A stretch of DNA of 64,000 nucleotides from Aquipuribacter nitratireducens (GTDB lineage Bacteria; Actinomycetota; Actinomycetes; Actinomycetales; JBBAYJ01), in contig NZ_JBBEOG010000001.1 in the NCBI RefSeq assembly GCF_037860835.1, positions 310,001-374,000 of the forward strand, in the 5' to 3' direction. Each line of letters begins with the position of its first letter. Positions within the stretch are counted from its first letter, which is position 1. The position numbers and the translations under genes are program-made. A model generated the notes under the pieces. That model made no database searches and was not told the origin of the DNA. It was given only the letters and a program-made list of their open reading frames with translations. Shown piece after piece: positions 1 through 64,000 of the stretch.

Positions 1-199
1 GTTCGTCACGGCCGGGTTCGACGGCTACCCGGTCTTCCTCGCCACGGGCGCCTCGCTCGTCGTCTTCGTCGTGACGGCGCTGCTCACCACGCCCCGGCCG
101 GAGCTGCACGACGTCGAGGGCATCGGCGCGCGCGAGGAGATCGACCTGCGGGTGCCCGCCGCGCGGCAGGCGGAGGGCGTGCCGGCCGGGCAGGCGTGA
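1..199 (+). CDS. C-terminal end of a membrane transporter (probably MFS), 5' truncated
   Basis: The reading frame that starts at base 2 is open to the TGA at 197-199 and encodes the last 65 residues of a protein. About 20 residues (GASLVVFVVTALLTTP) form a typical last transmembrane helix, followed by a hydrophilic cytoplasmic tail rich in E, R and A. This pattern fits the twelfth helix and tail of a major facilitator transporter, but no diagnostic motif lies in the visible part, so the family is an inference. The gene points toward the minus-strand flavin monooxygenase gene and ends 8 bases before the stop of that gene, so the two are convergent. Confidence 0.6.
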   Translation, partial: FVTAGFDGYPVFLATGASLVVFVVTALLTTPRPELHDVEGIGAREEIDLRVPAARQAEGVPAGQA

Positions 200-206
200 G
201 CACCCC

Positions 207-1529
207 TCAGAAGTCGAAGAGGTTCGCCCGCACCCCGCCGTCCCCGTACTCGCTCCGCAGCACGCCGCGGCGCCGCAGCACCGGCACGAGGTCGTCGAGC
301 ATCCGGTGGACGGTCGTCGGGTGGAGGTCGCCGGACAGGATCCAGCCGTTGTTGCCGGCGTCGTCGCCCATCCCCTCGACGTAGTCGGCGAGCTCCTCCG
401 CCGTGCCGACGAACCCCGTCCGGTCCGCCAGGCGGCCCTTCCGCGCCTTCCGGGTCAGCACCTCGCGGAGCGTGTCCCGACCCAGCTCGCCGTCCCTGCC
501 GAGCAGCCCGCGGATCGTGCCCTGCGACACGTGGTCCCCGAACGCCGACGCGGGCACCGGCTCGTCGAGCGGCAGGCGCGTCAGGTCGGTCTCGAGGTCG
601 CTCGACTGCCCGACGGCGATGCGGAGCAGGTCCGCCTCGCTCGGGTGCCGGGACGCCTCGACGACGCGGTCCGCCTCCTCCGGGCTCGCCACGATCTCCG
701 GCTTCACGACGAACAGGACGCGGATGTCCTTGTCGCTGCGCCCGGCGGCCGCGGCGGCGTCGAGGACACGGCGCCGGTAGGCGCGGACGCTGTCGACGTC
801 GAGCGGGGCGAGGGCGAGCTGCACGTCGGAGTGGGCGCCGGCGAACGCGAGCCCGCGCGGTGACCCGCCGGGAGAGACCACCACCGGGTCGTCGCCGTCC
901 GCGAACGGCACGGCGTTGAGCGGGCCGGCGACGTCGAAGTACTCGCCGCTGTGCCGGAACGCGTCGATCCGGTCGCCGTCGGCGAACCGCCACGTCCCCT
1001 CGTCGGCGACCAAGGCGCCGTCGCCCCACGAGTGCCACAACCGCCTGACGACGCCGACCCACTCCTCGGCCCGGTCGTAGGCGGCGTCGTGCGGCAGCGG
1101 GGCGGCGCCGACGTGCCGGGCGCTGCCGACGTCGGTGACGACGTTGAGCCCGAACCGGTACCCCGACAGGTGCTGCAGCGTCGCCGCCTGCCGCGCCGCG
1201 AGGTACGGCGGGGTGATGCCGGCGTTCACCGTCGGTGCGAGGCCGATGTGCGAGGTGACGTCGAAAAGGTACGGCGCGAGCAGCAGCGGGTCGTGCTTCG
1301 GTCCGCCGTAGGCCTCGCGGACCCGCAGGTCGAGGGTCTCCGGGTTCCCGAGCGACACCGCGTCCTCCATGATCACGAGGTCGAGCCCCGCCTGCTCGAG
1401 CTCGCGGACCGCCTGCTGGTACAGCCGCGGCTCCTGCCAGCGGTACCCCCAGCGGTGGTCCTCGCGGCCCCAGCCCTGCGGGCCGAACCCGCGGGAGAAG
1501 AACCAGCCGAGGTGCTGCAGTCGTCCCAT
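207..1529 (-). CDS. LLM-class flavin-dependent monooxygenase (NtaA/SnaA/DszA type)
   Basis: A 440-residue protein of the bacterial luciferase-like monooxygenase superfamily. The start MGRLQHLGWFFSRGFGPQGW and the segments HLSGYRFGLNVVTD and SPGGSPRGLAFAGAHSD are typical of the NtaA/SnaA/DszA branch, which uses reduced FMN and oxygen to attack C-N or C-S bonds of chelators, sulfones or sulfonates. The ATG at 1529 was chosen because the family N-terminus begins here; the frame stays open upstream without meaning. It lies 17 bases downstream of the O-acetylhomoserine sulfhydrylase gene on the same strand, so the two are probably co-transcribed. Inference: the enzyme releases sulfur from an organosulfur compound for the neighbouring sulfhydrylase. 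The substrate cannot be read from sequence. It needs a flavin reductase, not seen adjacent. Confidence 0.85.
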   Translation of the reverse strand: MGRLQHLGWFFSRGFGPQGWGREDHRWGYRWQEPRLYQQAVRELEQAGLDLVIMEDAVSLGNPETLDLRVREAYGGPKHDPLLLAPYLFDVTSHIGLAPTVNAGITPPYLAARQAATLQHLSGYRFGLNVVTDVGSARHVGAAPLPHDAAYDRAEEWVGVVRRLWHSWGDGALVADEGTWRFADGDRIDAFRHSGEYFDVAGPLNAVPFADGDDPVVVSPGGSPRGLAFAGAHSDVQLALAPLDVDSVRAYRRRVLDAAAAAGRSDKDIRVLFVVKPEIVASPEEADRVVEASRHPSEADLLRIAVGQSSDLETDLTRLPLDEPVPASAFGDHVSQGTIRGLLGRDGELGRDTLREVLTRKARKGRLADRTGFVGTAEELADYVEGMGDDAGNNGWILSGDLHPTTVHRMLDDLVPVLRRRGVLRSEYGDGGVRANLFDF

Positions 1530-1546
1530 GCTCCTGCTCCTGGGGG

Positions 1547-2902
1547 TCAGGCCGCGGGCGCGGCGGTGAGGGCGTCGCGGACGGCGGCGAGGCCGCGGGC
1601 GAGGTCGGCGACGACGTCCGCGACGTCCTCGATCCCGACGGACAGCCGCAGCGTCCCGTCGTGGACGCCGGCCGCGGCCCGCTCCGCCGACGTGCGGTGC
1701 GCGTGGGTGGTCGACGCCGGGTGCAGGACGAGCGTGCGCACGTCCCCGAGGTGCGTCATGTGGCTGACGAGCGCGAGGGCGTCGACGAACGCCCGCGCGG
1801 CGTCGGTGCCGCCGGCGAGCGTGACGGTGAACACCGAGCCCGCCCCCCGCGGCAGGTACTGCTGCGCGAGCGCGTGCGACGGGTGACCCGGCAGGCCCGG
1901 GTAGCCGACGTCGACGACGTCGGGTTGCGCGTGCAGCCACTGCGCGACGGCGAGCGCGTTGCGGCTGTGCTGCGCGACCCGCAGCGACAGCGTCTCGACG
2001 CCCTGCTGGAGGAGGAACGCGTGGACGGGCGAGATCGTCGGGCCGAGGCGGGCGGCGACGAGGTCGCGCGTGAAGCGGGCGTAGGCCGCGTCGCCGTGCG
2101 CGTCGGTCCACGAGGAACCGCGCAGCAGCGCCGACGGCTCGTGCAGGTGCGGGTGCATGTCCGCCCGGCGCGCCCACGCGTGGTCGCCACCGACGACGAC
2201 GACCCCGCCGAGCGAGGCGCCGTGCCCGGCGAGGAACTTGCTCGCGGAGTGCACGACGACGTCGGCGCCGTGCTCGAGCGGGCGCAGCAGGTACGGCGTC
2301 GCGAGGGTGTTGTCGACGACGAGGGGGAGCCCGTGCTCGTGGGCGAGGTCGGCGAGCGCGGCGAGGTCGTGGAGGTCGTTCGACGGGTTGGGGATCGACT
2401 CGACGAAGAGCGCCCGGGTCGTCGGCCGGATCGCCCGTCGCCACGCCTCGACGTCGGTGGGGGTGTCGACGAAGTCGGTACCGATGCCGAAGCGGGAGAA
2501 GTTGTCACGGAACAGCCCCCGCGAGCCCTCGTAGAGGCTCGCGCTGCTCAGCAGGCGGTCGCCGGCGGCGAGGACGCCGAGGAGGGCGACGGTGACGGCG
2601 GCCTGCCCGGACCCGACGAGGATCGCGTCGTCGCCGCCCTCGAGGGCAGCGAGACGTCGCTCGAGAGCGGTGTGGGAGGGGTTGCCGACGCGGGAGTACG
2701 TGTAGCCGTCGTCGTCGCCGGCGAACCGGGCGGCGGCGGTGTCGAAGCTGTCGAAGACGAAGCCCGCGGTGAGGTGGATGGGCGGGATGCGCGCGCCGGA
2801 CGCGGCGTCCGGGTCGGCGCCGGCGTGGACCTGGTCGGTCGCGAAGCCGCGCGGCTGGGGACGAGGCGAGGGGAGCGGTCGGGGACGGGGGGACTCGGGC
2901 AC
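1547..2902 (-). CDS. O-acetylhomoserine sulfhydrylase (Cys/Met metabolism PLP enzyme)
   Basis: A PLP enzyme of about 451 residues that makes homocysteine from O-acetylhomoserine and sulfide. Visible family marks are PPIHLTAGFVFDSF near the start, YTYSRVGNPSHTALERRLAALEGG, the phosphate-contact region VGSGQAAVTVALL, VVDNTLATPYLLRPLEHGAD, and the PLP-binding lysine in HSASKFLAGHG (Lys222 counted from the GTG at 2902). Two GTG starts compete, at 2917 and 2902; 2902 is preferred because GGAAGG stands 7 bases before it. A translated leader peptide (3011-3103) lies 108 bases upstream, suggesting control by sulfur amino-acid supply. The enzyme could instead be a cystathionine gamma-synthase relative, but the length and the GHG segment favour the sulfhydrylase group. 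Confidence 0.88.
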   Translation of the reverse strand: MPESPRPRPLPSPRPQPRGFATDQVHAGADPDAASGARIPPIHLTAGFVFDSFDTAAARFAGDDDGYTYSRVGNPSHTALERRLAALEGGDDAILVGSGQAAVTVALLGVLAAGDRLLSSASLYEGSRGLFRDNFSRFGIGTDFVDTPTDVEAWRRAIRPTTRALFVESIPNPSNDLHDLAALADLAHEHGLPLVVDNTLATPYLLRPLEHGADVVVHSASKFLAGHGASLGGVVVVGGDHAWARRADMHPHLHEPSALLRGSSWTDAHGDAAYARFTRDLVAARLGPTISPVHAFLLQQGVETLSLRVAQHSRNALAVAQWLHAQPDVVDVGYPGLPGHPSHALAQQYLPRGAGSVFTVTLAGGTDAARAFVDALALVSHMTHLGDVRTLVLHPASTTHAHRTSAERAAAGVHDGTLRLSVGIEDVADVVADLARGLAAVRDALTAAPAA

Positions 2903-3010
2903 GGATGGGCCTTCCACGGGGCGCGGGCACGACGACGGTGCCGCAGCGCAGGTCTGCGAGGGACGGGTCGGCGACAGCGCGCGGCTGGGGCCGCGGTGCC
3001 GGCAGGCGGC

Positions 3011-3103
3011 TCAGGCCTGACAGGACTCCGTCGCCCGCATCGCCGCCTCGACCCGCACCCGGTGCGACGTGCGGGTGGTGACGACCTCGGTCGTGGTGCG
3101 CAT
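3011..3103 (-). CDS. Putative 30-residue leader peptide upstream of the sulfhydrylase
   Basis: An ATG at 3103, with GGAGGAG ending 3 bases before it, opens a 30-codon frame. The product starts MRTTTEVVTTRTSHRVRV and ends with ATESCQA. Its size, Arg/His-rich middle, terminal Cys and position 108 bases before a sulfur-assimilation gene resemble the actinobacterial 'putative leader peptide' group found before cysteine and sulfate genes, in which slow translation at Cys codons changes downstream expression. The match is to the pattern only; the usual RRHVDL motif is not exact. The strong ribosome site is the best evidence that the frame is translated. Confidence 0.5.
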   Translation of the reverse strand: MRTTTEVVTTRTSHRVRVEAAMRATESCQA

Positions 3104-3299
3104 GGACTCCTCCATCGGCCGTGGCGGGAGCACCTTCCCCGGAGGGTGGTTGCTGCGGCGTCGACGAGCCACGTCTCTCGGCCGCTCTGGATGGGTGCGA
3201 CGAGGGAACCGCACGGTCCGGGCGGGTGTCAACGGGCGCGTGGCGCACGTCACCCGCCCGGGCGCCCGCCCAGCCGCCCGGCGTGTGTCGTCCCGGTCG

Positions 3300-3690
3300 T
3301 CAGGCAGGGACGGGCACCGGTCGCGACCCCTCGAGCGTGATGACGTGGACCCCGAGCAGGCGCGTGCCGGAGGCGCAGGCGGCGACGGCCGCGCGAGCCC
3401 ACAGCTCGTCGTCGGCCCGCACGCTCAGGCCCTCGGGCTCCGTGTGCGCTCGGCGAGCGTGAGCCCGGGCGGGATGTCACCGACGACGACGGGCACGCGC
3501 AGCCGCGCGTCGTCGTCGCACAGCAGCACCGCGATCGCGCCGCCGTGCCGGTCGCGCTCGAGCACGACGAGGTCGAGCACGTCGGCGACGAGGGTGGGCT
3601 CGGTGAGCGAGCGCTCGTCGACGTCCGGGGGCAGGTCCTCGAATCCCGTGCCGGGAGCCTGGCCACAGTTCGTCCGACGACGTGCGAGGA
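3300..3690 (-). pseudogene. Small uncharacterised gene broken by a frameshift
   Basis: Two minus-strand segments in different frames look coding, with almost every third base G or C. The upstream part reads GFEDLPPDVDERSLTEPTLV and onward to VVVGDIPPGLTLAE, then meets a stop at 3425-3427. One frame over, sense continues from about 3440 as EPEGLSVRADDELWARAAVA and onward to GSRPVPVPA, ending at the TGA 3300-3302. No start codon precedes the first part in frame; a GTG just upstream lies in yet another frame. Together the parts would make a protein of about 120 residues. Either the gene is decayed or the assembly has one or two indels here. No family was recognised. It is divergent from the HhH-GPD gene at 3727. 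Confidence 0.5.
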
Positions 3691-3726
3691 CCTGCGTCCG
3701 ACGCCCGACGCGACCACGATGACCGG

Positions 3727-4377
3727 GTGAGCAGCCCCACCCGCACCGACCTCGTCCGTGCGCTCCTCGACGCCCACGGCACGACGTACGCGGCCGAGGC
3801 GGGCATCCGGCTCAAGGACACGCCGTCGCCCTTGTTCCGGCTCCTCGTCCTCGCGAACCTCCTGTCGGCGCGGATCGACGCCGGCATCGCCGTCGCGTCC
3901 GCACGGGCCCTGTCCTCGGCGGGCATGAGGACACCGAAGGCGATGGCGGAGGCGACGTGGCAGGAACGCGTCGACGCTCTGGGCGAGGGTGGGTACCGCC
4001 GCTACGACGAACGCACCGCGACGATGCTCGGCGACACCGCCGAGCTCGTGCAGGAGCGCTGGCGCGGCGACCTGCGCCGCATGCACGGCTCCGCCGACGA
4101 CGTCCAGGGACTGCGTCGGCTGCTCGAGGAGGTGCCCGGCATCGGCCCGACCGGCTCGGCCATCTACTGCCGCGAGGTGCAGGGCGTCCGGCCCGAGGTC
4201 GCCCCGTTCCTCGACGACCGCGTCCTCGACGGCGCCCGCGCGGTCGGGCTCCCCGACGACGCGGACGCCCTGGCCGGGCTCGTGTCCCCCGACGACCTGC
4301 CGCGGCTCGCCGCCGCGTGCACCCGCGTCACGCTCGACGACGGCGCCGCGGACCGGGTGCGCGACGCCGCCGCGTGA
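3727..4377 (+). CDS. HhH-GPD (endonuclease III-like) DNA-repair family protein
   Basis: A 216-residue protein read from the GTG at 3727; an upstream ATG at 3682 would add 15 unlikely residues. The centre contains a helix-hairpin-helix, LEEVPGIGPTGSAIYCREV around residue 136, followed by APFLDDRVLDGA, where base-excision glycosylases carry the catalytic aspartate. The Lys that follows the hairpin glycine in endonuclease III (GVGRKTA) is absent (GPTGSA), so AP-lyase activity is doubtful. The C-terminal four-cysteine iron-sulfur loop is also missing. The fold call is firm, but the base substrate is unknown. It stands alone, ending 10 bases before the convergent oxidoreductase gene. Confidence 0.75.
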   Translation: MSSPTRTDLVRALLDAHGTTYAAEAGIRLKDTPSPLFRLLVLANLLSARIDAGIAVASARALSSAGMRTPKAMAEATWQERVDALGEGGYRRYDERTATMLGDTAELVQERWRGDLRRMHGSADDVQGLRRLLEEVPGIGPTGSAIYCREVQGVRPEVAPFLDDRVLDGARAVGLPDDADALAGLVSPDDLPRLAAACTRVTLDDGAADRVRDAAA

Positions 4378-4387
4378 GCCCGCCGGC

Positions 4388-5824
4388 TCAGACCCCGGCC
4401 TCCTCGAGCAGCCGAAGCCACACCTCGCTCATCGTGGGGAACGACGGCACCGCGTGCCGCAGCCGCGACAGGGGAACCTCGCCGACGACCGCGACGGTGG
4501 CGGAGTGGAGGAGGTCGGCGACGTCCTGGCCGACGAACGTCGCGCCGAGCACGACGTCACGGGCGGCGTCGACCACGAGGACGGCGCCGCCGCGGTAGCC
4601 GGCGGGGGAGTGCAGGTAGCTGCCGGCGGTCGACATGTCGTGCTCGAGCACGCGGACCTCGTGCCCGGCGTCGCGGGCCTGTGCCGCCGTGAGGCCGACG
4701 GCGGCGACCTCGGGGTCGGTGACGACCACCTGCGGGACGGCGGCGTGGTCGGCCCACGCGGTCGTCGGCGGCTCCCCGCCCCGGGCGCGGGCGACGATCG
4801 CGTCGGCGGCGACACCGCCCTGGTACTTGCCCTGGTGGGTGAGGAGCACGCGGCCGTTGACGTCACCGATCGCGTACAGCCACGGTGCCCGCTCGCTGCG
4901 GAGGGTGTCGTCGACGGGCACCGCCAGGCCGGGTTCGAGACCGACGACCTCGAGGCCGAGCGCGTCGGTGCGCGGCCGTCGTCCAGCGGCGACGAGGACC
5001 TCGTCGGCGACGACCTCCCCGTCGGCGAGGGTCACGGTGACCGTCCCGTCGGCATCGCGCGCGACCCGACGGACATCGGCCCCGAAGCGGACGTCGACGC
5101 CGTCCTCCGTGAGCGCCTCGGTGAGCAGCCGCCCGGCGACCGGCTCCAGGCGCGGGAGGAGGGCGTCGCCCCGCTCGAGGAGGGTGACCGACGACCCGAG
5201 CCGCGTGAACGCCTGCGTCATCTCGAGCCCGACGACGCCCGCGCCGATGACGACGAGCCGTTCGGGCACGCGGCGTGCGGACGTCACGTCACGGCTCGTC
5301 CACGGGGCGGCGTCCCGCAGGCCCGGCACGTCCGGGACGGCGGCCGCCGAGCCGGTCGCGAGGACGACGGCGTGCCGGGCGGTGAGACGCGTCGTCCCGC
5401 CGTCGCTCCCGCGCACCTCGACGACGCGTTCACCGACGAGACGGCCCTCGCCGCGCACGAGCCGCACCCCCTTGCCGTCGAGCCACGGCACCTGCCCCGA
5501 GTCGTCGTAGCCGGACACGGCCTCGTCGCGGAAGGCGAGGACGGCGTCCGCGTCGAGCGGTCCCGTCACGGCCTGCGCCGCACCTGGCACCCGCAGGGCC
5601 GCGTGCCGGGCGTGGCCGGGGCGCAGCAGCGCCTTGCTCGGGATGCACGCCCAGAACGAGCAGTCCCCGCCGACCCGCTCGACCTCGACGACGGCGGTCT
5701 CCATGCCGTGGTCGGCGAGCCTGCCGGCCGCGACCTCCCCGGCGGGGCCGGCCCCGACCACGACGCAGTCGACCTCGACGTCTGCCTCCGCCCCTGCCTC
5801 GTCCTGCTCTCGCCCGTCCGTCAT
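4388..5824 (-). CDS. FAD-dependent pyridine nucleotide-disulfide oxidoreductase
   Basis: A 478-residue flavoprotein of the lipoamide dehydrogenase/mercuric reductase superfamily. It has an N-terminal FAD fold (VVGAGPAGEVAAGRL, residues 22-36), the redox-active pair Cys55/Cys60 in GGDCSFWACIPSKALLRP, a second NAD(P)-binding fold (VVIGAGVVGLEMTQAF), the FAD-binding YAIGDVNG segment and a dimerisation domain ending SFPTMSEVWLRLLEE. No metal-binding N-terminal domain is present, so it is not a classical mercuric reductase. Its ATG overlaps the stop of the upstream unknown gene by 4 bases (ATGA), making it the last gene of a redox/antiporter operon. It probably reduces a disulfide or quinone with NAD(P)H; the exact acceptor is not evident. 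Confidence 0.88.
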   Translation of the reverse strand: MTDGREQDEAGAEADVEVDCVVVGAGPAGEVAAGRLADHGMETAVVEVERVGGDCSFWACIPSKALLRPGHARHAALRVPGAAQAVTGPLDADAVLAFRDEAVSGYDDSGQVPWLDGKGVRLVRGEGRLVGERVVEVRGSDGGTTRLTARHAVVLATGSAAAVPDVPGLRDAAPWTSRDVTSARRVPERLVVIGAGVVGLEMTQAFTRLGSSVTLLERGDALLPRLEPVAGRLLTEALTEDGVDVRFGADVRRVARDADGTVTVTLADGEVVADEVLVAAGRRPRTDALGLEVVGLEPGLAVPVDDTLRSERAPWLYAIGDVNGRVLLTHQGKYQGGVAADAIVARARGGEPPTTAWADHAAVPQVVVTDPEVAAVGLTAAQARDAGHEVRVLEHDMSTAGSYLHSPAGYRGGAVLVVDAARDVVLGATFVGQDVADLLHSATVAVVGEVPLSRLRHAVPSFPTMSEVWLRLLEEAGV

Positions 5825-6426
5825 CGTCGTCCTCCTGTCGTCGGGTCCCCGGCGGTCGCGAACGTGCCGGCCGGCCAGGGTGCCCCGGCCCGGCGCTGCA
5901 GGCCCGGGGCGGGCGGCAGCGCCCGTGGTCGGAGGACACCAGGCGGCACGCCGAGCACGCACGTCGGGGCGAGTCCTCGCCACGGGTCGAGCGACCGCCA
6001 CCCCGGCCAGGCAGCGGCGACGTCCTCGGTGACCGCGCTCAGCCCGCCGGCCCAGTGGACCGTGTCCGCCACGGCGGCCGTGCACAACGCCAGGCCGCCG
6101 CCGTCGCGCAGCGCCCGCCGCGTCGCCGCCACGACGGCCGGGTCGTCGTGCAGGGGCCGTGCCCGTCGCATGGGCACGGTCCACGCGACGACGAGCGACG
6201 GTCCCTCGTCGGGTGTGGCCCCGTCGGCCAGCACGTCGGGGTCGACGCGGACCGCGTCCGCGGACGGGCGCCGCCAGTACGCGGCGTCCGGCGCCCCGCC
6301 GCCCAGCACGACGTGCCACGCGCACAGCCACGTGAGGCGACCGGCCCCGTCGGACACGGGCACCGCGCGACTCGCCGAGGCCGGCGGCTCGTCGAGGAGC
6401 GCGAGCCACGCGACGGCGTCAGGCAC
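5821..6426 (-). CDS. Uncharacterised 201-residue operon protein
   Basis: Starts at the GTG at 6426, overlaps the stop of the peroxiredoxin-like gene by 8 bases and the start of the FAD reductase gene by 4, so translation of the three is coupled. The protein is soluble, rich in Trp (LTWLCAWHVVLGG, DTVHWAGG, WPGWRSLDPWRG), with Cys at LTWLC, LALC and APTC. The last 40 residues are Pro/Gly/Arg-rich and probably disordered. No family was recognised. Its place between two redox enzymes suggests a role in the same thiol or oxidant process, but that is context only. Confidence 0.7.
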   Translation of the reverse strand: MPDAVAWLALLDEPPASASRAVPVSDGAGRLTWLCAWHVVLGGGAPDAAYWRRPSADAVRVDPDVLADGATPDEGPSLVVAWTVPMRRARPLHDDPAVVAATRRALRDGGGLALCTAAVADTVHWAGGLSAVTEDVAAAWPGWRSLDPWRGLAPTCVLGVPPGVLRPRALPPAPGLQRRAGAPWPAGTFATAGDPTTGGRR

Positions 6427-6964
6427 GGGTCCCCGCGGGCCGCTCGACGACCCAGTCGCGGCGCACCTGCCGGGTCACCTCGCGCAGCGACCGGCGCAGC
6501 TCGTCCGCGCCGGGTCGCCCGAGGTACCAGTAGCCGTTCCACGTCTCGTGGACGATGCCGTCGGGACGCACGACCGCGACCGTCGGCACGTACGGGTCGT
6601 GGACGGTGTCCGTCCACTCGCGGAGGTCGAGCGTGGTCTGCAGCACGCGTGTCGGGTCCGCGAGGAACGTCCACGTCGCGTCGAGCCCCGCGCGGTAGGC
6701 CGCCTGCACCTCCGGCGGTTCGACGCTGACGGACACCAGCCGCGCGTACGCGACCCCGAGCTCCCCGGCGAACGGCAGGAGCACCCGGCGCAGGTAGGTC
6801 CGGTCCTTCGGGCAGAACCAGCCGCGGTGCAGGTGGAGGACGAGCGGGTCCCCGCCCGGCAGGTCGAGCAGGCGCCGCGGGTACCCGTCGGAGTCGAGGA
6901 GCGTGAGGTCGGGCAGGCGCGCCCCGGGCCGCAGGGCGCCGGTGTCGGACGACGGTGTGGTCAC
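6419..6964 (-). CDS. Peroxiredoxin-like (AhpC/TSA) thioredoxin-fold protein
   Basis: A 181-residue redoxin-domain protein. LRPGARLPDLTLLDSDGYPRRLLDL is the usual first beta hairpin of AhpC/TSA proteins, and LVLHLHRGWFCPKDRTYLRR holds the single likely active-site cysteine (Cys51) where peroxiredoxins have PxxxTxxC. The surrounding sequence differs from classical peroxiredoxins, and there is no obvious resolving cysteine. VPTVAVVRPDGIVHETWNGYWYLGRPG matches the last strands of the fold. The GTG start overlaps the stop of the antiporter gene upstream (GTGA). The likely role is peroxide or thiol chemistry with the disulfide reductase two genes downstream. It could also be a thiol reductase rather than a peroxidase. 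Confidence 0.8.
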   Translation of the reverse strand: MTTPSSDTGALRPGARLPDLTLLDSDGYPRRLLDLPGGDPLVLHLHRGWFCPKDRTYLRRVLLPFAGELGVAYARLVSVSVEPPEVQAAYRAGLDATWTFLADPTRVLQTTLDLREWTDTVHDPYVPTVAVVRPDGIVHETWNGYWYLGRPGADELRRSLREVTRQVRRDWVVERPAGTRA

Positions 6965-8187
6965 ACGTGCTCCTTCGCGAGGGGGACGGCGGCGGGGGAG
7001 GACCGGTCGGCCGGGGCGGGGACGGGCAGGAGGCGCAGCGCCACCGGTGGGACGGCGAGCACGGTGAGGAGGCCCCCGAGGGTGAGGGCCGCGGCCTGGG
7101 CGCCGTCGAGGAGCCCCGACTCCTGCCCGAGGGTCCCGGCGACGACGAGCAGCGGGAGCGACACCGCCTGCAGGAGCCCGGCGGCGACGCGCTCGCGCGG
7201 CGCGAGGTCGGTGCGCAGGAGCGCCGGCACGGTGCGCACGAGCAGGAGCCCGACGACGACGACCGGCACGAGCACGGCGGCGGACGGGTCGACGGCGAGC
7301 CCGCGGACGTCGAGCGACGCCCCGGCGGCCACGAAGAAGACCGGGGCGAGCAGACCCTGCGCGAGCGCCCGGAGCCCCGACGGCAGCACGGGTCCCTCCC
7401 GCATCCCGTGCGGCAGCGCCGCGCGCAGCACGAGCCCGGCGACGAAGGCGCCGAGCACGGCCTCGAAACCCAGCCGGGTCGCGAGCACGACGAGGACGAG
7501 CAGGAGCACGACGAGCAGCCGCACCGCCGTCTCGGCGCCGGCCGCAGGCCCCGCCGTCACCGCGCGCCGAAGCGGCGGGACCCGGGCGCCGACCGCCGTC
7601 GCGGCGAGCACGACGACGGCGATCGCGGCGAAGGCGACGAGGAGGGTGGCACGCCCCGCGGGACCGCCTCCGCCCATGCCGAAGAGCAGGGACAGCCCGA
7701 GGACGGCGGTGATCTCGCCGAGGGACGAGCCGACGAACGCCGCCTGGGCGGCGGGTGTCCCGGCGCGGCCGGCGTCGACCACGACGAGGACGACGAGGCC
7801 GAGGGCGGTGCCGGTGAGCGTCACGGCCAGGAGCAGGGCGGCCGGCCCGGCCACGACGCCCGATGCCGCGAGCCCCGCCCCGAGGCTGGCGGCGAGGCCC
7901 ACGCCGACCCCGGCCGCGAGGAGGGCGCGACGCCCCGTCGGGCCCCGCAGCGTCGTCGGGTCGACCTCGGAACCGGCGAGCAGGAGGAGCACCGCGAGGC
8001 CGAGCAGGGACAGGGTCCGTACCGCGTCGTCGACCACGAGGAGCCCGAGGAGCGACGGACCGAGCGCGATGCCGGCGACGAGCTCGAGGACGGGACCCGG
8101 CACGAGCCGCGCCGGCACGACCGCGCGCGCGAGCCCGGCGAGCGCCGCCACGACCATGACGACGAGCAGGCCGCTGAGGTCCTCCAC
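6961..8187 (-). CDS. Kef/CPA2-type cation:proton antiporter
   Basis: A 408-residue membrane protein with about eleven to twelve hydrophobic helices and little else, the size of a CPA2 sodium/hydrogen exchanger domain without the C-terminal TrkA-N domain of KefB/C. Family marks are PGPVLELVAGIALGPSLLGLL near the N-terminus, LLLLAGSEVDPTTLRG, and LGAFVAGLVLRAALP. It exchanges K+ or Na+ for H+ in the cytoplasmic membrane. It is the first gene of a four-gene overlapped operon with a peroxiredoxin-like protein and a disulfide reductase. In other bacteria Kef channels are gated by thiol adducts, so a redox-linked antiporter is a reasonable inference. Confidence 0.85.
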   Translation of the reverse strand: MEDLSGLLVVMVVAALAGLARAVVPARLVPGPVLELVAGIALGPSLLGLLVVDDAVRTLSLLGLAVLLLLAGSEVDPTTLRGPTGRRALLAAGVGVGLAASLGAGLAASGVVAGPAALLLAVTLTGTALGLVVLVVVDAGRAGTPAAQAAFVGSSLGEITAVLGLSLLFGMGGGGPAGRATLLVAFAAIAVVVLAATAVGARVPPLRRAVTAGPAAGAETAVRLLVVLLLVLVVLATRLGFEAVLGAFVAGLVLRAALPHGMREGPVLPSGLRALAQGLLAPVFFVAAGASLDVRGLAVDPSAAVLVPVVVVGLLLVRTVPALLRTDLAPRERVAAGLLQAVSLPLLVVAGTLGQESGLLDGAQAAALTLGGLLTVLAVPPVALRLLPVPAPADRSSPAAVPLAKEHV

Positions 8188-8217
8188 GCACGAGGGTGCG
8201 GCGAGGACCGCGCGGCG

Positions 8218-8484
8218 TTACGGACGTCGGGGGTGCCGGGCGGAGAACCGCTCGGTGAGCGCGTCGACCAGCGCCGGGGGAAGGCGGTCGGCGGGCCCGT
8301 CCGGCAGGTGCTCGAGGTCGCCGCAGACACGCCGGACCTGGGCGACGTACGTCGCGCAGTCCTCGCACTCGGCGAGGTGCGCCCGCAGGGTGGCAGCCTC
8401 GTCCGGGGGCAGCGCCCCCACGAGGTAGTCGGTGACGGCCTCGACGACGTCCTGGCACTCGTCGAGCGCCCACGGCCTCGTCAT
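8218..8484 (-). CDS. Zinc-finger anti-sigma factor (RsrA/HC2 type)
   Basis: An 88-residue protein whose ATG overlaps the stop of the ECF sigma gene (ATGA). It carries the anti-sigma zinc-finger motif HLAECEDC (His36, Cys40, Cys43) with an additional Cys10 near the start, the ligand set of ZAS proteins that bind and silence an ECF sigma factor. There is no membrane helix, so it is a soluble sensor. Zinc-cysteine ZAS proteins often release their sigma factor on thiol oxidation, and a redox operon lies directly downstream. Disulfide-stress control is therefore possible but not shown. Confidence 0.85.
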   Translation of the reverse strand: MTRPWALDECQDVVEAVTDYLVGALPPDEAATLRAHLAECEDCATYVAQVRRVCGDLEHLPDGPADRLPPALVDALTERFSARHPRRP

Positions 8485-9125
8485 GACGCCTCCTTCGTCC
8501 GGGTCGGCCCGACAGGCCGGGTCTCGAGGATGGCACGCAGCGCGGCCCGCGCCCGGTGCAGGAGCACGCGCTGGTTGGCGGCGGACACCTGGAGCACGGC
8601 GCACGCCTCCTCCGCGGTGAGGCCCTCCACGTCGCGGAGCAGGACGACGAGCCGCTGCCGCGGTGGCAGCTGCGACAGAGCCTGGGCGAGCACGGCGCGC
8701 GTCTCGGCGCGCTCGGCGGCGTCCTCGGGGTCCTCGTGCCACGGCCGGGGTGCGCCGGCGTCCGTCCAGTGCCGTCGCCACGGGTCCTCGGTGCGGAAGC
8801 GGGCCGGGTCGACGCTCGGGCCGCCGTCCTGCTCCGGCAGCAGGACGGTCCGCGCCTCGGTCGTGCCGCGTCGGCGTGCCGTGTAGAGGACGATCCGGAA
8901 CACCCACGTCCGCAGGCTCGCCTCCGCCCGGAAGCCGTCGAGGCCCTCGACGACGGCGAGCCACGCGTCCTGCACGACGTCCCGGGCGCTCTCGTCGGTC
9001 CGCACGCACGTGCGGGCCAGCCTCAGCATGCCCGGCGACCACTGCTCGACGAGGGCGCGGAACGCGGCCTCGTCGCCCGCGAGCAGCCGCTCGACGAGCT
9101 CGGCGTCCGGCCGGACGGTGGGCAC
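8481..9125 (-). CDS. ECF-type RNA polymerase sigma factor
   Basis: A 214-residue sigma-70 family protein. Region 2 reads RLARTCVRTDESARDVVQDAWLAVVEGLDGFR with core-binding and -10-recognition helices (SLRTWVFRIVLYTARRR). After an acidic linker, region 4 reads LPPRQRLVVLLRDVEGLTAEEACAVLQVSAANQRVLLHRARAALRAIL, the -35-binding helix-turn-helix. The GTG at 9125 is the likely start; the frame runs further but without family sequence. It is co-translated with the anti-sigma gene. The regulon is unknown; the redox operon at 4388-8187 is the nearest candidate target. Confidence 0.9.
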   Translation of the reverse strand: MPTVRPDAELVERLLAGDEAAFRALVEQWSPGMLRLARTCVRTDESARDVVQDAWLAVVEGLDGFRAEASLRTWVFRIVLYTARRRGTTEARTVLLPEQDGGPSVDPARFRTEDPWRRHWTDAGAPRPWHEDPEDAAERAETRAVLAQALSQLPPRQRLVVLLRDVEGLTAEEACAVLQVSAANQRVLLHRARAALRAILETRPVGPTRTKEAS

Positions 9126-9201
9126 GTGCTCACGGTAGGTCCGCGGGCGCCACGACGGGAGCCCCCGCGTAACGCCGGCGTCGCCCGCGACACCGGACAG
9201 C

Positions 9202-9921
9202 ATGTCGCCCGACGAGACCGTCCAGGCGCGCGACCTGCGCGCGTGCGTCATGAACTGCACCCTCAAGCCGAGCCCCGAGCGCTCGCACACCGCGGGCCTG
9301 CTCGCGGTCCCGGTCGGCATCCTGCGGGACCAGGGGGTCGTCGTCGACGAGATCCGCGCCGTCGACCACGACATCGCCCCCGGCGTGTGGCCGGACATGC
9401 GCGAGCACGGCGCCCGCAGCGACGACTGGCCGCTGCTCGCCGAGCGCGTGCTGGCCGCCGACATCCTCGTCGTCGGCTCCCCGATCTGGCTGGGGGACAA
9501 GTCGAGCGTCGCGACCCGCGTCGTCGAGCGCCTCTACGCCATGTCCGGGCAGCTCAACGCCGCCGGTCAGTACGCCTACTACGGGCGCGTCGCCGGGTGC
9601 GTCGTGACGGGCAACGAGGACGGCGCCAAGCACGTCGCGATGAACGTCCTGTACTCCCTCCAGCACCTCGGCTACACGATCCCGCCGCAGGCCGACGCCG
9701 CGTGGCTCGGGGAGGCCGGCCCCGGCCCGTCGTACCTCGACGAGGGCTCCGGCGGCCCGGAGAACGACTTCACCCAGCGCAACGCGACGTTCATGGCGTG
9801 GAACCTGCTCCACCTCGCGCTGCTGCTGCGACGCAGCGGTGGCTTCCCCGTCGGGGGCAACAGCAGGTCGGCGTGGGACGCCGGGGAGCGGGCCGGGCAC
9901 CCCAACCCCGAGTACCGCTGA
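9202..9921 (+). CDS. Flavodoxin/NADPH-dependent FMN reductase family protein
   Basis: A 239-residue protein of the flavodoxin-like fold. LRACVMNCTLKPSPERSHTAGLLAVPVGILRDQG is the FMN phosphate-binding loop region, LAADILVVGSPIWLGDKSS the second flavin loop, and YAYYGRVAGCVVTGNEDGAKHVAMNVLYSLQHLGYTIPP the third. Such enzymes use NAD(P)H to reduce FMN, quinones or small molecules. It is divergent from the ECF sigma gene, with 76 bases between the starts. A hairpin terminator (9928-9962) follows directly. Confidence 0.85.
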   Translation: MSPDETVQARDLRACVMNCTLKPSPERSHTAGLLAVPVGILRDQGVVVDEIRAVDHDIAPGVWPDMREHGARSDDWPLLAERVLAADILVVGSPIWLGDKSSVATRVVERLYAMSGQLNAAGQYAYYGRVAGCVVTGNEDGAKHVAMNVLYSLQHLGYTIPPQADAAWLGEAGPGPSYLDEGSGGPENDFTQRNATFMAWNLLHLALLLRRSGGFPVGGNSRSAWDAGERAGHPNPEYR

Positions 9922-9927
9922 CGGAAC

Positions 9928-9962
9928 GGAGCCCGGCCACCCACGCGGGGTGACCGGGCTCC
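9928..9962. terminator. Hairpin terminator between convergent genes
   Basis: Perfect 9-bp arms (GGAGCCCGG at 9928-9936 and CCGGGCTCC at 9954-9962), with a second short inner pairing in the loop. It lies between the flavodoxin-like gene (plus) and the 5'-nucleotidase gene (minus), so it can serve both. There is no U-tract, as is usual in high-GC actinobacteria. Confidence 0.7.
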
Positions 9963-9982
9963 GGTCGCGTGCCGGGACCCGC

Positions 9983-11761
9983 TCAGGGGAGCAGGCGCTC
10001 GCCCTCGCGCACGAGCCACCACGACTCGTCGGCGAAGTCGGCGGGGTCGATGACCCCGCGCGCCTGCGCCCACTCGATGAGCAGCTGGCGGATCTCCTGC
10101 TGCTCGTTGTAGACCACCGGGGCCGTCGACACGTGCGGGAAGTTGCCGCCGCCGGAGCGGCGGTAGTTGTTGACGGCGACGACGAAGACGTCGTCGTCGG
10201 CGACGGGCGTCCCGTCCGGGTGGACGAGGCGGGTGACGCGCTCACCGACCGGACGGCTGACGTCGAGGTCGTACTCGACGCCCGCGAGCTGGTCGTAGTT
10301 GTAGTCCGGCGTGCCGCCGGCGTTCGTGATCGCCTCCGGGTCGACGGCACCGGTCGCGGGGACCTGCGTGAAGTACTTCGCGGAGTACTCGAGGTAGTCC
10401 CGCACCTGCGCGCCGGTCATCTCGACGGCCTCGAGGGTGTTGTCGTAGATGTAGAGGCCCGCGATGTCGCGGATCGTGACGTCGCCGGCGGGGAACACGG
10501 CCTCGCGGCTGAACGGAGCGGCGATCGACAGCACCGGGGTGTCGTCGTAGGCGGTGCCGTCGAGGGCGGCGTCGACGGTCTCGGTCTGCACCTGCTGGAT
10601 GAAGTCGAGGATGGCGGTGTCCTCGTAGCGGCTCGTCACCGCGGAGAGCTCCTCGGTCGAGGTCGCGACGACCTGGTTGACGTAGTCGACGGCGGTCTCG
10701 TGGTACTCCTGCGTGGCGGCGAGGACGGCCGGGTGCTCCGGGTAGTCGCGGGTGCGCAGCGCGGTCGCGTCCTTCGCGACGACGTCCCACTGGCCGCGGA
10801 CCTTCTCCAGCGCGATGTCGACGCGGGAGACGGTGGCGCCCCACCGGTAGGGCTGGGTGAGGAGGACCTCCTCGCCGCTCACCTCGTTGACGACGACCTG
10901 CGAGGGCGCGTCGCGGTGGGTGTGGCCGACGACCATCATGTCGATGCCGGGGACGGTCCGGGCCACGACGTCGGAGGGGTTCTCCGCGGGCAGCTCGGGG
11001 CCGTAGGACGACCCGCCGCCGGTGCCGGCGTGGGAGAGGACGACGACGACGTCGGCCTGGGCGTCGACGACCGGCACCCAGCGCTGCGCGGTCTCGATTA
11101 TGTCGAGGAACTCGACGCGGCCCTCGACGTTGCCCTTGTCCCAGATCGCCGAGCCGGGCGTCGTGAGCCCGAGGACGCCGACGGTGACGGGCTTGTGGCC
11201 GGGCACCTGCACGCGCTGCAGCGTGTAGGGCTGGTGGTACGGCTCGCCGGTCGCGGCGTCGACGACGTTCGCGCCCAGCACGGGGTGCTCCGCGTCGTCC
11301 TCGTACGCCTGGAGGAGGTCGAGGCCGTAGTTGTACTCGTGGTTGCCGACGACCTGGGCGTCGTAGCCGATGGCGTCGTAGGCGGCGGCCATCGGGTGCT
11401 CGAGGCCGGTCCCGGTGACGGGCTGCTGCTTGGCGTAGAAGTACGTGAGCGGCGTGCCCTGGAGGAAGTCGCCGTTGTCGACGACGAGGACGCGGTCCTC
11501 GCCCTGCTCGGCGCGCACCGCCTCGACGACGGAGGCGACGCGGGCGAGGCCCGTCGCGTCGCCGGAGCGCTCGGAGTAGGGGGCGTTGCGGAAGTAGTCC
11601 CAGTCCTGGACCCGGCCGTGGAGGTCGGTCGTCGCGAGGACGGTGAGCTCGAGCTCGTGGGCGCCGGAGCGGCCCGGGCTCGCCGCCGCGTGGAGCGGCG
11701 CGACCGCCGTGACCGCGAGGGCGGCGACGGCGATCGAGGCGGTGGTGACGGAACGACGCAT
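9983..11761 (-). CDS. Secreted bifunctional metallophosphatase/5'-nucleotidase
   Basis: A 592-residue UshA-type protein. The N-terminus MRRSVTTASIAVAALAVTAVAPLHAAAS is a Sec signal peptide. The metallophosphatase domain shows TTDLHGR (Asp46, His48), DNGDFLQGTPL, GNHEYNYG, LSHAG and GHTHRD, the ligands for a two-metal centre. The C-terminal 5'-nucleotidase domain (about residues 350-540) contains FSREAVFPAGDVTIRD, TGAQVRDYLEYSAKYF and VAVNNYRRSGGGNFP, the nucleotide-stacking region. It likely hydrolyses extracellular nucleotides for phosphate and nucleoside uptake. It has no LPxTG or membrane anchor, so it is released. It stands as a single gene. Confidence 0.92.
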   Translation of the reverse strand: MRRSVTTASIAVAALAVTAVAPLHAAASPGRSGAHELELTVLATTDLHGRVQDWDYFRNAPYSERSGDATGLARVASVVEAVRAEQGEDRVLVVDNGDFLQGTPLTYFYAKQQPVTGTGLEHPMAAAYDAIGYDAQVVGNHEYNYGLDLLQAYEDDAEHPVLGANVVDAATGEPYHQPYTLQRVQVPGHKPVTVGVLGLTTPGSAIWDKGNVEGRVEFLDIIETAQRWVPVVDAQADVVVVLSHAGTGGGSSYGPELPAENPSDVVARTVPGIDMMVVGHTHRDAPSQVVVNEVSGEEVLLTQPYRWGATVSRVDIALEKVRGQWDVVAKDATALRTRDYPEHPAVLAATQEYHETAVDYVNQVVATSTEELSAVTSRYEDTAILDFIQQVQTETVDAALDGTAYDDTPVLSIAAPFSREAVFPAGDVTIRDIAGLYIYDNTLEAVEMTGAQVRDYLEYSAKYFTQVPATGAVDPEAITNAGGTPDYNYDQLAGVEYDLDVSRPVGERVTRLVHPDGTPVADDDVFVVAVNNYRRSGGGNFPHVSTAPVVYNEQQEIRQLLIEWAQARGVIDPADFADESWWLVREGERLLP

Positions 11762-11881
11762 GTGGTCGGGGACCCCGTTCTTCGGTAGGCGTGGGTGGAG
11801 CCGCCGAGAATGTAGGTCACCCGAACGCGTGGTCGGGAATCCGTGCGTGACGCGCAGGTGAACAGTCGTCGACGGCGGCTG

Positions 11882-13090
11882 TCAGCCCCCGACGACGCGG
11901 ACGCCGTCCTTCCACACCTCGCGGATGCGCGACCGCAGGCCGTCGAGAACCAGCGCGTCACCGGCCACGACGACCAGGTCCGCGCGCATGCCGGGTGCGA
12001 GCCGGCCGATCTCGTCCTGGAGCCCGAGCAGCTCCGCCGCGCTGGACGTCGTGGCCGCGAGGACCCGCTCCGGGCTCATGCCACCGGCGGCCATGAGCGG
12101 CAGCTCGTCGAGGTTCGTGCCGTGCGGGACGACGGCCGCGTCGGTACCCATGGCGATCCGCACGCCCGCCTCGACGGCGGCGGCGAACGACCGCTGGTGG
12201 ACGTCGACGACCTCGCGGGCCTTCGCCATGCTCGCTTCCGGGATCGACGCGCCCGCGTCGGCCGCGCGGATGACGGCGAGCGGAGCGGACAGCGTCGGCA
12301 CGAGCCACGTGCCGCGCTCGAGCATGAGGTCGATCGCCTCGTCGTCGAGGTAGATGCCGTGCTCGATGCTGCGGATGCCCGCCCGGACGGCGTTCGTGAT
12401 GCCGGCGGCGCCCTGCGCGTGCGCCATGACGGGGCGGCCCTGTGTCGTGGCCTCGGCGACCATGACGTCGAGCTCGGCGGGGGAGAAGTGCGCGTGACGG
12501 GGGTCGTCGGTCGGCGACAGGACCCCGCCCGTGGTGTGGACCTTGATGACGTCGGCGCCCGCGCGCAGCATCTGCCGGACGCCCCGGCGCACCTCGTCGG
12601 GGCCGTCGACGAGGCCCGACGGGCGGCCCGGGTGCGGGACGAAGAACTCCAGGTGCGTGCCGGACGGGACCCATTCGTCGCCGTGCCCGCCCGTGATGCT
12701 GAGCGGCGCGACGGAGATGTGCATGCGGGGCCCGACGACGAGCCCGTCGTCGACGGCCTGCTTCACCCCGAGGTCGGCGCCGCCGGCGTCCCGGACGGTC
12801 GTGATCCCCGCCGCCAGCGTCAGCTGCAGGTTCCGCGCCGCCTCGTAGAACGCGTAGCTGAACGGGGTGTACGCCATCCGCAGGGAGTCGACGCTGCTCA
12901 GCATGACGTGGACGTGGCAGTCGACGAGCCCGGGCAGCACGGTCGTGCCCGCGCAGTCGACGGCGACGTCGCCGTCGAGACCGGGTCCGACGTCGACGAC
13001 GCGACCGCCCTCGACGACGACGTCCGCTGCCGCGGGCGGCGCCCCGGTGCCGTCGAACACGGTGCCGCCGGTGAAGAGGGTGCGTGTCAT
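11882..13090 (-). CDS. Metal-dependent amidohydrolase (imidazolonepropionase/prolidase-like)
   Basis: A 402-residue amidohydrolase with a beta-sandwich at both ends (MTRTLFTGGTVFDGTG, and RLAPGMRADLVVVAGDAL) around a TIM barrel. Metal ligands are His59/His61 in GLVDCHVH, a Lys in GADVIKVHTTGG, His in PVMAHAQG and RSIEHGIYLD, and Asp in IAMGTDAAVVPHG. This pattern is shared by the actinobacterial Xaa-Pro/Xaa-Arg dipeptidase and imidazolonepropionase-related group; the substrate is not determined. The ATG is at 13090, 23 bases after the DUF1905 gene, so the two may form one unit. It has no signal peptide and is cytoplasmic. Confidence 0.87.
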   Translation of the reverse strand: MTRTLFTGGTVFDGTGAPPAAADVVVEGGRVVDVGPGLDGDVAVDCAGTTVLPGLVDCHVHVMLSSVDSLRMAYTPFSYAFYEAARNLQLTLAAGITTVRDAGGADLGVKQAVDDGLVVGPRMHISVAPLSITGGHGDEWVPSGTHLEFFVPHPGRPSGLVDGPDEVRRGVRQMLRAGADVIKVHTTGGVLSPTDDPRHAHFSPAELDVMVAEATTQGRPVMAHAQGAAGITNAVRAGIRSIEHGIYLDDEAIDLMLERGTWLVPTLSAPLAVIRAADAGASIPEASMAKAREVVDVHQRSFAAAVEAGVRIAMGTDAAVVPHGTNLDELPLMAAGGMSPERVLAATTSSAAELLGLQDEIGRLAPGMRADLVVVAGDALVLDGLRSRIREVWKDGVRVVGG

Positions 13091-13113
13091 GCGCCCACCC
13101 TCGCGCGAGAGGC

Positions 13114-13575
13114 TCAGCGCTGCCGTCCGGCGAGGAAGAGCTCGACCGCCTTCGCGATGCGCCGCTGCCGGGTCTCGTCCGTCTTCGCGCCGTTCACCTG
13201 GTCGACGTGGTAGCGCTGCAGGCTGTTCGACAGGCCCGCGAAGAACGCCGCCGCCGCCGGCCGCGCCGCGAGCGCGGCGGCGAGGTCCGCGGGCACGTCC
13301 ACCTCGCGCGGGGTGTCGGCCACGCGGAGCGTGACGTCGATCACGTCCCCGGCGGTGAGCCCTGCGGCCTCCCGCACGGCCGCGCTGACGCTGATCATCG
13401 CGCGGCCACCCATCGAGCCGACGGTGCTGCGGTACTCGTAGCCGTCGACCGTGACGTGCACGGGCGGGCGCTTCCCCGCGCCCAGTCGGTCGAGGACCTC
13501 CGGCGGCACGACGATGCCGGTGTTCCTCCCGGTCGCGTGCAGCGTCGTCGAGTACGTCACCTCGGTGCCGCCCAT
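13114..13575 (-). CDS. DUF1905/YdeI-like protein
   Basis: A 153-residue protein with an N-terminal DUF1905 beta-barrel (VTYSTTLHATGRNTGIVVPPEVLDRLGAGKRPPVHVTVDGYEYRSTVGSMGGRAMISVSA, residues 6-65). The C-terminal stretch PADLAAALAARPAAAAFFAGLSNSLQRYHVDQVNGAKTDETRQRRIAKAVELFLAGRQ matches the YdeI/bacteriocin-protection domain. Its role is not established; YdeI has been linked to peptide and polymyxin resistance in enterobacteria. It is separated from the downstream amidohydrolase by 23 bases and divergent from the His-rich gene. Confidence 0.8.
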   Translation of the reverse strand: MGGTEVTYSTTLHATGRNTGIVVPPEVLDRLGAGKRPPVHVTVDGYEYRSTVGSMGGRAMISVSAAVREAAGLTAGDVIDVTLRVADTPREVDVPADLAAALAARPAAAAFFAGLSNSLQRYHVDQVNGAKTDETRQRRIAKAVELFLAGRQR

Positions 13576-13743
13576 GGCTCTCCTCCCGCCGTGCCCCGGA
13601 TCTGTGGCGGCACTCTCCCACCAGGACGCGGCGCTCCGCAGCGACCGTGCCGCACAGCCTTGCCGCGCCCGCGGGCCGGTGGTTCCGTGGGACGACGCCC
13701 GCAGCGGGTGTCCGGTGCGGGCCCGCCGACAGAGGAGGCAGGG

Positions 13744-13911
13744 ATGACCACCACCGACGAGCGCCACGAGCACGGCGCCGAGCACACGGTCGAGGAGCAC
13801 CGACACGGCGAGGGCTGCGGCCACGAGACCGTCGAGCACGAGGGTCACGTCGACTACGTCCACGACGGGCACCGGCACGCCGAGCACGAGGGCCACTACG
13901 ACGAGCACTGA
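13744..13911 (+). CDS. Histidine-rich 55-residue metal-binding protein
   Basis: A 55-residue protein with 16 histidines and many acidic residues (EHGAEHTVEEHRHGEGCGH and HDGHRHAEHEGHYDEH) and one cysteine. AGGAGG stands just before the ATG. Very similar short proteins occur across actinobacteria, often annotated as zinc-related. Its composition strongly suggests binding of Zn, Ni or Cu as a store or chaperone, but no transporter gene is adjacent. No zinc-uptake-type operator was recognised upstream. It is followed by a terminator shared with the DsrE gene. Confidence 0.8.
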   Translation: MTTTDERHEHGAEHTVEEHRHGEGCGHETVEHEGHVDYVHDGHRHAEHEGHYDEH

Positions 13912-13928
13912 CCGGACGACGAGCACGA

Positions 13929-13956
13929 CCGGCGGCGCCGGTGACGGCGCCGCCGG
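13929..13956. terminator. Bidirectional hairpin terminator
   Basis: Perfect 11-bp arms (13929-13939 and 13946-13956) with a 6-base loop, between the ends of the convergent His-rich and DsrE genes. Confidence 0.7.
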
Positions 13957-13959
13957 GCC

Positions 13960-14472
13960 TCACACGAAGATGACCTGCGCGCCGTCCGTCTTCTCGATGA
14001 AGTCGGCCGCGCTGATGATCGCGTCGACGCCGTCCCACAGGTCGTCCTCGGTGAGGTGCTGCATGTCGGCGGACATCCGGCACGCCCACAGGTGGGCGCC
14101 GGAGTCCTTGACCTGCTGGAGGAACTCGGGGATCTCGGGCACGCCGATCTCGGCGATCGACTTCCTCATCCGCGCGGTCGCGAGCGCCGTCATGCCGGGG
14201 AGCCCGCCGAGGCCCTGCGGCATGTGGGTGGCGGTGTTGCCGAGCGGCGTGAACTTGAGGTCGTCCATCGTCGCCTTGTTGATGAGGTCGAAGCCCCAGA
14301 ACGTGAAGAACAGATGGGTCTCGACCCCCTCACCGAGGGCCGCGTTGGCGAGGACCAGGCCCGGGTAGGCCATGTCGAGGGAGCCCTTCGAGCAGATGAT
14401 CGCCAGCTTCCGGCCCGTGTCCTCCTCGTCGTCGAACGACGGGACGAGCGGTGCGGCGAGTGTCTCGGTCAT
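13960..14472 (-). CDS. DsrE/DsrF-like sulfur-carrier family protein
   Basis: A 170-residue DsrE/DsrF/DrsH-like protein. The fold starts at RKLAIICSKGSLDMAYPGLVLANAALGEGVETHLFFTFWGFDLINK, a Rossmann-like segment with a conserved Cys in IICSKG. A second Cys lies in GAHLWACRMSADM, the position used for persulfide transfer in this family. Third gene of a unit with a sulfide:quinone-reductase-like flavoprotein and a TusE/DsrC protein, 20 bases after the latter. This suggests handling of persulfide sulfur from sulfide oxidation. It is probably cytoplasmic and membrane-associated through its partners. Confidence 0.85.
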   Translation of the reverse strand: MTETLAAPLVPSFDDEEDTGRKLAIICSKGSLDMAYPGLVLANAALGEGVETHLFFTFWGFDLINKATMDDLKFTPLGNTATHMPQGLGGLPGMTALATARMRKSIAEIGVPEIPEFLQQVKDSGAHLWACRMSADMQHLTEDDLWDGVDAIISAADFIEKTDGAQVIFV

Positions 14473-14492
14473 GGTGCTGCCTCCTCGGCTGC

Positions 14493-14807
14493 TCAGACGC
14501 AGCCGCGGGGCTTCGGCAGCCCGGCGACGTACGCCATCTTCTTGGCGGGCTTTGTCGGGAAGAGGGTGAAGAGCTCCTTCGTGGGGAAGCCGCCGACGGT
14601 CGAGACGCGGCGCAGGGTCGCGGTCTCGCCCCTCTCGACGAAGTCCCGGCGCAGGAAGTCGACGACGGCGCGGTGCCGGTCGGTGAGGTCGATCCCGATC
14701 GCCTCGGCGAGGGACCCGGCGAGCTCGGGGGTCCACTCGTCGTAGCTCGTGAGGAAGCCCTCGGCGTCGACGTGGACCGACGATCCGTTGATGGTGGTGA
14801 CGGGCAT
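14493..14807 (-). CDS. TusE/DsrC-family sulfur relay protein
   Basis: A 104-residue DsrC/TusE protein. VDAEGFLTSYDEWTPELAGSLAEAIGIDLTDRHRAVVDFLRRDF and GGFPTKELFTLFPTKPAKKMAYVAGLPKPRGCV match the family. The C-terminal arm carries the penultimate cysteine (Cys103), while the second cysteine of true DsrC, ten residues earlier, is replaced by Tyr93. It should therefore act as a single-cysteine persulfide carrier (TusE-like) and not form the DsrC trisulfide loop. It starts 3 bases after the flavoprotein gene, so the two are co-translated. Confidence 0.88.
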   Translation of the reverse strand: MPVTTINGSSVHVDAEGFLTSYDEWTPELAGSLAEAIGIDLTDRHRAVVDFLRRDFVERGETATLRRVSTVGGFPTKELFTLFPTKPAKKMAYVAGLPKPRGCV

Positions 14808-14810
14808 GGC

Positions 14811-16067
14811 TCAGACCTCCACGGTCTCGTGCGACGGTTCAGGGTGCTTGCCGGCCATCGACATGTGCGCCGGCAACGGCAGCGGGCGGCCCGGCAGCAG
14901 GACGTTCCAGTACAGGTGGCGGAACGCGAGCTTGCCGAGGTGGTTGACGCGGGTCTCCTCCAGCAGCCGGAAGGGGCCCACGCGCGGCACGGGGTACGTG
15001 CCGGTCAGCGGCTGGGTGTCGTAGTTGAAGTCGATGAGCATCGCCTTGCCGTGCCCGGACTCGACGTAGCAGTTGGCGTGGCCGTCGAAGGCGTGCGTCA
15101 TCGGTTCGCCGGCGACGTGCTGGAGGAAGTTCTCGACGAACACCTCGACGGAGAAGTGCGCGACCGAACCGGCCTTCGACGTCGGCAGGTCCGCGGCGTC
15201 CCCGAGCGCCCACACGTTCGGCCAGTCGGGGGACTGCGACGTGTGCCGGTCGACGTGGACGTAGTGGAGCTCGTCGCCGAGGCCGGAGCGGGCGACGAAG
15301 TCGGCGCCCATGTTGAGCGGCACGGTGACGAGGAGGTCGAAGGGCAGTTCCCGCTCGTCGAAGGACACGAGGCGCTTGCGCTCCGCGTCGACCCGCTCGA
15401 CGACGAAGTCCGTCTCGAGTGCGATGCCGCGGCGCTCGAGCATGTGGCCGAGCTCGCGGGCCGCGACCGGCTGCGTGAACGCCGCCGACAGGGGCGTGAC
15501 GTACGTGATGTCGACCCGGTCGCGGATGCCGAGGTCGTCGAAGAACGCGTCGGCGAGGAACGTGAACTCCAGCGGCGCCACCGGGCACTTGATCGGCATC
15601 TCCGTGATGTGGACGAGCAGGCGCCCGCCGTGGAAGCCGCGGAGCGCCTCGCGCAGCGCGAGCGCGCCGGGCAGCGTGTAGAACTCGTGGACGCTGCGGT
15701 GCCACTCGCCGCCGTCGAGCATGCCGGGGGTCTGGTCCGGGCGCGGGGTCGTCCCGGTCGCGATGACGAGCTCGTCGTAGGGCAGGCGCCGCCCGTCGGT
15801 GAGCTCGACGGTGTCCGCCTCGGGCACGACCCGCTCGACCTCGCCCCGCACCCGGTGGATGCCCTGGTGGAGCGTGCTGTGCGTGGGGCGCTTGAGGTCG
15901 GCGGTGTCGTAGCGGCCGAACGGCAGGAACAGCAGCCCGGGCTGGTAGAGGTGCGCGCCGCTCGGCTCGACGACCGTCACCTCCCAGTCGTCGTCGAGAC
16001 GCCTGTGCAGCACGTTCGCCGCCATCGTGCCCGCGGTCCCCGCCCCCAGGATGAGCAGCCGTCGCAT
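14811..16067 (-). CDS. Sulfide:quinone oxidoreductase-like FAD protein
   Basis: A 418-residue flavoprotein with FAD-binding LLILGAGTAGTMAANVL (residues 4-20), VVEPSGAHLYQPGLLFLPFGRYD, LVIATGTTPRP and VWALGDAADLPTSKAGSVAHF. Cys in MPIKCPVAPLEFTFLADAFF occupies the place of a catalytic SQR cysteine; the other SQR cysteines are not obvious. SQR oxidises sulfide and passes electrons to quinone, producing persulfide. The following TusE and DsrE genes support a sulfur role. It starts 78 bases after the stop of the GAF-Fis regulator on the same strand; the gap holds a palindrome at 16127-16138. A different electron donor cannot be excluded. Confidence 0.8.
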   Translation of the reverse strand: MRRLLILGAGTAGTMAANVLHRRLDDDWEVTVVEPSGAHLYQPGLLFLPFGRYDTADLKRPTHSTLHQGIHRVRGEVERVVPEADTVELTDGRRLPYDELVIATGTTPRPDQTPGMLDGGEWHRSVHEFYTLPGALALREALRGFHGGRLLVHITEMPIKCPVAPLEFTFLADAFFDDLGIRDRVDITYVTPLSAAFTQPVAARELGHMLERRGIALETDFVVERVDAERKRLVSFDERELPFDLLVTVPLNMGADFVARSGLGDELHYVHVDRHTSQSPDWPNVWALGDAADLPTSKAGSVAHFSVEVFVENFLQHVAGEPMTHAFDGHANCYVESGHGKAMLIDFNYDTQPLTGTYPVPRVGPFRLLEETRVNHLGKLAFRHLYWNVLLPGRPLPLPAHMSMAGKHPEPSHETVEV

Positions 16068-16126
16068 GTCGACCTCCTGTGATCGTCCTGCTGACGACGC
16101 TAGGAGGCGGACGCGGCCCCGGCTCC

Positions 16127-16138
16127 GGACCTAGGTCC
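16127..16138. promoter_or_regulatory. 12-bp palindrome before the sulfur flavoprotein gene
   Basis: GGACCTAGGTCC is a perfect palindrome, 60 bases upstream of the ATG of the sulfide:quinone reductase-like gene. It could be an operator or part of a promoter for the three-gene sulfur unit. No regulator is identified. Confidence 0.35.
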
Positions 16139-16145
16139 CGGCGGC

Positions 16146-17648
16146 CTACCGGCCCGGGACGCGGATCCCGTACTGCCCGACCTTCCGGTACAGGGTGGCC
16201 CGGCTCATGCCGAGCTCCTCGGCGGCCTCGCGCATCGTGAGCTCGGACCGCGACAGCACCCGGACGATCTCGTCGCGCTCGAACCGCTCGATGCGGGACA
16301 GCCGGTGCGCGCTGCCGCTGAACAGGTCGGCGGGCAGGTGCGCGACGTCGACGATGTCGGCGCGGACGGCGGCGTCGCGCACCACCCGGACGAGCTCCGC
16401 GACCCCGCCGGGCCACGCGTACCCGCGCAGCCCCGTCGCAGCCGCGGCGGTGATGGTGACGTCCCGCCCCCGGGCGGCCCGGGCGGCGTGGTGGGCGAGG
16501 GGGAGGACGTCGTCGGGGCGCTCGCGCAGCGGCGCGAGCGGCACGACGGTGTCGACGAGCGCCGCCAGGGGCTCCGGGACGTCGTCGTAGCGGGTCGCCG
16601 TCATGGCGAACGGCAGCACGTCGCCCGTGGCCCCGCCGCGCTCGGAGCGGGCCCGGACCACGAGGTCGCGCAGGCGCTCCGCCGCCCACAGCGGGAGGGT
16701 GTCGACGTCGCGGACGACGACGGCCGTGTGGTCGTGGCGCAGCTCCGGCGCCCACAGGTCGAGCCACGTCTCGACGTCCTTCGGCGCGGGCGGTGCCGCC
16801 GACAGGATCCGGTCGTGACGACGCAGGCGGCGCTCCGCCTGTGCGAGGAGCGTCGCCCGGCCGTTCCCCGGCTCGCCGACCGCCACCACCACCCGGTCGT
16901 GCCCGAGCGCGGCGGCGGCGCCCGCGACGGCGTCCGTCCACGCTGTCGACAGCTCGTCGAGCGACCCGGACCCGGGCTCCAGCCGGCCCGGCTCCACCCG
17001 GAACACGCGACCGGGCGGCGCCGGTCGCGGCGTGCGGCCGCCGGCGCGCGCGAGCATGAGGGCGGCGGTGTTCCCCGCCGCCGACTGGGCGAGGGCGAGC
17101 AGGAGGTCCGAGCGGGTGTCGGACCACGTCGTGAGGTTGACGGCGCCCTCGACCCGGCCCGTCCGGGGGTCGAGGACGGGGGCCGCGGCGCACGTGTACG
17201 TGCATAGGCTCACCGCGTAGTGCTCGCTCGCCCGGACCAGGGTCGGCACGCGGTCGGCGAGCGCGAGCCCGAGGCCGTTCGTGCCGGCCTCGCGCTCCGC
17301 GTAGCTGAACCCGGGCGCGAGGTGGACGGCGTCGAGGGAGCGCAGGAGGGAGGTGTCCCCGGACAGGCGGTTGAGGACGAGCCCGTCGGGGTCGGTGAGC
17401 ATGAGCGACACCGGCTCGCCCACGAGGGTCGCGTGGAGGTCGGCGAGCACCTGTGCGCCGCAGCGGAAGAACAGCGACTCCGTGTCGTAGGTGCCGGAGA
17501 AGACCGGGTCGACGCTGTCGAGCGAGACGCCGTAGTCCTCGCTGCGCTGCCACGACGCGAGCAGGCGGCCGGAGACCGGGGACGGCGCGTCGTCGTGCGA
17601 CACCTCGGCGTGGATCGCGGTCCGGCGGGGCAGCGTCCCGTCCGCCAT
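16146..17648 (-). CDS. GAF-Fis transcriptional activator (AcoR/MimR-like, degenerate AAA+ domain)
   Basis: A 500-residue regulator. An N-terminal sensor part contains LLASWQRSEDYGV and a GAF domain (about residues 60-210, with AEREAGTNGLGLALA). A central AAA+-like domain has a weakened Walker A (GEPGNGRATLL, with no Lys) and no GAFTGA loop. The C-terminal Fis helix-turn-helix reads LTMREAAEELGMSRATLYRKVGQYGI. Loss of the ATPase and sigma-54 motifs is usual for actinobacterial members, which work without sigma-54. GGAGG precedes the ATG at 17648. It is divergent from the amidohydrolase-DUF59-ADH operon, with an 11-bp-arm palindrome between them. It probably senses a substrate or product of that operon. 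Confidence 0.85.
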   Translation of the reverse strand: MADGTLPRRTAIHAEVSHDDAPSPVSGRLLASWQRSEDYGVSLDSVDPVFSGTYDTESLFFRCGAQVLADLHATLVGEPVSLMLTDPDGLVLNRLSGDTSLLRSLDAVHLAPGFSYAEREAGTNGLGLALADRVPTLVRASEHYAVSLCTYTCAAAPVLDPRTGRVEGAVNLTTWSDTRSDLLLALAQSAAGNTAALMLARAGGRTPRPAPPGRVFRVEPGRLEPGSGSLDELSTAWTDAVAGAAAALGHDRVVVAVGEPGNGRATLLAQAERRLRRHDRILSAAPPAPKDVETWLDLWAPELRHDHTAVVVRDVDTLPLWAAERLRDLVVRARSERGGATGDVLPFAMTATRYDDVPEPLAALVDTVVPLAPLRERPDDVLPLAHHAARAARGRDVTITAAAATGLRGYAWPGGVAELVRVVRDAAVRADIVDVAHLPADLFSGSAHRLSRIERFERDEIVRVLSRSELTMREAAEELGMSRATLYRKVGQYGIRVPGR

Positions 17649-17720
17649 CGCCACCTCCTCGTGACGCCTCGTCGGCGAGGCGCAACCCACGGTACGGCGC
17701 CGTGTCGGGCCTGCACAGGC

Positions 17721-17747
17721 GTCGGTGTCTCGAAGTGAGACACCGAC
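17721..17747. promoter_or_regulatory. Operator: perfect inverted repeat in the divergent promoter region
   Basis: Arms GTCGGTGTCTC and GAGACACCGAC (11 bp each, perfect) flank a 5-base spacer. The site lies 73 bases from the activator ATG and 81 bases from the amidohydrolase ATG. Position and symmetry fit a dimeric Fis-type activator site serving both directions. Confidence 0.7.
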
Positions 17748-17828
17748 CCCGGTGACTGCCCGGCCGTGGCGTCCCTACCGTCGCCGCACCCGGACGGCAG
17801 AGCAGCCGCGGGGGACTGGGAGGTCCGT

Positions 17829-18866
17829 ATGTACAGCAAGGACGGCGAGGACTACTTCATCGTCGACGCGCACGTGGCCCTGTGGGACGGCCGGCCGGAG
17901 AACCAGCGGAACGTCCACGGCAAGCAGTTCATCGACTGCTTCTACGACTACCACCGCAACCTGTCGCCGGAGCACGCCCAGTGGTCGTACGAGGAGTACC
18001 TCTACCAGGGCGGCGAGCGCCTCATGAAGGACCTCTTCGAGGACGGCTACGTCGACCACGCGATCTTCCAGCCCGCCTACCTCTTCGAGTTCTACCACCG
18101 CGGGTTCGGGCAGACCGACGAGGCGTCGGCGCTGGCGGCGGCGCACCCGGACAGGCTGACGTACAACCACTACTGGGACCCGCGCAACGGCGAGCGGGGC
18201 CTCGCCCAGCTGCGCGAGGACGCCGAGCGGTTCGGCCTCAAGGGCGTCAAGCTCTACACCGCCGAGTGGTACGGCGACTCCCGCGGCTGGAAGCTCGACG
18301 ACCCGTGGTCCTACCGCTACCTCGAGGCCGCGCAGGAGCTCGGCATCCGCAACATCCACATCCACAAGGGCCCGACGATCCGCCCGCTCGACCGGGACGC
18401 CTTCGACGTCGCCGACATCGACAAGGCCGCGACCGACTTCACCGAGCTGAACTTCGTCGTCGAGCACTGCGGGCTGCCGCGCCTGGAGGACTTCTGCTGG
18501 ATCGCGACGCAGGAGCCGAACGTCCACGCCGGCCTCGCCGTCGCGATGCCGTTCATCCACACCCGCCCGCGCTACTTCGCGCAGATCATGGGCGAGCTCC
18601 TCTACTGGGTCGGTGAGGACCGGATCCAGTTCTCCTCCGACTACGCCCTCTGGACGCCCAGGTGGCTCGTCGAGTCCTTCGTCGACTTCCGGATCCCGGA
18701 GGACATGACGGAGTACGCCGCCATCACGACGGAGCAGAAGAAGAAGATCCTCGGCCTCAACGCCGCGAAGATGTACGACATCCCCGTGCCGGCGGAGCTG
18801 CGGCTGCCCGACGCCGACGAGACCGAGACCGGCCCCCGCGGCGCCGACGACCTGGTCCCCGCCTGA
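17829..18866 (+). CDS. Amidohydrolase-2 family protein (propane-monooxygenase-cluster type)
   Basis: A 345-residue TIM-barrel amidohydrolase. YFIVDAHVALWDGRPENQRNVHG is the first strand, with His in DAHV; further ligands are in RNIHIHKGPT, FVVEHCGLPRLEDF and the Asp of QFSSDYALWTPRW. Very similar proteins, with the same 'AQWSYEEYLYQGGERLMKDLFEDGYVD' type region, lie in actinobacterial propane/methyl-ketone monooxygenase loci, but their substrate is not established. GGGAGG precedes the ATG at 17829. It overlaps the DUF59 gene (TGATG) and starts an operon ending at the hairpin 20740-20774. Confidence 0.85.
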   Translation: MYSKDGEDYFIVDAHVALWDGRPENQRNVHGKQFIDCFYDYHRNLSPEHAQWSYEEYLYQGGERLMKDLFEDGYVDHAIFQPAYLFEFYHRGFGQTDEASALAAAHPDRLTYNHYWDPRNGERGLAQLREDAERFGLKGVKLYTAEWYGDSRGWKLDDPWSYRYLEAAQELGIRNIHIHKGPTIRPLDRDAFDVADIDKAATDFTELNFVVEHCGLPRLEDFCWIATQEPNVHAGLAVAMPFIHTRPRYFAQIMGELLYWVGEDRIQFSSDYALWTPRWLVESFVDFRIPEDMTEYAAITTEQKKKILGLNAAKMYDIPVPAELRLPDADETETGPRGADDLVPA

Positions 18867-19702
18867 TGGCGGTCGCCCTGCTCGAGGAGCGCACGGCGAC
18901 GGCGCGGGAGCGGGAGGCGTTCGACGCGCTCGGGGCGGTCATGGACCCCGAGCTCGACGAGCCCGTCACCGACCTCGGCTTCGTGCGGTCGGTCGACGTG
19001 CTGGGCGCCGGCGCGCCGGCGACGGTCGTCGTGCACCTGCGGCTGCCGACGTCGTTCTGCTCCCCGAACTTCGCCTACCTCATGGCGTCGGACGCCAAGG
19101 ACGCCCTGCGGGCGCTGCCGTGGGCGGAGCACGTCGTCGTCGAGCTCGACGACCACCACGACTCCGACCTCATCAACGCCGGGCTCGCCGCCGACGCCGG
19201 GTACAAGGGCACGTTCCGCCACGAGGCCGAGCACGACCTCGCCGAGCTGCGCGAGACGTTCCGTCGCAAGGCCCACACCGCCGCCATGGAGCGGTGCCTC
19301 ACGGCGCTGCTGCGGGCGGAGCCGACCCGGGGCGTGGAGTCGCTCGCCGACGTCACCCTCGCCGACCTGCCCGCCGGCCGGTACACCGACGCGCTCCTGC
19401 GCCGTCGCGGGGCCCTCGGACTGCCCGCCGACGCCGTCGTCGACCCCGACGCGCGCGTCATGGTCGACCACACCGGGGCCGGCTGCGCCCCCGCCGACGC
19501 GGGCCTGCTCCTGCGGAAGGCGCGCGCGACGCGGGTGTCCATCGACGGCAACGCCCACTTCTGCCGCGGCCTGCTCCGCACCCGCTACGACGGCTCCGGC
19601 GCCGACCAGGTCGAGCGGAGCGACGGCGCGGAACCCGCCGACGCGCGCTACGCGCGGGCCCTCCCCCTCACCGTGATCCGTTCCGGAAAGGACACCCCAT
19701 GA
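18866..19702 (+). CDS. DUF59 (MIP18-type) metal-sulfur assembly protein with C-terminal extension
   Basis: A 278-residue protein. Residues 15-110 form a DUF59 domain (FDALGAVMDPELDEPVTDLGFVRSVDV, then LRLPTSFCSPNFAYLMASDAKDAL with the conserved Cys), known from SufT/PaaD-like assembly factors that help load iron-sulfur or iron centres. The C-terminal 160 residues add HEAEHDLAELRETFRRKAHTAAMERCLTALL and two more Cys regions (GAGCAPAD, AHFCRGLL). The gene begins in the stop of the amidohydrolase gene and its own stop overlaps the ADH start (ATGA). In monooxygenase loci this factor would mature the diiron hydroxylase; here no hydroxylase gene is present. Confidence 0.8.
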   Translation: MAVALLEERTATAREREAFDALGAVMDPELDEPVTDLGFVRSVDVLGAGAPATVVVHLRLPTSFCSPNFAYLMASDAKDALRALPWAEHVVVELDDHHDSDLINAGLAADAGYKGTFRHEAEHDLAELRETFRRKAHTAAMERCLTALLRAEPTRGVESLADVTLADLPAGRYTDALLRRRGALGLPADAVVDPDARVMVDHTGAGCAPADAGLLLRKARATRVSIDGNAHFCRGLLRTRYDGSGADQVERSDGAEPADARYARALPLTVIRSGKDTP

Positions 19703-20733
19703 GCACGATGCGCGCCGTCCGGGTGGTCGGCTACCACCAGAAGCTCGAGATGACGGAGGTCCCGGTGCCGGAGCCGACCGGCCCGTTCGATGTCGTCGTG
19801 AAGATCGGCGGAGCCGGGGTCTGCCGCACCGACCTCCACATCCTCGAGGGGCAGTGGGCCGAGAAGTCGCAGGTCGCCCTGCCGTACACGATCGGGCACG
19901 AGAACGCGGGCTGGGTCGCGGCCGTCGGCTCGGCCGTGACGAACGTCGCCGAGGGCGACACCGTCATCGTCCACCCGCTCGTCACGTGCGGGCTGTGCCG
20001 CGCGTGCCGCTCCGGCGACGACGTCCACTGCGAGTCCTCCGCCTTCCCCGGCATCGACACGGACGGTGGCTACGCGGACCACCTGAAGACGTCCGCGCGG
20101 TCCGTCGTGAAGATCGACCCGAGGCTCGAGCCGTCGGACGTCGCCGCGCTCGCCGACGCCGGCCTCACCGCGTACCACGCGGCGGCGAAGGCGGCGAAGC
20201 GGCTGACCCCGCGCGACACCGTCGTCGTCATCGGCGCCGGGGGCCTTGGGCACATCGGCATCCAGGTCCTCAAGGCCCTGACGGCGTCGAGGGTCGTCGT
20301 CGTCGACCGCAACCCCGACGCCGTCGCGCTCGCCGTCGCCATCGGCGCCGACCAGGGCATCACCGCCGACGGCAGCCACGTCGAGCAGGTGCTCGAGGCC
20401 ACGCACGGGAACGGCGCGGAGGTCGTCATCGACTTCGTCGGCGAGGGCGGGGCGACCGCCGAGGGCGTGCGGATGCTGCGCCGGCACGGCGACTACCACG
20501 TCGTCGGGTACGGGGAGACGATCGCGGTCCCGACGATCGACATCATCTCGACCGAGATCAGCATCGTCGGCGACCTCGTCGGGTCCTACAACGACCTCTG
20601 CGACCTCATGGAGCTCGCCGCCCGCGGCCTCGTCACGCTCCACACGCAGAAGTACGCCCTCGACGACTTCCAGACGGCGATCAGCGACCTGGACGCCGGC
20701 GCCGTGCGCGGCCGCGCCATCCTCGTCCCCTGA
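19699..20733 (+). CDS. Zinc-dependent NAD(P) alcohol dehydrogenase
   Basis: A 344-residue medium-chain dehydrogenase. The catalytic zinc site is in GAGVCRTDLHILEG and IGHENAGWV; the structural zinc lobe has four cysteines in CGLCRACRSGDDVHC. The cofactor fold is VVVIGAGGLGHIGIQVLKAL, followed by VVVDRNPDA, where the Asp favours NAD over NADP. It likely oxidises an alcohol (secondary alcohol or diol) formed by an upstream step. Third gene of the operon, overlapping DUF59 by 4 bases; a strong hairpin follows 6 bases after the stop. Confidence 0.9.
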   Translation: MSTMRAVRVVGYHQKLEMTEVPVPEPTGPFDVVVKIGGAGVCRTDLHILEGQWAEKSQVALPYTIGHENAGWVAAVGSAVTNVAEGDTVIVHPLVTCGLCRACRSGDDVHCESSAFPGIDTDGGYADHLKTSARSVVKIDPRLEPSDVAALADAGLTAYHAAAKAAKRLTPRDTVVVIGAGGLGHIGIQVLKALTASRVVVVDRNPDAVALAVAIGADQGITADGSHVEQVLEATHGNGAEVVIDFVGEGGATAEGVRMLRRHGDYHVVGYGETIAVPTIDIISTEISIVGDLVGSYNDLCDLMELAARGLVTLHTQKYALDDFQTAISDLDAGAVRGRAILVP

Positions 20734-20739
20734 CAGGCT

Positions 20740-20774
20740 CCCCGCGGGGCGAGGACGCACCTCGCCCCGCGGGG
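20740..20774. terminator. Strong hairpin terminator after the ADH gene
   Basis: Perfect 15-bp arms (20740-20754 and 20760-20774) with a 5-base loop, starting 6 bases after the ADH stop. It separates the amidohydrolase-DUF59-ADH operon from the next genes. Confidence 0.8.
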
Positions 20775-20824
20775 TCGACCCCTGCTCCGTGACCCCTGCA
20801 CTCCCGACGACGTGAGGAGCTCTC

Positions 20825-21901
20825 GTGTACGACAACCCCTTCTACACACCCGAGGCCCAAGGCCCCTACCGGATGCACCGCATCGGGCCGTTCGACCTGG
20901 AGGAGGGCGGCCACATCGCCGACCTCGAGCTCGCGTACGCGACCTACGGCGAGCTCAACGAGGCCAAGGACAACGCGATCGTCATCCCGACGTGGTTCTC
21001 CGGCACCCACCAGACGTGGGAGCAGGTCTACATCGGGGAGGGGCGGGCGCTCGACCCGACGCGGTACTTCGTCGTCGTCATCAACCAGATCGGCAACGGG
21101 CTGTCGACGTCGCCCCACACGACGAGCGACCCGTCGATCGCGATGTCGAGGTTCCCGAAGGTCCGCATCGGCGACGACGTGCGAGCCCAGCACCGGCTCG
21201 TCACCGAGCTGTTCGGGCTCACGGAGATCGCCCTCGTCGTCGGTGGGTCGATGGGCGCGCAGCAGACGTACGAGTGGGCCGTCGCGTACCCCGACATGGT
21301 GAAGCGGGCGGCGCCGATCGCCGGGACCGCGCAGAACACGCCGCACGACTTCCTCTTCACCCAGAGCCTGATGGACGCCGTCACGAGCGACCCGGGCTGG
21401 GCCGGCGGGGAGTACGCGAGCAACACCGACGTCGCCGACGGCCTCGCGCGCCACGCCGGGGTGTGGGCCGTCGTCGGGCTGTCCACGGAGTTCTGGAAGA
21501 CGGAGTTCTGGCGCGGGCTCGAGCCGCTCGACGGCGGCCCGCCGTACGCCGACTTTGTCGAGTTCCACCGGCGCTTCCACGAGTGGCTGTTCCAGCTCAT
21601 GGACCCCAACGCGCTGCTGACCATGGGCTGGAAGTGGCAGCGGGGCGACGTCGCGCGGCACACCGGCGGCGACCTCGCGGCGGCGCTCGGCCGGATCACC
21701 GCGAAGACGGTCGTCCTGCCCATCGACGAGGACATGTTCTTCCCGCCGCGCGACTGCGAGGCGGAGCAGCGCCTCGTCCCGGGTGCCGAGCTGCGTGTGC
21801 TCCACAGCGTCGCGGGCCACTTCGGCCTGTTCGGGTTCGAGAAGACGTACCTCGACGAGCTCGACCAGCACCTCGGCGAGCTCCTCGCCACCCCGGCGTG
21901 A
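20825..21901 (+). CDS. Alpha/beta hydrolase of the homoserine O-acetyltransferase (MetX) family
   Basis: A 358-residue MetX-like alpha/beta hydrolase. The nucleophile is Ser142 in VVGGSMGAQQTYEW; acid and base are Asp in PIDEDMFFPP and His in VAGHFGLFGFE. NQIGNGLSTSPHTT matches the MetX oxyanion region. The protein lacks nearby methionine genes and sits in a catabolic island, so it may hydrolyse or transfer an acyl group in that pathway and not serve methionine synthesis. The start is the GTG at 20825 after GAGGAG. It follows the terminator at 20740-20774 and so begins a new unit. Confidence 0.82.
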   Translation: MYDNPFYTPEAQGPYRMHRIGPFDLEEGGHIADLELAYATYGELNEAKDNAIVIPTWFSGTHQTWEQVYIGEGRALDPTRYFVVVINQIGNGLSTSPHTTSDPSIAMSRFPKVRIGDDVRAQHRLVTELFGLTEIALVVGGSMGAQQTYEWAVAYPDMVKRAAPIAGTAQNTPHDFLFTQSLMDAVTSDPGWAGGEYASNTDVADGLARHAGVWAVVGLSTEFWKTEFWRGLEPLDGGPPYADFVEFHRRFHEWLFQLMDPNALLTMGWKWQRGDVARHTGGDLAAALGRITAKTVVLPIDEDMFFPPRDCEAEQRLVPGAELRVLHSVAGHFGLFGFEKTYLDELDQHLGELLATPA

Positions 21902-21932
21902 GCGGCCGGTCTCGGGACGGGAGGATGGCCTC

Positions 21933-22259
21933 ATGATCTTCATCACCGCCAAGTTCCCCGTCAAGCCCGAGCACGCGGAGGAGTGGCCTGCGCTCTCACG
22001 GGCCTTCACCGAGGCGACGCGCGCCGAGGAGGGCTGCCTGTGGTTCGAGTGGTCCCGCTCGCTCGACGACCCGACGGAGTACGTGCTTGTCGAGGCGTTC
22101 CGCGACGGCGACGCCGGCGGCGCGCACGTCGGGTCGCAGCACTTCCGCGACGCCCAGGCGGAGCTGCCCCGGTACCTGCAGCGGACCCCGCAGATCGTGA
22201 GCCAGAGCGTCGAGCAGGACGGCTGGTCCGAGCTCGGCGAGATGCGGGTCGACGGCTGA
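21933..22259 (+). CDS. Small antibiotic-biosynthesis-type monooxygenase (ABM) domain protein
   Basis: A 108-residue dimeric alpha+beta barrel protein: MIFITAKFPVKPEHAEEWPALSRAFTEATRAEEGCLWFEWSRSLDDPTEYVLVEAFRDGDAGGAHVGSQHF matches the ABM family (YgiN-like quinol monooxygenases). Members oxidise quinols or polyketide-like aromatics without a cofactor or degrade reactive by-products. Located between the MetX-like hydrolase and the FAD-linked oxidase, whose CTG start overlaps its stop, suggesting coupled translation. Confidence 0.82.
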   Translation: MIFITAKFPVKPEHAEEWPALSRAFTEATRAEEGCLWFEWSRSLDDPTEYVLVEAFRDGDAGGAHVGSQHFRDAQAELPRYLQRTPQIVSQSVEQDGWSELGEMRVDG

Positions 22260-23632
22260 GCGCACACCCGCTGCTCGACGAGCTGAGGGCGGCGCTGCCC
22301 GCGGGCGGCGCCGTCCTCGACTCCGCGACCTCGACCGAGAGGTACCGCCACGACCAGGCGGCGTGGGCCGAGGCCGGGGTGCCGCTCGCCGTCGTTCGTC
22401 CGTCGACGCCGGAGCAGGTGCGTGACGTCGTCGTCTCGTGCCGCCGTCACGGCGTGCCGGTCGTGCCCCGCGGCGCGGGCTCGGGGCTCGCGGGCGGCGC
22501 GAACGCGGTCGACGGCGGGGTCGTCGTCAGCACCGAGCGGCTGCTGGGGATCGCGGTCGACCCCGTCGAGCGGCTCGCCGTCGTCGGGCCGGGCGTCCTC
22601 AACGCCGACCTGCGCGCCACGGCCGCGGAGCACGGCCTCTGGTACGCCCCGGACCCCGCGAGCGCCGCCATCTCGAGCATCGGCGGGAACGTCGCGACGA
22701 ACGCCGGTGGGCTGTGCTGCGTGAAGTACGGCGTCACACGCGACCACGTCCTCGCCGTCCAGCTCGTCACCGGGGCGGGAGACCTCGTCCGGCTCGGGCG
22801 GCGCACCGCCAAGGGGGTCGCCGGCCTCGACCTGCTCGGGGCGGTCGTCGGCTCCGAGGGGACGCTCGGCGTCGTCACGGAGGTGACGGTGCGGCTGCGG
22901 CCGGCGCGGCCGCCCGAGCGGACGGTCGCCGGGTTCTTCGGCTCCCTCGTCGACGCCGGTGAGGCCGTCGCCGCGGTCGCCCGCGCGGGCGTCGTGCCGT
23001 CGGCGCTCGAGCTCATGGACTCCCACTGCCTGCGCGCCGTCGACGCGTGGAAGCGGACGGGTCTGGCCGACGAGGCCGACACCGTGCTCCTCGCCCGGCT
23101 CGACGCGCCGGGGGACGCGGGCGAGGCGGAGGCGGCGACGGTGGAGGCGTGCTTCGCCGCCGCGGGCGCCACGTGGGCCGGCCGCTCGAGCGACGAGGCG
23201 GAGGCCGAGGCCCTGTTCGACGCGCGCCGGCTCGTGTGGCCCGCCGTCGATCGGCTCGGGCCGCTGCTGACCGAGGACGTGTGCGTGCCGGTCGGCGTGC
23301 TGCCGCGGATGCTCGAGCGGGTGCAGGCCGTCGCCCGCGAGCACCGGCTCACCATCGCGACGTTGGCGCACGTCGGCGACGGCAACCTCCACCCGCTCGT
23401 CGTCGTCCCGCGCGAGAGGGACGGCGAGGCGCGGGCCGCCGCCGCGTTCGAGCAGATCATGGACGACGCGCTCGTGCTGGGCGGCACCATCACGGGCGAG
23501 CACGGCGTCGGCCGTCTCAAGCGGGAGGGGCTGGTCCGTGAGCTCGACGCGACCGTCCTCGACCTCCAGCGGCGCGTGAAGGCGGCCTTCGACCCCGACG
23601 GGATCATGAACCCCGGAGTGATGTGGCGCTGA
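22256..23632 (+). CDS. FAD-linked oxidase (GlcD/D-lactate dehydrogenase family), probable CTG start
   Basis: About 458 residues. PCMH-type FAD-binding domain: VVPRGAGSGLAGGANAVDGGVVV, SSIGGNVATNAGGLCCVKYGVT and VVGSEGTLGVVTEVTV. The C-terminal FAD-oxidase domain ends HVGDGNLHPLVVVP, TGEHGVGRLKR and FDPDGIMNPG, the pattern of glycolate oxidase GlcD and D-2-hydroxyacid dehydrogenases. No ATG, GTG or TTG exists in frame between the upstream gene and residue 42, but CTG at 22256 overlaps the previous stop as CTGA and gives the family's normal N-terminus (LLDELRAALP). It probably oxidises a 2-hydroxyacid in the pathway. Confidence 0.82.
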   Translation: MSAHPLLDELRAALPAGGAVLDSATSTERYRHDQAAWAEAGVPLAVVRPSTPEQVRDVVVSCRRHGVPVVPRGAGSGLAGGANAVDGGVVVSTERLLGIAVDPVERLAVVGPGVLNADLRATAAEHGLWYAPDPASAAISSIGGNVATNAGGLCCVKYGVTRDHVLAVQLVTGAGDLVRLGRRTAKGVAGLDLLGAVVGSEGTLGVVTEVTVRLRPARPPERTVAGFFGSLVDAGEAVAAVARAGVVPSALELMDSHCLRAVDAWKRTGLADEADTVLLARLDAPGDAGEAEAATVEACFAAAGATWAGRSSDEAEAEALFDARRLVWPAVDRLGPLLTEDVCVPVGVLPRMLERVQAVAREHRLTIATLAHVGDGNLHPLVVVPRERDGEARAAAAFEQIMDDALVLGGTITGEHGVGRLKREGLVRELDATVLDLQRRVKAAFDPDGIMNPGVMWR

Positions 23633-23687
23633 CCTCCGGGGGTGCCTGAGTTTCTTCCTGCGACACCCTGGACACGTCCTGGCTACG

Positions 23688-23699
23688 CCTGTATACAGG
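23688..23699. promoter_or_regulatory. Palindromic GntR/FCD operator
   Basis: CCTGTATACAGG is a perfect 12-bp palindrome 37 bases before the ATG of the FCD-type regulator. TGTATACA cores are common in operators of this family. Likely the autoregulatory site, and possibly the site that controls the transporter genes downstream. Confidence 0.65.
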
Positions 23700-23736
23700 T
23701 GTCTGCACGACGACGACGTCGTATCCAGGAGGACCG

Positions 23737-24411
23737 ATGACCGACACCGCCGCCACCAGGGTGGCCGACGCGCTCCGAGAGGTGATCCTCGACGGGCAGC
23801 TGGCGCCGGGGTCGCCCTTGTCCCAGGTGCGGCTCGCGGAGCAGTACGGCGTCAGCCGGATCCCGGTGCGGGACGCCCTGCAGGTCCTGTCCGCGGAGGG
23901 GCTCGTCGACCTCGTGTCAGGTGCGACCGCGGTCGTCCGCGGCATGTCGATCGACGAGCTCCAGGAGCTCTACGAGATGCGCGTCGCCATCGAGCCGGTC
24001 GCCACGCGGCTGGGAGTGCCCAACATGGGCCGGGCCGCGCACCTGCGGATGCGCCAGCAGTTCGACGTCATGGAGACGGCGACCGAGGCCCGTACCTGGC
24101 TGCAGGCCAACGCCGCCTTCCACGCGTGCGTCTACATGCAGGCCAACCGCCCGCGGATGGTGGAGCTCGTCGAACGGCTCCGGAAGCTCGTCGACCGCTA
24201 CCTCCACCTCCACCTCAAGGTCATCGGTCACACCGGCCACCTGCAGGAGGAGCACGCGCGGATCCTCGAGGCCGTCGAGCGCGGCGACGCCGCCGAGGCC
24301 GAGGCCGTGACGAGGACCCACCTGGAGACCTCGCACGAGTTCATCCTGCGCTACCTGCTGGAGAACGCCGTGAGCCCCGACGGCGTGAAGGTCACCAGCC
24401 CCCAGGACTGA
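23737..24411 (+). CDS. GntR-family regulator, FCD type
   Basis: A 224-residue repressor. N-terminal winged helix: RVADALREVILDGQLAPGSPLSQVRLAEQYGVSRIPVRDALQVLSAEGLVDL. C-terminal all-helical FCD ligand domain with ELYEMRVAIEPVATRLGV, NAAFHACVYMQANRP and HLQEEHARILEAVERGDAAEAEAVTRTHL; the His residues form a metal site that binds carboxylic acids. It is followed by an ABC importer and dehydrogenases on the same strand, so an organic acid in that pathway is the likely inducer. A palindrome lies directly upstream. Confidence 0.9.
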   Translation: MTDTAATRVADALREVILDGQLAPGSPLSQVRLAEQYGVSRIPVRDALQVLSAEGLVDLVSGATAVVRGMSIDELQELYEMRVAIEPVATRLGVPNMGRAAHLRMRQQFDVMETATEARTWLQANAAFHACVYMQANRPRMVELVERLRKLVDRYLHLHLKVIGHTGHLQEEHARILEAVERGDAAEAEAVTRTHLETSHEFILRYLLENAVSPDGVKVTSPQD

Positions 24412-24484
24412 CCCACCACCCCTGCCCAGCCCCGCCGACCGGCTCCGACCAGGAGCCCGTCGTTCTCGATGAGGAGGACACCCC

Positions 24485-25534
24485 ATGCACCCTCGTAGGA
24501 CGTCCATGGCCGTCGCGGCCGCCGCCGCCACGCTCGCCGTCACCGCTGCCGCGTGCGGCGGTGCCGGAGCGGGAGGCGAGGCCGCCGCCGCAGGCGGTGA
24601 GGCCGACTCCGGCGTCGTCCGGTTCACCTTCGCCCCTGACCCCGTCTGGGACTACATCACCGACGAGGGGATTCTCGCGGAGATGGAGGAGGAGCGCGGG
24701 ATGCGCGTCATCGCCTCCTCGACGTGGGACGAGTTCGGCATCTTCGCCGGCGGCCACGCCGACGTCGTCTCGACCGCCTCCTACGAGATCCCCATCATCG
24801 AGGAGCAGACCGGGCGAGACACCCTCACGATCGGCCGCTACAACAAGGACCGATCGGTCATCATCACCCGCGCCGACAACCCGGCCGAGACGCTCGAGGA
24901 CCTCCAGGGCGAGGACATCAGCGTCTTCACCGCCGTCTCCGCGACCCTCGTGTGGGGCGCGTACGCGGAGAAGATGCACGGCGTCGACTTCCGCACGGGC
25001 GGCGGGGACTACAACCTCGTCGTCGCCGACCCGCAGAACCAGGCCGACCTCGTCGAGCGCGGCGAGGTCGCCGCCTGCGTCTGCCTGCCGGAGTTCGCCG
25101 CGCCGGGCCTGCGCAGCGGCGAGCTCAAGGTCCTCTACGACGGCAAGTCGTCCAGCGACATCTACAGCGACGTCGTCGTCGACGGCCACGAGGGCCCGAT
25201 GATCAACGTGTTCCTCGCCGGCAAGGACTGGGCGGAGTCGCACCCGGAGGAGGTCGAGTTCTTCCTCGACGTGTGGCAGCGCGGCCTCGAGGAGTGGGAG
25301 GCCAACCAGGCGCAGATCATCGAGACGTACCCGCAGCACTTCGCGGTCGAGGACCCCGCCGACGTCGAGTTCGTCCAGGAGTACGTCGCCGAGCACGACT
25401 GGTTCGTCGACGACGTCCGCTTCGAGCAGGACTGGGTCGAGGGCGAGTCGCAGATCTTCGGGCTGCTGCAGGAGACCGGCTTCATGGAGGAGGGCCAGGA
25501 AGCGCCCGACTTCATGACGAGCGCGGCGGGCTGA
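24485..25534 (+). CDS. ABC-importer substrate-binding lipoprotein (SsuA/NMT1-like)
   Basis: A 349-residue lipoprotein. The signal ends at the lipobox TAAAC with Cys24, then a Gly/Ala linker. The mature part has an aliphatic-sulfonate/THI5-type binding fold (VVSTASYEIPIIEEQTGRDTLTIGRYNKDRSVIITRADNP, QGEDISVFTAVSATLVWGAYAEK, VERGEVAACVCLPEFAAPGL). The ligand is unknown; proteins of this class bind alkanesulfonates, taurine, hydroxymethylpyrimidine or aromatic acids. First gene of a four-gene importer unit after the regulator. Confidence 0.87.
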   Translation: MHPRRTSMAVAAAAATLAVTAAACGGAGAGGEAAAAGGEADSGVVRFTFAPDPVWDYITDEGILAEMEEERGMRVIASSTWDEFGIFAGGHADVVSTASYEIPIIEEQTGRDTLTIGRYNKDRSVIITRADNPAETLEDLQGEDISVFTAVSATLVWGAYAEKMHGVDFRTGGGDYNLVVADPQNQADLVERGEVAACVCLPEFAAPGLRSGELKVLYDGKSSSDIYSDVVVDGHEGPMINVFLAGKDWAESHPEEVEFFLDVWQRGLEEWEANQAQIIETYPQHFAVEDPADVEFVQEYVAEHDWFVDDVRFEQDWVEGESQIFGLLQETGFMEEGQEAPDFMTSAAG

Positions 25535-25544
25535 GGCGAGCCGC

Positions 25545-26411
25545 ATGACCGTCACCTCCGACCGCCCGAGCGCGGGCGCCGCAGGCACCCGACCCCGGGG
25601 AGGCAGGTCGGCACCGCCGGCCGCGGCCCCCCGGGGCCGGGGCCCGGGCCGCGACCGGGTCCGGCGGGTCCTCCTCGCGCTCGCCGGCTACGTCGCCCTG
25701 CTGGCCGTGTGGACGTTCGTCTCGCTCGTCCTCCTCAACCCCTTCATCCTCCCGCCGCCGTGGACCGTCGCCGCCGAGATGTGGCACCTGGTCTCGACCG
25801 GCGCGGCGTTCGTCCAGTTCGGCAGCTCGATCGGCAAGATCACCGCCGGCTTCGCCCTCGGCGCGCTCCTCGGCGCGCCCGTCGGCCTCCTCATGGGCCG
25901 CAGCCGGTACTGGACGAACTTCTTCACCCAGCCGGTGCTCGTCCTCGGCAACGTGCCCGGCCTCACCTACGCGGTGTTCGCGCTCGTCCTCTTCGGCATC
26001 GGCGCCGTCGGCCCGGTCGTCGCGGTCGCGCTCGTCTCCATGCCGTACGTCGCGCTCAACGTCGCCGAGGGCGTGCGCAGCGTCGACCCGCAGCTCGTCC
26101 AGATGAGCCGGGTCTACGGCCGCAGCCGCGGCGAGGTCGTCCGGCGCGTCGTCGTCCCGACCGTCCTGCCGTTCCTCTTCGCGGCCCTGCGCTACGGCTT
26201 CGCGATGGCGTGGAAGGTCGAGGCCCTCACCGAGGTGTTCGGTGGCCGCAGCGGCATCGGGTTCCAGATCCGTGCCGAGTACCAGGAGTTCTCCGTGACC
26301 GGGGTGCTCGCGTGGACCGCGTTCTTCGTCATCTTCATGCTGCTCGTCGAGCGGGTGCTCCTCGCACGCCTCGAGCAGCGGCTGTTCGCCTGGAGGGGGA
26401 CCCGCTCGTGA
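25545..26411 (+). CDS. ABC-importer permease (SsuC-like), first subunit
   Basis: A 288-residue inner-membrane permease with a Pro/Arg-rich N-terminal tail of about 45 residues, six hydrophobic helices and the EAA loop YVALNVAEGVRSVDPQLVQMSRVYGRSRGEVVRRVVVPTVLPFLFAALRYGF that docks on the ATPase. It overlaps the second permease gene by 4 bases (GTGA), so the two probably form a heterodimer. Confidence 0.88.
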   Translation: MTVTSDRPSAGAAGTRPRGGRSAPPAAAPRGRGPGRDRVRRVLLALAGYVALLAVWTFVSLVLLNPFILPPPWTVAAEMWHLVSTGAAFVQFGSSIGKITAGFALGALLGAPVGLLMGRSRYWTNFFTQPVLVLGNVPGLTYAVFALVLFGIGAVGPVVAVALVSMPYVALNVAEGVRSVDPQLVQMSRVYGRSRGEVVRRVVVPTVLPFLFAALRYGFAMAWKVEALTEVFGGRSGIGFQIRAEYQEFSVTGVLAWTAFFVIFMLLVERVLLARLEQRLFAWRGTRS

Positions 26412-27208
26412 ACGCCACCCGTCTGCGCCTGTTCCTCACCGGACCCGTCGGCGCCAGCCTCACCGCATTCGTCGCGTTCCTCCTCGGGTGGGTCGTGCTC
26501 GGCGTCGCCAGCGCGACCTTCCCCGGCCCCGGCGAGGTCGTCCGCGCCCTGTGGCTGGAGACGGTCGAGGGGCAGGTGTGGGAGAACTTCGCCGTCAGCA
26601 TGCGCCGTTTCGGCATCGGCATGGCGATCTCCGTCGTCGCGGGTGCCGCGCTCGGCATCCTCATCGGCTCCTCGCAGGTGGGCCGGGACGTGCTCGGCGA
26701 CATCAACCTCACGGGGCTCGCGATCCCGGCCATCATCTGGGCGCTGCTGTGCGTCATGTGGTTCGGCTTCGGCGACCTCGCGCCCATCGTCACCGTCGTG
26801 CTGTCGGCCGTGCCGTTCGTCGCGGTGAACGTCGCCGCCGGCGCCGCAGCGGTACCGCGGCCGCTCACGCAGATGTCCGACAGCTTCGGCGTCCCACGGC
26901 GGCACCACATGCGCCACGTCGTCCTGCCGGCGGTGTCGGCGTACCTGTTCACGGGCATCCGCTTCGCCGTCATGTCCGGCTGGAACGGCCTGCTGCTGTC
27001 GGAGTGGTTCGGCGCCTCCGAGGGCGTCGGCTTCCGCGCCCGCTACTGGTACGACGCGAACCGCATGCCCGGGTTCCTCGCCTGGGTCGTCCTCTTCATC
27101 GTCTTCATGCTCGTCGTCGACCGGCTCGTGCTCGAGCGCATCAGCCGCCGGGCCTTCGCCTGGCGCGACGCGACCGACGCCCAGCCCGTGTCCCGCGCCG
27201 CCGCCTGA
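26408..27208 (+). CDS. ABC-importer permease, second subunit
   Basis: A 266-residue permease starting at the GTG that overlaps the previous stop. Six hydrophobic segments; EAA loop VPFVAVNVAAGAAAVPRPLTQMSDSFGVPRRHHMRHVVLPAVSAYLF. It diverges from the first permease, indicating two distinct transmembrane partners, which is unusual for SsuC-type systems that use one permease as a homodimer. Confidence 0.88.
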   Translation: MNATRLRLFLTGPVGASLTAFVAFLLGWVVLGVASATFPGPGEVVRALWLETVEGQVWENFAVSMRRFGIGMAISVVAGAALGILIGSSQVGRDVLGDINLTGLAIPAIIWALLCVMWFGFGDLAPIVTVVLSAVPFVAVNVAAGAAAVPRPLTQMSDSFGVPRRHHMRHVVLPAVSAYLFTGIRFAVMSGWNGLLLSEWFGASEGVGFRARYWYDANRMPGFLAWVVLFIVFMLVVDRLVLERISRRAFAWRDATDAQPVSRAAA

Positions 27209-27236
27209 GCGCCGCCCCCACAGAAGGAGTGCCGTC

Positions 27237-27989
27237 ATGGCCACCGTCACCGTCGACCACCTCACCAAGACCTTCGTCTCCGCCGGCGGGGAGCAGACCG
27301 TCCTCGACGACGTCAGCTTCGAGATCGCCGACCGCTCGTTCGTGTCCCTCGTGGGGCCGTCCGGCTGCGGCAAGACGACCCTGCTCAACATCATCAGTGG
27401 CGTCGAGCACGCCACCCGTGGCTCCGTGCGCCACGTCGCCGGTGACCACGAGGCGAAGCTCGCCTACGTGTTCCAGGAGCCGCGCCTGCTGCCGTGGCGG
27501 ACCATCCACGACAACCTCATGTACGTGCAGCCGCGCGGCGACGCCGACGCGCACGACCGCGTGATGGAGGCCCTCGAGCTCGTCGGGCTCGCGGACTCCG
27601 CCCGCAAGTGGCCCTCCCAGCTGTCCGGCGGGCAGCAGCAGCGGATCGGCATCGCCCGCGCCTTCAGCGTGCAACCCGACGTGCTGCTCATGGACGAGCC
27701 CTTCAGCCACCTCGACGCCATCACCGCCCGTGGCCTGCGCGAGCACCTGCAGGAGCTGTGGGGCCGCACGCGCAAGACCGTCGTCTTCGTCACCCACGAC
27801 GTCGGCGAGGCCGTCGAGCTGTCCGACCGGATCATCATGCTCGCCGGCGGCCACGTCGTGGAGGACCTGCAGATCGACCTCGCCCGCCCCCGTCGCGCCT
27901 CCGACCCCGACGTCGCCGTGCTCGAGTCCACCGTCCTGCGCCGGTTCGAGGAGCTCGAGGCCGCCCGCCGCCAGCCCGCGACCGTCTGA
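27237..27989 (+). CDS. ABC-importer ATP-binding protein (SsuB/TauB-like)
   Basis: A 250-residue ATPase. Walker A GPSGCGKTT (residues 40-48), Q-loop VFQEPRLLPW, signature LSGGQQQRIGIARA, Walker B VLLMDEPFSHLD and H-loop FVTHDVGEAVELSDRIIML are all intact. It energises the two permeases encoded upstream. GAAGGAG precedes the ATG. The C-terminal tail carries no extra regulatory domain. Confidence 0.92.
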   Translation: MATVTVDHLTKTFVSAGGEQTVLDDVSFEIADRSFVSLVGPSGCGKTTLLNIISGVEHATRGSVRHVAGDHEAKLAYVFQEPRLLPWRTIHDNLMYVQPRGDADAHDRVMEALELVGLADSARKWPSQLSGGQQQRIGIARAFSVQPDVLLMDEPFSHLDAITARGLREHLQELWGRTRKTVVFVTHDVGEAVELSDRIIMLAGGHVVEDLQIDLARPRRASDPDVAVLESTVLRRFEELEAARRQPATV

Positions 27990-28025
27990 GCCGCCCGCCG
28001 CACCAGGAGCCGAGGAGCCCGCACC

Positions 28026-29561
28026 ATGACCACGACCGCCAGCCGACCGGACACGACGTCCGCCGCCGCGCTGCCCTACCACCGGATGCTCGTCGACGGC
28101 CGCGAGGTCGACGGCCACGGCGACGTCCTCGACATCGTCAACCCCGCCACCGGCGCGGTCTTCGCGCGCGCCGCCTGCGCCGACGCGGACGACGTCGACG
28201 TCGCCGTCCGGGCCGCCCGCGCCGCGTTCGAGCGCGGCCTGTGGCGGGACCTCCCGATCCACGAGCGCGCGCGGGTGCTCAACCGCTTCGCCGACCTGCT
28301 CGCCGACAACATGGAGGAGCTGTACCGCCTGGAGGCGGTCAACAACGGCCGCCCCATCACCGAGACGAAGGCGCAGATCACGCGCCTGCCCGAGTGGTAC
28401 CGGTACAACGCCGCGCTGCTGCTCGCCGACCGCGGCGCGGTGGTGCCGATGAGCGGGGAGTACCACTCCTACACGTCGCGTTTCCCGATCGGGGTGGTCG
28501 GCATCCTGTCGAGCTTCAACCACCCGCTCATGATCGCCTCGAAGAGCCTCGCGCCCGCTCTCGCGACGGGCAACAGCGTGGTCCTCAAGCCGTCGGAGCA
28601 GACGCCGCTGACGGCGCTGCTCGTCGGCAGGCTCGCCCTCGACGCGGGCATCCCCGCCGGCGTGCTCAACGTCGTGCCGGCGCTCGGCCCGGTCGGCGGT
28701 GCCGCCCTCGTGGAGCACCCCCTCGTCGCCAAGGCCGTCTTCACCGGCGGCACGGAGCCGGGCCGTGCCGTGGCCGTCGCCACCGCGCGCCGCTTCGCGA
28801 AGTCGACGGTCGAGCTCGGCGGCAAGAGCCCGGTGCTCGTCTTCGACGACATGGACGTCGACGTCGCCGCCCGCGGCACCGCCTTCGGCGGGTTCATCGG
28901 CGCCGGCCAGACGTGCATCGCCGGGACGCGCCTGCTCGTGCAGCGCACGATCCACGACGCGTTCGTCGAGCGCCTCGTCGACCAGGCGGAGCGCATCGTC
29001 GTCGGCGACCCGCGGGAGGCGAGCACCCAGCTGGGCCCCGTGATCTCCGAGCGGGCCCGCACGCGCATCCTCGACTACGTCGCGACCGGTGTCGCCGAGG
29101 GCGCCACGGTGGCGACCGGTGGGCACGCGGTCGACGTGCCGGGTCTGCCCGGCGGCTTCTTCGTCGCCCCCACCGTGCTCACGGGCGTGCGGAACTCCAT
29201 GCGGGTCGCGCAGGAGGAGATCTTCGGGCCGGTCCTCGTCGTCATCCCGTTCGACGACGAGGACGAGGCGGTCGCCATCGCGAACGACTCGCCGTTCGGG
29301 CTCGGCTCGGGCATCTGGACCCGCGACGTCGCGCGGGCGCACCGGGTCGCCTCCCGGCTCGAGCACGGCATCGTGTGGGTGAACGACCACCACCGCCTCG
29401 ACCCCTCGAGCCCGTGGGGCGGGGTCAAGGACTCCGGCCACGGCCGCGAGGGCGGGTGGGAGTCCTTCCACGACTTCACGCACGTCCGGGCGGTCACCGT
29501 CCGGACGGCTGCCGACGACGTCGACTGGTACGCGGGACGCGCGACGGGACGGCTGAACTGA
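28026..29561 (+). CDS. NAD(P)-dependent aldehyde dehydrogenase
   Basis: A 511-residue ALDH-superfamily enzyme with cofactor motif FNHPLMIASKSLAPALATGNSVVLKPSE, ELGGKSP holding the general-base Glu, and nucleophile Cys297 in GFIGAGQTCIAGTRLL. EEIFGPVLVVIPFDDEDEAVAIANDSPFGLGSGIWTRD and WVNDHHRLDPSSPWGGVKDSG are typical of the betaine/aromatic aldehyde branch. It oxidises an aldehyde to an acid, likely one made from the alcohol dehydrogenase product or the imported substrate. The stop overlaps the start of the next gene (TGATG). Confidence 0.9.
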   Translation: MTTTASRPDTTSAAALPYHRMLVDGREVDGHGDVLDIVNPATGAVFARAACADADDVDVAVRAARAAFERGLWRDLPIHERARVLNRFADLLADNMEELYRLEAVNNGRPITETKAQITRLPEWYRYNAALLLADRGAVVPMSGEYHSYTSRFPIGVVGILSSFNHPLMIASKSLAPALATGNSVVLKPSEQTPLTALLVGRLALDAGIPAGVLNVVPALGPVGGAALVEHPLVAKAVFTGGTEPGRAVAVATARRFAKSTVELGGKSPVLVFDDMDVDVAARGTAFGGFIGAGQTCIAGTRLLVQRTIHDAFVERLVDQAERIVVGDPREASTQLGPVISERARTRILDYVATGVAEGATVATGGHAVDVPGLPGGFFVAPTVLTGVRNSMRVAQEEIFGPVLVVIPFDDEDEAVAIANDSPFGLGSGIWTRDVARAHRVASRLEHGIVWVNDHHRLDPSSPWGGVKDSGHGREGGWESFHDFTHVRAVTVRTAADDVDWYAGRATGRLN

Positions 29562-30292
29562 TGACCGTGACCGAGGCCCGCGACCTCGGCCTGTCCGGCG
29601 ACGGGCTCGAGGTCGCACTCGACGGGGCAGTGCTCACCGTCGTGCTCGACCTGCCCGACGGGCTGCTGCCGCTCGCGGCCGCCGACCGCCTCGCCAGGCT
29701 CCTGCGGGAGCCCCCCGAGGGGGCGCACGTGCTCGTGCTGCGCTCGGCCGGCTCGGCGTTCTGCCTCGGCCGCGAGCGGACCGCGGCCACCGCGCACGAG
29801 CTCCCCGGCGAGGTCGACAGCCTCGTCGCCGTCAACGACGCCCTCAGCCGCAGCCGGCTCGTGAGCGTCGCCGTCGTCGCCGGGGACGCCGCCGGCTTCG
29901 GTGTGGGGCTTGCGGCGCTGTGCGACGTCGCCGTCGCGTCCGACGAGGTCCGGCTGTGGTTCCCCGAGGTCGGGATCGGCCTCGCGCCGACGCTGGTGCT
30001 CGCGTGGCTCGCGCGGGTCGTGGGGCGGCGTCAGGCGTTCTGGCTGACAGCCACCGGCGAGGCGCTCGACGCCCGGCGCGGGGTCGAGCTCGACCTGCTC
30101 AACGAGGCCGTGCCGGCGGAGCGGCTCGAGGACGTCGTGGCGGCACGTGTCGCCGCACTTCTGGCACGGCCGCCGCGGGTGCACGCGGAGATCCGGGACA
30201 TGTTGCGGGTGGCGGCCTCCCTCACCGAGCAGCAGGCGCACGAGCTCGCGCGGGACCGCCTCGTCGTCGGCTCCCTCCGCCGCGGTGCCTGA
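29561..30292 (+). CDS. Enoyl-CoA hydratase/isomerase family protein
   Basis: A 243-residue crotonase-fold protein. VLTVVLDLPDGLLPLAAADRLARLL, HVLVLRSAGSAFCLGRERTA (substrate CoA loop), VVAGDAAGFGVGLAALCDVAVASDEVRLWFPEVGIGLAPTLVLAWLARVVG (oxyanion hole and active region). The two Glu residues of classical hydratases are only partly kept (Glu in FPEVGIG), so the activity may be hydration, isomerisation or hydrolysis of a CoA ester. It is coupled to the amidohydrolase gene by an 8-base overlap. Confidence 0.85.
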   Translation: MTVTEARDLGLSGDGLEVALDGAVLTVVLDLPDGLLPLAAADRLARLLREPPEGAHVLVLRSAGSAFCLGRERTAATAHELPGEVDSLVAVNDALSRSRLVSVAVVAGDAAGFGVGLAALCDVAVASDEVRLWFPEVGIGLAPTLVLAWLARVVGRRQAFWLTATGEALDARRGVELDLLNEAVPAERLEDVVAARVAALLARPPRVHAEIRDMLRVAASLTEQQAHELARDRLVVGSLRRGA

Positions 30293-31303
30293 GCGGCTGC
30301 CCCCGGGCCGGCCGCCCGTCGTCGACACCCACGCCCACCTCCTGCCGAGGGAGGTGTGGCACGTGCCGGGCGTGGCGGGCGGGGTCCGCGACGTCGACGG
30401 GTGGGCGCACCTCGGTGACTTCCCCATGGCCGTCGAGGTCACGGCGCTCGCCGACGTCGAGGTGCTGCTCGCGGACATGGACCGGCAGGGCATCGACGTC
30501 CGGGTCGTCTCGCCCCCGCCGTACGCCTTCCAGCTCGGAGCGCCCGAGGCGGGGGCCGGGCAGTGGTGCGCAGAGGTCACAGCCGCGCTCGTCCGGGCGT
30601 GCCGCGCAGCCCCGCACCGGCTCGTGCCCTTCGGGACCGTGCCCGTCGTCGACGAGGCTGCCGCCGTGTCCGGAGTGCGGTCAGCGGTCGCCGCCGGCGC
30701 GCGCGGCATCGCCCTGCCACCGCTCGTCGGTGACGTGCCCGTCGGTGAGGGTGCCGGTCGCGCGGCCCTGCTCGCCGCCGCGGCCGCGGCCGTGCCCGTC
30801 CTCCTCCACCCGGTGCAGGCGCCCGGGCCCGGCCTCGGTCGGCACTACCTCCGCAACCTCCTCGGCAACCCGGTGGAGACCGCCGTCGGCGTGGCGTCGC
30901 TGCTGTTCGAGGAACTCACCGGCACGCCGGGCCTGCGGGTGCTCGCCGTCCACGGCGGCGGCTGCGTGCCCGCCGTCGTAGGGCGATGGGACCACGGGTG
31001 GCGCGTGCGCCCCGAGACCGGGCCGGCCCTCGCCGACGCGCCCTCCCGGCTCCTGCGCGCCCACGAGGTGTACGCGGACCTGCTGACCCACGACCCCGCG
31101 ACCGCCGCTGCGACGACCCGGGCCTTCGGCGCCGCCCACGTCGTCCTCGGCAGCGACTACCCCTTCGACATGGGCTGCGTCGACCCCGTCGGTGCCGCCC
31201 GCACCGCAGGTGCCGACCTCGCCGCGACCTCGACGAACGCCCTGCGCTGGCTCCACGGCAGCGCACCCGCCCCCCGACCCCACACGCCCCAGGAGGCTCT
31301 CGC

Positions 31304-31307
<4 letters not shown>
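30285..31307 (+). CDS. Amidohydrolase-2 family (ACMSD-like decarboxylase/hydrolase)
   Basis: A 340-residue TIM-barrel protein read from the GTG at 30285, which lies inside the end of the preceding gene. Metal ligands: HAH in VVDTHAHLLP, His in VLLHPVQAP, His in VLAVHGGG, and Asp in HVVLGSDYPFDMG. This set is that of the 2-amino-3-carboxymuconate semialdehyde decarboxylase group, which decarboxylates or hydrolyses unsaturated acids. Its overlap with the dehydrogenase gene downstream (ATGA) places it in the same pathway. Substrate unknown. Confidence 0.85.
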
Positions 31308-32854
<1,547 letters not shown>

Positions 32855-32870
32855 GCTGTCGTGCGATCTC

Positions 32871-32925
32871 GAAAGGGGGATCTGTCCCGCCGGGTACGGC
32901 GTGTCGCGGGACGGATCCCCCTTTC
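32871..32925. terminator. Long bidirectional hairpin terminator
   Basis: Arms at 32871-32890 and 32906-32925 pair over 20 bases with one G-U pair and a 15-base loop. It lies between the ends of mmsA (plus) and the GntR/UTRA regulator (minus), the strongest terminator in the window. Confidence 0.85.
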
Positions 32926-32940
32926 AGCGTCGAGCGGCGC

Positions 32941-33708
32941 TCAGCGGGCGAGCTGGTAGCCGTCCCGGGCGGAGAACTCGGCCCCGAGGACGAACCGGTC
33001 CCCGCGCACGAGGGTGCGGCGCACCTCGAAGGGGCGGCCGTCGACGAGCCCGACCCGCTCGACCTCGACGACGGCCGAGGGGTCGGGCAGGTCGAGCGCC
33101 TCGCGTGTCGCGGCGTCGGCGAGACCGGCGCTGATCTGCTCGGACCCGCCGGAGATCGTGATGCCGCACCGCGTGCGCAGCTCGTCGTAGAGCGCCGTGT
33201 GCGTGAAGTCCACCTCGAGCAGCGCGCGGGTGCGGGCGGCGGGGACCCAGGCGTCGTCGACGGCGAGCGGGTCCCCGTCGGCGAGGCGGACGCGGGCGAG
33301 GTGGAGCAGCTCCAGGCGCGGACTGCGACCGAGCCGTGCCGCGACCTCGGGGTCGGTGACGACCTCGAGCGCCCGCACGACGCTCGTCTGTCGCCGCCCG
33401 CTGCTCTCGACCGAGCGGAAGAGGCTGTAGAGCGCGCCGAGCGGCTGGTGGAGGACCCCGTCCTCGGCCACGCGCGGCGAGCGCCCGCGCGCCGCGCTCA
33501 CGAGCCCCTCGCCGCGCAGCTCGCGCAGCGCCTCGCGCACCGTGTGACGGCTCACGTCGTACTCGGCGGCGAGCGCGAGCTCGCCGGGGAAGCCGTCGCT
33601 GAACTCCCCGGCGGTGATGCGACGGCGCACGTCGTCCTGCAGTCGTCGCCACAGCGGTCCCGCTCCTGGCCCCAGCGCTCCCACGCCCCTCACCCTACGA
33701 CTGGACAT
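32941..33708 (-). CDS. GntR-family regulator, UTRA (HutC) type
   Basis: A 255-residue regulator. Winged helix near residue 18: LWRRLQDDVRRRITAGEFSDGFPGELALAAEYDVSRHTVREALRELRGEGLVSA. UTRA ligand domain in the second half (DDAWVPAARTRALLEVDFTHTALYDELRTRCGITISGGSEQISAGLA, RTLVRGDRFVLGAEFSARD). The ATG at 33708 begins the family domain closely; the frame continues upstream across an operator-like palindrome and is not considered coding. It is divergent from the rhodanese/persulfide dioxygenase operon, which it probably controls. UTRA domains usually bind sugars or amines, so the ligand here is unclear. Confidence 0.87.
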   Translation of the reverse strand: MSSRRVRGVGALGPGAGPLWRRLQDDVRRRITAGEFSDGFPGELALAAEYDVSRHTVREALRELRGEGLVSAARGRSPRVAEDGVLHQPLGALYSLFRSVESSGRRQTSVVRALEVVTDPEVAARLGRSPRLELLHLARVRLADGDPLAVDDAWVPAARTRALLEVDFTHTALYDELRTRCGITISGGSEQISAGLADAATREALDLPDPSAVVEVERVGLVDGRPFEVRRTLVRGDRFVLGAEFSARDGYQLAR

Positions 33709-33716
33709 CGCGCCAC

Positions 33717-33730
33717 AATGTACGTACATT
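33717..33730. promoter_or_regulatory. Palindromic operator between UTRA regulator and sulfur operon
   Basis: AATGTACGTACATT is a perfect 14-bp palindrome, 8 bases upstream of the regulator ATG and 33 bases upstream of the rhodanese ATG. It fits a GntR-family site and would allow control of both directions. Confidence 0.7.
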
Positions 33731-33763
33731 TGCGTCGTGCCTTTGTTCCGTTGGAGGAGACCG

Positions 33764-34078
33764 ATGACACCCCAGACCGACATCCCCGACCTCGCCCGCG
33801 CCCGTCGCGACGGCGCCGTCGTCGTCGACGTCCGCGAGCCGTCGGAGTACGTCGCCGGCCACGTGCCCGGCGCGCTCAACGTCCCGCTGTCCACCGTCGC
33901 GAGCCGCGCCGGCGGGCTGCCCGACGGCCGCCTCTACGTCGTGTGCGCGAGCGGCGGCCGGAGCAAGGCCGCCACGGACGTGCTGCGACGGGCCGGGCGT
34001 GACGCCGTGTCCGTCGCCGGCGGCACCCAGGGCTGGGTCGCCGCCGGCAACCCCGTCACCGCAGGGAGCCAGCCGTGA
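33764..34078 (+). CDS. Single-domain rhodanese sulfurtransferase
   Basis: A 104-residue rhodanese: [25 protein letters not shown], catalytic Cys in YVVCASGGRSKAATDVL, ending GGTQGWVAAGNPV. It transfers sulfane sulfur to thiols or cyanide. GGAGGAG precedes the ATG. First gene of the persulfide operon; its stop overlaps the GTG of the next gene. Confidence 0.9.
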   Translation: MTPQTDIPDLARARRDGAVVVDVREPSEYVAGHVPGALNVPLSTVASRAGGLPDGRLYVVCASGGRSKAATDVLRRAGRDAVSVAGGTQGWVAAGNPVTAGSQP

Positions 34079-35445
34079 TCGACGTCGTCACCATCGAGAC
34101 CCCGAGCCTCGGCGACCGCAGCTACGTCGTCACCGACGGCACCGTCGCGGTCGCCGTCGACCCGCAGCGCGACCACGACCGCGTCCTCGACGTGCTGCAG
34201 GCGCGCGGGCTCCGCCTCACGCACGTCCTCGAGACGCACATCCACAACGACTACGTGACCGGCGGGTACGCCCTCGCGCAGGCGACGGGGGCGCAGTACT
34301 GCGTCAACGGCGAGGACGAGGTGTCGTACGAGCGCACGCCCGTGCGCGACGGGGACGAGTGGACGACGGGCGCGCTCCGCGTCCGCGCGCTCGCCACGCC
34401 CGGGCACACCTTCACGCACCTGTCCTACGCCGTGGACGCGCCGGGTGACGACGACGGACCTGTCGTCTTCACCGGGGGCTCGCTCCTCCACGGCTCGACG
34501 GGCCGGCCCGACCTGCTCGGACCGGACCACACGCAGGCCCTCGCCCGTCACCAGCACGCCTCCGCCCGTCGTCTCGTCGACGAGCTGCCCGACGCCACCG
34601 AGATCTACCCGACGCACGGCTTCGGCAGCTTCTGCGCCGCCACCCCCACCTCGGGCGACGCCTCGACGATCGGCAGCCAGCGCGACAGCAACCCCGCGCT
34701 GCAGCAGGACGTCGAGGAGTGGGTGGAGCAGACGCTCGCCTCGCTCACCGCCTACCCCGCCTACTACGTCCACATGGCGCCGGCCAACAGCGCCGGCCCC
34801 GGGGCCCCCGACCTGTCGCCGGCGGCCCCGGCCGACCCGGCGGAGCTGCGCCGTCGCATCGACGCGGGGGAGTGGGTCGTCGACCTGCGCCGCCGCACCG
34901 AGTTCGCGGCGGGCCACCTCCGCGGCGCCTTCAACTTCGGCAACGACGGCTCGTTCATCACGTACCTCGGGTGGCTCGTGCCGTGGGGCACCGCCCTCAC
35001 GCTGCTCGCCGACAGCCCCCAGGACCTCGAGGCCGCGCAGCGCGACCTCGTCCGGATCGGTATCGAACGGCCCGCCGCGGCCGCCTCGGGTCGGGTCGAG
35101 GACTGGGCGGGCGACGAGCTGCTCGCCACCTACCCGAGGAGGACCTTCGCCGACCTGGCCGGGCTGCGGTCCGCCGGCGACGACCCGCACGTGCTCGACG
35201 TCCGCCGCGACGACGAGCGCCGCGCGGGCCACGTCGCGGACTCGCAGCACGTGCCGCTCCACGAGCTCCTCGAGCGGGTCGACGAGGTGCCCCGAGGCCA
35301 GGCGGTCTGGGTGCACTGCGCCGCCGGCTACCGCTCCTCCATCGCCGCCGCCGTGCTCGACCGTGCCGGCGTCGACGTCGTCCTCGTCGACGACTCCTTC
35401 GACAACGCCGGGACCGCCGGCCTCACCATCGAGAGGACCGCATGA
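34075..35445 (+). CDS. Persulfide dioxygenase-like metallo-beta-lactamase fused to rhodanese
   Basis: A 456-residue fusion. The MBL domain (1-250) has ETHIHNDYVTGGY, with the HxHxD core and Tyr instead of the next His, and ATPGHTFTHLSY, FTGGSLL and YPTHGFGSF, as in actinobacterial ETHE1/Blh-type persulfide dioxygenases that oxidise glutathione or mycothiol persulfide to sulfite. A middle rhodanese-like domain (ELRRRIDAGEWVVDLRRRTEFAAGHLRGAFNFG) lacks a catalytic Cys. The C-terminal rhodanese is complete (VLDVRRDDERRAGHV; Cys in WVHCAAGYRSS). It overlaps both neighbours by 4 bases. Confidence 0.9.
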   Translation: MIDVVTIETPSLGDRSYVVTDGTVAVAVDPQRDHDRVLDVLQARGLRLTHVLETHIHNDYVTGGYALAQATGAQYCVNGEDEVSYERTPVRDGDEWTTGALRVRALATPGHTFTHLSYAVDAPGDDDGPVVFTGGSLLHGSTGRPDLLGPDHTQALARHQHASARRLVDELPDATEIYPTHGFGSFCAATPTSGDASTIGSQRDSNPALQQDVEEWVEQTLASLTAYPAYYVHMAPANSAGPGAPDLSPAAPADPAELRRRIDAGEWVVDLRRRTEFAAGHLRGAFNFGNDGSFITYLGWLVPWGTALTLLADSPQDLEAAQRDLVRIGIERPAAAASGRVEDWAGDELLATYPRRTFADLAGLRSAGDDPHVLDVRRDDERRAGHVADSQHVPLHELLERVDEVPRGQAVWVHCAAGYRSSIAAAVLDRAGVDVVLVDDSFDNAGTAGLTIERTA

Positions 35446-36047
35446 CCGCCACCGCCGAGCCCCGCCGCCTCGACGTCACCGCCCTCCGGGAGGGCGTGAA
35501 CGCCGGGACGGTCCGGGTCCTCGACGTCCGCACCCCTGCGGAGTTCGAGACGGCCCACGTGCCCGGGTCGTACAACGTCCCGCTCGACACGCTGCGCGAG
35601 CACCGCGAGGAGCTGCGCAACCACCTCGACGAGGACGTCGTCCTCGTCTGCCGCTCCGGCGTCCGGGCGACGCAGGCCGAGCAGGCGCTCGCCGGCGTCG
35701 GCCTGCCGAACCTCCGCGTCCTCGACGGCGGGATCGTCGCCTGGGAGAAGGCGGGCGGCGAGCTGCGGCGCGGCCGCCAGAGGTGGGAGCTCGAACGGCA
35801 GGTCCGCCTCGTCGCGGGCTCGATCGTCCTCACGTCGGTCGTCGCGTCCGCGGTCGTGCCGGGCGCCCAGGTCGTCGCCGGTGCCATCGGTGCCGGCCTC
35901 GCCTTCGCCGCGCTGTCGAACAGCTGCCTCATGGGCCGCGCCCTCATGGCCCTGCCGTACAACCGCGACACCTCGTACGACCTCGAACGGGAGATCGCGC
36001 GGCTCGCCGGCGACGGTCCGGGCCGCGCCGCACGGCGGGCGGGCTGA
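35442..36047 (+). CDS. Membrane rhodanese (rhodanese + DUF2892-like)
   Basis: A 201-residue protein. Residues 10-110 are a rhodanese domain (VRVLDVRTPAEFETAHVPGSYNVPL, catalytic Cys in VVLVCRSGVRATQAEQAL, VLDGGIVAWEKAGG). It is followed by a membrane part of two helices (LVAGSIVLTSVVASAVVPGAQVVAGAIGAGLAFAALSNSCLMGRALMALPYN) of the DUF2892 kind, found in membrane-bound rhodaneses that link sulfur transfer to export. Part of the operon ending in the TauE-type exporter. Confidence 0.87.
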   Translation: MTATAEPRRLDVTALREGVNAGTVRVLDVRTPAEFETAHVPGSYNVPLDTLREHREELRNHLDEDVVLVCRSGVRATQAEQALAGVGLPNLRVLDGGIVAWEKAGGELRRGRQRWELERQVRLVAGSIVLTSVVASAVVPGAQVVAGAIGAGLAFAALSNSCLMGRALMALPYNRDTSYDLEREIARLAGDGPGRAARRAG

Positions 36048-36049
36048 GC

Positions 36050-36943
36050 GTGCTCTGGCTCGTCCTCGTCCTCGCCCTCGCCGTCGGGCTCAGTCTCGGG
36101 CTGCTCGGCGGCGGCGGCAGCATCCTCGCGGTGCCGCTGCTCGTGTACGTCGCGGGTCTCGACGCGAAGGAGGCCATCGCGACCTCCCTGCTCGTCGTCG
36201 GCACGACGAGCCTCGCGGCGCTCGTGCCGCACGCCCGCGCCGGGCGCGTCCGGTGGCGCACGGGACTGCTCTTCGGAGCGGCGGCCATGGCGGGCGCGTA
36301 CGCGGGCGGCCGCCTCGCCGCGTTCGTGCCCGGACCGGTGCTCCTCCTGCTCTTCGCCGCGATGATGCTCGCGACCGCCGTCGCGATGATCCGCGGGCGC
36401 CGCGCGGTCAGCGCGACCGAGCACGGGCTGCGGGTCGGCGTCGTCCTCCTCGAGGGCGCCGTCGTCGGGCTGGTCACCGGGATGGTGGGGGCAGGAGGCG
36501 GGTTCCTGGTGGTGCCGGCGCTCGTGCTCCTCGGCGGGCTGCCGATGAGCGCGGCGGTCGGCACGTCGCTGCTCGTGATCGCGCTCAAGTCGTTCGCGGG
36601 CCTCGCGGGCTACCTCGCGAGCGTCGACGTCGACTGGCCGCTCGCCCTCGCCGTCACCGGCGCGGCCGTCGTCGGCTCGCTCGTCGGCGGGTCGCTCACC
36701 GGGCGGATCCCGGCCGACACCCTGCGCCGGGCGTTCGGCTGGTTCGTCGTCGTCATGGGCGGGTTCGTGCTCGCCCAGGAGCTCGGGGACGTGCTGGGCT
36801 TGTCCCTGGTTCCCGCCGTCCTGGTGTCGCTCGGCGTCGTCGCCGTCGCGGCGGTCGCCGCGCTGGCCCCGCGTCGATCGGACCGTCCCCGCCGGGACGA
36901 CGTCAGTACCGGAGGCCGGCCACGTCGCGCCGCAGCTCGCTGA
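36050..36943 (+). CDS. TauE/SafE-family sulfite/organosulfur exporter
   Basis: A 297-residue membrane protein with about eight helices and the duplicated TauE/SafE core: LGLLGGGGSILAVPLLVYVAGLDAKEAIATSLLVVG and VTGMVGAGGGFLVVPALVLLGGLPMSAAVGTSLLVIALKSFAG. Starts at the GTG 36050, 3 bases after the rhodanese stop. It most likely exports sulfite made by the persulfide dioxygenase. Its 3' end overlaps the last 41 bases of the convergent SDR gene. Confidence 0.9.
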   Translation: MLWLVLVLALAVGLSLGLLGGGGSILAVPLLVYVAGLDAKEAIATSLLVVGTTSLAALVPHARAGRVRWRTGLLFGAAAMAGAYAGGRLAAFVPGPVLLLLFAAMMLATAVAMIRGRRAVSATEHGLRVGVVLLEGAVVGLVTGMVGAGGGFLVVPALVLLGGLPMSAAVGTSLLVIALKSFAGLAGYLASVDVDWPLALAVTGAAVVGSLVGGSLTGRIPADTLRRAFGWFVVVMGGFVLAQELGDVLGLSLVPAVLVSLGVVAVAAVAALAPRRSDRPRRDDVSTGGRPRRAAAR

Positions 36944-37826
36944 GCGCAACTGCACGGTCGACGCGCGGAGCCCAGCCCCAGCGCGCGGCGCGGTCGGGGC
37001 GGATGCGTCCCGTCCAGACCGGCTCGTCGGTCCACTCCGGCTCGACGCCGAGCGCGTCGCACACCGTGCCGTGGTAGTCCCGCCAGGTCGCCGGCTCGCC
37101 GGCGACGAGCACCGGTGTGGTGCCGCCTGCCACCGGCCCCTGCTCCGGGTCACCGGAAGGTCGGACCGCCCCGACCGCGAGGTCGGCGAGGAGCGCCGCG
37201 AGGTCGTCGACGTGGACCCACGCGAACGACTTCGCCGGGTTCGCGCCCCGGTCGCCGTCGCGGACCTGCTGCGGCCGCAGCGTGTTCCACACCGACGTCG
37301 GCCCGGGGCCGAGGATGGCGGGCGGCCGCACGAGGACCGTCGTGAGCCCGTCGACCCCGGCGAGCGCCGCGTCGGTGTCGCGCTTCGTCACGGCGTAGTC
37401 GCCGTCGTCGTCCCCGACGAGGGGACTGTCCTCGACGACGTCGCCGGCGGCGGGGGAGCGGTCGTACACGCCGGCCGTCGACACGTGGACGAGCCGCGCG
37501 ACGCCCGCGTCGCGTGCCGCCCGCGCGAACGCCGTCGTGCCGTCGACGCCGACGCGCTCCTGCGTCCGCCGGTCCGAACCCATGGGGTGCACCGTCGTGA
37601 CGGCGGCGTCGGCGCCCTCGACGACCGACGCGGCGAGGGACGGGTCCGCGAAGTCGCCGACGTGCTCGGTGACGTGCGGCCCGGACGGTGCCGTCCCCGG
37701 CCGCCGGACGAGGGCCCGCACGTGTGCGCCGCGTCCCTCCAGCGCGGCGCACACGCGGGCCCCCACGAGGCCGTTGGCGCCGGTGACGACCACGACGGGA
37801 GGGCGGGGTGTCGCGTCCTCGGTCAT
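36903..37826 (-). CDS. NAD-dependent epimerase/dehydratase family (extended SDR) protein
   Basis: A 307-residue extended short-chain dehydrogenase. Cofactor motif VVVVTGANGLVGARV (TGxxGxxG), catalytic YAVTK (YxxxK) and VLVRPPAILGPGPTSVWN are typical of NAD(P)-sugar epimerase and dehydrogenase relatives; substrate unknown. GGTGG precedes both the ATG at 37826 and an alternative GTG at 37835; the ATG is used. It is convergent with the TauE gene, with a 41-base overlap of coding ends. Confidence 0.82.
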   Translation of the reverse strand: MTEDATPRPPVVVVTGANGLVGARVCAALEGRGAHVRALVRRPGTAPSGPHVTEHVGDFADPSLAASVVEGADAAVTTVHPMGSDRRTQERVGVDGTTAFARAARDAGVARLVHVSTAGVYDRSPAAGDVVEDSPLVGDDDGDYAVTKRDTDAALAGVDGLTTVLVRPPAILGPGPTSVWNTLRPQQVRDGDRGANPAKSFAWVHVDDLAALLADLAVGAVRPSGDPEQGPVAGGTTPVLVAGEPATWRDYHGTVCDALGVEPEWTDEPVWTGRIRPDRAARWGWAPRVDRAVALSELRRDVAGLRY

Positions 37827-37855
37827 GGCCGCCACCCTGCCAGCGGCGGGCCGGC

Positions 37856-38053
37856 CTAGCAGGCGGAGACGGGCAGCGCTGGGCAGACGGCGACGGGGCC
37901 GCCCTCGGACGTCGCGGGCGCGGTGCCGGAGCTGCTGCCGGGCGTCAGCAGCATGACGACGCCGAGCACGAGCAGGGTGGCGACGAGCACCACGGCGGTG
38001 ACGAGCACCGCGGTCCGGGCGGGAGCGCTGTGGTGGGTGGCGACGGTGGTCAT
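37856..38053 (-). CDS. Small single-pass membrane protein
   Basis: A 65-residue protein with one transmembrane helix (TAVLVTAVVLVATLLVLGVVMLL) and a short Ser/Pro/Gly-rich tail ending in two cysteines (VCPALPVSAC). No family recognised. It begins a minus-strand unit with the SDR gene, or stands alone, upstream of it by 29 bases. A GTATCA-like box also lies before its start, at 38084-38090 on the minus strand. Confidence 0.6.
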   Translation of the reverse strand: MTTVATHHSAPARTAVLVTAVVLVATLLVLGVVMLLTPGSSSGTAPATSEGGPVAVCPALPVSAC

Positions 38054-38140
38054 GACGGCTCCTCTCGGGTCGCCGGCCCCCGGTGATACCGGTGCCCCGA
38101 GCCTCGACCCGCCCTCGCCCGTCCGGTAGTCGTCATCGTG

Positions 38141-38169
38141 CGTATTCCGTCCCGGTCACCCGACTCCTA
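38141..38169 (+). promoter_or_regulatory. Bipartite promoter-like element 1 (before LuxR gene)
   Basis: CGTATTC (38141-38147), 16-base spacer, CTCCTA (38164-38169), 37 bases before the LuxR-type ATG. The same arrangement occurs at 39322, 41591 and 50986. Confidence 0.5.
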
Positions 38170-38206
38170 CGGTGGTGACGCACCAGTCCCTCCCAGGAGG
38201 TCGCCC

Positions 38207-38980
38207 ATGACGGGTCACCTGCGCGATCACGACGCCGACCGCATGCTGCAGCTGCTCGGGGACGTCGCCGACGACCCCGACCCGGGACCCGCGGCCCCGT
38301 GGACGCTGCTCACCGGCCTCCAGCGGCTGGACCCGTGCGACCTCGAGGTCTCCTACCAGCACCACGACTACGCACGGCAGCGCACGGAGCTCATCCAGGC
38401 CGTCGACCTCGATCACGGCAGGGAGGCCGTGGGCGACGCGGTCGGGGTCGAGCACGTCGAGGACGAGTGGTGGCTGGGCTGGTGGACGAGCGCCTGCTCT
38501 TGGCCGCAGCGCTCCGGCGACCTCCGCAGCGTCGTCCACACGTACGACGTCCACCCGCTGGAGCGCGACCGCCTCGCGGCCACGTCGGCCGACGACGAGC
38601 TCCGCGACTGCATGATCGTGTCGCTTCCCGCGGAGCCGGGGCACGCGCGCCGGATCTGCTTCATGCGGCAGGAGGGCGCAGCGTCCGACGAGCGCGACCG
38701 GGAGGTCCTCACCCGGCTCCGGCCCCACGTGGTGGAGATCGTGCAGGACGCGGAGCGGCGCAGGACGGGGGTGCCGCGCCTCACGCCGCGGGAGCGGGAG
38801 GTGCTCGTGCTCGTCGCGTGCGGGCTCTCGTACCCCGAGGTCGCGGCGCGGCTCGTCGTGTCGACCGCGACCGTCCGCACACACATGGAGCACGTGCGGG
38901 AACGGCTCGGCGTCTCGAGCGCCGCGGCGGCGGTCGCCGTCGCCAAGCCGCACGCGCCCGCCCAGCACAGCGTGCCGTGA
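38207..38980 (+). CDS. LuxR-family transcriptional regulator
   Basis: A 257-residue protein with an unassigned N-terminal domain (about 180 residues, with WWLGWWTSACSWPQRSGDLRSVVHTYDVHP). The C-terminal LuxR helix-turn-helix reads LTPREREVLVLVACGLSYPEVAARLVVSTATVRTHMEHVRERLGVSS (about 205-252). No receiver domain phosphorylation pocket is evident, so it is not a classical two-component response regulator. CAGGAGG stands before the ATG. It shares the GTAT-type promoter element with the protease and patatin units and may be the local regulator. Confidence 0.87.
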   Translation: MTGHLRDHDADRMLQLLGDVADDPDPGPAAPWTLLTGLQRLDPCDLEVSYQHHDYARQRTELIQAVDLDHGREAVGDAVGVEHVEDEWWLGWWTSACSWPQRSGDLRSVVHTYDVHPLERDRLAATSADDELRDCMIVSLPAEPGHARRICFMRQEGAASDERDREVLTRLRPHVVEIVQDAERRRTGVPRLTPREREVLVLVACGLSYPEVAARLVVSTATVRTHMEHVRERLGVSSAAAAVAVAKPHAPAQHSVP

Positions 38981-39309
38981 GGGTCCGCGTCGAGGTCGTC
39001 CTCGCGCCGGGCGTCGCGTCCGTCGTCGCGGCGGAGCTCCGGGTCGACGTCCTCGACGTCACCGAGCACGACGCCCCCGCGCGCCGGGTGTCGCGGGCGA
39101 CGCTGGCGGAGGCGGCACTGGGGAACGAACCCGTCACCCTCGACGTCGAGGTCGCGCTCGACCCGTCCCGCGACCACGTCGTCCGGGCGGTCGCCGACCT
39201 CGCGGGGACCGGCGGCACGGACCCCGGCGACCTCACGACGACGACGCGGGTCGCCGTCTCCGCCGACCACCCGCGCGCACGGCTCGTCCTGCACCGTGCC
39301 ACCGGCTGA
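38977..39309 (+). CDS. YbaY/YscW-like beta-sandwich protein
   Basis: A 110-residue protein starting at the GTG that overlaps the LuxR stop. ELRVDVLDVTEHDAPARRVSRATLAEAALGNEPVTLDVEVALDPSRDHVVRAVADLAG resembles the YbaY (YscW) domain, a small beta-sandwich of lipoproteins, but there is no lipobox or signal peptide. Co-transcribed with the LuxR gene. Function not established. Confidence 0.6.
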   Translation: MRVRVEVVLAPGVASVVAAELRVDVLDVTEHDAPARRVSRATLAEAALGNEPVTLDVEVALDPSRDHVVRAVADLAGTGGTDPGDLTTTTRVAVSADHPRARLVLHRATG

Positions 39310-39321
39310 GAACGAACCGGA

Positions 39322-39351
39322 CGTATCACCCCCGTTCGCCGCGGCCTCCTG
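39322..39351 (+). promoter_or_regulatory. Bipartite promoter-like element 2 (before astacin gene)
   Basis: CGTATCA (39322-39328), 17-base spacer, CTCCTG (39346-39351), 32 bases before the ATG at 39384. Confidence 0.55.
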
Positions 39352-39383
39352 CTGACGCCCGAGTTCCTGCCAGGAGGCTCCTC

Positions 39384-41492
39384 ATGACCGAGAACGACAA
39401 CACCACCCCCGACCCCACCGTCCACGTCGCCGACGAGTCCGGCGCGTCGTCGCAGGTCGAGACCGGCTACCTGTCCGGTCCCGGCTTCACCGACGTCCCC
39501 GTCCGCTACTCCGTCCACGACGGCCACGCGTTCTACCAGGGCTGCATCGACATGGGCCCCGTCGACGAGGTCCGCGCCCACACCGAGGACGTCCGCGCCC
39601 AGGTCGCCCAGCGCATGGACCTGCCGCTCGGCGGTCCCGACCCCACCGGCACCGACCCCGAGGGCGCGTCGCTCGACGGCATCGAGCTGGAGGCGAGGGG
39701 GATCGGCCGCCCGCCGAGCTCCTCCGACCTCTGGACGAACGGCGTCGTGCCCTTCGTCGTCGACGGCGGGCTGCCGAACCAGCAGCGGATCACCGACGCC
39801 GTCGCGCACCTGCGCGACAACACCCCCATCCGCTTCGTCCCCCGCACGACGCAGAACGACTACGTCCGCTTCGTCCGGAACCCGAACGTCGGGTGGAGCT
39901 CCTCGCCGATCGGCCGCCGCGGCGGCGAGCAGATCATCCGGATCTCCGACGGCGCCAGCATGGGCACCGTCGTCCACGAGTGCTTCCACACCCTCGGAGT
40001 GCTCCACGAGCAGAGCCGGTGCGACCGCGACGCCCACGTCACGATCAACTTCGCCAACATCGACGACGACTTCGAGAGCAACTTCGACCGGTTCTGCGCC
40101 GGGTTCCAGGACTACTTCGACTACGACTACGACTCGATCATGCACTACGGCCCGACGGCGTTCTCCACCAACGGCCAGCCGACGATCGTGCCGAAGAAGA
40201 GGGGCGTGACGATCGGCCAGCGCGCCGGTCTCAGCGTCGGCGACCGGCTCACCATCGCCGAGATGTACTCCCGCTTCACCGGCAAGGGCCACACCGGCGT
40301 GTGGCGGCAGGGCAGCGGCGCGTACGGGCTGTGGGTCAACGCGACGTGGGAGTCGTTCGTCCAGAAGTGGCAGCAGTGGGCCGGGCTCGGTCTGCGGCTC
40401 GTCGACATCGACGTCCGGAAGGCCGGCTCGAGCACCCGCTACTCCGGGGTGTGGCGCGCCGGCACGGGTGGCTACGCGCTGTGGGCGAACGCCACGTGGG
40501 AGTCGTTCGTCCAGAAGTGGCAGCAGTGGGGCACCCAGGGCCTGCGGCTCGTCGACATGAGCAGCCACGGCAGCGGCGCGAACGCCCGCTACTCCGGGGT
40601 GTGGCTGCCCGGCACCGGCGGCTACGCCCTGTGGGCCAACGCCTCCTGGGACTCCTTCGTCCAGAAGTGGCAGCAGTGGGGTGCCCAGGGCCTGCGGCTC
40701 GTCGACGTCAACGTCCAGCGGCACGGCGGCGACACCCGCTACTCCGGGGTGTGGCTGCCCGGCACCGGCGGGTACGCGCTGTGGGCGAACGCGTCGTGGG
40801 CGTCGTTCGTCGCCAAGTGGCAGCAGTGGGCCGGCCAGGGCCTGCGGCTCGTCGACATCAACGTCCACCGCAGCGGCTCCGACACCCGCTACTCCGGGGT
40901 GTGGCTGCCGGGCACCGACGGCTACTACCTGTGGGCCAACGCACCGTGGGAGGCCTTCCGCGCACGGTGGGAGGACAACGCGAGCAAGGGCCTGCGTCTC
41001 GTCGACTACGAGCTCACAATCAGCCAGGACGCCGCCGACCTCGACAGTGCCGGTCTCCCGGTCACGGCCGAGGTGCTCGAGGACGGGTTCGGCGGCGTGT
41101 TCGCCGAGGACGGCAGCCCGATGGTGGAGGAGGCCGCCGAGACCACCGACAGTCGCCTCGCCCCGCAGGCTGAGGACGCCGGCGACGGCATGGGCGGTCT
41201 CGTGCTCGCCGGCGCGGACCCCTCGCAGGAGCCCACGGCGGCGTCCGCCGACAGCGGCGACGGCATGGGCGGTCTCGTGAGCGGTGACGAGGCCCCCGCG
41301 ACCAGCGGCGCCTCCGCGGCCGACGGCGGCGACCAGGCGGAGGACGGCATGGGCGGGCTCGTCGCCGGGTCCTCCGGGTCCGCCGAGGTCGACCTCACGG
41401 TGTCGACCGACGGCGCGGCCACCGAGACGACCGACGACGGCCGTGGTGGTCTCGTCGGCCAGCGCTCGCGCACCACGGCGGGCGCCCGCTGA
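39384..41492 (+). CDS. Astacin-type (M12A) metallopeptidase with BTRD1 repeats
   Basis: A 702-residue protein. Peptidase domain at about 110-290: zinc motif HECFHTLGVLHE (His198, Glu199, His202, His208) and Met-turn SIMHYGP (Met253) identify astacin. Then five tandem 50-residue repeats from residue 305, each like YSGVWLPGTGGYALWANA then FVQKWQQWGxQGLRLVD; these resemble the bacterial tandem repeat domain 1 of polyglycine hydrolases. The C-terminal 140 residues are acidic and carry five DGxGGLV-type motifs (residues 567, 601, 626, 654, 685). No signal peptide, Tat motif or lipobox is visible. Astacins are uncommon in actinobacteria; the repeats may bind peptide or glycan. Confidence 0.9.
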   Translation: MTENDNTTPDPTVHVADESGASSQVETGYLSGPGFTDVPVRYSVHDGHAFYQGCIDMGPVDEVRAHTEDVRAQVAQRMDLPLGGPDPTGTDPEGASLDGIELEARGIGRPPSSSDLWTNGVVPFVVDGGLPNQQRITDAVAHLRDNTPIRFVPRTTQNDYVRFVRNPNVGWSSSPIGRRGGEQIIRISDGASMGTVVHECFHTLGVLHEQSRCDRDAHVTINFANIDDDFESNFDRFCAGFQDYFDYDYDSIMHYGPTAFSTNGQPTIVPKKRGVTIGQRAGLSVGDRLTIAEMYSRFTGKGHTGVWRQGSGAYGLWVNATWESFVQKWQQWAGLGLRLVDIDVRKAGSSTRYSGVWRAGTGGYALWANATWESFVQKWQQWGTQGLRLVDMSSHGSGANARYSGVWLPGTGGYALWANASWDSFVQKWQQWGAQGLRLVDVNVQRHGGDTRYSGVWLPGTGGYALWANASWASFVAKWQQWAGQGLRLVDINVHRSGSDTRYSGVWLPGTDGYYLWANAPWEAFRARWEDNASKGLRLVDYELTISQDAADLDSAGLPVTAEVLEDGFGGVFAEDGSPMVEEAAETTDSRLAPQAEDAGDGMGGLVLAGADPSQEPTAASADSGDGMGGLVSGDEAPATSGASAADGGDQAEDGMGGLVAGSSGSAEVDLTVSTDGAATETTDDGRGGLVGQRSRTTAGAR
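40296..41022 (+). repeat. Five 150-bp tandem repeats in the astacin gene
   Basis: Units start at 40296, 40446, 40596, 40746 and 40896, each exactly 150 bp (50 codons), with near identity at the YSGVW, LWAN and GLRLVD segments. The perfect period indicates repeated duplication in frame. The last unit is more diverged. Confidence 0.9.
41082..41456 (+). repeat. DGxGGLV motif repeats in the astacin tail
   Basis: Five copies of a seven-residue motif (DGFGGVF, three DGMGGLV, DGRGGLV) separated by 25-34 acidic, low-complexity residues at the protein C-terminus. Spacing is not exact, unlike the upstream repeats. Confidence 0.8.
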
Positions 41493-41520
41493 CCCCGGCA
41501 CCCTCCCCGCGCACGACCAC

Positions 41521-41551
41521 GCGCCCCGTCGCCCACCCGGCGGCGGGGCGC
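41521..41551 (+). terminator. Hairpin terminator after astacin gene
   Basis: 13-bp arms (41521-41533 and 41539-41551) with one G-U pair and a 5-base loop, 28 bases after the stop. It separates the astacin unit from the subtilisin unit, which has its own promoter-like element. Confidence 0.7.
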
Positions 41552-41590
41552 GGTCGCGTGTCCCGGGACGTGTCCGATCACCTGTCAGCA

Positions 41591-41620
41591 CGTATCAGCG
41601 CGACCGGTGACCCGCTCCTG
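41591..41620 (+). promoter_or_regulatory. Bipartite promoter-like element 3 (before subtilisin gene)
   Basis: CGTATCA (41591-41597), 17-base spacer, CTCCTG (41615-41620), 46 bases before the ATG at 41667. Confidence 0.55.
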
Positions 41621-41666
41621 GTGAGGGCTGCGGGACACGCAGACGCACACGAGGAGGCACACGGAC

Positions 41667-44408
41667 ATGGAGCGGTATTTCTACCGGCGCGGGGAGCGGG
41701 TCCCGGTCACCGAGGTCGACGGCGTCGTCGCCGTGCAGGTCGCGGACGAGCAGCGGCAGGCGCTGCTGGACGGCGACCCCGCGGGCGACGAGCGGGTGCG
41801 CGGCCTGTTCGGCGCGCCCGCCACCGGGCCCCGCGTCACCGACGCCGAGCTCGACGTCGACGCGGAGGAGGCCCGCGGACTCCGGGAGTCCGGCTGGCTG
41901 CTCGTGCGGCCCGTCGCGGGGCTCACCGCCCGAGGCGGCGACCTGCCCGAGGCGGCGGAGGACGTCGGGACCGTCTTCACGCAGGCGGACGGGCACGTCC
42001 TCATCGGCACCCGGAGCATCGTCGTCCAGTTCGACCCCGAGCTCAGCGAGGAGGAGGCCCGCGCCCGGGCGGCGCAGCGCGGCCTCACGATCGTCCGCGA
42101 GCTGCGCTTCGCGCCCAACCAGTTCGAGGTCGCGGCCGCGGCGGGGGAGGACGTCCTCGAGGTCGCGAACGACCTGCAGGAGAGCGGGGAGACCGTCTTC
42201 GCCGAGCCGTCCTTCGTCGAGTACATCGGGCAGCGGCTGCGGCCCGGCGACCCCACGTACGCCCAGCAGTGGCACCTGCGCAACACCGGTGCCGCCGGCG
42301 GTGTCGCGGGCGCCGACATCGCCGCCGAGCAGGCGTGGGACGTCACCCGCGGCGCGGGCGTCACCGTCGCCGTCATCGACAACGGCTTCGACGTCACGCA
42401 CGGCGACCTCTCGCCCGCCCTCACCGCCGGCTGCGGCTTCTTCGACGGCTCCGGCACGTTCCGCCGCACCCTCACCGGCTACCCGGACAGCGACCACGGC
42501 ACGTTCTGCGCCGGGATGGCCGCCGCCCGCCAGAACACGCTCGACGGGTCCGGTTCCGCCCCGCTGGCCGACCTGCTGCTCGTCGCGTCCCGGGGGGACC
42601 AGGTCGGCACGCAGGCGACCCTCGCCCGCGCGGTCGCGTACGCCGCCGACCCGCGCACGGAGGTCGCGACGGCGAACCCCGCCGACGGCGCCGACGTCAT
42701 CGTGTCGAGCCTCGGCCCGAACGGCGCGAACTGGGCGCTCACGAGCGTGCTGCAGAACGCGATCGAGTTCGCGGCGCAGACCGGCAGGGAGGGCCGCGGC
42801 ACGCCGATCTTCTGGGCGAGCAGCAACGGCAACGTGGACATCGCCCTCGACCAGGTCGTGTCCCACCGCGACGTCATCGCCGTCGGCCGGTCCCGTCGCA
42901 CCGACCTGGAGGACAACAGCGCCCGCGGCGAGGAGCTCGACTTCCTCGCGCCCGGCGTCAACGTGGTGAGCACCGCCTCCGGCGGTGGCACCCGCACCGA
43001 CACGGGGACGAGCTTCGCCGCGCCCCTGGCCGCGGGGGTGGGGGCGCTGCTGCTCGCGGTGAACCCCGACCTGTCGGCCGACGACGTCCGCACGATCATG
43101 CGACGCACGTGCGACAAGGTCGGCGGGGTCACCTACGACGCGGCGGGGCACAACCTCGACTACGGCCACGGCCGCGTCAACGCGTTCCGGGCCGTCGTCC
43201 ACGCGCTCAGCACCGTCGCCGAGCGCTCCGGCGTCGACACCGACCACGACGGCGACGGGCTCGCGGAGGTCCCGGTCGTGAGCCCGTGGGGGCTCGGGAC
43301 CCTCGAGTACCGCGCCGGCGGCCTCACCCACCTGTCGATGGCGCCGAACGGCAGCCGCTTCGGTGGCTGGCTCCTCAACACCCGCGACAACCGCTTCCCC
43401 GTCCTCGGGGACCTCGACCGGGACCGCCGCTCCGAGCTGTTCGTCACCAGCCCCTGGGGCATCGGCGTCCTCGACGTCTCCGGCGGCTCCTACCGGGGCC
43501 GGATGCTCGCCCCGAACGGCACCCGCTTCGGGGGCTGGCTGCTCAACACCGCCGACAACCGGTTCGGTCCGGTCGGCGACTTCGACGGTGACGGCCGCGA
43601 CGAGGTGCTCGTGACGAGCCCGTGGGGGATCGCCCTCCTCAAGCTGACCGGGCGCACGTTCTCCACGGTCGTCATGGCCCGCAACGGCACCCGCTTCGGC
43701 GGCTGGCTGCTCAACACCGCCGACAACGTGTTCGGTCCGGTCGGCGACTTCGACGGCGACGGCCGCGACGAGGTCGTCGTGCGCAGCCCGTGGGGGATCG
43801 GCGTGCTGAAGCTGTCCGGCACGACCTTCGCCCCCGCGATGATGGCGCCGAACGGCACCCGGTTCGGCGGGTGGCTGCTCAACACCGCAGACAACTGGTT
43901 CGGCCCGGCCGGGGACCTCGACGGCGACAGCCGCGACGAGCTCGTCATCGCGAGCCCCTGGGGTGTCGGTGTCCTCGAGCTCTCCGGCGGCACCCTGTCC
44001 GCCGCGACGATGGCGCCGAACGGCACCCGTTTCGGTGGCTGGCTGCTCAACACCTTCGACAACCGCTTCCGGGCGGCCGCCGACCTCGACGGGGACAGCC
44101 GGGACGAGCTGTTCGTCACGAGCCCGTGGGGGGTGGGCGTGCTCCGGCTGGCCGGCGGGTCGCTGACGAGCGTCATGCTGCAGCCCAACGGCACCCGCTT
44201 CGGTGGGTGGCTGCTCAACACGGGCGACAACGCGTTCCGGCGGTTCGCGCCGATCACGCGGACCGGTCAGGCGGAGGTCCTCGTCGAGAGCCCGTGGGGC
44301 ATCGGGGTGCTGCGGCTGAACGGGGGGACCTTCGACGCGCCGTTCATGGCGCCGAACGGCACCCGGTTCGGCGGCTGGCTCCTCAACACGGCCGACAACC
44401 GGTTCTGA
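41667..44408 (+). CDS. Subtilisin-family (S8) serine peptidase with seven 56-residue repeats
   Basis: A 913-residue protein. An N-terminal part of about 200 residues includes an inhibitor-like prodomain (IGTRSIVVQFDPELSEEEARARAAQRGLTIVRELRFAPNQFEVAA). The S8 domain has Asp238 (VIDNGFDVTH), His277 (DSDHGTFCAGMAA), oxyanion Asn in WASSNGN, and Ser449 (GTSFAAPLAAG). From about residue 532 a repeat region follows: SPWGxGVL, APNGTRFGGWLLNTADNRF, then GDFDGDGRDEV, of FG-GAP/VCBS type, with FGGWLLNT recurring every 56 residues. No signal peptide is seen (MERYFYRRGERVPVT). It shares its promoter-like element with the astacin gene, so a common role is likely. Confidence 0.9.
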   Translation: MERYFYRRGERVPVTEVDGVVAVQVADEQRQALLDGDPAGDERVRGLFGAPATGPRVTDAELDVDAEEARGLRESGWLLVRPVAGLTARGGDLPEAAEDVGTVFTQADGHVLIGTRSIVVQFDPELSEEEARARAAQRGLTIVRELRFAPNQFEVAAAAGEDVLEVANDLQESGETVFAEPSFVEYIGQRLRPGDPTYAQQWHLRNTGAAGGVAGADIAAEQAWDVTRGAGVTVAVIDNGFDVTHGDLSPALTAGCGFFDGSGTFRRTLTGYPDSDHGTFCAGMAAARQNTLDGSGSAPLADLLLVASRGDQVGTQATLARAVAYAADPRTEVATANPADGADVIVSSLGPNGANWALTSVLQNAIEFAAQTGREGRGTPIFWASSNGNVDIALDQVVSHRDVIAVGRSRRTDLEDNSARGEELDFLAPGVNVVSTASGGGTRTDTGTSFAAPLAAGVGALLLAVNPDLSADDVRTIMRRTCDKVGGVTYDAAGHNLDYGHGRVNAFRAVVHALSTVAERSGVDTDHDGDGLAEVPVVSPWGLGTLEYRAGGLTHLSMAPNGSRFGGWLLNTRDNRFPVLGDLDRDRRSELFVTSPWGIGVLDVSGGSYRGRMLAPNGTRFGGWLLNTADNRFGPVGDFDGDGRDEVLVTSPWGIALLKLTGRTFSTVVMARNGTRFGGWLLNTADNVFGPVGDFDGDGRDEVVVRSPWGIGVLKLSGTTFAPAMMAPNGTRFGGWLLNTADNWFGPAGDLDGDSRDELVIASPWGVGVLELSGGTLSAATMAPNGTRFGGWLLNTFDNRFRAAADLDGDSRDELFVTSPWGVGVLRLAGGSLTSVMLQPNGTRFGGWLLNTGDNAFRRFAPITRTGQAEVLVESPWGIGVLRLNGGTFDAPFMAPNGTRFGGWLLNTADNRF
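43260..44405 (+). repeat. Seven 168-bp repeats in the subtilisin gene
   Basis: The FGGWLLNT codons start at 43359, 43527, 43695, 43863, 44031, 44199 and 44367, exactly 168 bp apart. Units contain SPWGxG and, in most copies, the Ca-binding-like GDxDGDxRDE. The last copy ends at the stop codon. Confidence 0.9.
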
Positions 44409-44440
44409 CGGGGGTGGGGACGGTGTTCTTCTGACGTGCC

Positions 44441-45436
44441 CTACGCCGCGACGGCGGTCGCCGCGGCCGTGAGCTCGAGCGAGCGGACCCGGGAGGTGGG
44501 GTCGGGGGACTGGAACGCCACGACCAGCTCGTCCGCGTCCGCGTGGGCGGCGAAGCGGTCGAGGTACTCCCGCACCTCCTCAGGCGTGCCCGCCACGCTG
44601 TACCGCAGCATGTCGGCGAGCTGGGCGCCCTGTGCGCTCGCGAGCAGCGCGTCGACCTCGTCGTCTCCCAGCAGCGGGGCGTCGGGGCCGCGCTGGAGGA
44701 TCCGCTTCACGAACGACCGCCGGACGGTCGCGAGCTGCCGCTGCGCGTCGGTGGCGTCGTGGTCGGCGACGACGTTGACGGCGGCGAGGACGTACGGCTC
44801 CGCCAGCTGCTCCGACGGCCGGAAGTCGCGCCGGTACAGCGCGACCGCCTGCTCGAGCATCGCGGGCGCGAAGTGCGAGGCGAACGCGTACGGCAGGCCG
44901 AGGGCCGCCGCCACCTGCGCGCCGTAGAGGGAGGACCCGAGCACGTACAGGGGCACGCGGGTGCCCGCGCCGGGCACCGCCTGCACGCCCGGCACGCGGG
45001 ACTCACCGGCGAGGTAGGCCTGCAGCTCGACGACGTCGTCGGGGAAGCGCTCGGCGGCGGCCGGGTCGCGCCGCAGCGCGTACGTCGTCGTCCGGTCGCT
45101 GCCCGGTGCGCGGCCGAGCCCGAGGTCGATGCGGCCCGGGTGCAGCGACGCCAGGGTGCCGAACTGCTCGGCGACGACGAGCGGGGAGTGGTTCGGAAGC
45201 ATGACCCCGCCCGCGCCCAGCCGGATCCTCGAGGTGTGCGCGGCGACGTGCGCGACGACCACCGCGGTCGCCGACGACGCGATGGTCGGCATGTTGTGGT
45301 GCTCGGCGTACCAGACGCGGCGGTAGCCGGCGGCTTCGGCCGCGCGGGCGAGGTCGACGCTCGCGCGGAGGCTGTCGCCGACGGTCTGCCCCTCGGCGAC
45401 GGGAGCGAGGTCGAGGACGGAGAGCGGGACGGTCAC
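44441..45436 (-). CDS. LLM-class flavin-dependent oxidoreductase (MsnO8 type)
   Basis: A 331-residue bacterial luciferase-like protein. [47 protein letters not shown] is the N-terminal signature of the MsnO8 group, with [46 protein letters not shown] following. FMN or F420-type reduced flavin is the likely cofactor. The GTG at 45436 is preferred to a TTG at 45448. Convergent with the subtilisin gene. Function unknown; no sulfur or antibiotic genes are adjacent. Confidence 0.87.
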
Positions 45437-45492
45437 GTCCGGTGCCAACCGCCCGCGCCGTGCGCTCCTTCCCGCCGTCCGGCAGCGGACGG

Positions 45493-45530
45493 CGACGGGC
45501 CCGCCCCTCCGAGGAGGGACGGGCCCGTCG
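45493..45530 (-). terminator. Hairpin terminator after the beta-helix gene
   Basis: Perfect 11-bp arms (45493-45503 and 45520-45530) with inner complementary bases, 23 bases after the minus-strand stop at 45553. Confidence 0.65.
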
Positions 45531-45552
45531 CGTGCCGTGCGGCGAGGAACCG

Positions 45553-47490
45553 TCAGGGAAGCGGGTAGCGCACGACGTACTCCGGGTCCTCGTAGTCGTC
45601 CGGGTCACCCGGGTCCGGGATGCCGTCGACGCGACCGCCGACCCCGTTGACCACGTGGGCGATGATCCCCGGGCCGCTGAGGTTCTTCGTCATGATGTGG
45701 TGGAGCACGACGCCCGGGGTCTCGGGGACCTCGTAGCCGTCCTCGGTGACGATGGTCGGGTCGTTGCGGTTGAACGCGTAGACACCGCCGCCCCACAGCG
45801 TGTGCCGCTCGACGTCGTCGGCGACCTTGTAGCCCGCCCAGCCGAGCGTGCCGTCCGGCTGCGTCCACTCCGCCTGCGACGGCGGGTCGTACGGCAGCTC
45901 GTTCTGGAACAGGACGACGAACCCGTCCTCGCCGTTCCACACGCTGTTGTACTCCTGGAAGTGCTCGACGAAGTACCCGGTCGCGGTGACCCGGTCGCCG
46001 TTGACGACGACGCCGTTGCGGCCGATGTTGGTCCGCCACCGCTCGTTGTCGCCGAAGACGCCGTCGGTGCGGTCGAAGCCCTCGATGCCGTGGTCGGCGC
46101 GCCACACCCACGTGTGGTCGATGAGGACGTCGTCGCTGTTGACCTCGAGCGCGATGTCGGTCTTGCCGACGTACGGCCCGCCGACGCGGAAGTACACGTC
46201 GGACAGCGTCGTCGGGTTCGAGCCGCTCGACTTCCGGGCGGCCTTCGGCGTGTTCTTCTTCCCGACCTGCAGGAGCACCGGCGACTCGACCTCGCCCGCG
46301 TCGACGGTGACGCCCGCGACGACGACGCCCGGCACGTCGGCGACGGTCAGCGGGACCGCCCCGCCGACCGAGTGCAGCGTCGCGAGGCCGATGCCGAGCA
46401 CGACGGTGTCGGGCCGCTTCACCTGGATGCTGCGGGAGACGTCGTAGACGCCCGGGGTGAGGAGCAGGTGCCTGCCGCGGGCCAGCTGGTTGTTGATCTC
46501 CTGGACGGAGTCGTCCGGCGTCGCGACGAAGAACTGCGTGATCGGGATCGAGCGGCCGGCCGTCATGCCGTCCGCCCACGTGATGCCGCGGGTGCCCTGC
46601 TTCGCGACGGGGACCCGGACCTGCCAGGCGCCGGCGTCGTCGACGTAGAGGTACGGCTTCTCCCGGCTGACCGGCGTCGTCTCGAGCGTCGTGTACGGCG
46701 GGTCGGGGTACGTGCTGTCGTCCGGGGCGCCGACGACGCCGGAGAACACCTGGTTCCACACCGCGTTGGTCCAGGTGCCGAACTCGCTGTTGCGGGCGTA
46801 CCACTGCTGCTGCGAGCCGTTGATCACGACGCCCGCGCGGGAGTCGGCGATGAACCCACCCGAGGCGAACGACGGGCCCGTGCAGTAGTCCATCAGCGTG
46901 AGGTTGGCGCCCTGCACGTCGACCCGACGCATCGAGACGGCCTGGGAGACGGCCCAGAAGTTCGCCGACGCCTCGCAGCCGCCCTGCCCGGCCGTGTTCA
47001 CGTCGATCGTGAGGTTGGAGATGCCGCGCCAGAAGTTGTTGAGGGCGAAGCAGCCGACGAACTCGGGGTTCGTCGGGTCGTCGAAGCACTGGTTGTAGAC
47101 CTCGACGGCGCCGTTGATGACGACGTCGCCGGGGGAGGCGCCGAGGCCGATGACCTCCGTGTAGTAGCCGACCTTCACCTGCAGCGGCTCGGCGTCGGTG
47201 CCGTAGGTGCCGGGCAGGAAGAGGAACGCGTGCCGGCCGGAGCCCATCTCGTCGCTCACCTGCTGGGCGTGGACGGCGTCGACCGTGGCCTGGATCTCGC
47301 TGACGGGCATGCTGGGGTCGAAGACGACGGCCGAGCCCACGTCCGGGTCGGTGGCCGAGGTCGTGGGCGGCGGCGCCGCGGTGGCGGTGACCGCGGAGGC
47401 GAGGACGAGACCGGCGGCGGCGACGACGGCGGGCACGACCCGCCGGGCGACGCCACGCCGTCGGCGGGCAGGGGGTGACAGGGGACTCAC
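45553..47490 (-). CDS. Secreted right-handed beta-helix protein
   Basis: A 645-residue protein with an Arg-rich Sec signal ([31 protein letters not shown]). [47 protein letters not shown] and [38 protein letters not shown], then a second half with [34 protein letters not shown], show the rung pattern of a pectate-lyase-superfamily beta-helix. Similar proteins are common in Streptomyces and are sometimes labelled coagulation-factor 5/8 or cyclase, without evidence for either. It likely acts on or binds an extracellular polysaccharide. It starts at a GTG and is divergent from the antiporter gene. Confidence 0.8.
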
Positions 47491-47699
47491 GGTGGACTCC
47501 TTCGTCCGGGAGCAGGGGCCGTCCGGTGTCGCCGACGAACAGGTGGCGCGGACGGCCGTACTGTGTCACGACAGCCGGAACGGCGGGTACCGGTCGGTGA
47601 CGAGCAGCGTCGCGTACGCCTGCACCCGCAGCGCCCAGCGGCCGACCCGGGACCGAGGTCCCCCTCGACGGGTCCGGCCCCCGGCGGCAGGCTGACCGC

Positions 47700-49007
47700 G
47701 TGGAGGAGTCGTCGCTCGCCGCGCAGTTCGCCGTGCTCGCCGCCGGTGTCGTCGCCTTCGCCGTCGTGTCGCGCCGCACCGCACCGTGGCCGCTCACCAT
47801 GCCGATGGTCTTCGCCGCCTTCGGGCTGCTGTGCGCCGTCACCGGGCTCGTACGCCTCGGCGTCGAGCCGACGGCGACGGCCGTGCTCGCCGAGCTCGCG
47901 CTCGGGGTCATCCTCTTCGTCGACGCGGCCCGCATCGACGTGCGCGCCCTCGCCCGCGAACGGGGGCTGCCGCTGCGGCTGCTCGGGCTCGGTCTGCCCC
48001 TCACGCTGCTGCTCGGCGCCGTCGTCATGTGGGCGGTCGCGCCCGGGCTCGGCCTGCTCGGGGCCCTCCTGCTCGCGGCGATCCTCGCCCCGACGGACGC
48101 CGCCCTCGGGCTGGCCGTCGTGGAGGACCCCGCCGTGCCGCAACGGGTCCGTCAGGGGCTCACCGTCGAGTCGGGACTCAACGACGGCCTCGTGCTCCCC
48201 GTCGTGCTCTTCTGCCTCGCCGCGCTCGGCGGAGGGGACGGGGCAGGCGAGGGCCCGGCGTACTGGGCGGCGTTCGTCCTCGGTCAGGTGGGCGGCGGGA
48301 CGCTGCTCGGGATCGGCGTCGGGGCCCTCGGCGGCTGGGCGCTCGCACGTGCCGCCCGCGCCGGCTGGGTCGAGGGCCTCTGGCGGCAGCTGGGGACGCT
48401 CGCGCTCGCAGGACTCACGCTCGCCGCGGCGGAGACGCTCGGCACGAACGGCTTCATCGCCGCCTTCGTCGCGGGTCTCGCCGTCGGCGTCGTGTCCCGC
48501 CGGGTGGGGCACACGGGCGACAGCGCCCCGACGGAGTACACCGAGGACACCGGCCAGCTGCTCGCGGTCGTCGCGTTCTTCGCCTTCGGCAACGTGCTGC
48601 TCGCGGAGTTCGCGGTCGACCTCACATGGCAGGTCGCGGTGCTCGCCCTCTTCTCGCTCACGCTCATGCGGCTCGTGCCCGTCGCCGTGTCCCTGCTGGG
48701 CTCGCGGGCGCGACGCGCCACCGTCCTGTTCGTGGGCTGGTTCGGTCCCCGCGGTCTCGCCTCGATCCTCTTCGGCCTCCTCGTGCTGGAGGCGGAGGTG
48801 CCGGCGTCGGAGGAGCTGTTCTCCGTCGTGACGTGGACCGTTGCGGCGAGCATCGTCCTGCACGGCGCGAGCGCGTCGTGGGGGGCGGCCCGCTACGGCC
48901 GCTGGTACGCCCGCGTGCGGCGGGACATGCCCGCGGAGCAGGCGGCCGGGATGCCCGAGGCGGGCAGCGCGATGGCGCACCGGCCGCGGCGGGGTCGCGC
49001 CCGCTGA
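47700..49007 (+). CDS. CPA1-family Na+/H+ (cation:proton) antiporter
   Basis: A 435-residue membrane protein with about twelve helices. LAAILAPTDAALGLAVVEDPAVPQRVRQGLTVESGLNDGLVLPVVLF contains the paired acidic residues of the ion site in NhaP-type CPA1 exchangers; NGFIAAFVAGLAVGVV and FGNVLLAEFAVDLTWQ are other family parts. The start is a GTG at 47700 (alternatives exist a little upstream). The C-terminal tail of about 30 residues is cytoplasmic and Arg-rich. It exports Na+ or K+ for protons in the membrane. Confidence 0.88.
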   Translation: MEESSLAAQFAVLAAGVVAFAVVSRRTAPWPLTMPMVFAAFGLLCAVTGLVRLGVEPTATAVLAELALGVILFVDAARIDVRALARERGLPLRLLGLGLPLTLLLGAVVMWAVAPGLGLLGALLLAAILAPTDAALGLAVVEDPAVPQRVRQGLTVESGLNDGLVLPVVLFCLAALGGGDGAGEGPAYWAAFVLGQVGGGTLLGIGVGALGGWALARAARAGWVEGLWRQLGTLALAGLTLAAAETLGTNGFIAAFVAGLAVGVVSRRVGHTGDSAPTEYTEDTGQLLAVVAFFAFGNVLLAEFAVDLTWQVAVLALFSLTLMRLVPVAVSLLGSRARRATVLFVGWFGPRGLASILFGLLVLEAEVPASEELFSVVTWTVAASIVLHGASASWGAARYGRWYARVRRDMPAEQAAGMPEAGSAMAHRPRRGRAR

Positions 49008-49040
49008 CCGGCCCCGCGCCCGGGGCGTAGCCTCGCCGGG

Positions 49041-50225
49041 ATGGCAGTGGACACCGACCCGCTCGTCGCCCGCATGCGCGGGTTCGGGACGACGATCTTC
49101 GCCGAGATGTCGGCGCTCGCGACGTCGACGGGGGCGGTCAACCTGGGGCAGGGCTTCCCCGACTTCGACGGTCCGCCGCAGATGCTCGAGGCCGCCCGCG
49201 AGGCGATCCGCACAGGGGTGAACCAGTACCCGCCCGGACCGGGCACGCCGGAGCTGCGCGGGGCGGTCGCCGCGCACCAGCTCCGCTTCCACGGGCTCGG
49301 TTACGACCCCGGGAGCGAGGTCGTCGTCACCGCGGGAGCGACCGAGGCCGTGACGGCGGCGGTGCTCGCGCTGTGCGAGGTGGGCGACGAGGTCGTCGTG
49401 CTCGACCCCCTGTACGACTCCTACGCGGCGGCGGTGGCACTCGCCGGCGCCGTCGTGCGCCCCGTGCCGCTGCGTCCCGGGCCGGACGGGCGCTTCGCCT
49501 TCGACGAGGCCGACCTGCGGGGCGCGTTCGGGCCCCGCACCCGGCTCGTCCTCCTCAACTCCCCGCACAACCCGACGGGCACCGTCCTGAGCCGTGAGGA
49601 GCTCGCGCTCGTGGCGGAGCTGTGCCTCGAGCACGACGTCCTCGCCGTCACCGACGAGGTGTACGAGCACCTCGTCCTCGACGGGGAGCACGTCCCGCTC
49701 GCGACGTTCGACGGCATGCGGGACCGGACGCTCCAGGTGTCCTCGGCCGGCAAGTCGTTCTCCTGCACCGGGTGGAAGATCGGCTGGGCGTGCGGGCCCG
49801 CGGTACTCACGGGTGCCCTCATGCGGGTCAAGCAGTACCTCACGTACACCAACGGTGCCCCGTTCCAGCCCGCCGTCGCCCTCGCCCTCGGCCTCGGCGA
49901 CGACTACTTCGACGCGTTCACCGCGAGCATGCGCGGCAAGCGGGACCGGCTCGTGGCGGGGCTGCAAGAGGCCGGGTTCGGCGTCGAGCGCTCGCAGGGC
50001 ACGTACTTCGTCGCCGCCGACATCCGGCCCGTCGCCGGGGAGCAGGACGGTCTCGCGTTCTGCCGGTCCCTGCCGGAGCGGGTCGGGGTGGCGGCGGTGC
50101 CGATGCAGGTCTTCTACGCCACGCCGGGGGAGGGGCGGCACCTCGTGCGGTTCACCTTCGGCAAGCGCGACGACGTGCTCGACGAGGGGGTCCGCCGCCT
50201 CGTCGGCTCGCGCGAGCCGTCGTGA
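49041..50225 (+). CDS. Fold-type I PLP aminotransferase (DapC/KAT-like)
   Basis: A 394-residue aminotransferase: VNLGQGFPDFDGP, NQYPPGPGTPELRGAVA, VTAGATEAVTAAVLAL (PLP phosphate), LLNSPHNPTGTV, VTDEVYEHLVLDG and the Schiff-base lysine in SSAGKSFSCTGWKIGW, followed by RVKQYLTYTNGAPFQPAVA. This pattern fits the KAT/methionine or N-succinyldiaminopimelate aminotransferase group; the substrate is not settled. It stands between the antiporter and a kinase gene, 33 and 63 bases apart, on the same strand. Confidence 0.87.
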   Translation: MAVDTDPLVARMRGFGTTIFAEMSALATSTGAVNLGQGFPDFDGPPQMLEAAREAIRTGVNQYPPGPGTPELRGAVAAHQLRFHGLGYDPGSEVVVTAGATEAVTAAVLALCEVGDEVVVLDPLYDSYAAAVALAGAVVRPVPLRPGPDGRFAFDEADLRGAFGPRTRLVLLNSPHNPTGTVLSREELALVAELCLEHDVLAVTDEVYEHLVLDGEHVPLATFDGMRDRTLQVSSAGKSFSCTGWKIGWACGPAVLTGALMRVKQYLTYTNGAPFQPAVALALGLGDDYFDAFTASMRGKRDRLVAGLQEAGFGVERSQGTYFVAADIRPVAGEQDGLAFCRSLPERVGVAAVPMQVFYATPGEGRHLVRFTFGKRDDVLDEGVRRLVGSREPS

Positions 50226-50288
50226 CACGAGCCGTACGCCGGCCGTCGAGTGGGATCGGCCGTCCGGCCGGCGGCAGGAGCGGGGAGG

Positions 50289-50966
50289 ATGTCTCCCGTG
50301 GTTGACCTCGAGGACCTCGTACGGCGGGCGTGGCAGCTGGTTCCGACCGACGGGCGGGCCATGCTCGGCATCACCGGCAGCCCCGGCGCGGGCAAGACGA
50401 CGCTCGCGGCGGCCCTCGCCGAGCGCGTGCAGGCGCTCCACGGCGAGGGCGAGGAAGGCGGCGCGGTCGCGGTGCACGTGCCGATGGACGGCTTCCACCT
50501 CGCCAACGCGACGCTCGACCGGCTCGGGCTGCGCGATCGCAAGGGCGCCGTCGAGACCTTCGACGGGTGGGGTTTCGTCGCCCTGCTGCGGCGCCTCGCC
50601 GCCGAGACCGACCACACCGTCTACGCCCCCGGCTTCGACCGGGCCGTGGAGGAGGGGGTGACGGGCGTCCACGCGGTCCCGGCGTCAGCCCGCCTCGTCG
50701 TCGTCGAGGGCAACTACCTCCTCGTCGACCGGGAGCCGTGGTCGCAGGTGCGGGACCTGCTCGCCGAGGCGTGGTTCGTCGAGGCCTCGCCGCAGGAGCG
50801 CACGGCGAGGCTCGTGGTCCGGCACGAGGCCGGCGGCCGCTCACCCGAGGCGGCGCGCGCGTGGGCCGACACCGTCGACGGGTCCAACGCGGTCCTCATC
50901 GACGCGACGCGGGAGCGGGCGGACCTCGTCGTCAGCGGCGTCGCACTCCGCACCGCCGGTCCCTGA
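50289..50966 (+). CDS. P-loop nucleoside/carbohydrate kinase family protein
   Basis: A 225-residue P-loop kinase: Walker A ITGSPGAGKTT, VPMDGFHLANATLDRLGLRDRKGAVETFDGWGF and VVVEGNYLLVDREPW (Walker B) match the uridine kinase/PanK-like 'nucleoside/nucleotide kinase' family (includes FrcK-type). It phosphorylates a small sugar, nucleoside or vitamin; no substrate clue in the context. The ATG at 50289 and a GTG at 50298 are both possible starts; GGGGAGG lies at the first. Confidence 0.85.
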   Translation: MSPVVDLEDLVRRAWQLVPTDGRAMLGITGSPGAGKTTLAAALAERVQALHGEGEEGGAVAVHVPMDGFHLANATLDRLGLRDRKGAVETFDGWGFVALLRRLAAETDHTVYAPGFDRAVEEGVTGVHAVPASARLVVVEGNYLLVDREPWSQVRDLLAEAWFVEASPQERTARLVVRHEAGGRSPEAARAWADTVDGSNAVLIDATRERADLVVSGVALRTAGP

Positions 50967-50985
50967 CCCACGATCCGCCCCCGGC

Positions 50986-51014
50986 GGTATCACTCGCGCG
51001 ACGGCGGGCTCCTG
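50986..51014 (+). promoter_or_regulatory. Bipartite promoter-like element 4 (before stalk protein operon)
   Basis: GGTATCA (50986-50992), 16-base spacer, CTCCTG (51009-51014), 29 bases before the GTG at 51044. Confidence 0.55.
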
Positions 51015-51043
51015 GCACGTGACCGGCGACCCAGGAGGCGCGG

Positions 51044-52465
51044 GTGGACACGAGCCCACGGCAGCAGCACCGGGCCCACCCTGCCCGGACGCTGCCGTGG
51101 CTCCTCACCCTCGCGCTGGCTCTCGGCATGTGGGTGGTGGGTCCCGCTGCGCTCGCGCAGCCCGCCGACGGTCGTGTCGTCGTCGACTTCGACACCGGCA
51201 CGGCCGCGCGCGACGCCGGCGTGGAGGTCGTCGGTGGGGAGCGCGCGGAGGTCGGCGGTGACGGCGTCCTCTTCCTGCCGACCGTGTGCCGCGCCGCCTG
51301 CCCCGACGCCGTCGAGCTGCGCCTGCCGGGACCGGCGGTGTCCGTGCAGGTGAGCGTCGCCGTGGTCGTCCCCGACTCCGTCGCGAGCGGCGCCGCGGTC
51401 GTCGCCGCGCCGGCGCTGGTCCCCGCTGCGCCGGCTGCGCTGCTCGAGGGCCTCGACAGCTCCGGCGACGCGACCGTCGAGCCGGTGGGGACCGCGCTCC
51501 CGCTCGCGGTCGGGCTGCCCCTCGACCCCGACGCGGAACGGTCCGTCGCGCTCCGCGACCCGGCGGGCCGCACGAGCACGGTCCGGGTGCGGCTGGTCGC
51601 GCCGGCCGAGGCGCAGGCCGCGGTCCTCGTCGTCGACGACCTCGTCCTCGAGCCGGCACGCCCCGCCCTCGACCTGTCCGCGAGCGCGGTCACGCTCGCC
51701 GAGCCGGGCAGCGGTGCCACCGTCGTGGCGACGAACTCGGGCAGCACGACGCTCACCGGCATCGTGATCACCCTCGACCCGGACCCCGGTGACGGTCTCG
51801 ACGTCGACGCGTCCGCGTGCGACGGCGACCTCGGACCCGGTGGCGAGTGCGCCCTCCGGCTGACGGCGGGGGAGGTGACGGACGACCTCGACGTCCTCCT
51901 CGTGGTCGGCTCCGAGGGGACGGGTCCGCTGGCGCGCGCCGTCGTCACCGTGCCCGCGGTCGTCCCCGAGCCGGAGCCGGCACCCGAGCCGGAACCGGCA
52001 CCCGAGCCGGAGCCGGCACCCGAGCCGGAGCCGGCACCCGTGCCGGAGCCGGCACCCGAGCCGGAGCCGGCACCCGAGCCGGAGCCGGCACCCGAGCCGG
52101 TACCGGAACCTGCACCGGAGCAGCCCGGGGACACCGTCGCACCCGGTCTCGACCTGCTGGCGGCGACGCCCGTGGCGCTCGGCGGCGCGCTCCTCGTCGT
52201 GCTGCTCCTCGTCGCGGGTCTCGGTGGTGCGCTCCTGCAGCGCCGCGTCGCCCGTCGTCGCGTCGAGCGGCGCCGACCCCCCCGCGACCCCGTTCCGCGG
52301 GCACGCTGGGACGTCACCCGCGACGACGGCTCCCAGCGCGTCAGCGGCGCCGGCGCCCCGCTGGTGACCGCGACGGCGTGGGCGCCGTCGCCCCGCACCG
52401 ACCTGCACGAGGACACGACACCCCGCACGACCCCGGCGGGCCGCACGACAGGAGGCACGACATGA
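51044..52465 (+). CDS. Membrane-anchored secreted protein with PEPAPE stalk
   Basis: A 473-residue protein. Signal peptide [25 protein letters not shown], then about 270 residues of beta-rich extracellular domain without recognised family; the part [31 protein letters not shown] resembles a choice-of-anchor/DUF11 fold. A Pro-Glu-Ala stalk of nine PEPAPE-like units (about 308-360) follows, then a membrane helix ([28 protein letters not shown]) and a basic cytoplasmic tail of about 80 residues. This order suggests a surface protein spanning the wall with a tail inside the cell. It is coupled to the next gene by ATGA and has the shared promoter-like element. Confidence 0.8.
51965..52123 (+). repeat. 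18-bp PEPAPE coding repeats
   Basis: About nine units of a mainly 18-bp repeat coding Pro-Glu-Pro-Ala-Pro-Glu with small variations, producing the extended stalk. Confidence 0.85.
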
Positions 52466-53043
52466 CGACCGTCACGCACCTGCTCGGCGTCGACACCGAC
52501 GACGGCGCCGCCGCCCTCTCCCGCGGTCTCGCGGCCGCGCTGCGCGCCGTCCCGGACCTCGGCGTCGACGGCCTCCGGCTGCCGGTCGACGACCTCGTCG
52601 ACGTCGTCCGGGAGCTGCTCTCGGTCCCCGTCGGCAACCTCGCGGTGCGGGCGTGGCAGGGCGAGCGGGCCGTCGTCGCCGCCCGGCGGCGCACGCTCGA
52701 GCACCCGGGGGAGCGGGTCGTCGTCGAGCTGTTCCACCACACCGTCACGAGCACGCAGGAACCGACCGTCGACCTGTCGGTCGAGGGCCTGGGACGCCGG
52801 CCCGTGCTGCGCCTCACGCTCGAGGTGACCCTCGACGTGGACGCGCTGCTCGTCACCGTGAGCGGCGGGCGGGTCGAGCGGCTCTCGCCCGGCCGTGCGT
52901 CGGCGACGGCGGAGCTGTCGGTCTCCGGTGCGACGCTGCTGCGCCGGCACGTGGACGTCGTCGGCCTTCGGCCGGACCCGCCACCGCCTGGAGTCGACCG
53001 GGGCCCGGCGGCACGCGTGCCCGGCCAGGAGGTGCGGTCGTGA
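52462..53043 (+). CDS. Uncharacterised 193-residue operon protein
   Basis: A soluble protein with a helical N-terminal half ([47 protein letters not shown]), a beta-rich part ([36 protein letters not shown]) and a Pro-rich tail. No known family was recognised. It overlaps the stalk protein gene by 4 bases and the patatin gene by 4 bases (GTGA), so it is made together with both and is probably a partner of the patatin. Confidence 0.7.
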
Positions 53044-55790
53044 CCGTCCGGTTCGGCGCCGACGGGCTGCGCCGTCTCGGGGAGCTCATGTCGACCGCGG
53101 CGCCCGTGCCGGACGCGCTCCTCGACCGGGACGCGGTGCCGGCGGCCGACGCCGCCGGCGGACCCGCGCTCGACCTCCAGGAGCCCGAGCGGTGGCTGTG
53201 GCACCCGGCCCCCGGCGGTTCGGTGCCGCTCGCCGGCGCGTGGTCCGACCCCGCGCAGTACGAGATGGTCGACGACGCGCGGCTGCGACGGCGTCTCCTC
53301 ACGACGCCCCCGGCGCGGGTCGGTGACCTCGACCCGGAGGAGCAGCGCCTGTACGCCCGGCACAGCGCCGACATCGCGATGCGGGGCGGGACCACGTCCG
53401 GTGTCGTCTACCCGCTCGCCGTGTGCGAGCTGGCGAAGGACCGCAGGCTGCGCAACGTCGGCGGCGCGTCCGCCGGGGCCATCGCCGCGGCCGCCGCCGC
53501 CGCCGCGGAGCTCGGCCGTTCCACCGGGGCGGCCCCGAGCGGCCCCGCGCCGACGGGCCGGCTGCGCAGCGGCTTCCCCGGGCTCGCCGACCTCGTCGCG
53601 TGGCTCGTCCAGGCCGACGCCCCGGACGACAGGGAGCAGTACCGCCTCGCCGCGCTGTTCCGGCCCGCGGCCGACCAGCGCCGGCTCTTCGCCATCGCCG
53701 TCGCCGTCATGCGCCGGCGCGTGTGGGCCGCGCCGGTCGCCGCGTTCGCCGCCCTCCGGTGGTTCTTCCAGGTCGCGCTGCTCGTCGCGGTCGCGCTCGG
53801 CGTGTGGTCCCTCGCCGTCGTCACCTCGTCCCTCGCCGGCACCGACGGCACGTGGGTCGCGACCGCGCTGCGGGGCGCCGGGCTGCTCGTGGGCGGCGTC
53901 CTCGCCGTCAGCGCGGTCACCGCCGCGCTCCTCCTCGCGCCGTCTCTGCTGGAGCCGCTGCGGCGGCGCCGTCGGGTCCGCGCCGACCTGTCCCTCACGA
54001 CCGAGGAGGTCAACCGGCTGCAGCAGCACTCGACGAGCCGGCCCCGGCTCGGCCTCGACCGCAAGGGCGACGGTGGCGGTCTCCTCGTGGTCGCGCTCCT
54101 CGCCCTCGGCAGCGCGGCGTTCCTGCGCCCGTACGGCGCGGCCGAGCGGACCGTGGCCGTGCTCGGCGGGCTGTCGCTCGTCCTCGTCCTGCTCGCCGTC
54201 GTCGGCGTGGCGGTCCTGCTGTGGGCGCTGCGGGCCCGTGGTCGCTCCTACGGGCTCGTGCCCGGCGCGACGCCCTACCGCGCGCCGAGCCCCCTCGACC
54301 GCCTCGTCGGCGCCGGCCGGCGCGGCGACGACACGCGGCCCCTGTCGACGTGGCTGTCGGACGCGCTCGCCGACCTCGCCGGGCTCACCACGGCGCCCAC
54401 GGCGCCCACGGCCCCCACCGCCCCCACCGCCGACGGCGGCCGGGGCGACGCGGTCCTCTGCTTCGGGCACCTGTGGCAGGGACCGGACTTCCGCCCCGTC
54501 CCCGAGGACCGGGCCGCCCGCCCGCTCCCGGAGGAGGCAGCGGTCCGCGCCGCCGCGGACGACCCCGCCGCGCGCCTCGTCAACCTCGTCGTCATGACGA
54601 CGGACCTCAGCCGCAAGCGGCCGTGGACCTTCCCGCTCGACCCGTGGCGCACCGACGCGCCGGCCGAGGACGGCGACGCGGCCGCGGACCCGCTCTCGCT
54701 GTGGTTCGACCCCGCCGACCTCACCGCCTCGTGGGACCCCGACCGCGGCGGGACCGACGTCCTGCCGCGCCACGTCGTCGACCTCATGGTCGACGTGACC
54801 CGGGCGAGCGTCCGCACGGTGCCGCGCGCCGACGGCTCGGGCGCCGTGACCCTGTACCGGCTGCCGCAGCCGTGGAACCTGCCGGTCGTGCTCGCGGTCC
54901 GCATCAGCGGGGCCCTCCCGGTCCTGCTGTCCGCGGTGCGGCTGTACCGGCTGCGCCGGCCGAGCCGGGTCCGCGACGACCTCGGTCGGCTCGTCGTGCA
55001 CGGGCGCGGCGCCGGGTCCCGGCCGGTGTGCTCCCAGGAGCCGCCGGAGGTCGCGGAGGAGCTGTGGCTGTCCGACGGCGGGATCACGAGCAACTTCCCC
55101 GTCCACCTCTTCGACAGCTACCTGCCGCGCTGGCCGAGCTTCGGGCTCAACCTCGGCGAGCACGTCCCCGGTCAGCCCGTCCAGGACGTGTGGCTGCCGG
55201 AGGACTGGCAGTCCGCCCTCGTCCCGGCCGACCGGCTGGGTGCGGGCCTGCCCGCGCTGCTCGGCGCCGTCCTCACGTGCGCGCGCAACTGGCGGGACAA
55301 CCTGCAGACCGCCATGCCCGGCTACCGCAGCCGGGTCGCGTGGGTGCGGCAGCACGAGGGGGAGGGCGGCACGAACCTGTTCATGGCGCGGACGACCATC
55401 GCGGCGCTCGCGCTGCGCGGCGCCCTCGCCGGGGCGCGGCTCCGCGTCCGCTACGCCGACCCGGGGCAGTGGGACCGGCACCGCTGGCTGCGGCTGCGGG
55501 TCTCCGCCGCGAACGTCGAGGAGCTGCGGGGTCGGCTCGCCGTGGCGCGGCCGGTGTACGGCGACGTCCTCGACGGCGGCGCGCCGTGGCTGTCGCAGCT
55601 CCGCGACGGACTGACCGGCGACCCCGACCTGCCGGGCACGGACGCCCACTGGTTCGCACCGGACGTCGACACGTACTGGCGGGACGTCGCCCGGCTCCTC
55701 GACAGCGCGGGCGAGGCGGACGCGGCGACACACCTCGCGGCCGGGGTGCCGGCGCCGCCGCCGCGGCTCAGCCAGGTGCCGCCCGTCTGA
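53040..55790 (+). CDS. Patatin-like phospholipase with inserted membrane helices
   Basis: A 916-residue protein. A region near residue 120 reads SADIAMRGGTTSGVVYPLAVCELA, followed by the nucleophile elbow VGGASAGAIAAA (GxSxG, Ser144); the acidic partner is DGG in LSDGGITSNFPVHLF (Asp679). Between them lie about four hydrophobic helices (near 230-305 and 345-400) and a Pro/Thr-rich low-complexity stretch (TAPTAPTAPT). Membrane helices inside the patatin domain are unusual. Canonical patatins hydrolyse phospholipid acyl chains. Third gene of the promoter-element operon, coupled to the 193-residue gene. Confidence 0.85.
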   Translation: MTVRFGADGLRRLGELMSTAAPVPDALLDRDAVPAADAAGGPALDLQEPERWLWHPAPGGSVPLAGAWSDPAQYEMVDDARLRRRLLTTPPARVGDLDPEEQRLYARHSADIAMRGGTTSGVVYPLAVCELAKDRRLRNVGGASAGAIAAAAAAAAELGRSTGAAPSGPAPTGRLRSGFPGLADLVAWLVQADAPDDREQYRLAALFRPAADQRRLFAIAVAVMRRRVWAAPVAAFAALRWFFQVALLVAVALGVWSLAVVTSSLAGTDGTWVATALRGAGLLVGGVLAVSAVTAALLLAPSLLEPLRRRRRVRADLSLTTEEVNRLQQHSTSRPRLGLDRKGDGGGLLVVALLALGSAAFLRPYGAAERTVAVLGGLSLVLVLLAVVGVAVLLWALRARGRSYGLVPGATPYRAPSPLDRLVGAGRRGDDTRPLSTWLSDALADLAGLTTAPTAPTAPTAPTADGGRGDAVLCFGHLWQGPDFRPVPEDRAARPLPEEAAVRAAADDPAARLVNLVVMTTDLSRKRPWTFPLDPWRTDAPAEDGDAAADPLSLWFDPADLTASWDPDRGGTDVLPRHVVDLMVDVTRASVRTVPRADGSGAVTLYRLPQPWNLPVVLAVRISGALPVLLSAVRLYRLRRPSRVRDDLGRLVVHGRGAGSRPVCSQEPPEVAEELWLSDGGITSNFPVHLFDSYLPRWPSFGLNLGEHVPGQPVQDVWLPEDWQSALVPADRLGAGLPALLGAVLTCARNWRDNLQTAMPGYRSRVAWVRQHEGEGGTNLFMARTTIAALALRGALAGARLRVRYADPGQWDRHRWLRLRVSAANVEELRGRLAVARPVYGDVLDGGAPWLSQLRDGLTGDPDLPGTDAHWFAPDVDTYWRDVARLLDSAGEADAATHLAAGVPAPPPRLSQVPPV

Positions 55791-55849
55791 GGGGCGACGA
55801 GTCCGGCGGCACCCCTCCAGCCGCAGGTCCGGCGACCCGATGAGGGGGC

Positions 55850-56671
55850 ATGAGCCTGTCGCGTCGTTCCCTCCTGCGTGGTGCCGTCCTCGTCCCCGGC
55901 GCGGTCGGGGCCGGGCTCCTGACCGGCCCGGCGTCGGCCGCCGTCACGCCGCTCGCGCCCGTCGCGAGCATCACCCCCGCGAAGGGGCACCACCCGCTGG
56001 TCCCGGGCTGGACGGGCATCAAGGTGAAGGTCGTCCAGCACCGCCTCGGCCTGCCCGCGAGCAGCTGGGAGGCGGTCGACGCCACGACGCTCGCGGCGGT
56101 GAAGGACTTCCAGCGCGCCAACGGCCTGCGAGTCGACGGTGTCGTCGACTGGCGGACGTGGGGGGCGATGGCGACCGGTCGCAGCTGGGGCATGGACCGG
56201 TGGCAGGCCACCCCGCGCTGGGGGCTGTCGGCGGGGCGGGCCCGTCGCGTCGAGACGATGGTCGAGCACGCGATGACGTACGTCGGGCACGAGTACGTGT
56301 GGGGCGGGGCCGGCCGCCCGCACGAGGGCGTCGACTGCTCGGGGCTGGTGCTGCAGTGCCTCTACCGGGCGGGACTGGACCCGCAGCCGATCTCCGTCGA
56401 CCGGCACGTCGAGCCCACGTACCGGACGTCCTACGAGTTCTACCGCCACCCGCGGCTGGTGCACGCGCCGCTGGCCCGGGCCCGTCGCGGCGACCTCGTC
56501 TTCTACCGGAACACCTCGACCGGCCGCATCAACCACGTCGCGATCTACCTCGGCGACGGACGGCTCGTCGAGGCGATGAGCGGCCCGAACGTCGTCCGGG
56601 TCGCCCCGCTGAAGCGGACCCTGTCGACGCAGTCGCCCATGCCGGAGGTCGTCCGGCCGTTCCCGGTGTGA
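55850..56671 (+). CDS. Tat-exported peptidoglycan-binding NlpC/P60 hydrolase
   Basis: A 273-residue protein. Tat signal SRRSLLRGAVLVPGAVGAGLL, then a peptidoglycan-binding domain (IKVKVVQHRLGL..AAVKDFQRANGLRVDGVVDWRTWGAM) and NlpC/P60 domain with catalytic Cys163 (GVDCSGLVLQC) and His229 (RINHVAIYLGDGRLVEA). It cleaves D-Glu/mDAP or related stem-peptide bonds in the cell wall. A typical SD-like GAGGGGG lies upstream of the ATG. It is 59 bases after the patatin gene and may be in the same or its own unit. Confidence 0.88.
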   Translation: MSLSRRSLLRGAVLVPGAVGAGLLTGPASAAVTPLAPVASITPAKGHHPLVPGWTGIKVKVVQHRLGLPASSWEAVDATTLAAVKDFQRANGLRVDGVVDWRTWGAMATGRSWGMDRWQATPRWGLSAGRARRVETMVEHAMTYVGHEYVWGGAGRPHEGVDCSGLVLQCLYRAGLDPQPISVDRHVEPTYRTSYEFYRHPRLVHAPLARARRGDLVFYRNTSTGRINHVAIYLGDGRLVEAMSGPNVVRVAPLKRTLSTQSPMPEVVRPFPV

Positions 56672-56690
56672 CAGCGTCGGTCGAGGTCGC

Positions 56691-58880
56691 TCAGTACAGC
56701 CCCCGCCACCGCATCCGCGGCGGCCGGCCATCGGGGTCGAACGCGGTCCGGTAGAGCGGGGACGCGAGCAGCCGCAGCCCGCGCGGCGGCGCCTCGACCC
56801 GGTGGGGGCGGAGCCGTCCCGGCGGCCGCGCTCCCTGGCGGCCGCCCTCGTGCCACGCGTCGAGCCGGGCGGCGCTCGCCGTCAGCGTCGCGACCGCCTC
56901 GTCGGGGTCGAGGAGCCCGGTGTCGTCGCCGGTGTCGAGGTGCTCCCGCCACAGCCGCAGCCGCAGGTCCCGGGCGAAGCGCCGGGCGCCGTCGCCCCGC
57001 CCGCCGGGGTCGCGGGGCTCCCGTTCGTCGCGCTCGCCGTCGAGGACGGCGGCGGTGAGCTCGGAGTCGTGCGTCCACGAGCGGCGGTTGAAGTTGTCGC
57101 TGCCGACCGTCGCCCACACGTCGTCGACGACGCACACCTTCGCGTGGACGTACACCGGCTCCCCGGCCCGGTTCTCCACGTCGAGGACGTGGACGCGGTC
57201 GCCACCCGCCGAGCGCACGACCTCGAGGGCCTGCACGTGCCCGAGCAGCGCCGACCTCGCCGCCAGCCGGCCGTCCTGGTCGGGGAAGCGCGGTACGACG
57301 GCGACGAGGTGGAGGCGCGGGCAGCGGTGCAGGGCCGCGGCGAAGACGCGGGCGACGTCCGTCGACCACAGGTACTGGTCCTCGACGTAGACGAGCCGCT
57401 CGGCGCGCTGCAGCGCCTTGGCGTACCCGCGCGCGGCGGTGCGCTCCCCGTCGGGGGCGAACGGGTAGCCGGGCCAGCGGTTCGGGTAGGTGCGCAGCAG
57501 CTGGACGGTCGCGCTGCCGGCGGGCGGCGGCTCCGGTCGGGGCGGCGGCAGCGCGTCCGGGTCGCGGTCCGTGCCGCGGACGAGGTCGGGGACGACGTGC
57601 CACGGCAGGCGCGACAGGACGGCCGGGTCCTGCCAGCGCTCGCGGACGGTGTCCTCCACAGCGCGCACGACCGGTCCCCGGAGCCGGACCTGGACGTCGT
57701 GCCACGCGGGAGATCCGCCGTACGGGTCGGCGAAGACCTGCTCCTGCGGGTCGCCGCCGTGGTCGGCGTCGTCGCGGCGGCTGTGGGCGAGGTCGATCCC
57801 GCCGACGAACGCGACGTCGCGGCGGCTGTCGTCGCGGTGGCGGATGACGACGACCTTCTGGTGGTGGCTGCCGAGCGGGCGCACCCGCTGGTCGAGGAGC
57901 ACCTCGGCGCCGTGGTCCACCAGGCCCTCCGACAGGTTCCGGTTCTGCTCGGAGGAGAACTGCAGGCGGTCCCAGTGGGAGCGCCACAGCAGGCCCTTCA
58001 CCACGGCGCCGCGGTCCGCGGCGGCGGCCAGCGCCTCCACGACGGTCGGCCCGTCGTCCGTCAGCCGCTCGTCGGGGTCGCCGCGCCAGTCGCACAGCAT
58101 GACGAGGTCGCCCTCACCGGTTGCGGCGAGGGCCTCGAGCAGCGCCGGGAAGTACGTGCGGCCGTGCACGAGGGGCTCGACGAGGTTGCCCGTGCACCAC
58201 AGCGGGACACGGGAGCGGTCGTTGCCGAGCTGGTGCGCGCTGAGCAGCCACGCGGCGACGGCGGGGTCCGCCGGCTCGGCGTCCTCACGCTCCTGCAGTC
58301 GTGACCGGAGCGCTCCGCCGTCGGGCGCGCGGACCACCGGCACCTCGCCCATCCGGTCGACGAGGTCCGGCCCGGTGAGCCGGACGCCCCCGTGGGGGGC
58401 CGTCTGCCGCAGGAGCACGGCGGCCACGCGGGCGGGGTGCTCACCGGCCGAGTCGAGGAACAGGGCGGTCAGGTCCTCGGTGTCGTCGCCGACGAGGTAC
58501 CAGCGGTGGGGGCCGTCGGACAGCACGCGGGGGAGATCGCCGCCGGGGTCGGTCGTGACGAGGACGCGGCCGGGCGGCAGCCCGCGGGCGTGGAGCGCGC
58601 GCCGGACGCGGGGGAGGAGCCGTCCGGGCCAGCGGCACAGGTAGACCACCGGACCGGGCGGGCTGCCCTCCCCGACGCCGGACAGGTGCCGCACGAGCCC
58701 GGGCACCCCGTGCCCGGGGGTGCGGTCGGCCCCGGTCTGCGACGTCGCGCGCCACAGGGCGACGAGCGGGTGCCGGAGGCCGGCGAGGCCCGCGAGGTCG
58801 TCGACGTCGACGACGACGCCGGCGTGCGGCGGGTCCGGGGCCACGGCGACGAGGCTGGCAGAGCGGGGCCGCCCGTGCAC
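56691..58880 (-). CDS. Phospholipase D/cardiolipin-synthase-like protein with two HKD motifs
   Basis: A 729-residue PLD-superfamily protein. The first motif is SHHQKVVVIRHRDDSRRDVAFVGGIDLAHSRRDD (HxK) and the second VYVHAKVCVVDDVWATVGSDNFNRRSW (HxKxxxxD). An N-terminal region of about 290 residues of mixed alpha/beta character precedes them. No signal peptide or membrane helix; probably cytoplasmic or peripheral. It may act on phospholipids or on nucleic acid ends; the substrate is unknown. GTG start at 58880, 10 bases after the nitrilase stop, so probably co-transcribed. Confidence 0.85.
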   Translation of the reverse strand: MHGRPRSASLVAVAPDPPHAGVVVDVDDLAGLAGLRHPLVALWRATSQTGADRTPGHGVPGLVRHLSGVGEGSPPGPVVYLCRWPGRLLPRVRRALHARGLPPGRVLVTTDPGGDLPRVLSDGPHRWYLVGDDTEDLTALFLDSAGEHPARVAAVLLRQTAPHGGVRLTGPDLVDRMGEVPVVRAPDGGALRSRLQEREDAEPADPAVAAWLLSAHQLGNDRSRVPLWCTGNLVEPLVHGRTYFPALLEALAATGEGDLVMLCDWRGDPDERLTDDGPTVVEALAAAADRGAVVKGLLWRSHWDRLQFSSEQNRNLSEGLVDHGAEVLLDQRVRPLGSHHQKVVVIRHRDDSRRDVAFVGGIDLAHSRRDDADHGGDPQEQVFADPYGGSPAWHDVQVRLRGPVVRAVEDTVRERWQDPAVLSRLPWHVVPDLVRGTDRDPDALPPPRPEPPPAGSATVQLLRTYPNRWPGYPFAPDGERTAARGYAKALQRAERLVYVEDQYLWSTDVARVFAAALHRCPRLHLVAVVPRFPDQDGRLAARSALLGHVQALEVVRSAGGDRVHVLDVENRAGEPVYVHAKVCVVDDVWATVGSDNFNRRSWTHDSELTAAVLDGERDEREPRDPGGRGDGARRFARDLRLRLWREHLDTGDDTGLLDPDEAVATLTASAARLDAWHEGGRQGARPPGRLRPHRVEAPPRGLRLLASPLYRTAFDPDGRPPRMRWRGLY

Positions 58881-58890
58881 CCGCCGGAGC

Positions 58891-59700
58891 TCAGCCCGGC
58901 GGGTGGAGCCCCCTGGCGTGCCGCAGGACGGGCAGGCGCTGGCGGACGGCCGCCACCTCGTCGGTGTCGACGTCGACGACGAGGACCTCCGGGGCTGCGC
59001 CGGCGCGGGCCCCGACCTGCCCGGTCGGGGACACCGCGAGGCTCGCCCCGATGCCGCCGGCGGACCCGGGCAGCGGCTCGAGGCCGGCGGTCGTGGGCTC
59101 GGCCTGGTCGCACGCGAGCAGCCACGACGTGGAGTCGAGCGCCCGGGCCCGGACGAGGAGCTCCCACTGCTCGGCCTTGCCCGGACCGTCGCCCCACGAG
59201 GCGGGCAGCACGACGACCTCGGCGCCCTGCCGGGCCAGCGACGTGAACACCGCCGGGAAGCGGACGTCGTAGCACGTGGCGACGCCGACCCGGGTGTGGT
59301 CGACGCTCACGACGACCGTGCGGTCCCCGGGCTCCACCCAGTCCGACTCCCGCGAGCCGAAGGCGTCGAACAGGTGGATCTTGTCGTAGTGCGTGTCGCA
59401 CCCGGGCCCGGTGACGAGAAGCGTGTTGCGGACGCGGTCGCCGTCGGAGGCGGGCGTGAACATGCCGACGACGACCGTGAGGTGCGCGCGCGCCGCGGCC
59501 TCGCGCACGGCGTCCGCCCACGGCCCGTCGCACGGCTGCGCGACGTCGCGCAGCCGGGTCCCGAAGCGGGCCATCGTCGCCTCGGGGAACACGGCGAGCT
59601 CGGCGCCGGCGTCCGCGGCGGTGCGGATGCCGTCGCGCACCAGCTCGAGGTTGTGCGCCGGGTCCGACGTCGAGGCGACCTGGCAGAGCGCTGCCCGCAT
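58891..59700 (-). CDS. Carbon-nitrogen hydrolase (nitrilase superfamily)
   Basis: A 269-residue nitrilase-fold protein with the E-K-C triad: Glu40 (FPEATM), Lys107 (YDKIHLFDAFGSRESDWVEPG), Cys143 (ATCYDVRFP). The surrounding sequence is of the omega-amidase/deaminated glutathione amidase type (Nit1/Nit2-like); the HLFDAFGSRESDWVEPGD segment supports this. Likely a metabolite-repair amidase. Upstream of the PLD gene on the same strand. Confidence 0.88.
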   Translation of the reverse strand: MRAALCQVASTSDPAHNLELVRDGIRTAADAGAELAVFPEATMARFGTRLRDVAQPCDGPWADAVREAAARAHLTVVVGMFTPASDGDRVRNTLLVTGPGCDTHYDKIHLFDAFGSRESDWVEPGDRTVVVSVDHTRVGVATCYDVRFPAVFTSLARQGAEVVVLPASWGDGPGKAEQWELLVRARALDSTSWLLACDQAEPTTAGLEPLPGSAGGIGASLAVSPTGQVGARAGAAPEVLVVDVDTDEVAAVRQRLPVLRHARGLHPPG

Positions 59701-59730
59701 GGCTCCACGGTAGGCGCACCGGGCAGCAGG

Positions 59731-60231
59731 TCAGTGCACCTGCTCGGGCTCCGGTGCGGTGACCCGGCGCAGCCACAGCCGGGACACGGGCGTGCTGGCG
59801 GCGTGGAGCAGCCGCGCCCACAGCGGGGCGTCCCGCGGCAGCGGCACCGCGACGAACGTCGCCCCGAGCCGCCAGGCGAGCAGGCCGTCCTGCAGGGGCT
59901 GGTCGCCGACCACGACGGCGCCGGGCGGGACCTGCAGGCGCGTGAACGGCTTGCGGGCGACGCGCAGGTAGCGCCACGACGCCGGGAGGAGGCCGTCGGA
60001 CACGCCGCGCGCCGAGTTGGTGACGACGTGGACGTGCTGGTCGCCCCACTCCCGCCCGAGCCGCTCGACGGCGTCGTCGAGCTCCCGCTGCCCGGTGCGC
60101 CAGTGCGCGACCCACGGCTCGACGTCGAGCACGACGACGCTCGCGCGGGGCCGGGTGCCGTCGCGGACCTGCTCCTGCCACGTCCCGACGTCGAGGACCT
60201 CTGCCCGGCGCCACCTGGTCGGTCGTCTCAT
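59731..60231 (-). CDS. HAD-superfamily YqeG-like protein
   Basis: A 166-residue protein with HAD-like motifs: I as VVVLDVEPWV (Asp36; the second Asp is Glu), II as VHVVTNSARG, III as RVARKPF (Lys) and VVVGDQPLQDGLLAWRLGATFVAVPLP (motif IV region). This is the pattern of YqeG-family phosphatases, although the DxD acid is altered. It might be inactive or act on a nonstandard substrate. The start is taken as the ATG at 60231; a longer in-frame start lies 11 codons upstream. Confidence 0.65.
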   Translation of the reverse strand: MRRPTRWRRAEVLDVGTWQEQVRDGTRPRASVVVLDVEPWVAHWRTGQRELDDAVERLGREWGDQHVHVVTNSARGVSDGLLPASWRYLRVARKPFTRLQVPPGAVVVGDQPLQDGLLAWRLGATFVAVPLPRDAPLWARLLHAASTPVSRLWLRRVTAPEPEQVH

Positions 60232-60284
60232 TCCGGGGAGGTACCCCGCCCGTGCCGCACCCACCCCTGCTGCGCCCCATACGA

Positions 60285-60319
60285 CCGCGCCGCCCCCGGG
60301 CGGACCGGGGGCGGCGCGG
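60285..60319 (-). terminator. Strong hairpin terminator after M14 gene
   Basis: Perfect 15-bp arms (60285-60299 and 60305-60319) with a 5-base loop, 31 bases after the M14 stop on the minus strand. Confidence 0.8.
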
Positions 60320-60350
60320 GCGGTGCAGGTCGTGCAGGTGGTGCGCTGGC

Positions 60351-61391
60351 TCAGACGCCGCAGGAGCCGCGGTCGGCGTAGGGGAGCGCGTCGTAGTCGG
60401 CCCAGTCGCTCGTGAACAGCGAGCCGTCGGCGGCCGCGGCCAGGACGGCCATGGTGGGCCGCTCGAAGAGGGTGGCGAGGTAGCCGTTGCTCTTCTGCCC
60501 GACCGAGCGCACCTCGTAGAAGATCGCGCCCTGGACGACGTCCTGCGACAGCGGCGTCTCACCGGCCGGGGCGGTGCCGCCGAGCAGCATCCGCGACAGC
60601 GCGGCGTTCGTGATGTCGATGTCGGGGTAGCGGGCCACGTGCGTCTGGCCGTAGCCGTCGAGCGCGTCGAGGCTCACCTCTGCCATCTGCCGGGCGGTGG
60701 CCCACTGCTCGTCCGTGAGCCGGGCGGGGTCGACGGTCCGCGCGCCGATCTGGAACTGGTTGAGGTCGTCGGTCCCGGCGACCCGCGGCGCGGAGCTCAT
60801 GTGGTGCAGGTCGAGCCCGAGGTCCGGCTGCACCTCGGCGAACAGCTCCCAGAACGCGACGGACTCCGGCTGGACGAAGTTCTCCCAGTCGCGGTTGAGG
60901 TCGGTGCGGGTCGGCGTGGTGCTCTGCCGGATGTTGGCCTCGGCGCCGTCCGGGTTGTACATGGGGATGACGACGACGGTGAGGTTCTCCCGGATGCTGC
61001 GGGCCTCGGGCGTGTTGCTGCGGCCGAGCTCCTGGAGGATGTGGAGCACCGCCTGCGTGGACTGCAGCTCGTTGCCGTGGATGCGGGCCTGCAGCCAGAA
61101 CACGGTGTCCCCCGTGCCGACCGTCGCGTAGTACAGCTCACGGCCCTCGCCGGACAACCCGGCGCTCTCGACGCTCACCCGGCCGTCGCTGTTCGCCTCG
61201 ATGGTCGCGAGGCGGCGCTCGACGTCCTCGTAGTCCGCGACGCTGCTGAGGGTGACGGTCTGGTCCTCCTGCAGGCACGGGCCGCCGGGGGTGTGGGCGG
61301 GCTCGGCGCTGGCGGGCTGTGCCGCGATCCCGGACAGGACGCCGGCGGTGAGCAGCCCGGTGGCGCAGGCGGCGACGACTCGCGTTCTCAC
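60351..61391 (-). CDS. Secreted M14-family zinc carboxypeptidase
   Basis: A 346-residue protein with signal peptide RVVAACATGLLTAGVLSGIAAQPASA. Zinc ligands HxxE in ARIHGNELQST and a His in LGLDLHHMSS; the general base Glu is in IFYEVRSVG. This is an M14-type carboxypeptidase or gamma-D-glutamyl-peptidase fold that removes C-terminal residues outside the cell. GTG at 61391 with AAGGAGA before it. A GTATT-like box lies upstream at 61457-61463 but without the partner box of the local promoter class. Confidence 0.85.
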   Translation of the reverse strand: MRTRVVAACATGLLTAGVLSGIAAQPASAEPAHTPGGPCLQEDQTVTLSSVADYEDVERRLATIEANSDGRVSVESAGLSGEGRELYYATVGTGDTVFWLQARIHGNELQSTQAVLHILQELGRSNTPEARSIRENLTVVVIPMYNPDGAEANIRQSTTPTRTDLNRDWENFVQPESVAFWELFAEVQPDLGLDLHHMSSAPRVAGTDDLNQFQIGARTVDPARLTDEQWATARQMAEVSLDALDGYGQTHVARYPDIDITNAALSRMLLGGTAPAGETPLSQDVVQGAIFYEVRSVGQKSNGYLATLFERPTMAVLAAAADGSLFTSDWADYDALPYADRGSCGV

Positions 61392-61517
61392 GAGGTGTTC
61401 TCCTTCGATCGGCAGGTTCTGGCAGCACACACCTACCCGTTCTGTCGCCTTCCCGGCAATACCTGTCGAACGATCAGTCGGATCGTGGACGGGGCCGTCG
61501 GAAGTCGACCGGCCCCG

Positions 61518-63542
61518 TCAGGGTCCGGGCTCGCCGCCGAGTCGTCCGCGCAGCCCGCTCGCGCGTGCGGCCGGGGTGCGCACGGCGGCCGCGACGGCGT
61601 CGACCGAGCCGACGACGCGCACGTGCGCGACGGCCCGCGTCACCGCCGTGTAGAGGGTCTCCCGGGTCGCCAGCGGGGAGTCCGCGGCGGGCAGCACGAC
61701 GGTGACGCGGTCGAACTGGGAGCCCTGGCTGCGGTGGACCGTCATCGCGTGCACCGGGCGGACGGCGCCGAGCCGGACCAGCGGGATGCCCACCGGCGCG
61801 CGACCACGGGCGAACCACGCGCGGGGCCCCGTCCCGCGTGCGCCGGGCGGCTCCGCGACCACGACGCCCGTGTCGCCGTTGAAGAGGGCGACCTCGTAGT
61901 CGTTCGCCGTGACGAGCAGCGGCTCACCGGGGTGGTGGCCGTCGGCGCGCGCCGTCAGCAGGTCGGGGTCGGCCGAGACGAGCCAGCGCAGCGCGAGGGC
62001 CTCCCACTGCTGCACGCCGCGGGGGCCGCGCCGGTGGGCGCACAGCAGCCGGTGGGTGTCGAGCGCACGGAGGGCGCCGACCGCGTCGCCCGCGAGCGCG
62101 GAGCGCCGCATCGCCGAGCCCCAGGTGACGACGTCGCGCTCGACGGCCGCGAGCGCCTCCGCCCCGGGCGGGGCGTCGTCGGGGACCTCGACGAGCTCGA
62201 CGCCACGCGGTCCGGGTGCGTCGCCGGCGGGACCCGCGTCGCTCTCGTCGCCGGAGCGGAGGAGGTCGACGACCTCGTCGACGCGACCCCTCCGCACGGC
62301 CTCGGCGAGGCGTCCGATGGCGCTGGCGGCGTCGAAGCGGTGGTTGACGGTGAGCGCCGCGATGCCGTCCTGCACGTACGCGGCAGGGCGGGCCGGGACG
62401 ACGACGGCACCGTGACCGGGGACGACCGCGTCGAGGGCGGCGGCGGTGCGGGCGGTGCGCTGCCGGAGGGCGTCGCGGTCGACGAGGTCGCCGAGCACGG
62501 CGCCGGCCTCCACGGAGGCGAGCTGGTCGGGGTCGCCGACGAGCACGAGCCGGGTCCCGTCGCGGAGCGCCTCGAGGAGGCGCGCCATGAGCGTGAGCGG
62601 GACCATCGAGGCCTCGTCGACGACGACCACCTCGAACGGCAGCCGGTTCGCGCGGTCGTGCCGGAACCGCGACCGGGATCCCGGCCGCCACCCGAGCAGG
62701 CGGTGCACCGTGGTGCCCTCGAGGCGGCCGAGCCGCTCGAGGTCGACCGCCGGGAGCGTCCCGCTCGACGCGGCCACGGCCTCGTCCAGCCGCGCCGCCG
62801 CCTTGCCGGTCGGCGCCGCCAGCGCGACCCGCCACGAGGGGTGCTGCTCCTTGAGCAGCGCGAGGACCTTCGACACCGTCGTCGTCTTGCCGGTGCCGGG
62901 GCCCCCGGCGAGCACCGAGACCCGCGACAGCGCGCACACCGCAGCGGCGAGGCGCTGGTCGGCGTCGGCGTCGGGGTAGAGCCGGTCGAGCCCCGCTCGC
63001 AGGACGGCGAGGTCGAGGTCGTCCGGGCGGTCGGCGGTGCGCCGGAGGAGCTCGTCGGCGACGAGCTGCTCCTGCGCGTCGTAGCGCGCGAGCCACAGGC
63101 GCGTTCCGCGCAGCCGGAGCGGGGCGTCCTCGCCGACCGTCAGCGGGCTCGCGGCGCACGCCGCCACCCACGCGCCCACCTCCGGCCACGGCAGCGGTCC
63201 GGTGGTCCCGCCGTCCGTGGCGGCCGAGGTGACGGAGGAGATGGCGGAGGAGGTGGCGGACGAGGTGGCGGCGTGGCCGGCGTCGGCGACGTGCTCGTCG
63301 GTGTCCGGGACGGCGGTGGCCGCGACGGTCGACAGGTCGACGACCACGGAGCCCTGCCGCGTCGAGCGCACCGCGAGGGCGGCGGCGAGCAGCACCCGCT
63401 CGTCGCCCTCGCCGACGAGCACGCCGAGCCGGGACGCGACGTGGACGTCGGCGGCGGTGAGGACGCCGGCGTCGTTCATGAGGCGCAGCACGCCCTCGGC
63501 GCGCAGGGCGAGGTCCGCCGACCACGGGGACGCCACGCTCAC
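61518..63542 (-). CDS. recD: RecD subunit of exonuclease V (RecBCD helicase-nuclease)
   Basis: A 674-residue SF1 helicase. Walker A GGPGTGKTTT, Walker B VVVDEASMV, VHRSQGSQFDRV and LYTAVTRA match RecD motifs; the N-terminal RecD domain is present. Between them (about residues 75-110) is a low-complexity insert rich in Thr, Ser and Ala (coded by a short repeat at 63220-63290). The GTG at 63542 overlaps the stop of the RecB gene by 4 bases, as expected for a recBD operon. The enzyme processes double-strand breaks for recombination. Confidence 0.9.
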   Translation of the reverse strand: MSVASPWSADLALRAEGVLRLMNDAGVLTAADVHVASRLGVLVGEGDERVLLAAALAVRSTRQGSVVVDLSTVAATAVPDTDEHVADAGHAATSSATSSAISSVTSAATDGGTTGPLPWPEVGAWVAACAASPLTVGEDAPLRLRGTRLWLARYDAQEQLVADELLRRTADRPDDLDLAVLRAGLDRLYPDADADQRLAAAVCALSRVSVLAGGPGTGKTTTVSKVLALLKEQHPSWRVALAAPTGKAAARLDEAVAASSGTLPAVDLERLGRLEGTTVHRLLGWRPGSRSRFRHDRANRLPFEVVVVDEASMVPLTLMARLLEALRDGTRLVLVGDPDQLASVEAGAVLGDLVDRDALRQRTARTAAALDAVVPGHGAVVVPARPAAYVQDGIAALTVNHRFDAASAIGRLAEAVRRGRVDEVVDLLRSGDESDAGPAGDAPGPRGVELVEVPDDAPPGAEALAAVERDVVTWGSAMRRSALAGDAVGALRALDTHRLLCAHRRGPRGVQQWEALALRWLVSADPDLLTARADGHHPGEPLLVTANDYEVALFNGDTGVVVAEPPGARGTGPRAWFARGRAPVGIPLVRLGAVRPVHAMTVHRSQGSQFDRVTVVLPAADSPLATRETLYTAVTRAVAHVRVVGSVDAVAAAVRTPAARASGLRGRLGGEPGP

Positions 63543-64000
63543 CCGGCACCTCCCGCCAGCAGGTCCGACAGGCCGACGACGAGGGCGGTGGGTGGTCGCC
63601 ACGCGAGGACCCCGGGCGCCTCGCCGGCGTCGTCGAGCACCCCGGGGCCGCTCATGCCGCGCAGGAACAGGTAGAGGACGCCGCCGAGGTGCTGCTCCGG
63701 GTCGTAGCCCGGGCGGCGCCAGCGCAGGTAGCGGTGGAGCGCCGCGGCGTACAGCAGCGCCTGCAGCGGGTAGTGCGCCTCGACCATCGAGTGCTCGAGC
63801 GCCTCCGAGCGGTAGTGCCAGGCGGTGAGGGCCTCCTCGCGGGGGGCCAGGCGGTTCGTCTTGTGGTCGACGACGAGGTAGCGCTCCGCCCCGGGCGCAC
63901 CCACCCGCACCACGGCGTCGACGGAGCCCGCGAGGTAGCCGCGCAGGGTCGCCTCGCCGCGCGCGACCGGCAGCTGCTCGAGGGCGTCGGCGTACCCGGC
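63539..64000 (-). CDS. recB: RecB subunit, C-terminal nuclease part (truncated by window)
   Basis: The frame is open to the window edge and codes 153 residues of the RecB C-terminal nuclease domain: GYLAGSVDAVVRVG, YLVVDHKTNRLAP (nuclease D-x-K) and YPLQALLYAAALHRYLRWRRPGYD are the RecB/AddA-type nuclease signature. The 5' part lies outside. Overlaps recD by 4 bases. Confidence 0.9.
   Translation of the reverse strand, partial: AGYADALEQLPVARGEATLRGYLAGSVDAVVRVGAPGAERYLVVDHKTNRLAPREEALTAWHYRSEALEHSMVEAHYPLQALLYAAALHRYLRWRRPGYDPEQHLGGVLYLFLRGMSGPGVLDDAGEAPGVLAWRPPTALVVGLSDLLAGGAG

Follow-up and report, generated by a model that had tools for sequence, protein, structure and literature searches.

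Do the separate genes of a protease-rich region answer to one regulator, and if so to which? In the 64,000-nucleotide window of Aquipuribacter nitratireducens DNA analysed here, the original prediction had singled out four two-part elements, with second boxes 29–46 bases from the start codon, as the −35/−10 boxes of one alternative sigma factor or as a shared activator site, and the genes behind them as one regulon. All four elements were recovered in the window sequence with the positions and spacers claimed, and the distances between second box and start codon were measured as 37, 32, 46 and 29 nt for the elements at 38141, 39322, 41591 and 50986, respectively (Table 1). The pattern describing them is enriched in the window, with four matches when both strands are searched, against an average of 0.003 and never more than one across 300 dinucleotide-shuffled versions. 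Since this pattern was derived from the four sites themselves, independent tests weigh more.

Table 1. Elements and genes in the window (all on the + strand)
Feature	Position	Strand	Score or basis
Weak look-alike CGTATTC-16-CTCCTA 5′ of the LuxR-type gene; excluded from the members	38141..38169	+	11.7 bits
LuxR-type regulator, 257 aa; candidate only as a member	38207..38980	+	Pfam GerE E 2.6e-13
Predicted ECF-type promoter CGTATCA-17-CTCCTG (−35 GTATCA, −10 CTCCTG), 5′ of the astacin gene	39322..39351	+	23.8 bits
Astacin (M12A) protease, 702 aa, BTRD1 repeats	39384..41492	+	Pfam PF01400 E 1.3e-41
Predicted ECF-type promoter CGTATCA-17-CTCCTG (−35 GTATCA, −10 CTCCTG), 5′ of the subtilase gene	41591..41620	+	23.8 bits
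Subtilase (S8), 913 aa, FG-GAP repeats	41667..44408	+	Pfam PF00082 E 1.8e-33
Predicted ECF-type promoter GGTATCA-16-CTCCTG (−35 GTATCA, −10 CTCCTG), 5′ of the 51044 operon	50986..51014	+	23.8 bits
51044 operon, gene 1: 473-aa protein, signal-like N terminus (by eye), proline/glutamate-rich stalk	51044..52465	+	
51044 operon, gene 2: small unnamed gene overlapping both neighbours	52462..53043	+	Sequence reading
51044 operon, gene 3: patatin-like protein, 916 aa	53040..55790	+	Pfam PF01734 35.5 bits, cut-off 27.7
51044 operon, probably gene 4 (60-nt gap): NlpC/P60 wall hydrolase, peptidoglycan-binding domain	55850..56671	+	Pfam

Such a test was provided by a weight matrix trained on 25 sites, taken only from orthologous ECF sigma factor operons in other genomes (training median 23.5 bits). 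The sites at 50987, 41592 and 39323 were the top three in the window with identical scores, and the site at 38142 came fourth, next in rank to a site at 11.4 bits. In 20 shuffled windows the median best score was 13.2, which exceeds that of 38142, and one of the 20 reached 23.5. The scores thus mark three of the four elements as strong and leave the LuxR-side element inseparable from background; for this last site chance is the likeliest explanation. The proposed regulon fits for the astacin gene, the subtilase gene and the 51044 operon; the LuxR-type gene, where the first box reads GTATTC, is at most a candidate. A minus-strand GTATCA at 38089, 5′ of a small membrane-protein reading frame, lacks CTCC at 16 or 17 bases and was excluded.

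The motif extends well outside the window. Genome-wide, GTATCRN{16,18}CTCCTS matched 12 times and GTATN{18,20}CTCCT 18 times, against none for the reversed control of either, and when the spacer was left free over 5–32 bases the matches peaked at 16/17 (12 of 34). Nine of the 12 sites have a called gene start no more than 150 nt away on their own strand, compared to 6.4% of random positions; two of these nine are also inside a called gene, and the gene caller, a GC3 heuristic, misses genes. Weaker sites carry GTATCG (L002, L003, L016 and L018) or GTATCA (L013). In addition to the three units in the window, the predicted targets include an M4 protease, which is paired with an emfourin-like gene, and a caspase-WD40 protein. 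The latter follows the element and a 126-aa protein that matches no Pfam family and may resemble EACC1. This order recalls the EACC1/EACC2 caspase systems, with the difference that here the ECF gene is located away from the caspase gene. In a PADLOC scan of 10 proteins, only caspase and HEAT/ARM models matched the caspase-WD40 protein, in which a plausible His is present and the Cys was not picked up by the motif pattern, and subtilase and IetS models matched the window subtilase. The M4 pair (L022) is ordered as in protealysin-emfourin, the protease gene coming first. It differs in standing behind a predicted ECF-type promoter, and its likeness to emfourin stays under Pfam's cut-off of 27, at 22.1 bits (E 2.1e-4); the Serratia enzyme is intracellular according to PMC9505478.

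A specific candidate for the regulator was found on a different contig, where an ECF sigma factor is encoded on the minus strand (G000:C3:326832-327506). Its product matches NCBIfam TIGR02937 over the whole model (residues 58-216, 59.9 bits, cut-off 42.9) and Pfam Sigma70_r2 (29.9 bits, cut-off 24), with no Pfam sigma4 match at 0.001. The gene is among those missed by the caller, and its start codon is 127 nt from CTCCT. In relatives the operon consists of a subtilase, the ECF sigma factor, a protein of about 165 aa and a TPR-CHAT protein, while in the own genome only a gene of about 174 aa follows the ECF gene, the protease genes being gone from the operon. A GTATCA-type box heads the operon in all 29 assessable orthologue loci (30 examined), exactly in 27, and CTCC follows at 16/17 in 22 of the 29. 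The same operon-head box is present at six of six named actinobacterial loci, which belong to a set of 17 named loci whose other 11 are distant matches outside Actinobacteria (22–31% identical).

The motif and the sigma factor also occur together across genomes. Where a close ECF orthologue was present (33 genomes), motifs outnumbered controls in 26, were fewer in five and equal in two, totalling 140 against 44; where it was absent (148 genomes), motifs exceeded controls in 33 and totalled 277 against 454, and these counts are not independent as the genomes share kinship. The motif, its spacing, its position 5′ of genes, its presence at operon heads in relatives and the way it accompanies the ECF gene across genomes support one reading: the element is very probably the promoter, with a −35 GTATCA, a spacer of 16/17 and a −10 CTCCT, of one ECF54-type sigma factor that drives a dispersed, protease-rich regulon. 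The bipartite structure, the 16–17 spacing and the predicted autoregulation are ECF-type features as judged from sequence. The candidate sigma factor would bind GTATCA-16/17-CTCCT, activate its own operon and also activate the scattered astacin, subtilase and stalk/patatin/NlpC units of the window, with transcription starts predicted accordingly from the boxes, and its own activity would be released by proteolysis. The suggestion in the original prediction that these are the boxes of one alternative sigma factor is well supported.

It is improbable that the promoter belongs to another sigma factor. The genome holds 23 Sigma70_r2 matches, and a few motifs are found in several genomes without a close orthologue, but among the 23 sigma-factor loci as fetched the GTATCA box is present only at the candidate ECF, and the motif excess tracks the orthologues of that gene. 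Somewhat less probable still is a two-part site bound by an activator or a repressor, for instance one of the LuxR type, even though a LuxR gene adjoins the window sites and another follows a site in a second genome (G090, L143). The two boxes differ in sequence, form no palindrome and are separated by 16 or 17 bases, and the element is fixed at ECF operon heads. The shared activator originally offered as the alternative is less likely than a promoter, given that the motif goes with the ECF operon and shows a promoter-like tolerance of either spacer.

That CTCCT instead serves as an anti-Shine-Dalgarno arm, masking the ribosome site in a hairpin, we regard as very unlikely. CTCCT-AGGAG pairing does appear in the predicted folds of all four leaders, and the 41615 leader fold beats its shuffles (z −4.5), but the other three are no better than theirs (z −1.0, 0.3 and 0.05), CTCC is spaced relative to GTATCA and not to the start codon, and the ECF gene starts at a long distance from it; the hairpin was dropped as a main explanation on these grounds. 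Least of all can a chance resemblance picked by eye account for the three strong sites, since the post hoc pattern and the background score of the LuxR site are outweighed by the 12 genome-wide matches against none, the spacing peak and the conservation at ECF operons.

Returning to the ECF promoter reading, sites in relatives add further predicted targets. Among 42 sites (40 loci), by the same gene caller with its missed genes, a called same-strand gene start lies within 70 nt in 11 and within 400 nt in 15 more, the remaining 16 having no called gene start downstream; 13 of the 42 are inside a called gene. Domains were scanned in 19 of the 26 downstream proteins and a peptidase domain was found in six: CHAT, calpain C2, caspase C14, S8 and two trypsin-like, one of the latter scoring under Pfam's cut-off. 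The other 13 were GH127, PIG-L, LuxR, LTD/nuclease, AMIN-like, DUF6345, AAA/regulator, peptidoglycan-binding, lipoprotein-like, weakly lyase-like or family-less. Relatives would thereby contribute CHAT, calpain, trypsin-like and caspase genes to the regulon. As the predicted targets come from several unrelated protease families, the caspase type included, a single regulator may coordinate proteolysis as one programme in actinobacteria. The sole CHAT gene of the own genome (G000:C8:153758) has no GTAT in its 3.1-kb locus, about 0.6 kb of which is upstream.

Homologues of the window genes are less telling. The astacin has the zinc motif HECFHTLGVLH, and none of five other astacin homologues has both boxes exactly: G001 has GTATCC-16-CTCC upstream, G034 has GTATCA but with CTCC only 14 bases on, and three have neither box, so that this footprint points only weakly towards the element. 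For the window subtilase no relative was found at E≤1e-40 in 198 genomes, with up to seven candidates scored in each.

By gene neighbourhood, the operon of subtilase, ECF, ~165-aa protein and TPR-CHAT fits the group ECF54. PMC8999054 gives carboxypeptidase, subtilase and CHAT genes as ECF54 neighbours and presents the group as proposed to be under proteolytic control without an anti-sigma factor. The subtilase and CHAT neighbours are shared by the relatives studied here but not by the own genome. The present proposal differs in naming a promoter sequence together with a regulon of scattered members, and the small operon protein matches no Pfam or NCBIfam family, carboxypeptidase included (no NCBIfam match at 0.01); that of one relative gives a weak CarboxypepD_reg match (E 0.096). 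An ECF group known mainly by its gene neighbours would thus gain a concrete predicted promoter and a testable list of targets. Our literature search turned up no account of a GTATCA/CTCCT promoter read by an ECF sigma factor, and ECF classification papers outside that search might describe one.

How the sigma factor is held in check may be sketched by comparison with the CASP-sigma/Csx30/Csx29 (Craspase) circuit, in which, as PMC10028731 describes, Csx30 inhibits the sigma factor and its cleavage is thought to set the sigma factor free. There too an ECF sigma factor adjoins a TPR-CHAT protease, and one cassette CHAT protein matches the Csx29 profile (E 1.8e-7, 30.4 bits, far under the cut-off of 300). 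The small protein differs in showing no likeness to Csx30 among NCBIfam models at 0.01. Its predicted structure is a helix pair with a beta-sandwich, for which a structure search returned nothing at E≤0.001 and a PDB sequence search gave a best E of 0.14. We tentatively raise the possibility, itself rather doubtful, of a stand-alone Craspase-like circuit common in Actinobacteria. The ~165-aa protein would keep the ECF54-type sigma factor inactive until the TPR-CHAT protease and/or the subtilase of the same operon cut it upon a signal of stress or invasion. Sigma-factor activity released by this proteolysis would then fire an arsenal of astacin, subtilase, M4, caspase, calpain, trypsin-like and CHAT proteases, together with a lipase-like protein and a wall hydrolase, in a self-amplifying programme of defence or death. 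The predicted promoter offers a simple reporter for the activating signal and for whether cleavage of the partner protein is the switch. The AAHG and SAC motifs of the His/Cys dyad are kept in all four CHAT proteins inspected.

The bipartite element, a GTATCA-type −35 box followed after 16 or 17 bases by a CTCCT −10 box, is a real promoter class, and is best explained as the promoter that an ECF sigma factor encoded on another contig, probably of the ECF54 type, is predicted to recognise. The sigma-factor group itself (ECF54) is already known, and no description of this promoter and its protease regulon was found in the literature that could be searched. The four elements of the original prediction, which had been noticed by eye and taken to unite four units in one regulon, were all found exactly where it had placed them, and its pattern occurs four times in the window, where 300 dinucleotide shuffles give 0.003 on average. 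Since this pattern was derived from the four sites themselves, reliance is placed on tests independent of those sites.

Positions of the elements and associated features (window coordinates unless a genome, contig or locus is named; G000 is the window's own genome)
Feature	Location	Strand	Content
Element, LuxR gene	38141		
Element, astacin	39322		
Element, subtilase	41591		
Element, 51044 operon	50986		
51044 operon	51044-56671	plus	stalk protein, small protein, patatin-like, NlpC/P60
Lone GTATCA	38089-38084	minus	
Astacin C-terminal part	41184-41456		DGMGGLV x3, DGRGGLV x1
Further Sigma70_r2 match, inside the window	8868-9053 (G000:C1:318868-319053)	minus	42.8 bits
ECF sigma-factor gene	G000:C3:326832-327506		
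Additional match with the spacer left free	C2:324318		spacer 13 or 17
Caspase-WD40 unit	L021:8016-10446 (G000:C1)	minus	GTATCG-17-CTCCTG, 126-aa protein, caspase-WD40 protein
Subtilase and caspase locus	L155:1839-5446 (G033:C230)		

The motif is enriched across the own genome (3.83 Mb, 26 contigs), where GTATN{18,20}CTCCT has 18 matches and the reversed motif, counted in the same way, none; the stricter GTATCRN{16,18}CTCCTS has 12 versus 0. With the spacer left free between 5 and 32 bases, 34 matches stand against 12 controls; spacers of 16 and 17 together account for 12 of the 34, and one more match, on contig C2, is listed at its shortest spacer of 13 but fits 17 as well. A same-strand called gene starts within 150 nt downstream of 9 of the 12 strict sites, compared with 6.4% of random positions, and two of these nine also fall within a called gene. 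The gene calls come from a crude heuristic of our own, and the ECF sigma-factor gene itself, left uncalled, accounts for one of the three missed sites.

A weight matrix trained on 25 orthologue-operon sites, none from the window's own genome (training median 23.5 bits), gives its three top scores in the window, 23.8 bits each, at 39323, 41592 and 50987. Across 20 shuffled windows the best score was 13.2 at the median but as high as 23.5 in one, so a lone high score is no proof; three such sites, each directly 5′ of a gene, can hardly be put down to coincidence. The astacin, the subtilase and the 51044 operon fit the proposed shared regulon; membership of the LuxR gene is unproven, its site scoring 11.7 bits, adjacent in rank to a background site at 11.4. 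A lone minus-strand GTATCA is directed away from the LuxR gene, toward a small membrane-protein ORF, with no CTCC 16 or 17 bases after it.

Among five astacin homologues in other genomes, one (G001) retains GTATCC-16-CTCC upstream, another (G034) retains GTATCA but has CTCC at 14 rather than 16 or 17, and three have neither box; this comparison lends the element weak support. In the astacin itself, a short motif occurs four times within a low-complexity stretch of the C-terminal part.

One of the 12 strict sites lies 127 nt 5′ of the start of the ECF gene on contig C3, whose protein has an NCBIfam sigma70-ECF match above cut-off. In the best 30 orthologue loci, own locus included, the ECF gene comes first in 20, with the box upstream of it, and a subtilase gene in 10, with the box, where visible, upstream of the subtilase. 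One of these ten (G121) stops at a contig edge, and in all 29 assessable loci a box was found (GTATCA 27, GTATCT 1, GTATTT 1, the last of these doubtful because it lies some 0.5 kb upstream); given the base composition, about 0.9% of 250-base stretches should contain GTATCA by chance. CTCC follows at 16 or 17 bases in 22 of the 29, the other seven having CTCGGG, CTCTGG, CTCTCC, CACCTG (twice), GTCCTT or CTCTTT instead. The element is also present in each of six named loci from Actinobacteria (two Nocardioides, one Nocardioidaceae MAG, three Phycicoccus; GTATCA in four, GTATCT in two, CTCC at 16 throughout); the 11 other named matches are distant and fall outside that phylum.

Motif and sigma factor co-occur across 198 genomes. 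GTATCAN{16,17}CTCC outnumbers its reversed control by 140 to 44 where an orthologue is present at E<=1e-38, in 33 genomes (132 to 44 with the own genome left out), and by 45 to 24 in 17 with intermediate matches, versus 277 to 454 in the remaining 148 (Mann-Whitney p 2e-10, without correction for relatedness). Of the 33 orthologue genomes, 26 have more motifs than controls, two have as many and five have fewer; the excess is seen in 33 of the 148 others. In 16 of the 33, selected partly for motif excess, the boxes of 58 out of 108 GTATCA...CTCCT pairs are 16 or 17 bases apart, compared with an average of 2.2 pairs at each other spacing from 6 to 30.

In relatives the operon consists of subtilase, ECF, a ~165-residue protein and TPR-CHAT, in that order, or opens with the ECF and small protein and has the subtilase third. 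This matches the neighbourhood described for ECF54, for which control by proteolysis is proposed (PMC8999054); in the own genome the small protein is the sole gene after the ECF. It has no meaningful Pfam match and no NCBIfam match; in one relative CarboxypepD_reg matches it weakly (E 0.096), which may, we infer, be the source of the 'carboxypeptidase' among ECF54 neighbours. Structure prediction from five sequences gives the small protein a pair of N-terminal helices and a beta-sandwich (mean pLDDT 66, sandwich blocks 76-90), and a structure search with this model returned nothing at E<=0.001. By analogy with CASP-sigma, which PMC10028731 describes as inhibited by Csx30 until Csx29 cleaves Csx30, the small protein is a candidate ECF inhibitor. 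Caspase-type systems have earlier been proposed to be linked with ECF sigma factors in EACC2 neighbourhoods (PMC8195603).

Beyond the astacin, the subtilase and the 51044 operon, elements in the own genome precede an M4 protease gene followed by an emfourin-like gene, the ECF and its small partner, the caspase-WD40 unit, a unit of unknown genes reaching a nuclease/phosphatase-family gene, a D-arabinono-lactone-oxidase-type protein and further, less certain genes. Judged by eye, no obvious signal peptide is present at the N terminus of the astacin, subtilase or M4 protein. The 126-aa and caspase-WD40 pair is similar to caspase conflict systems. In relatives, 40 loci with elements yielded 26 downstream proteins, and six of the 19 scanned contain a peptidase domain (CHAT, calpain, caspase, subtilase, two trypsin-like). 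At L155, elements lie 5′ of subtilase and caspase genes beside a more distant ECF homologue. At L128, L151 and L154 (G015, G062 and G188), GTATCA elements with mutually similar spacers lie 5′ of PIG-L deacetylase-like genes, of which the L151 protein was the one scanned.
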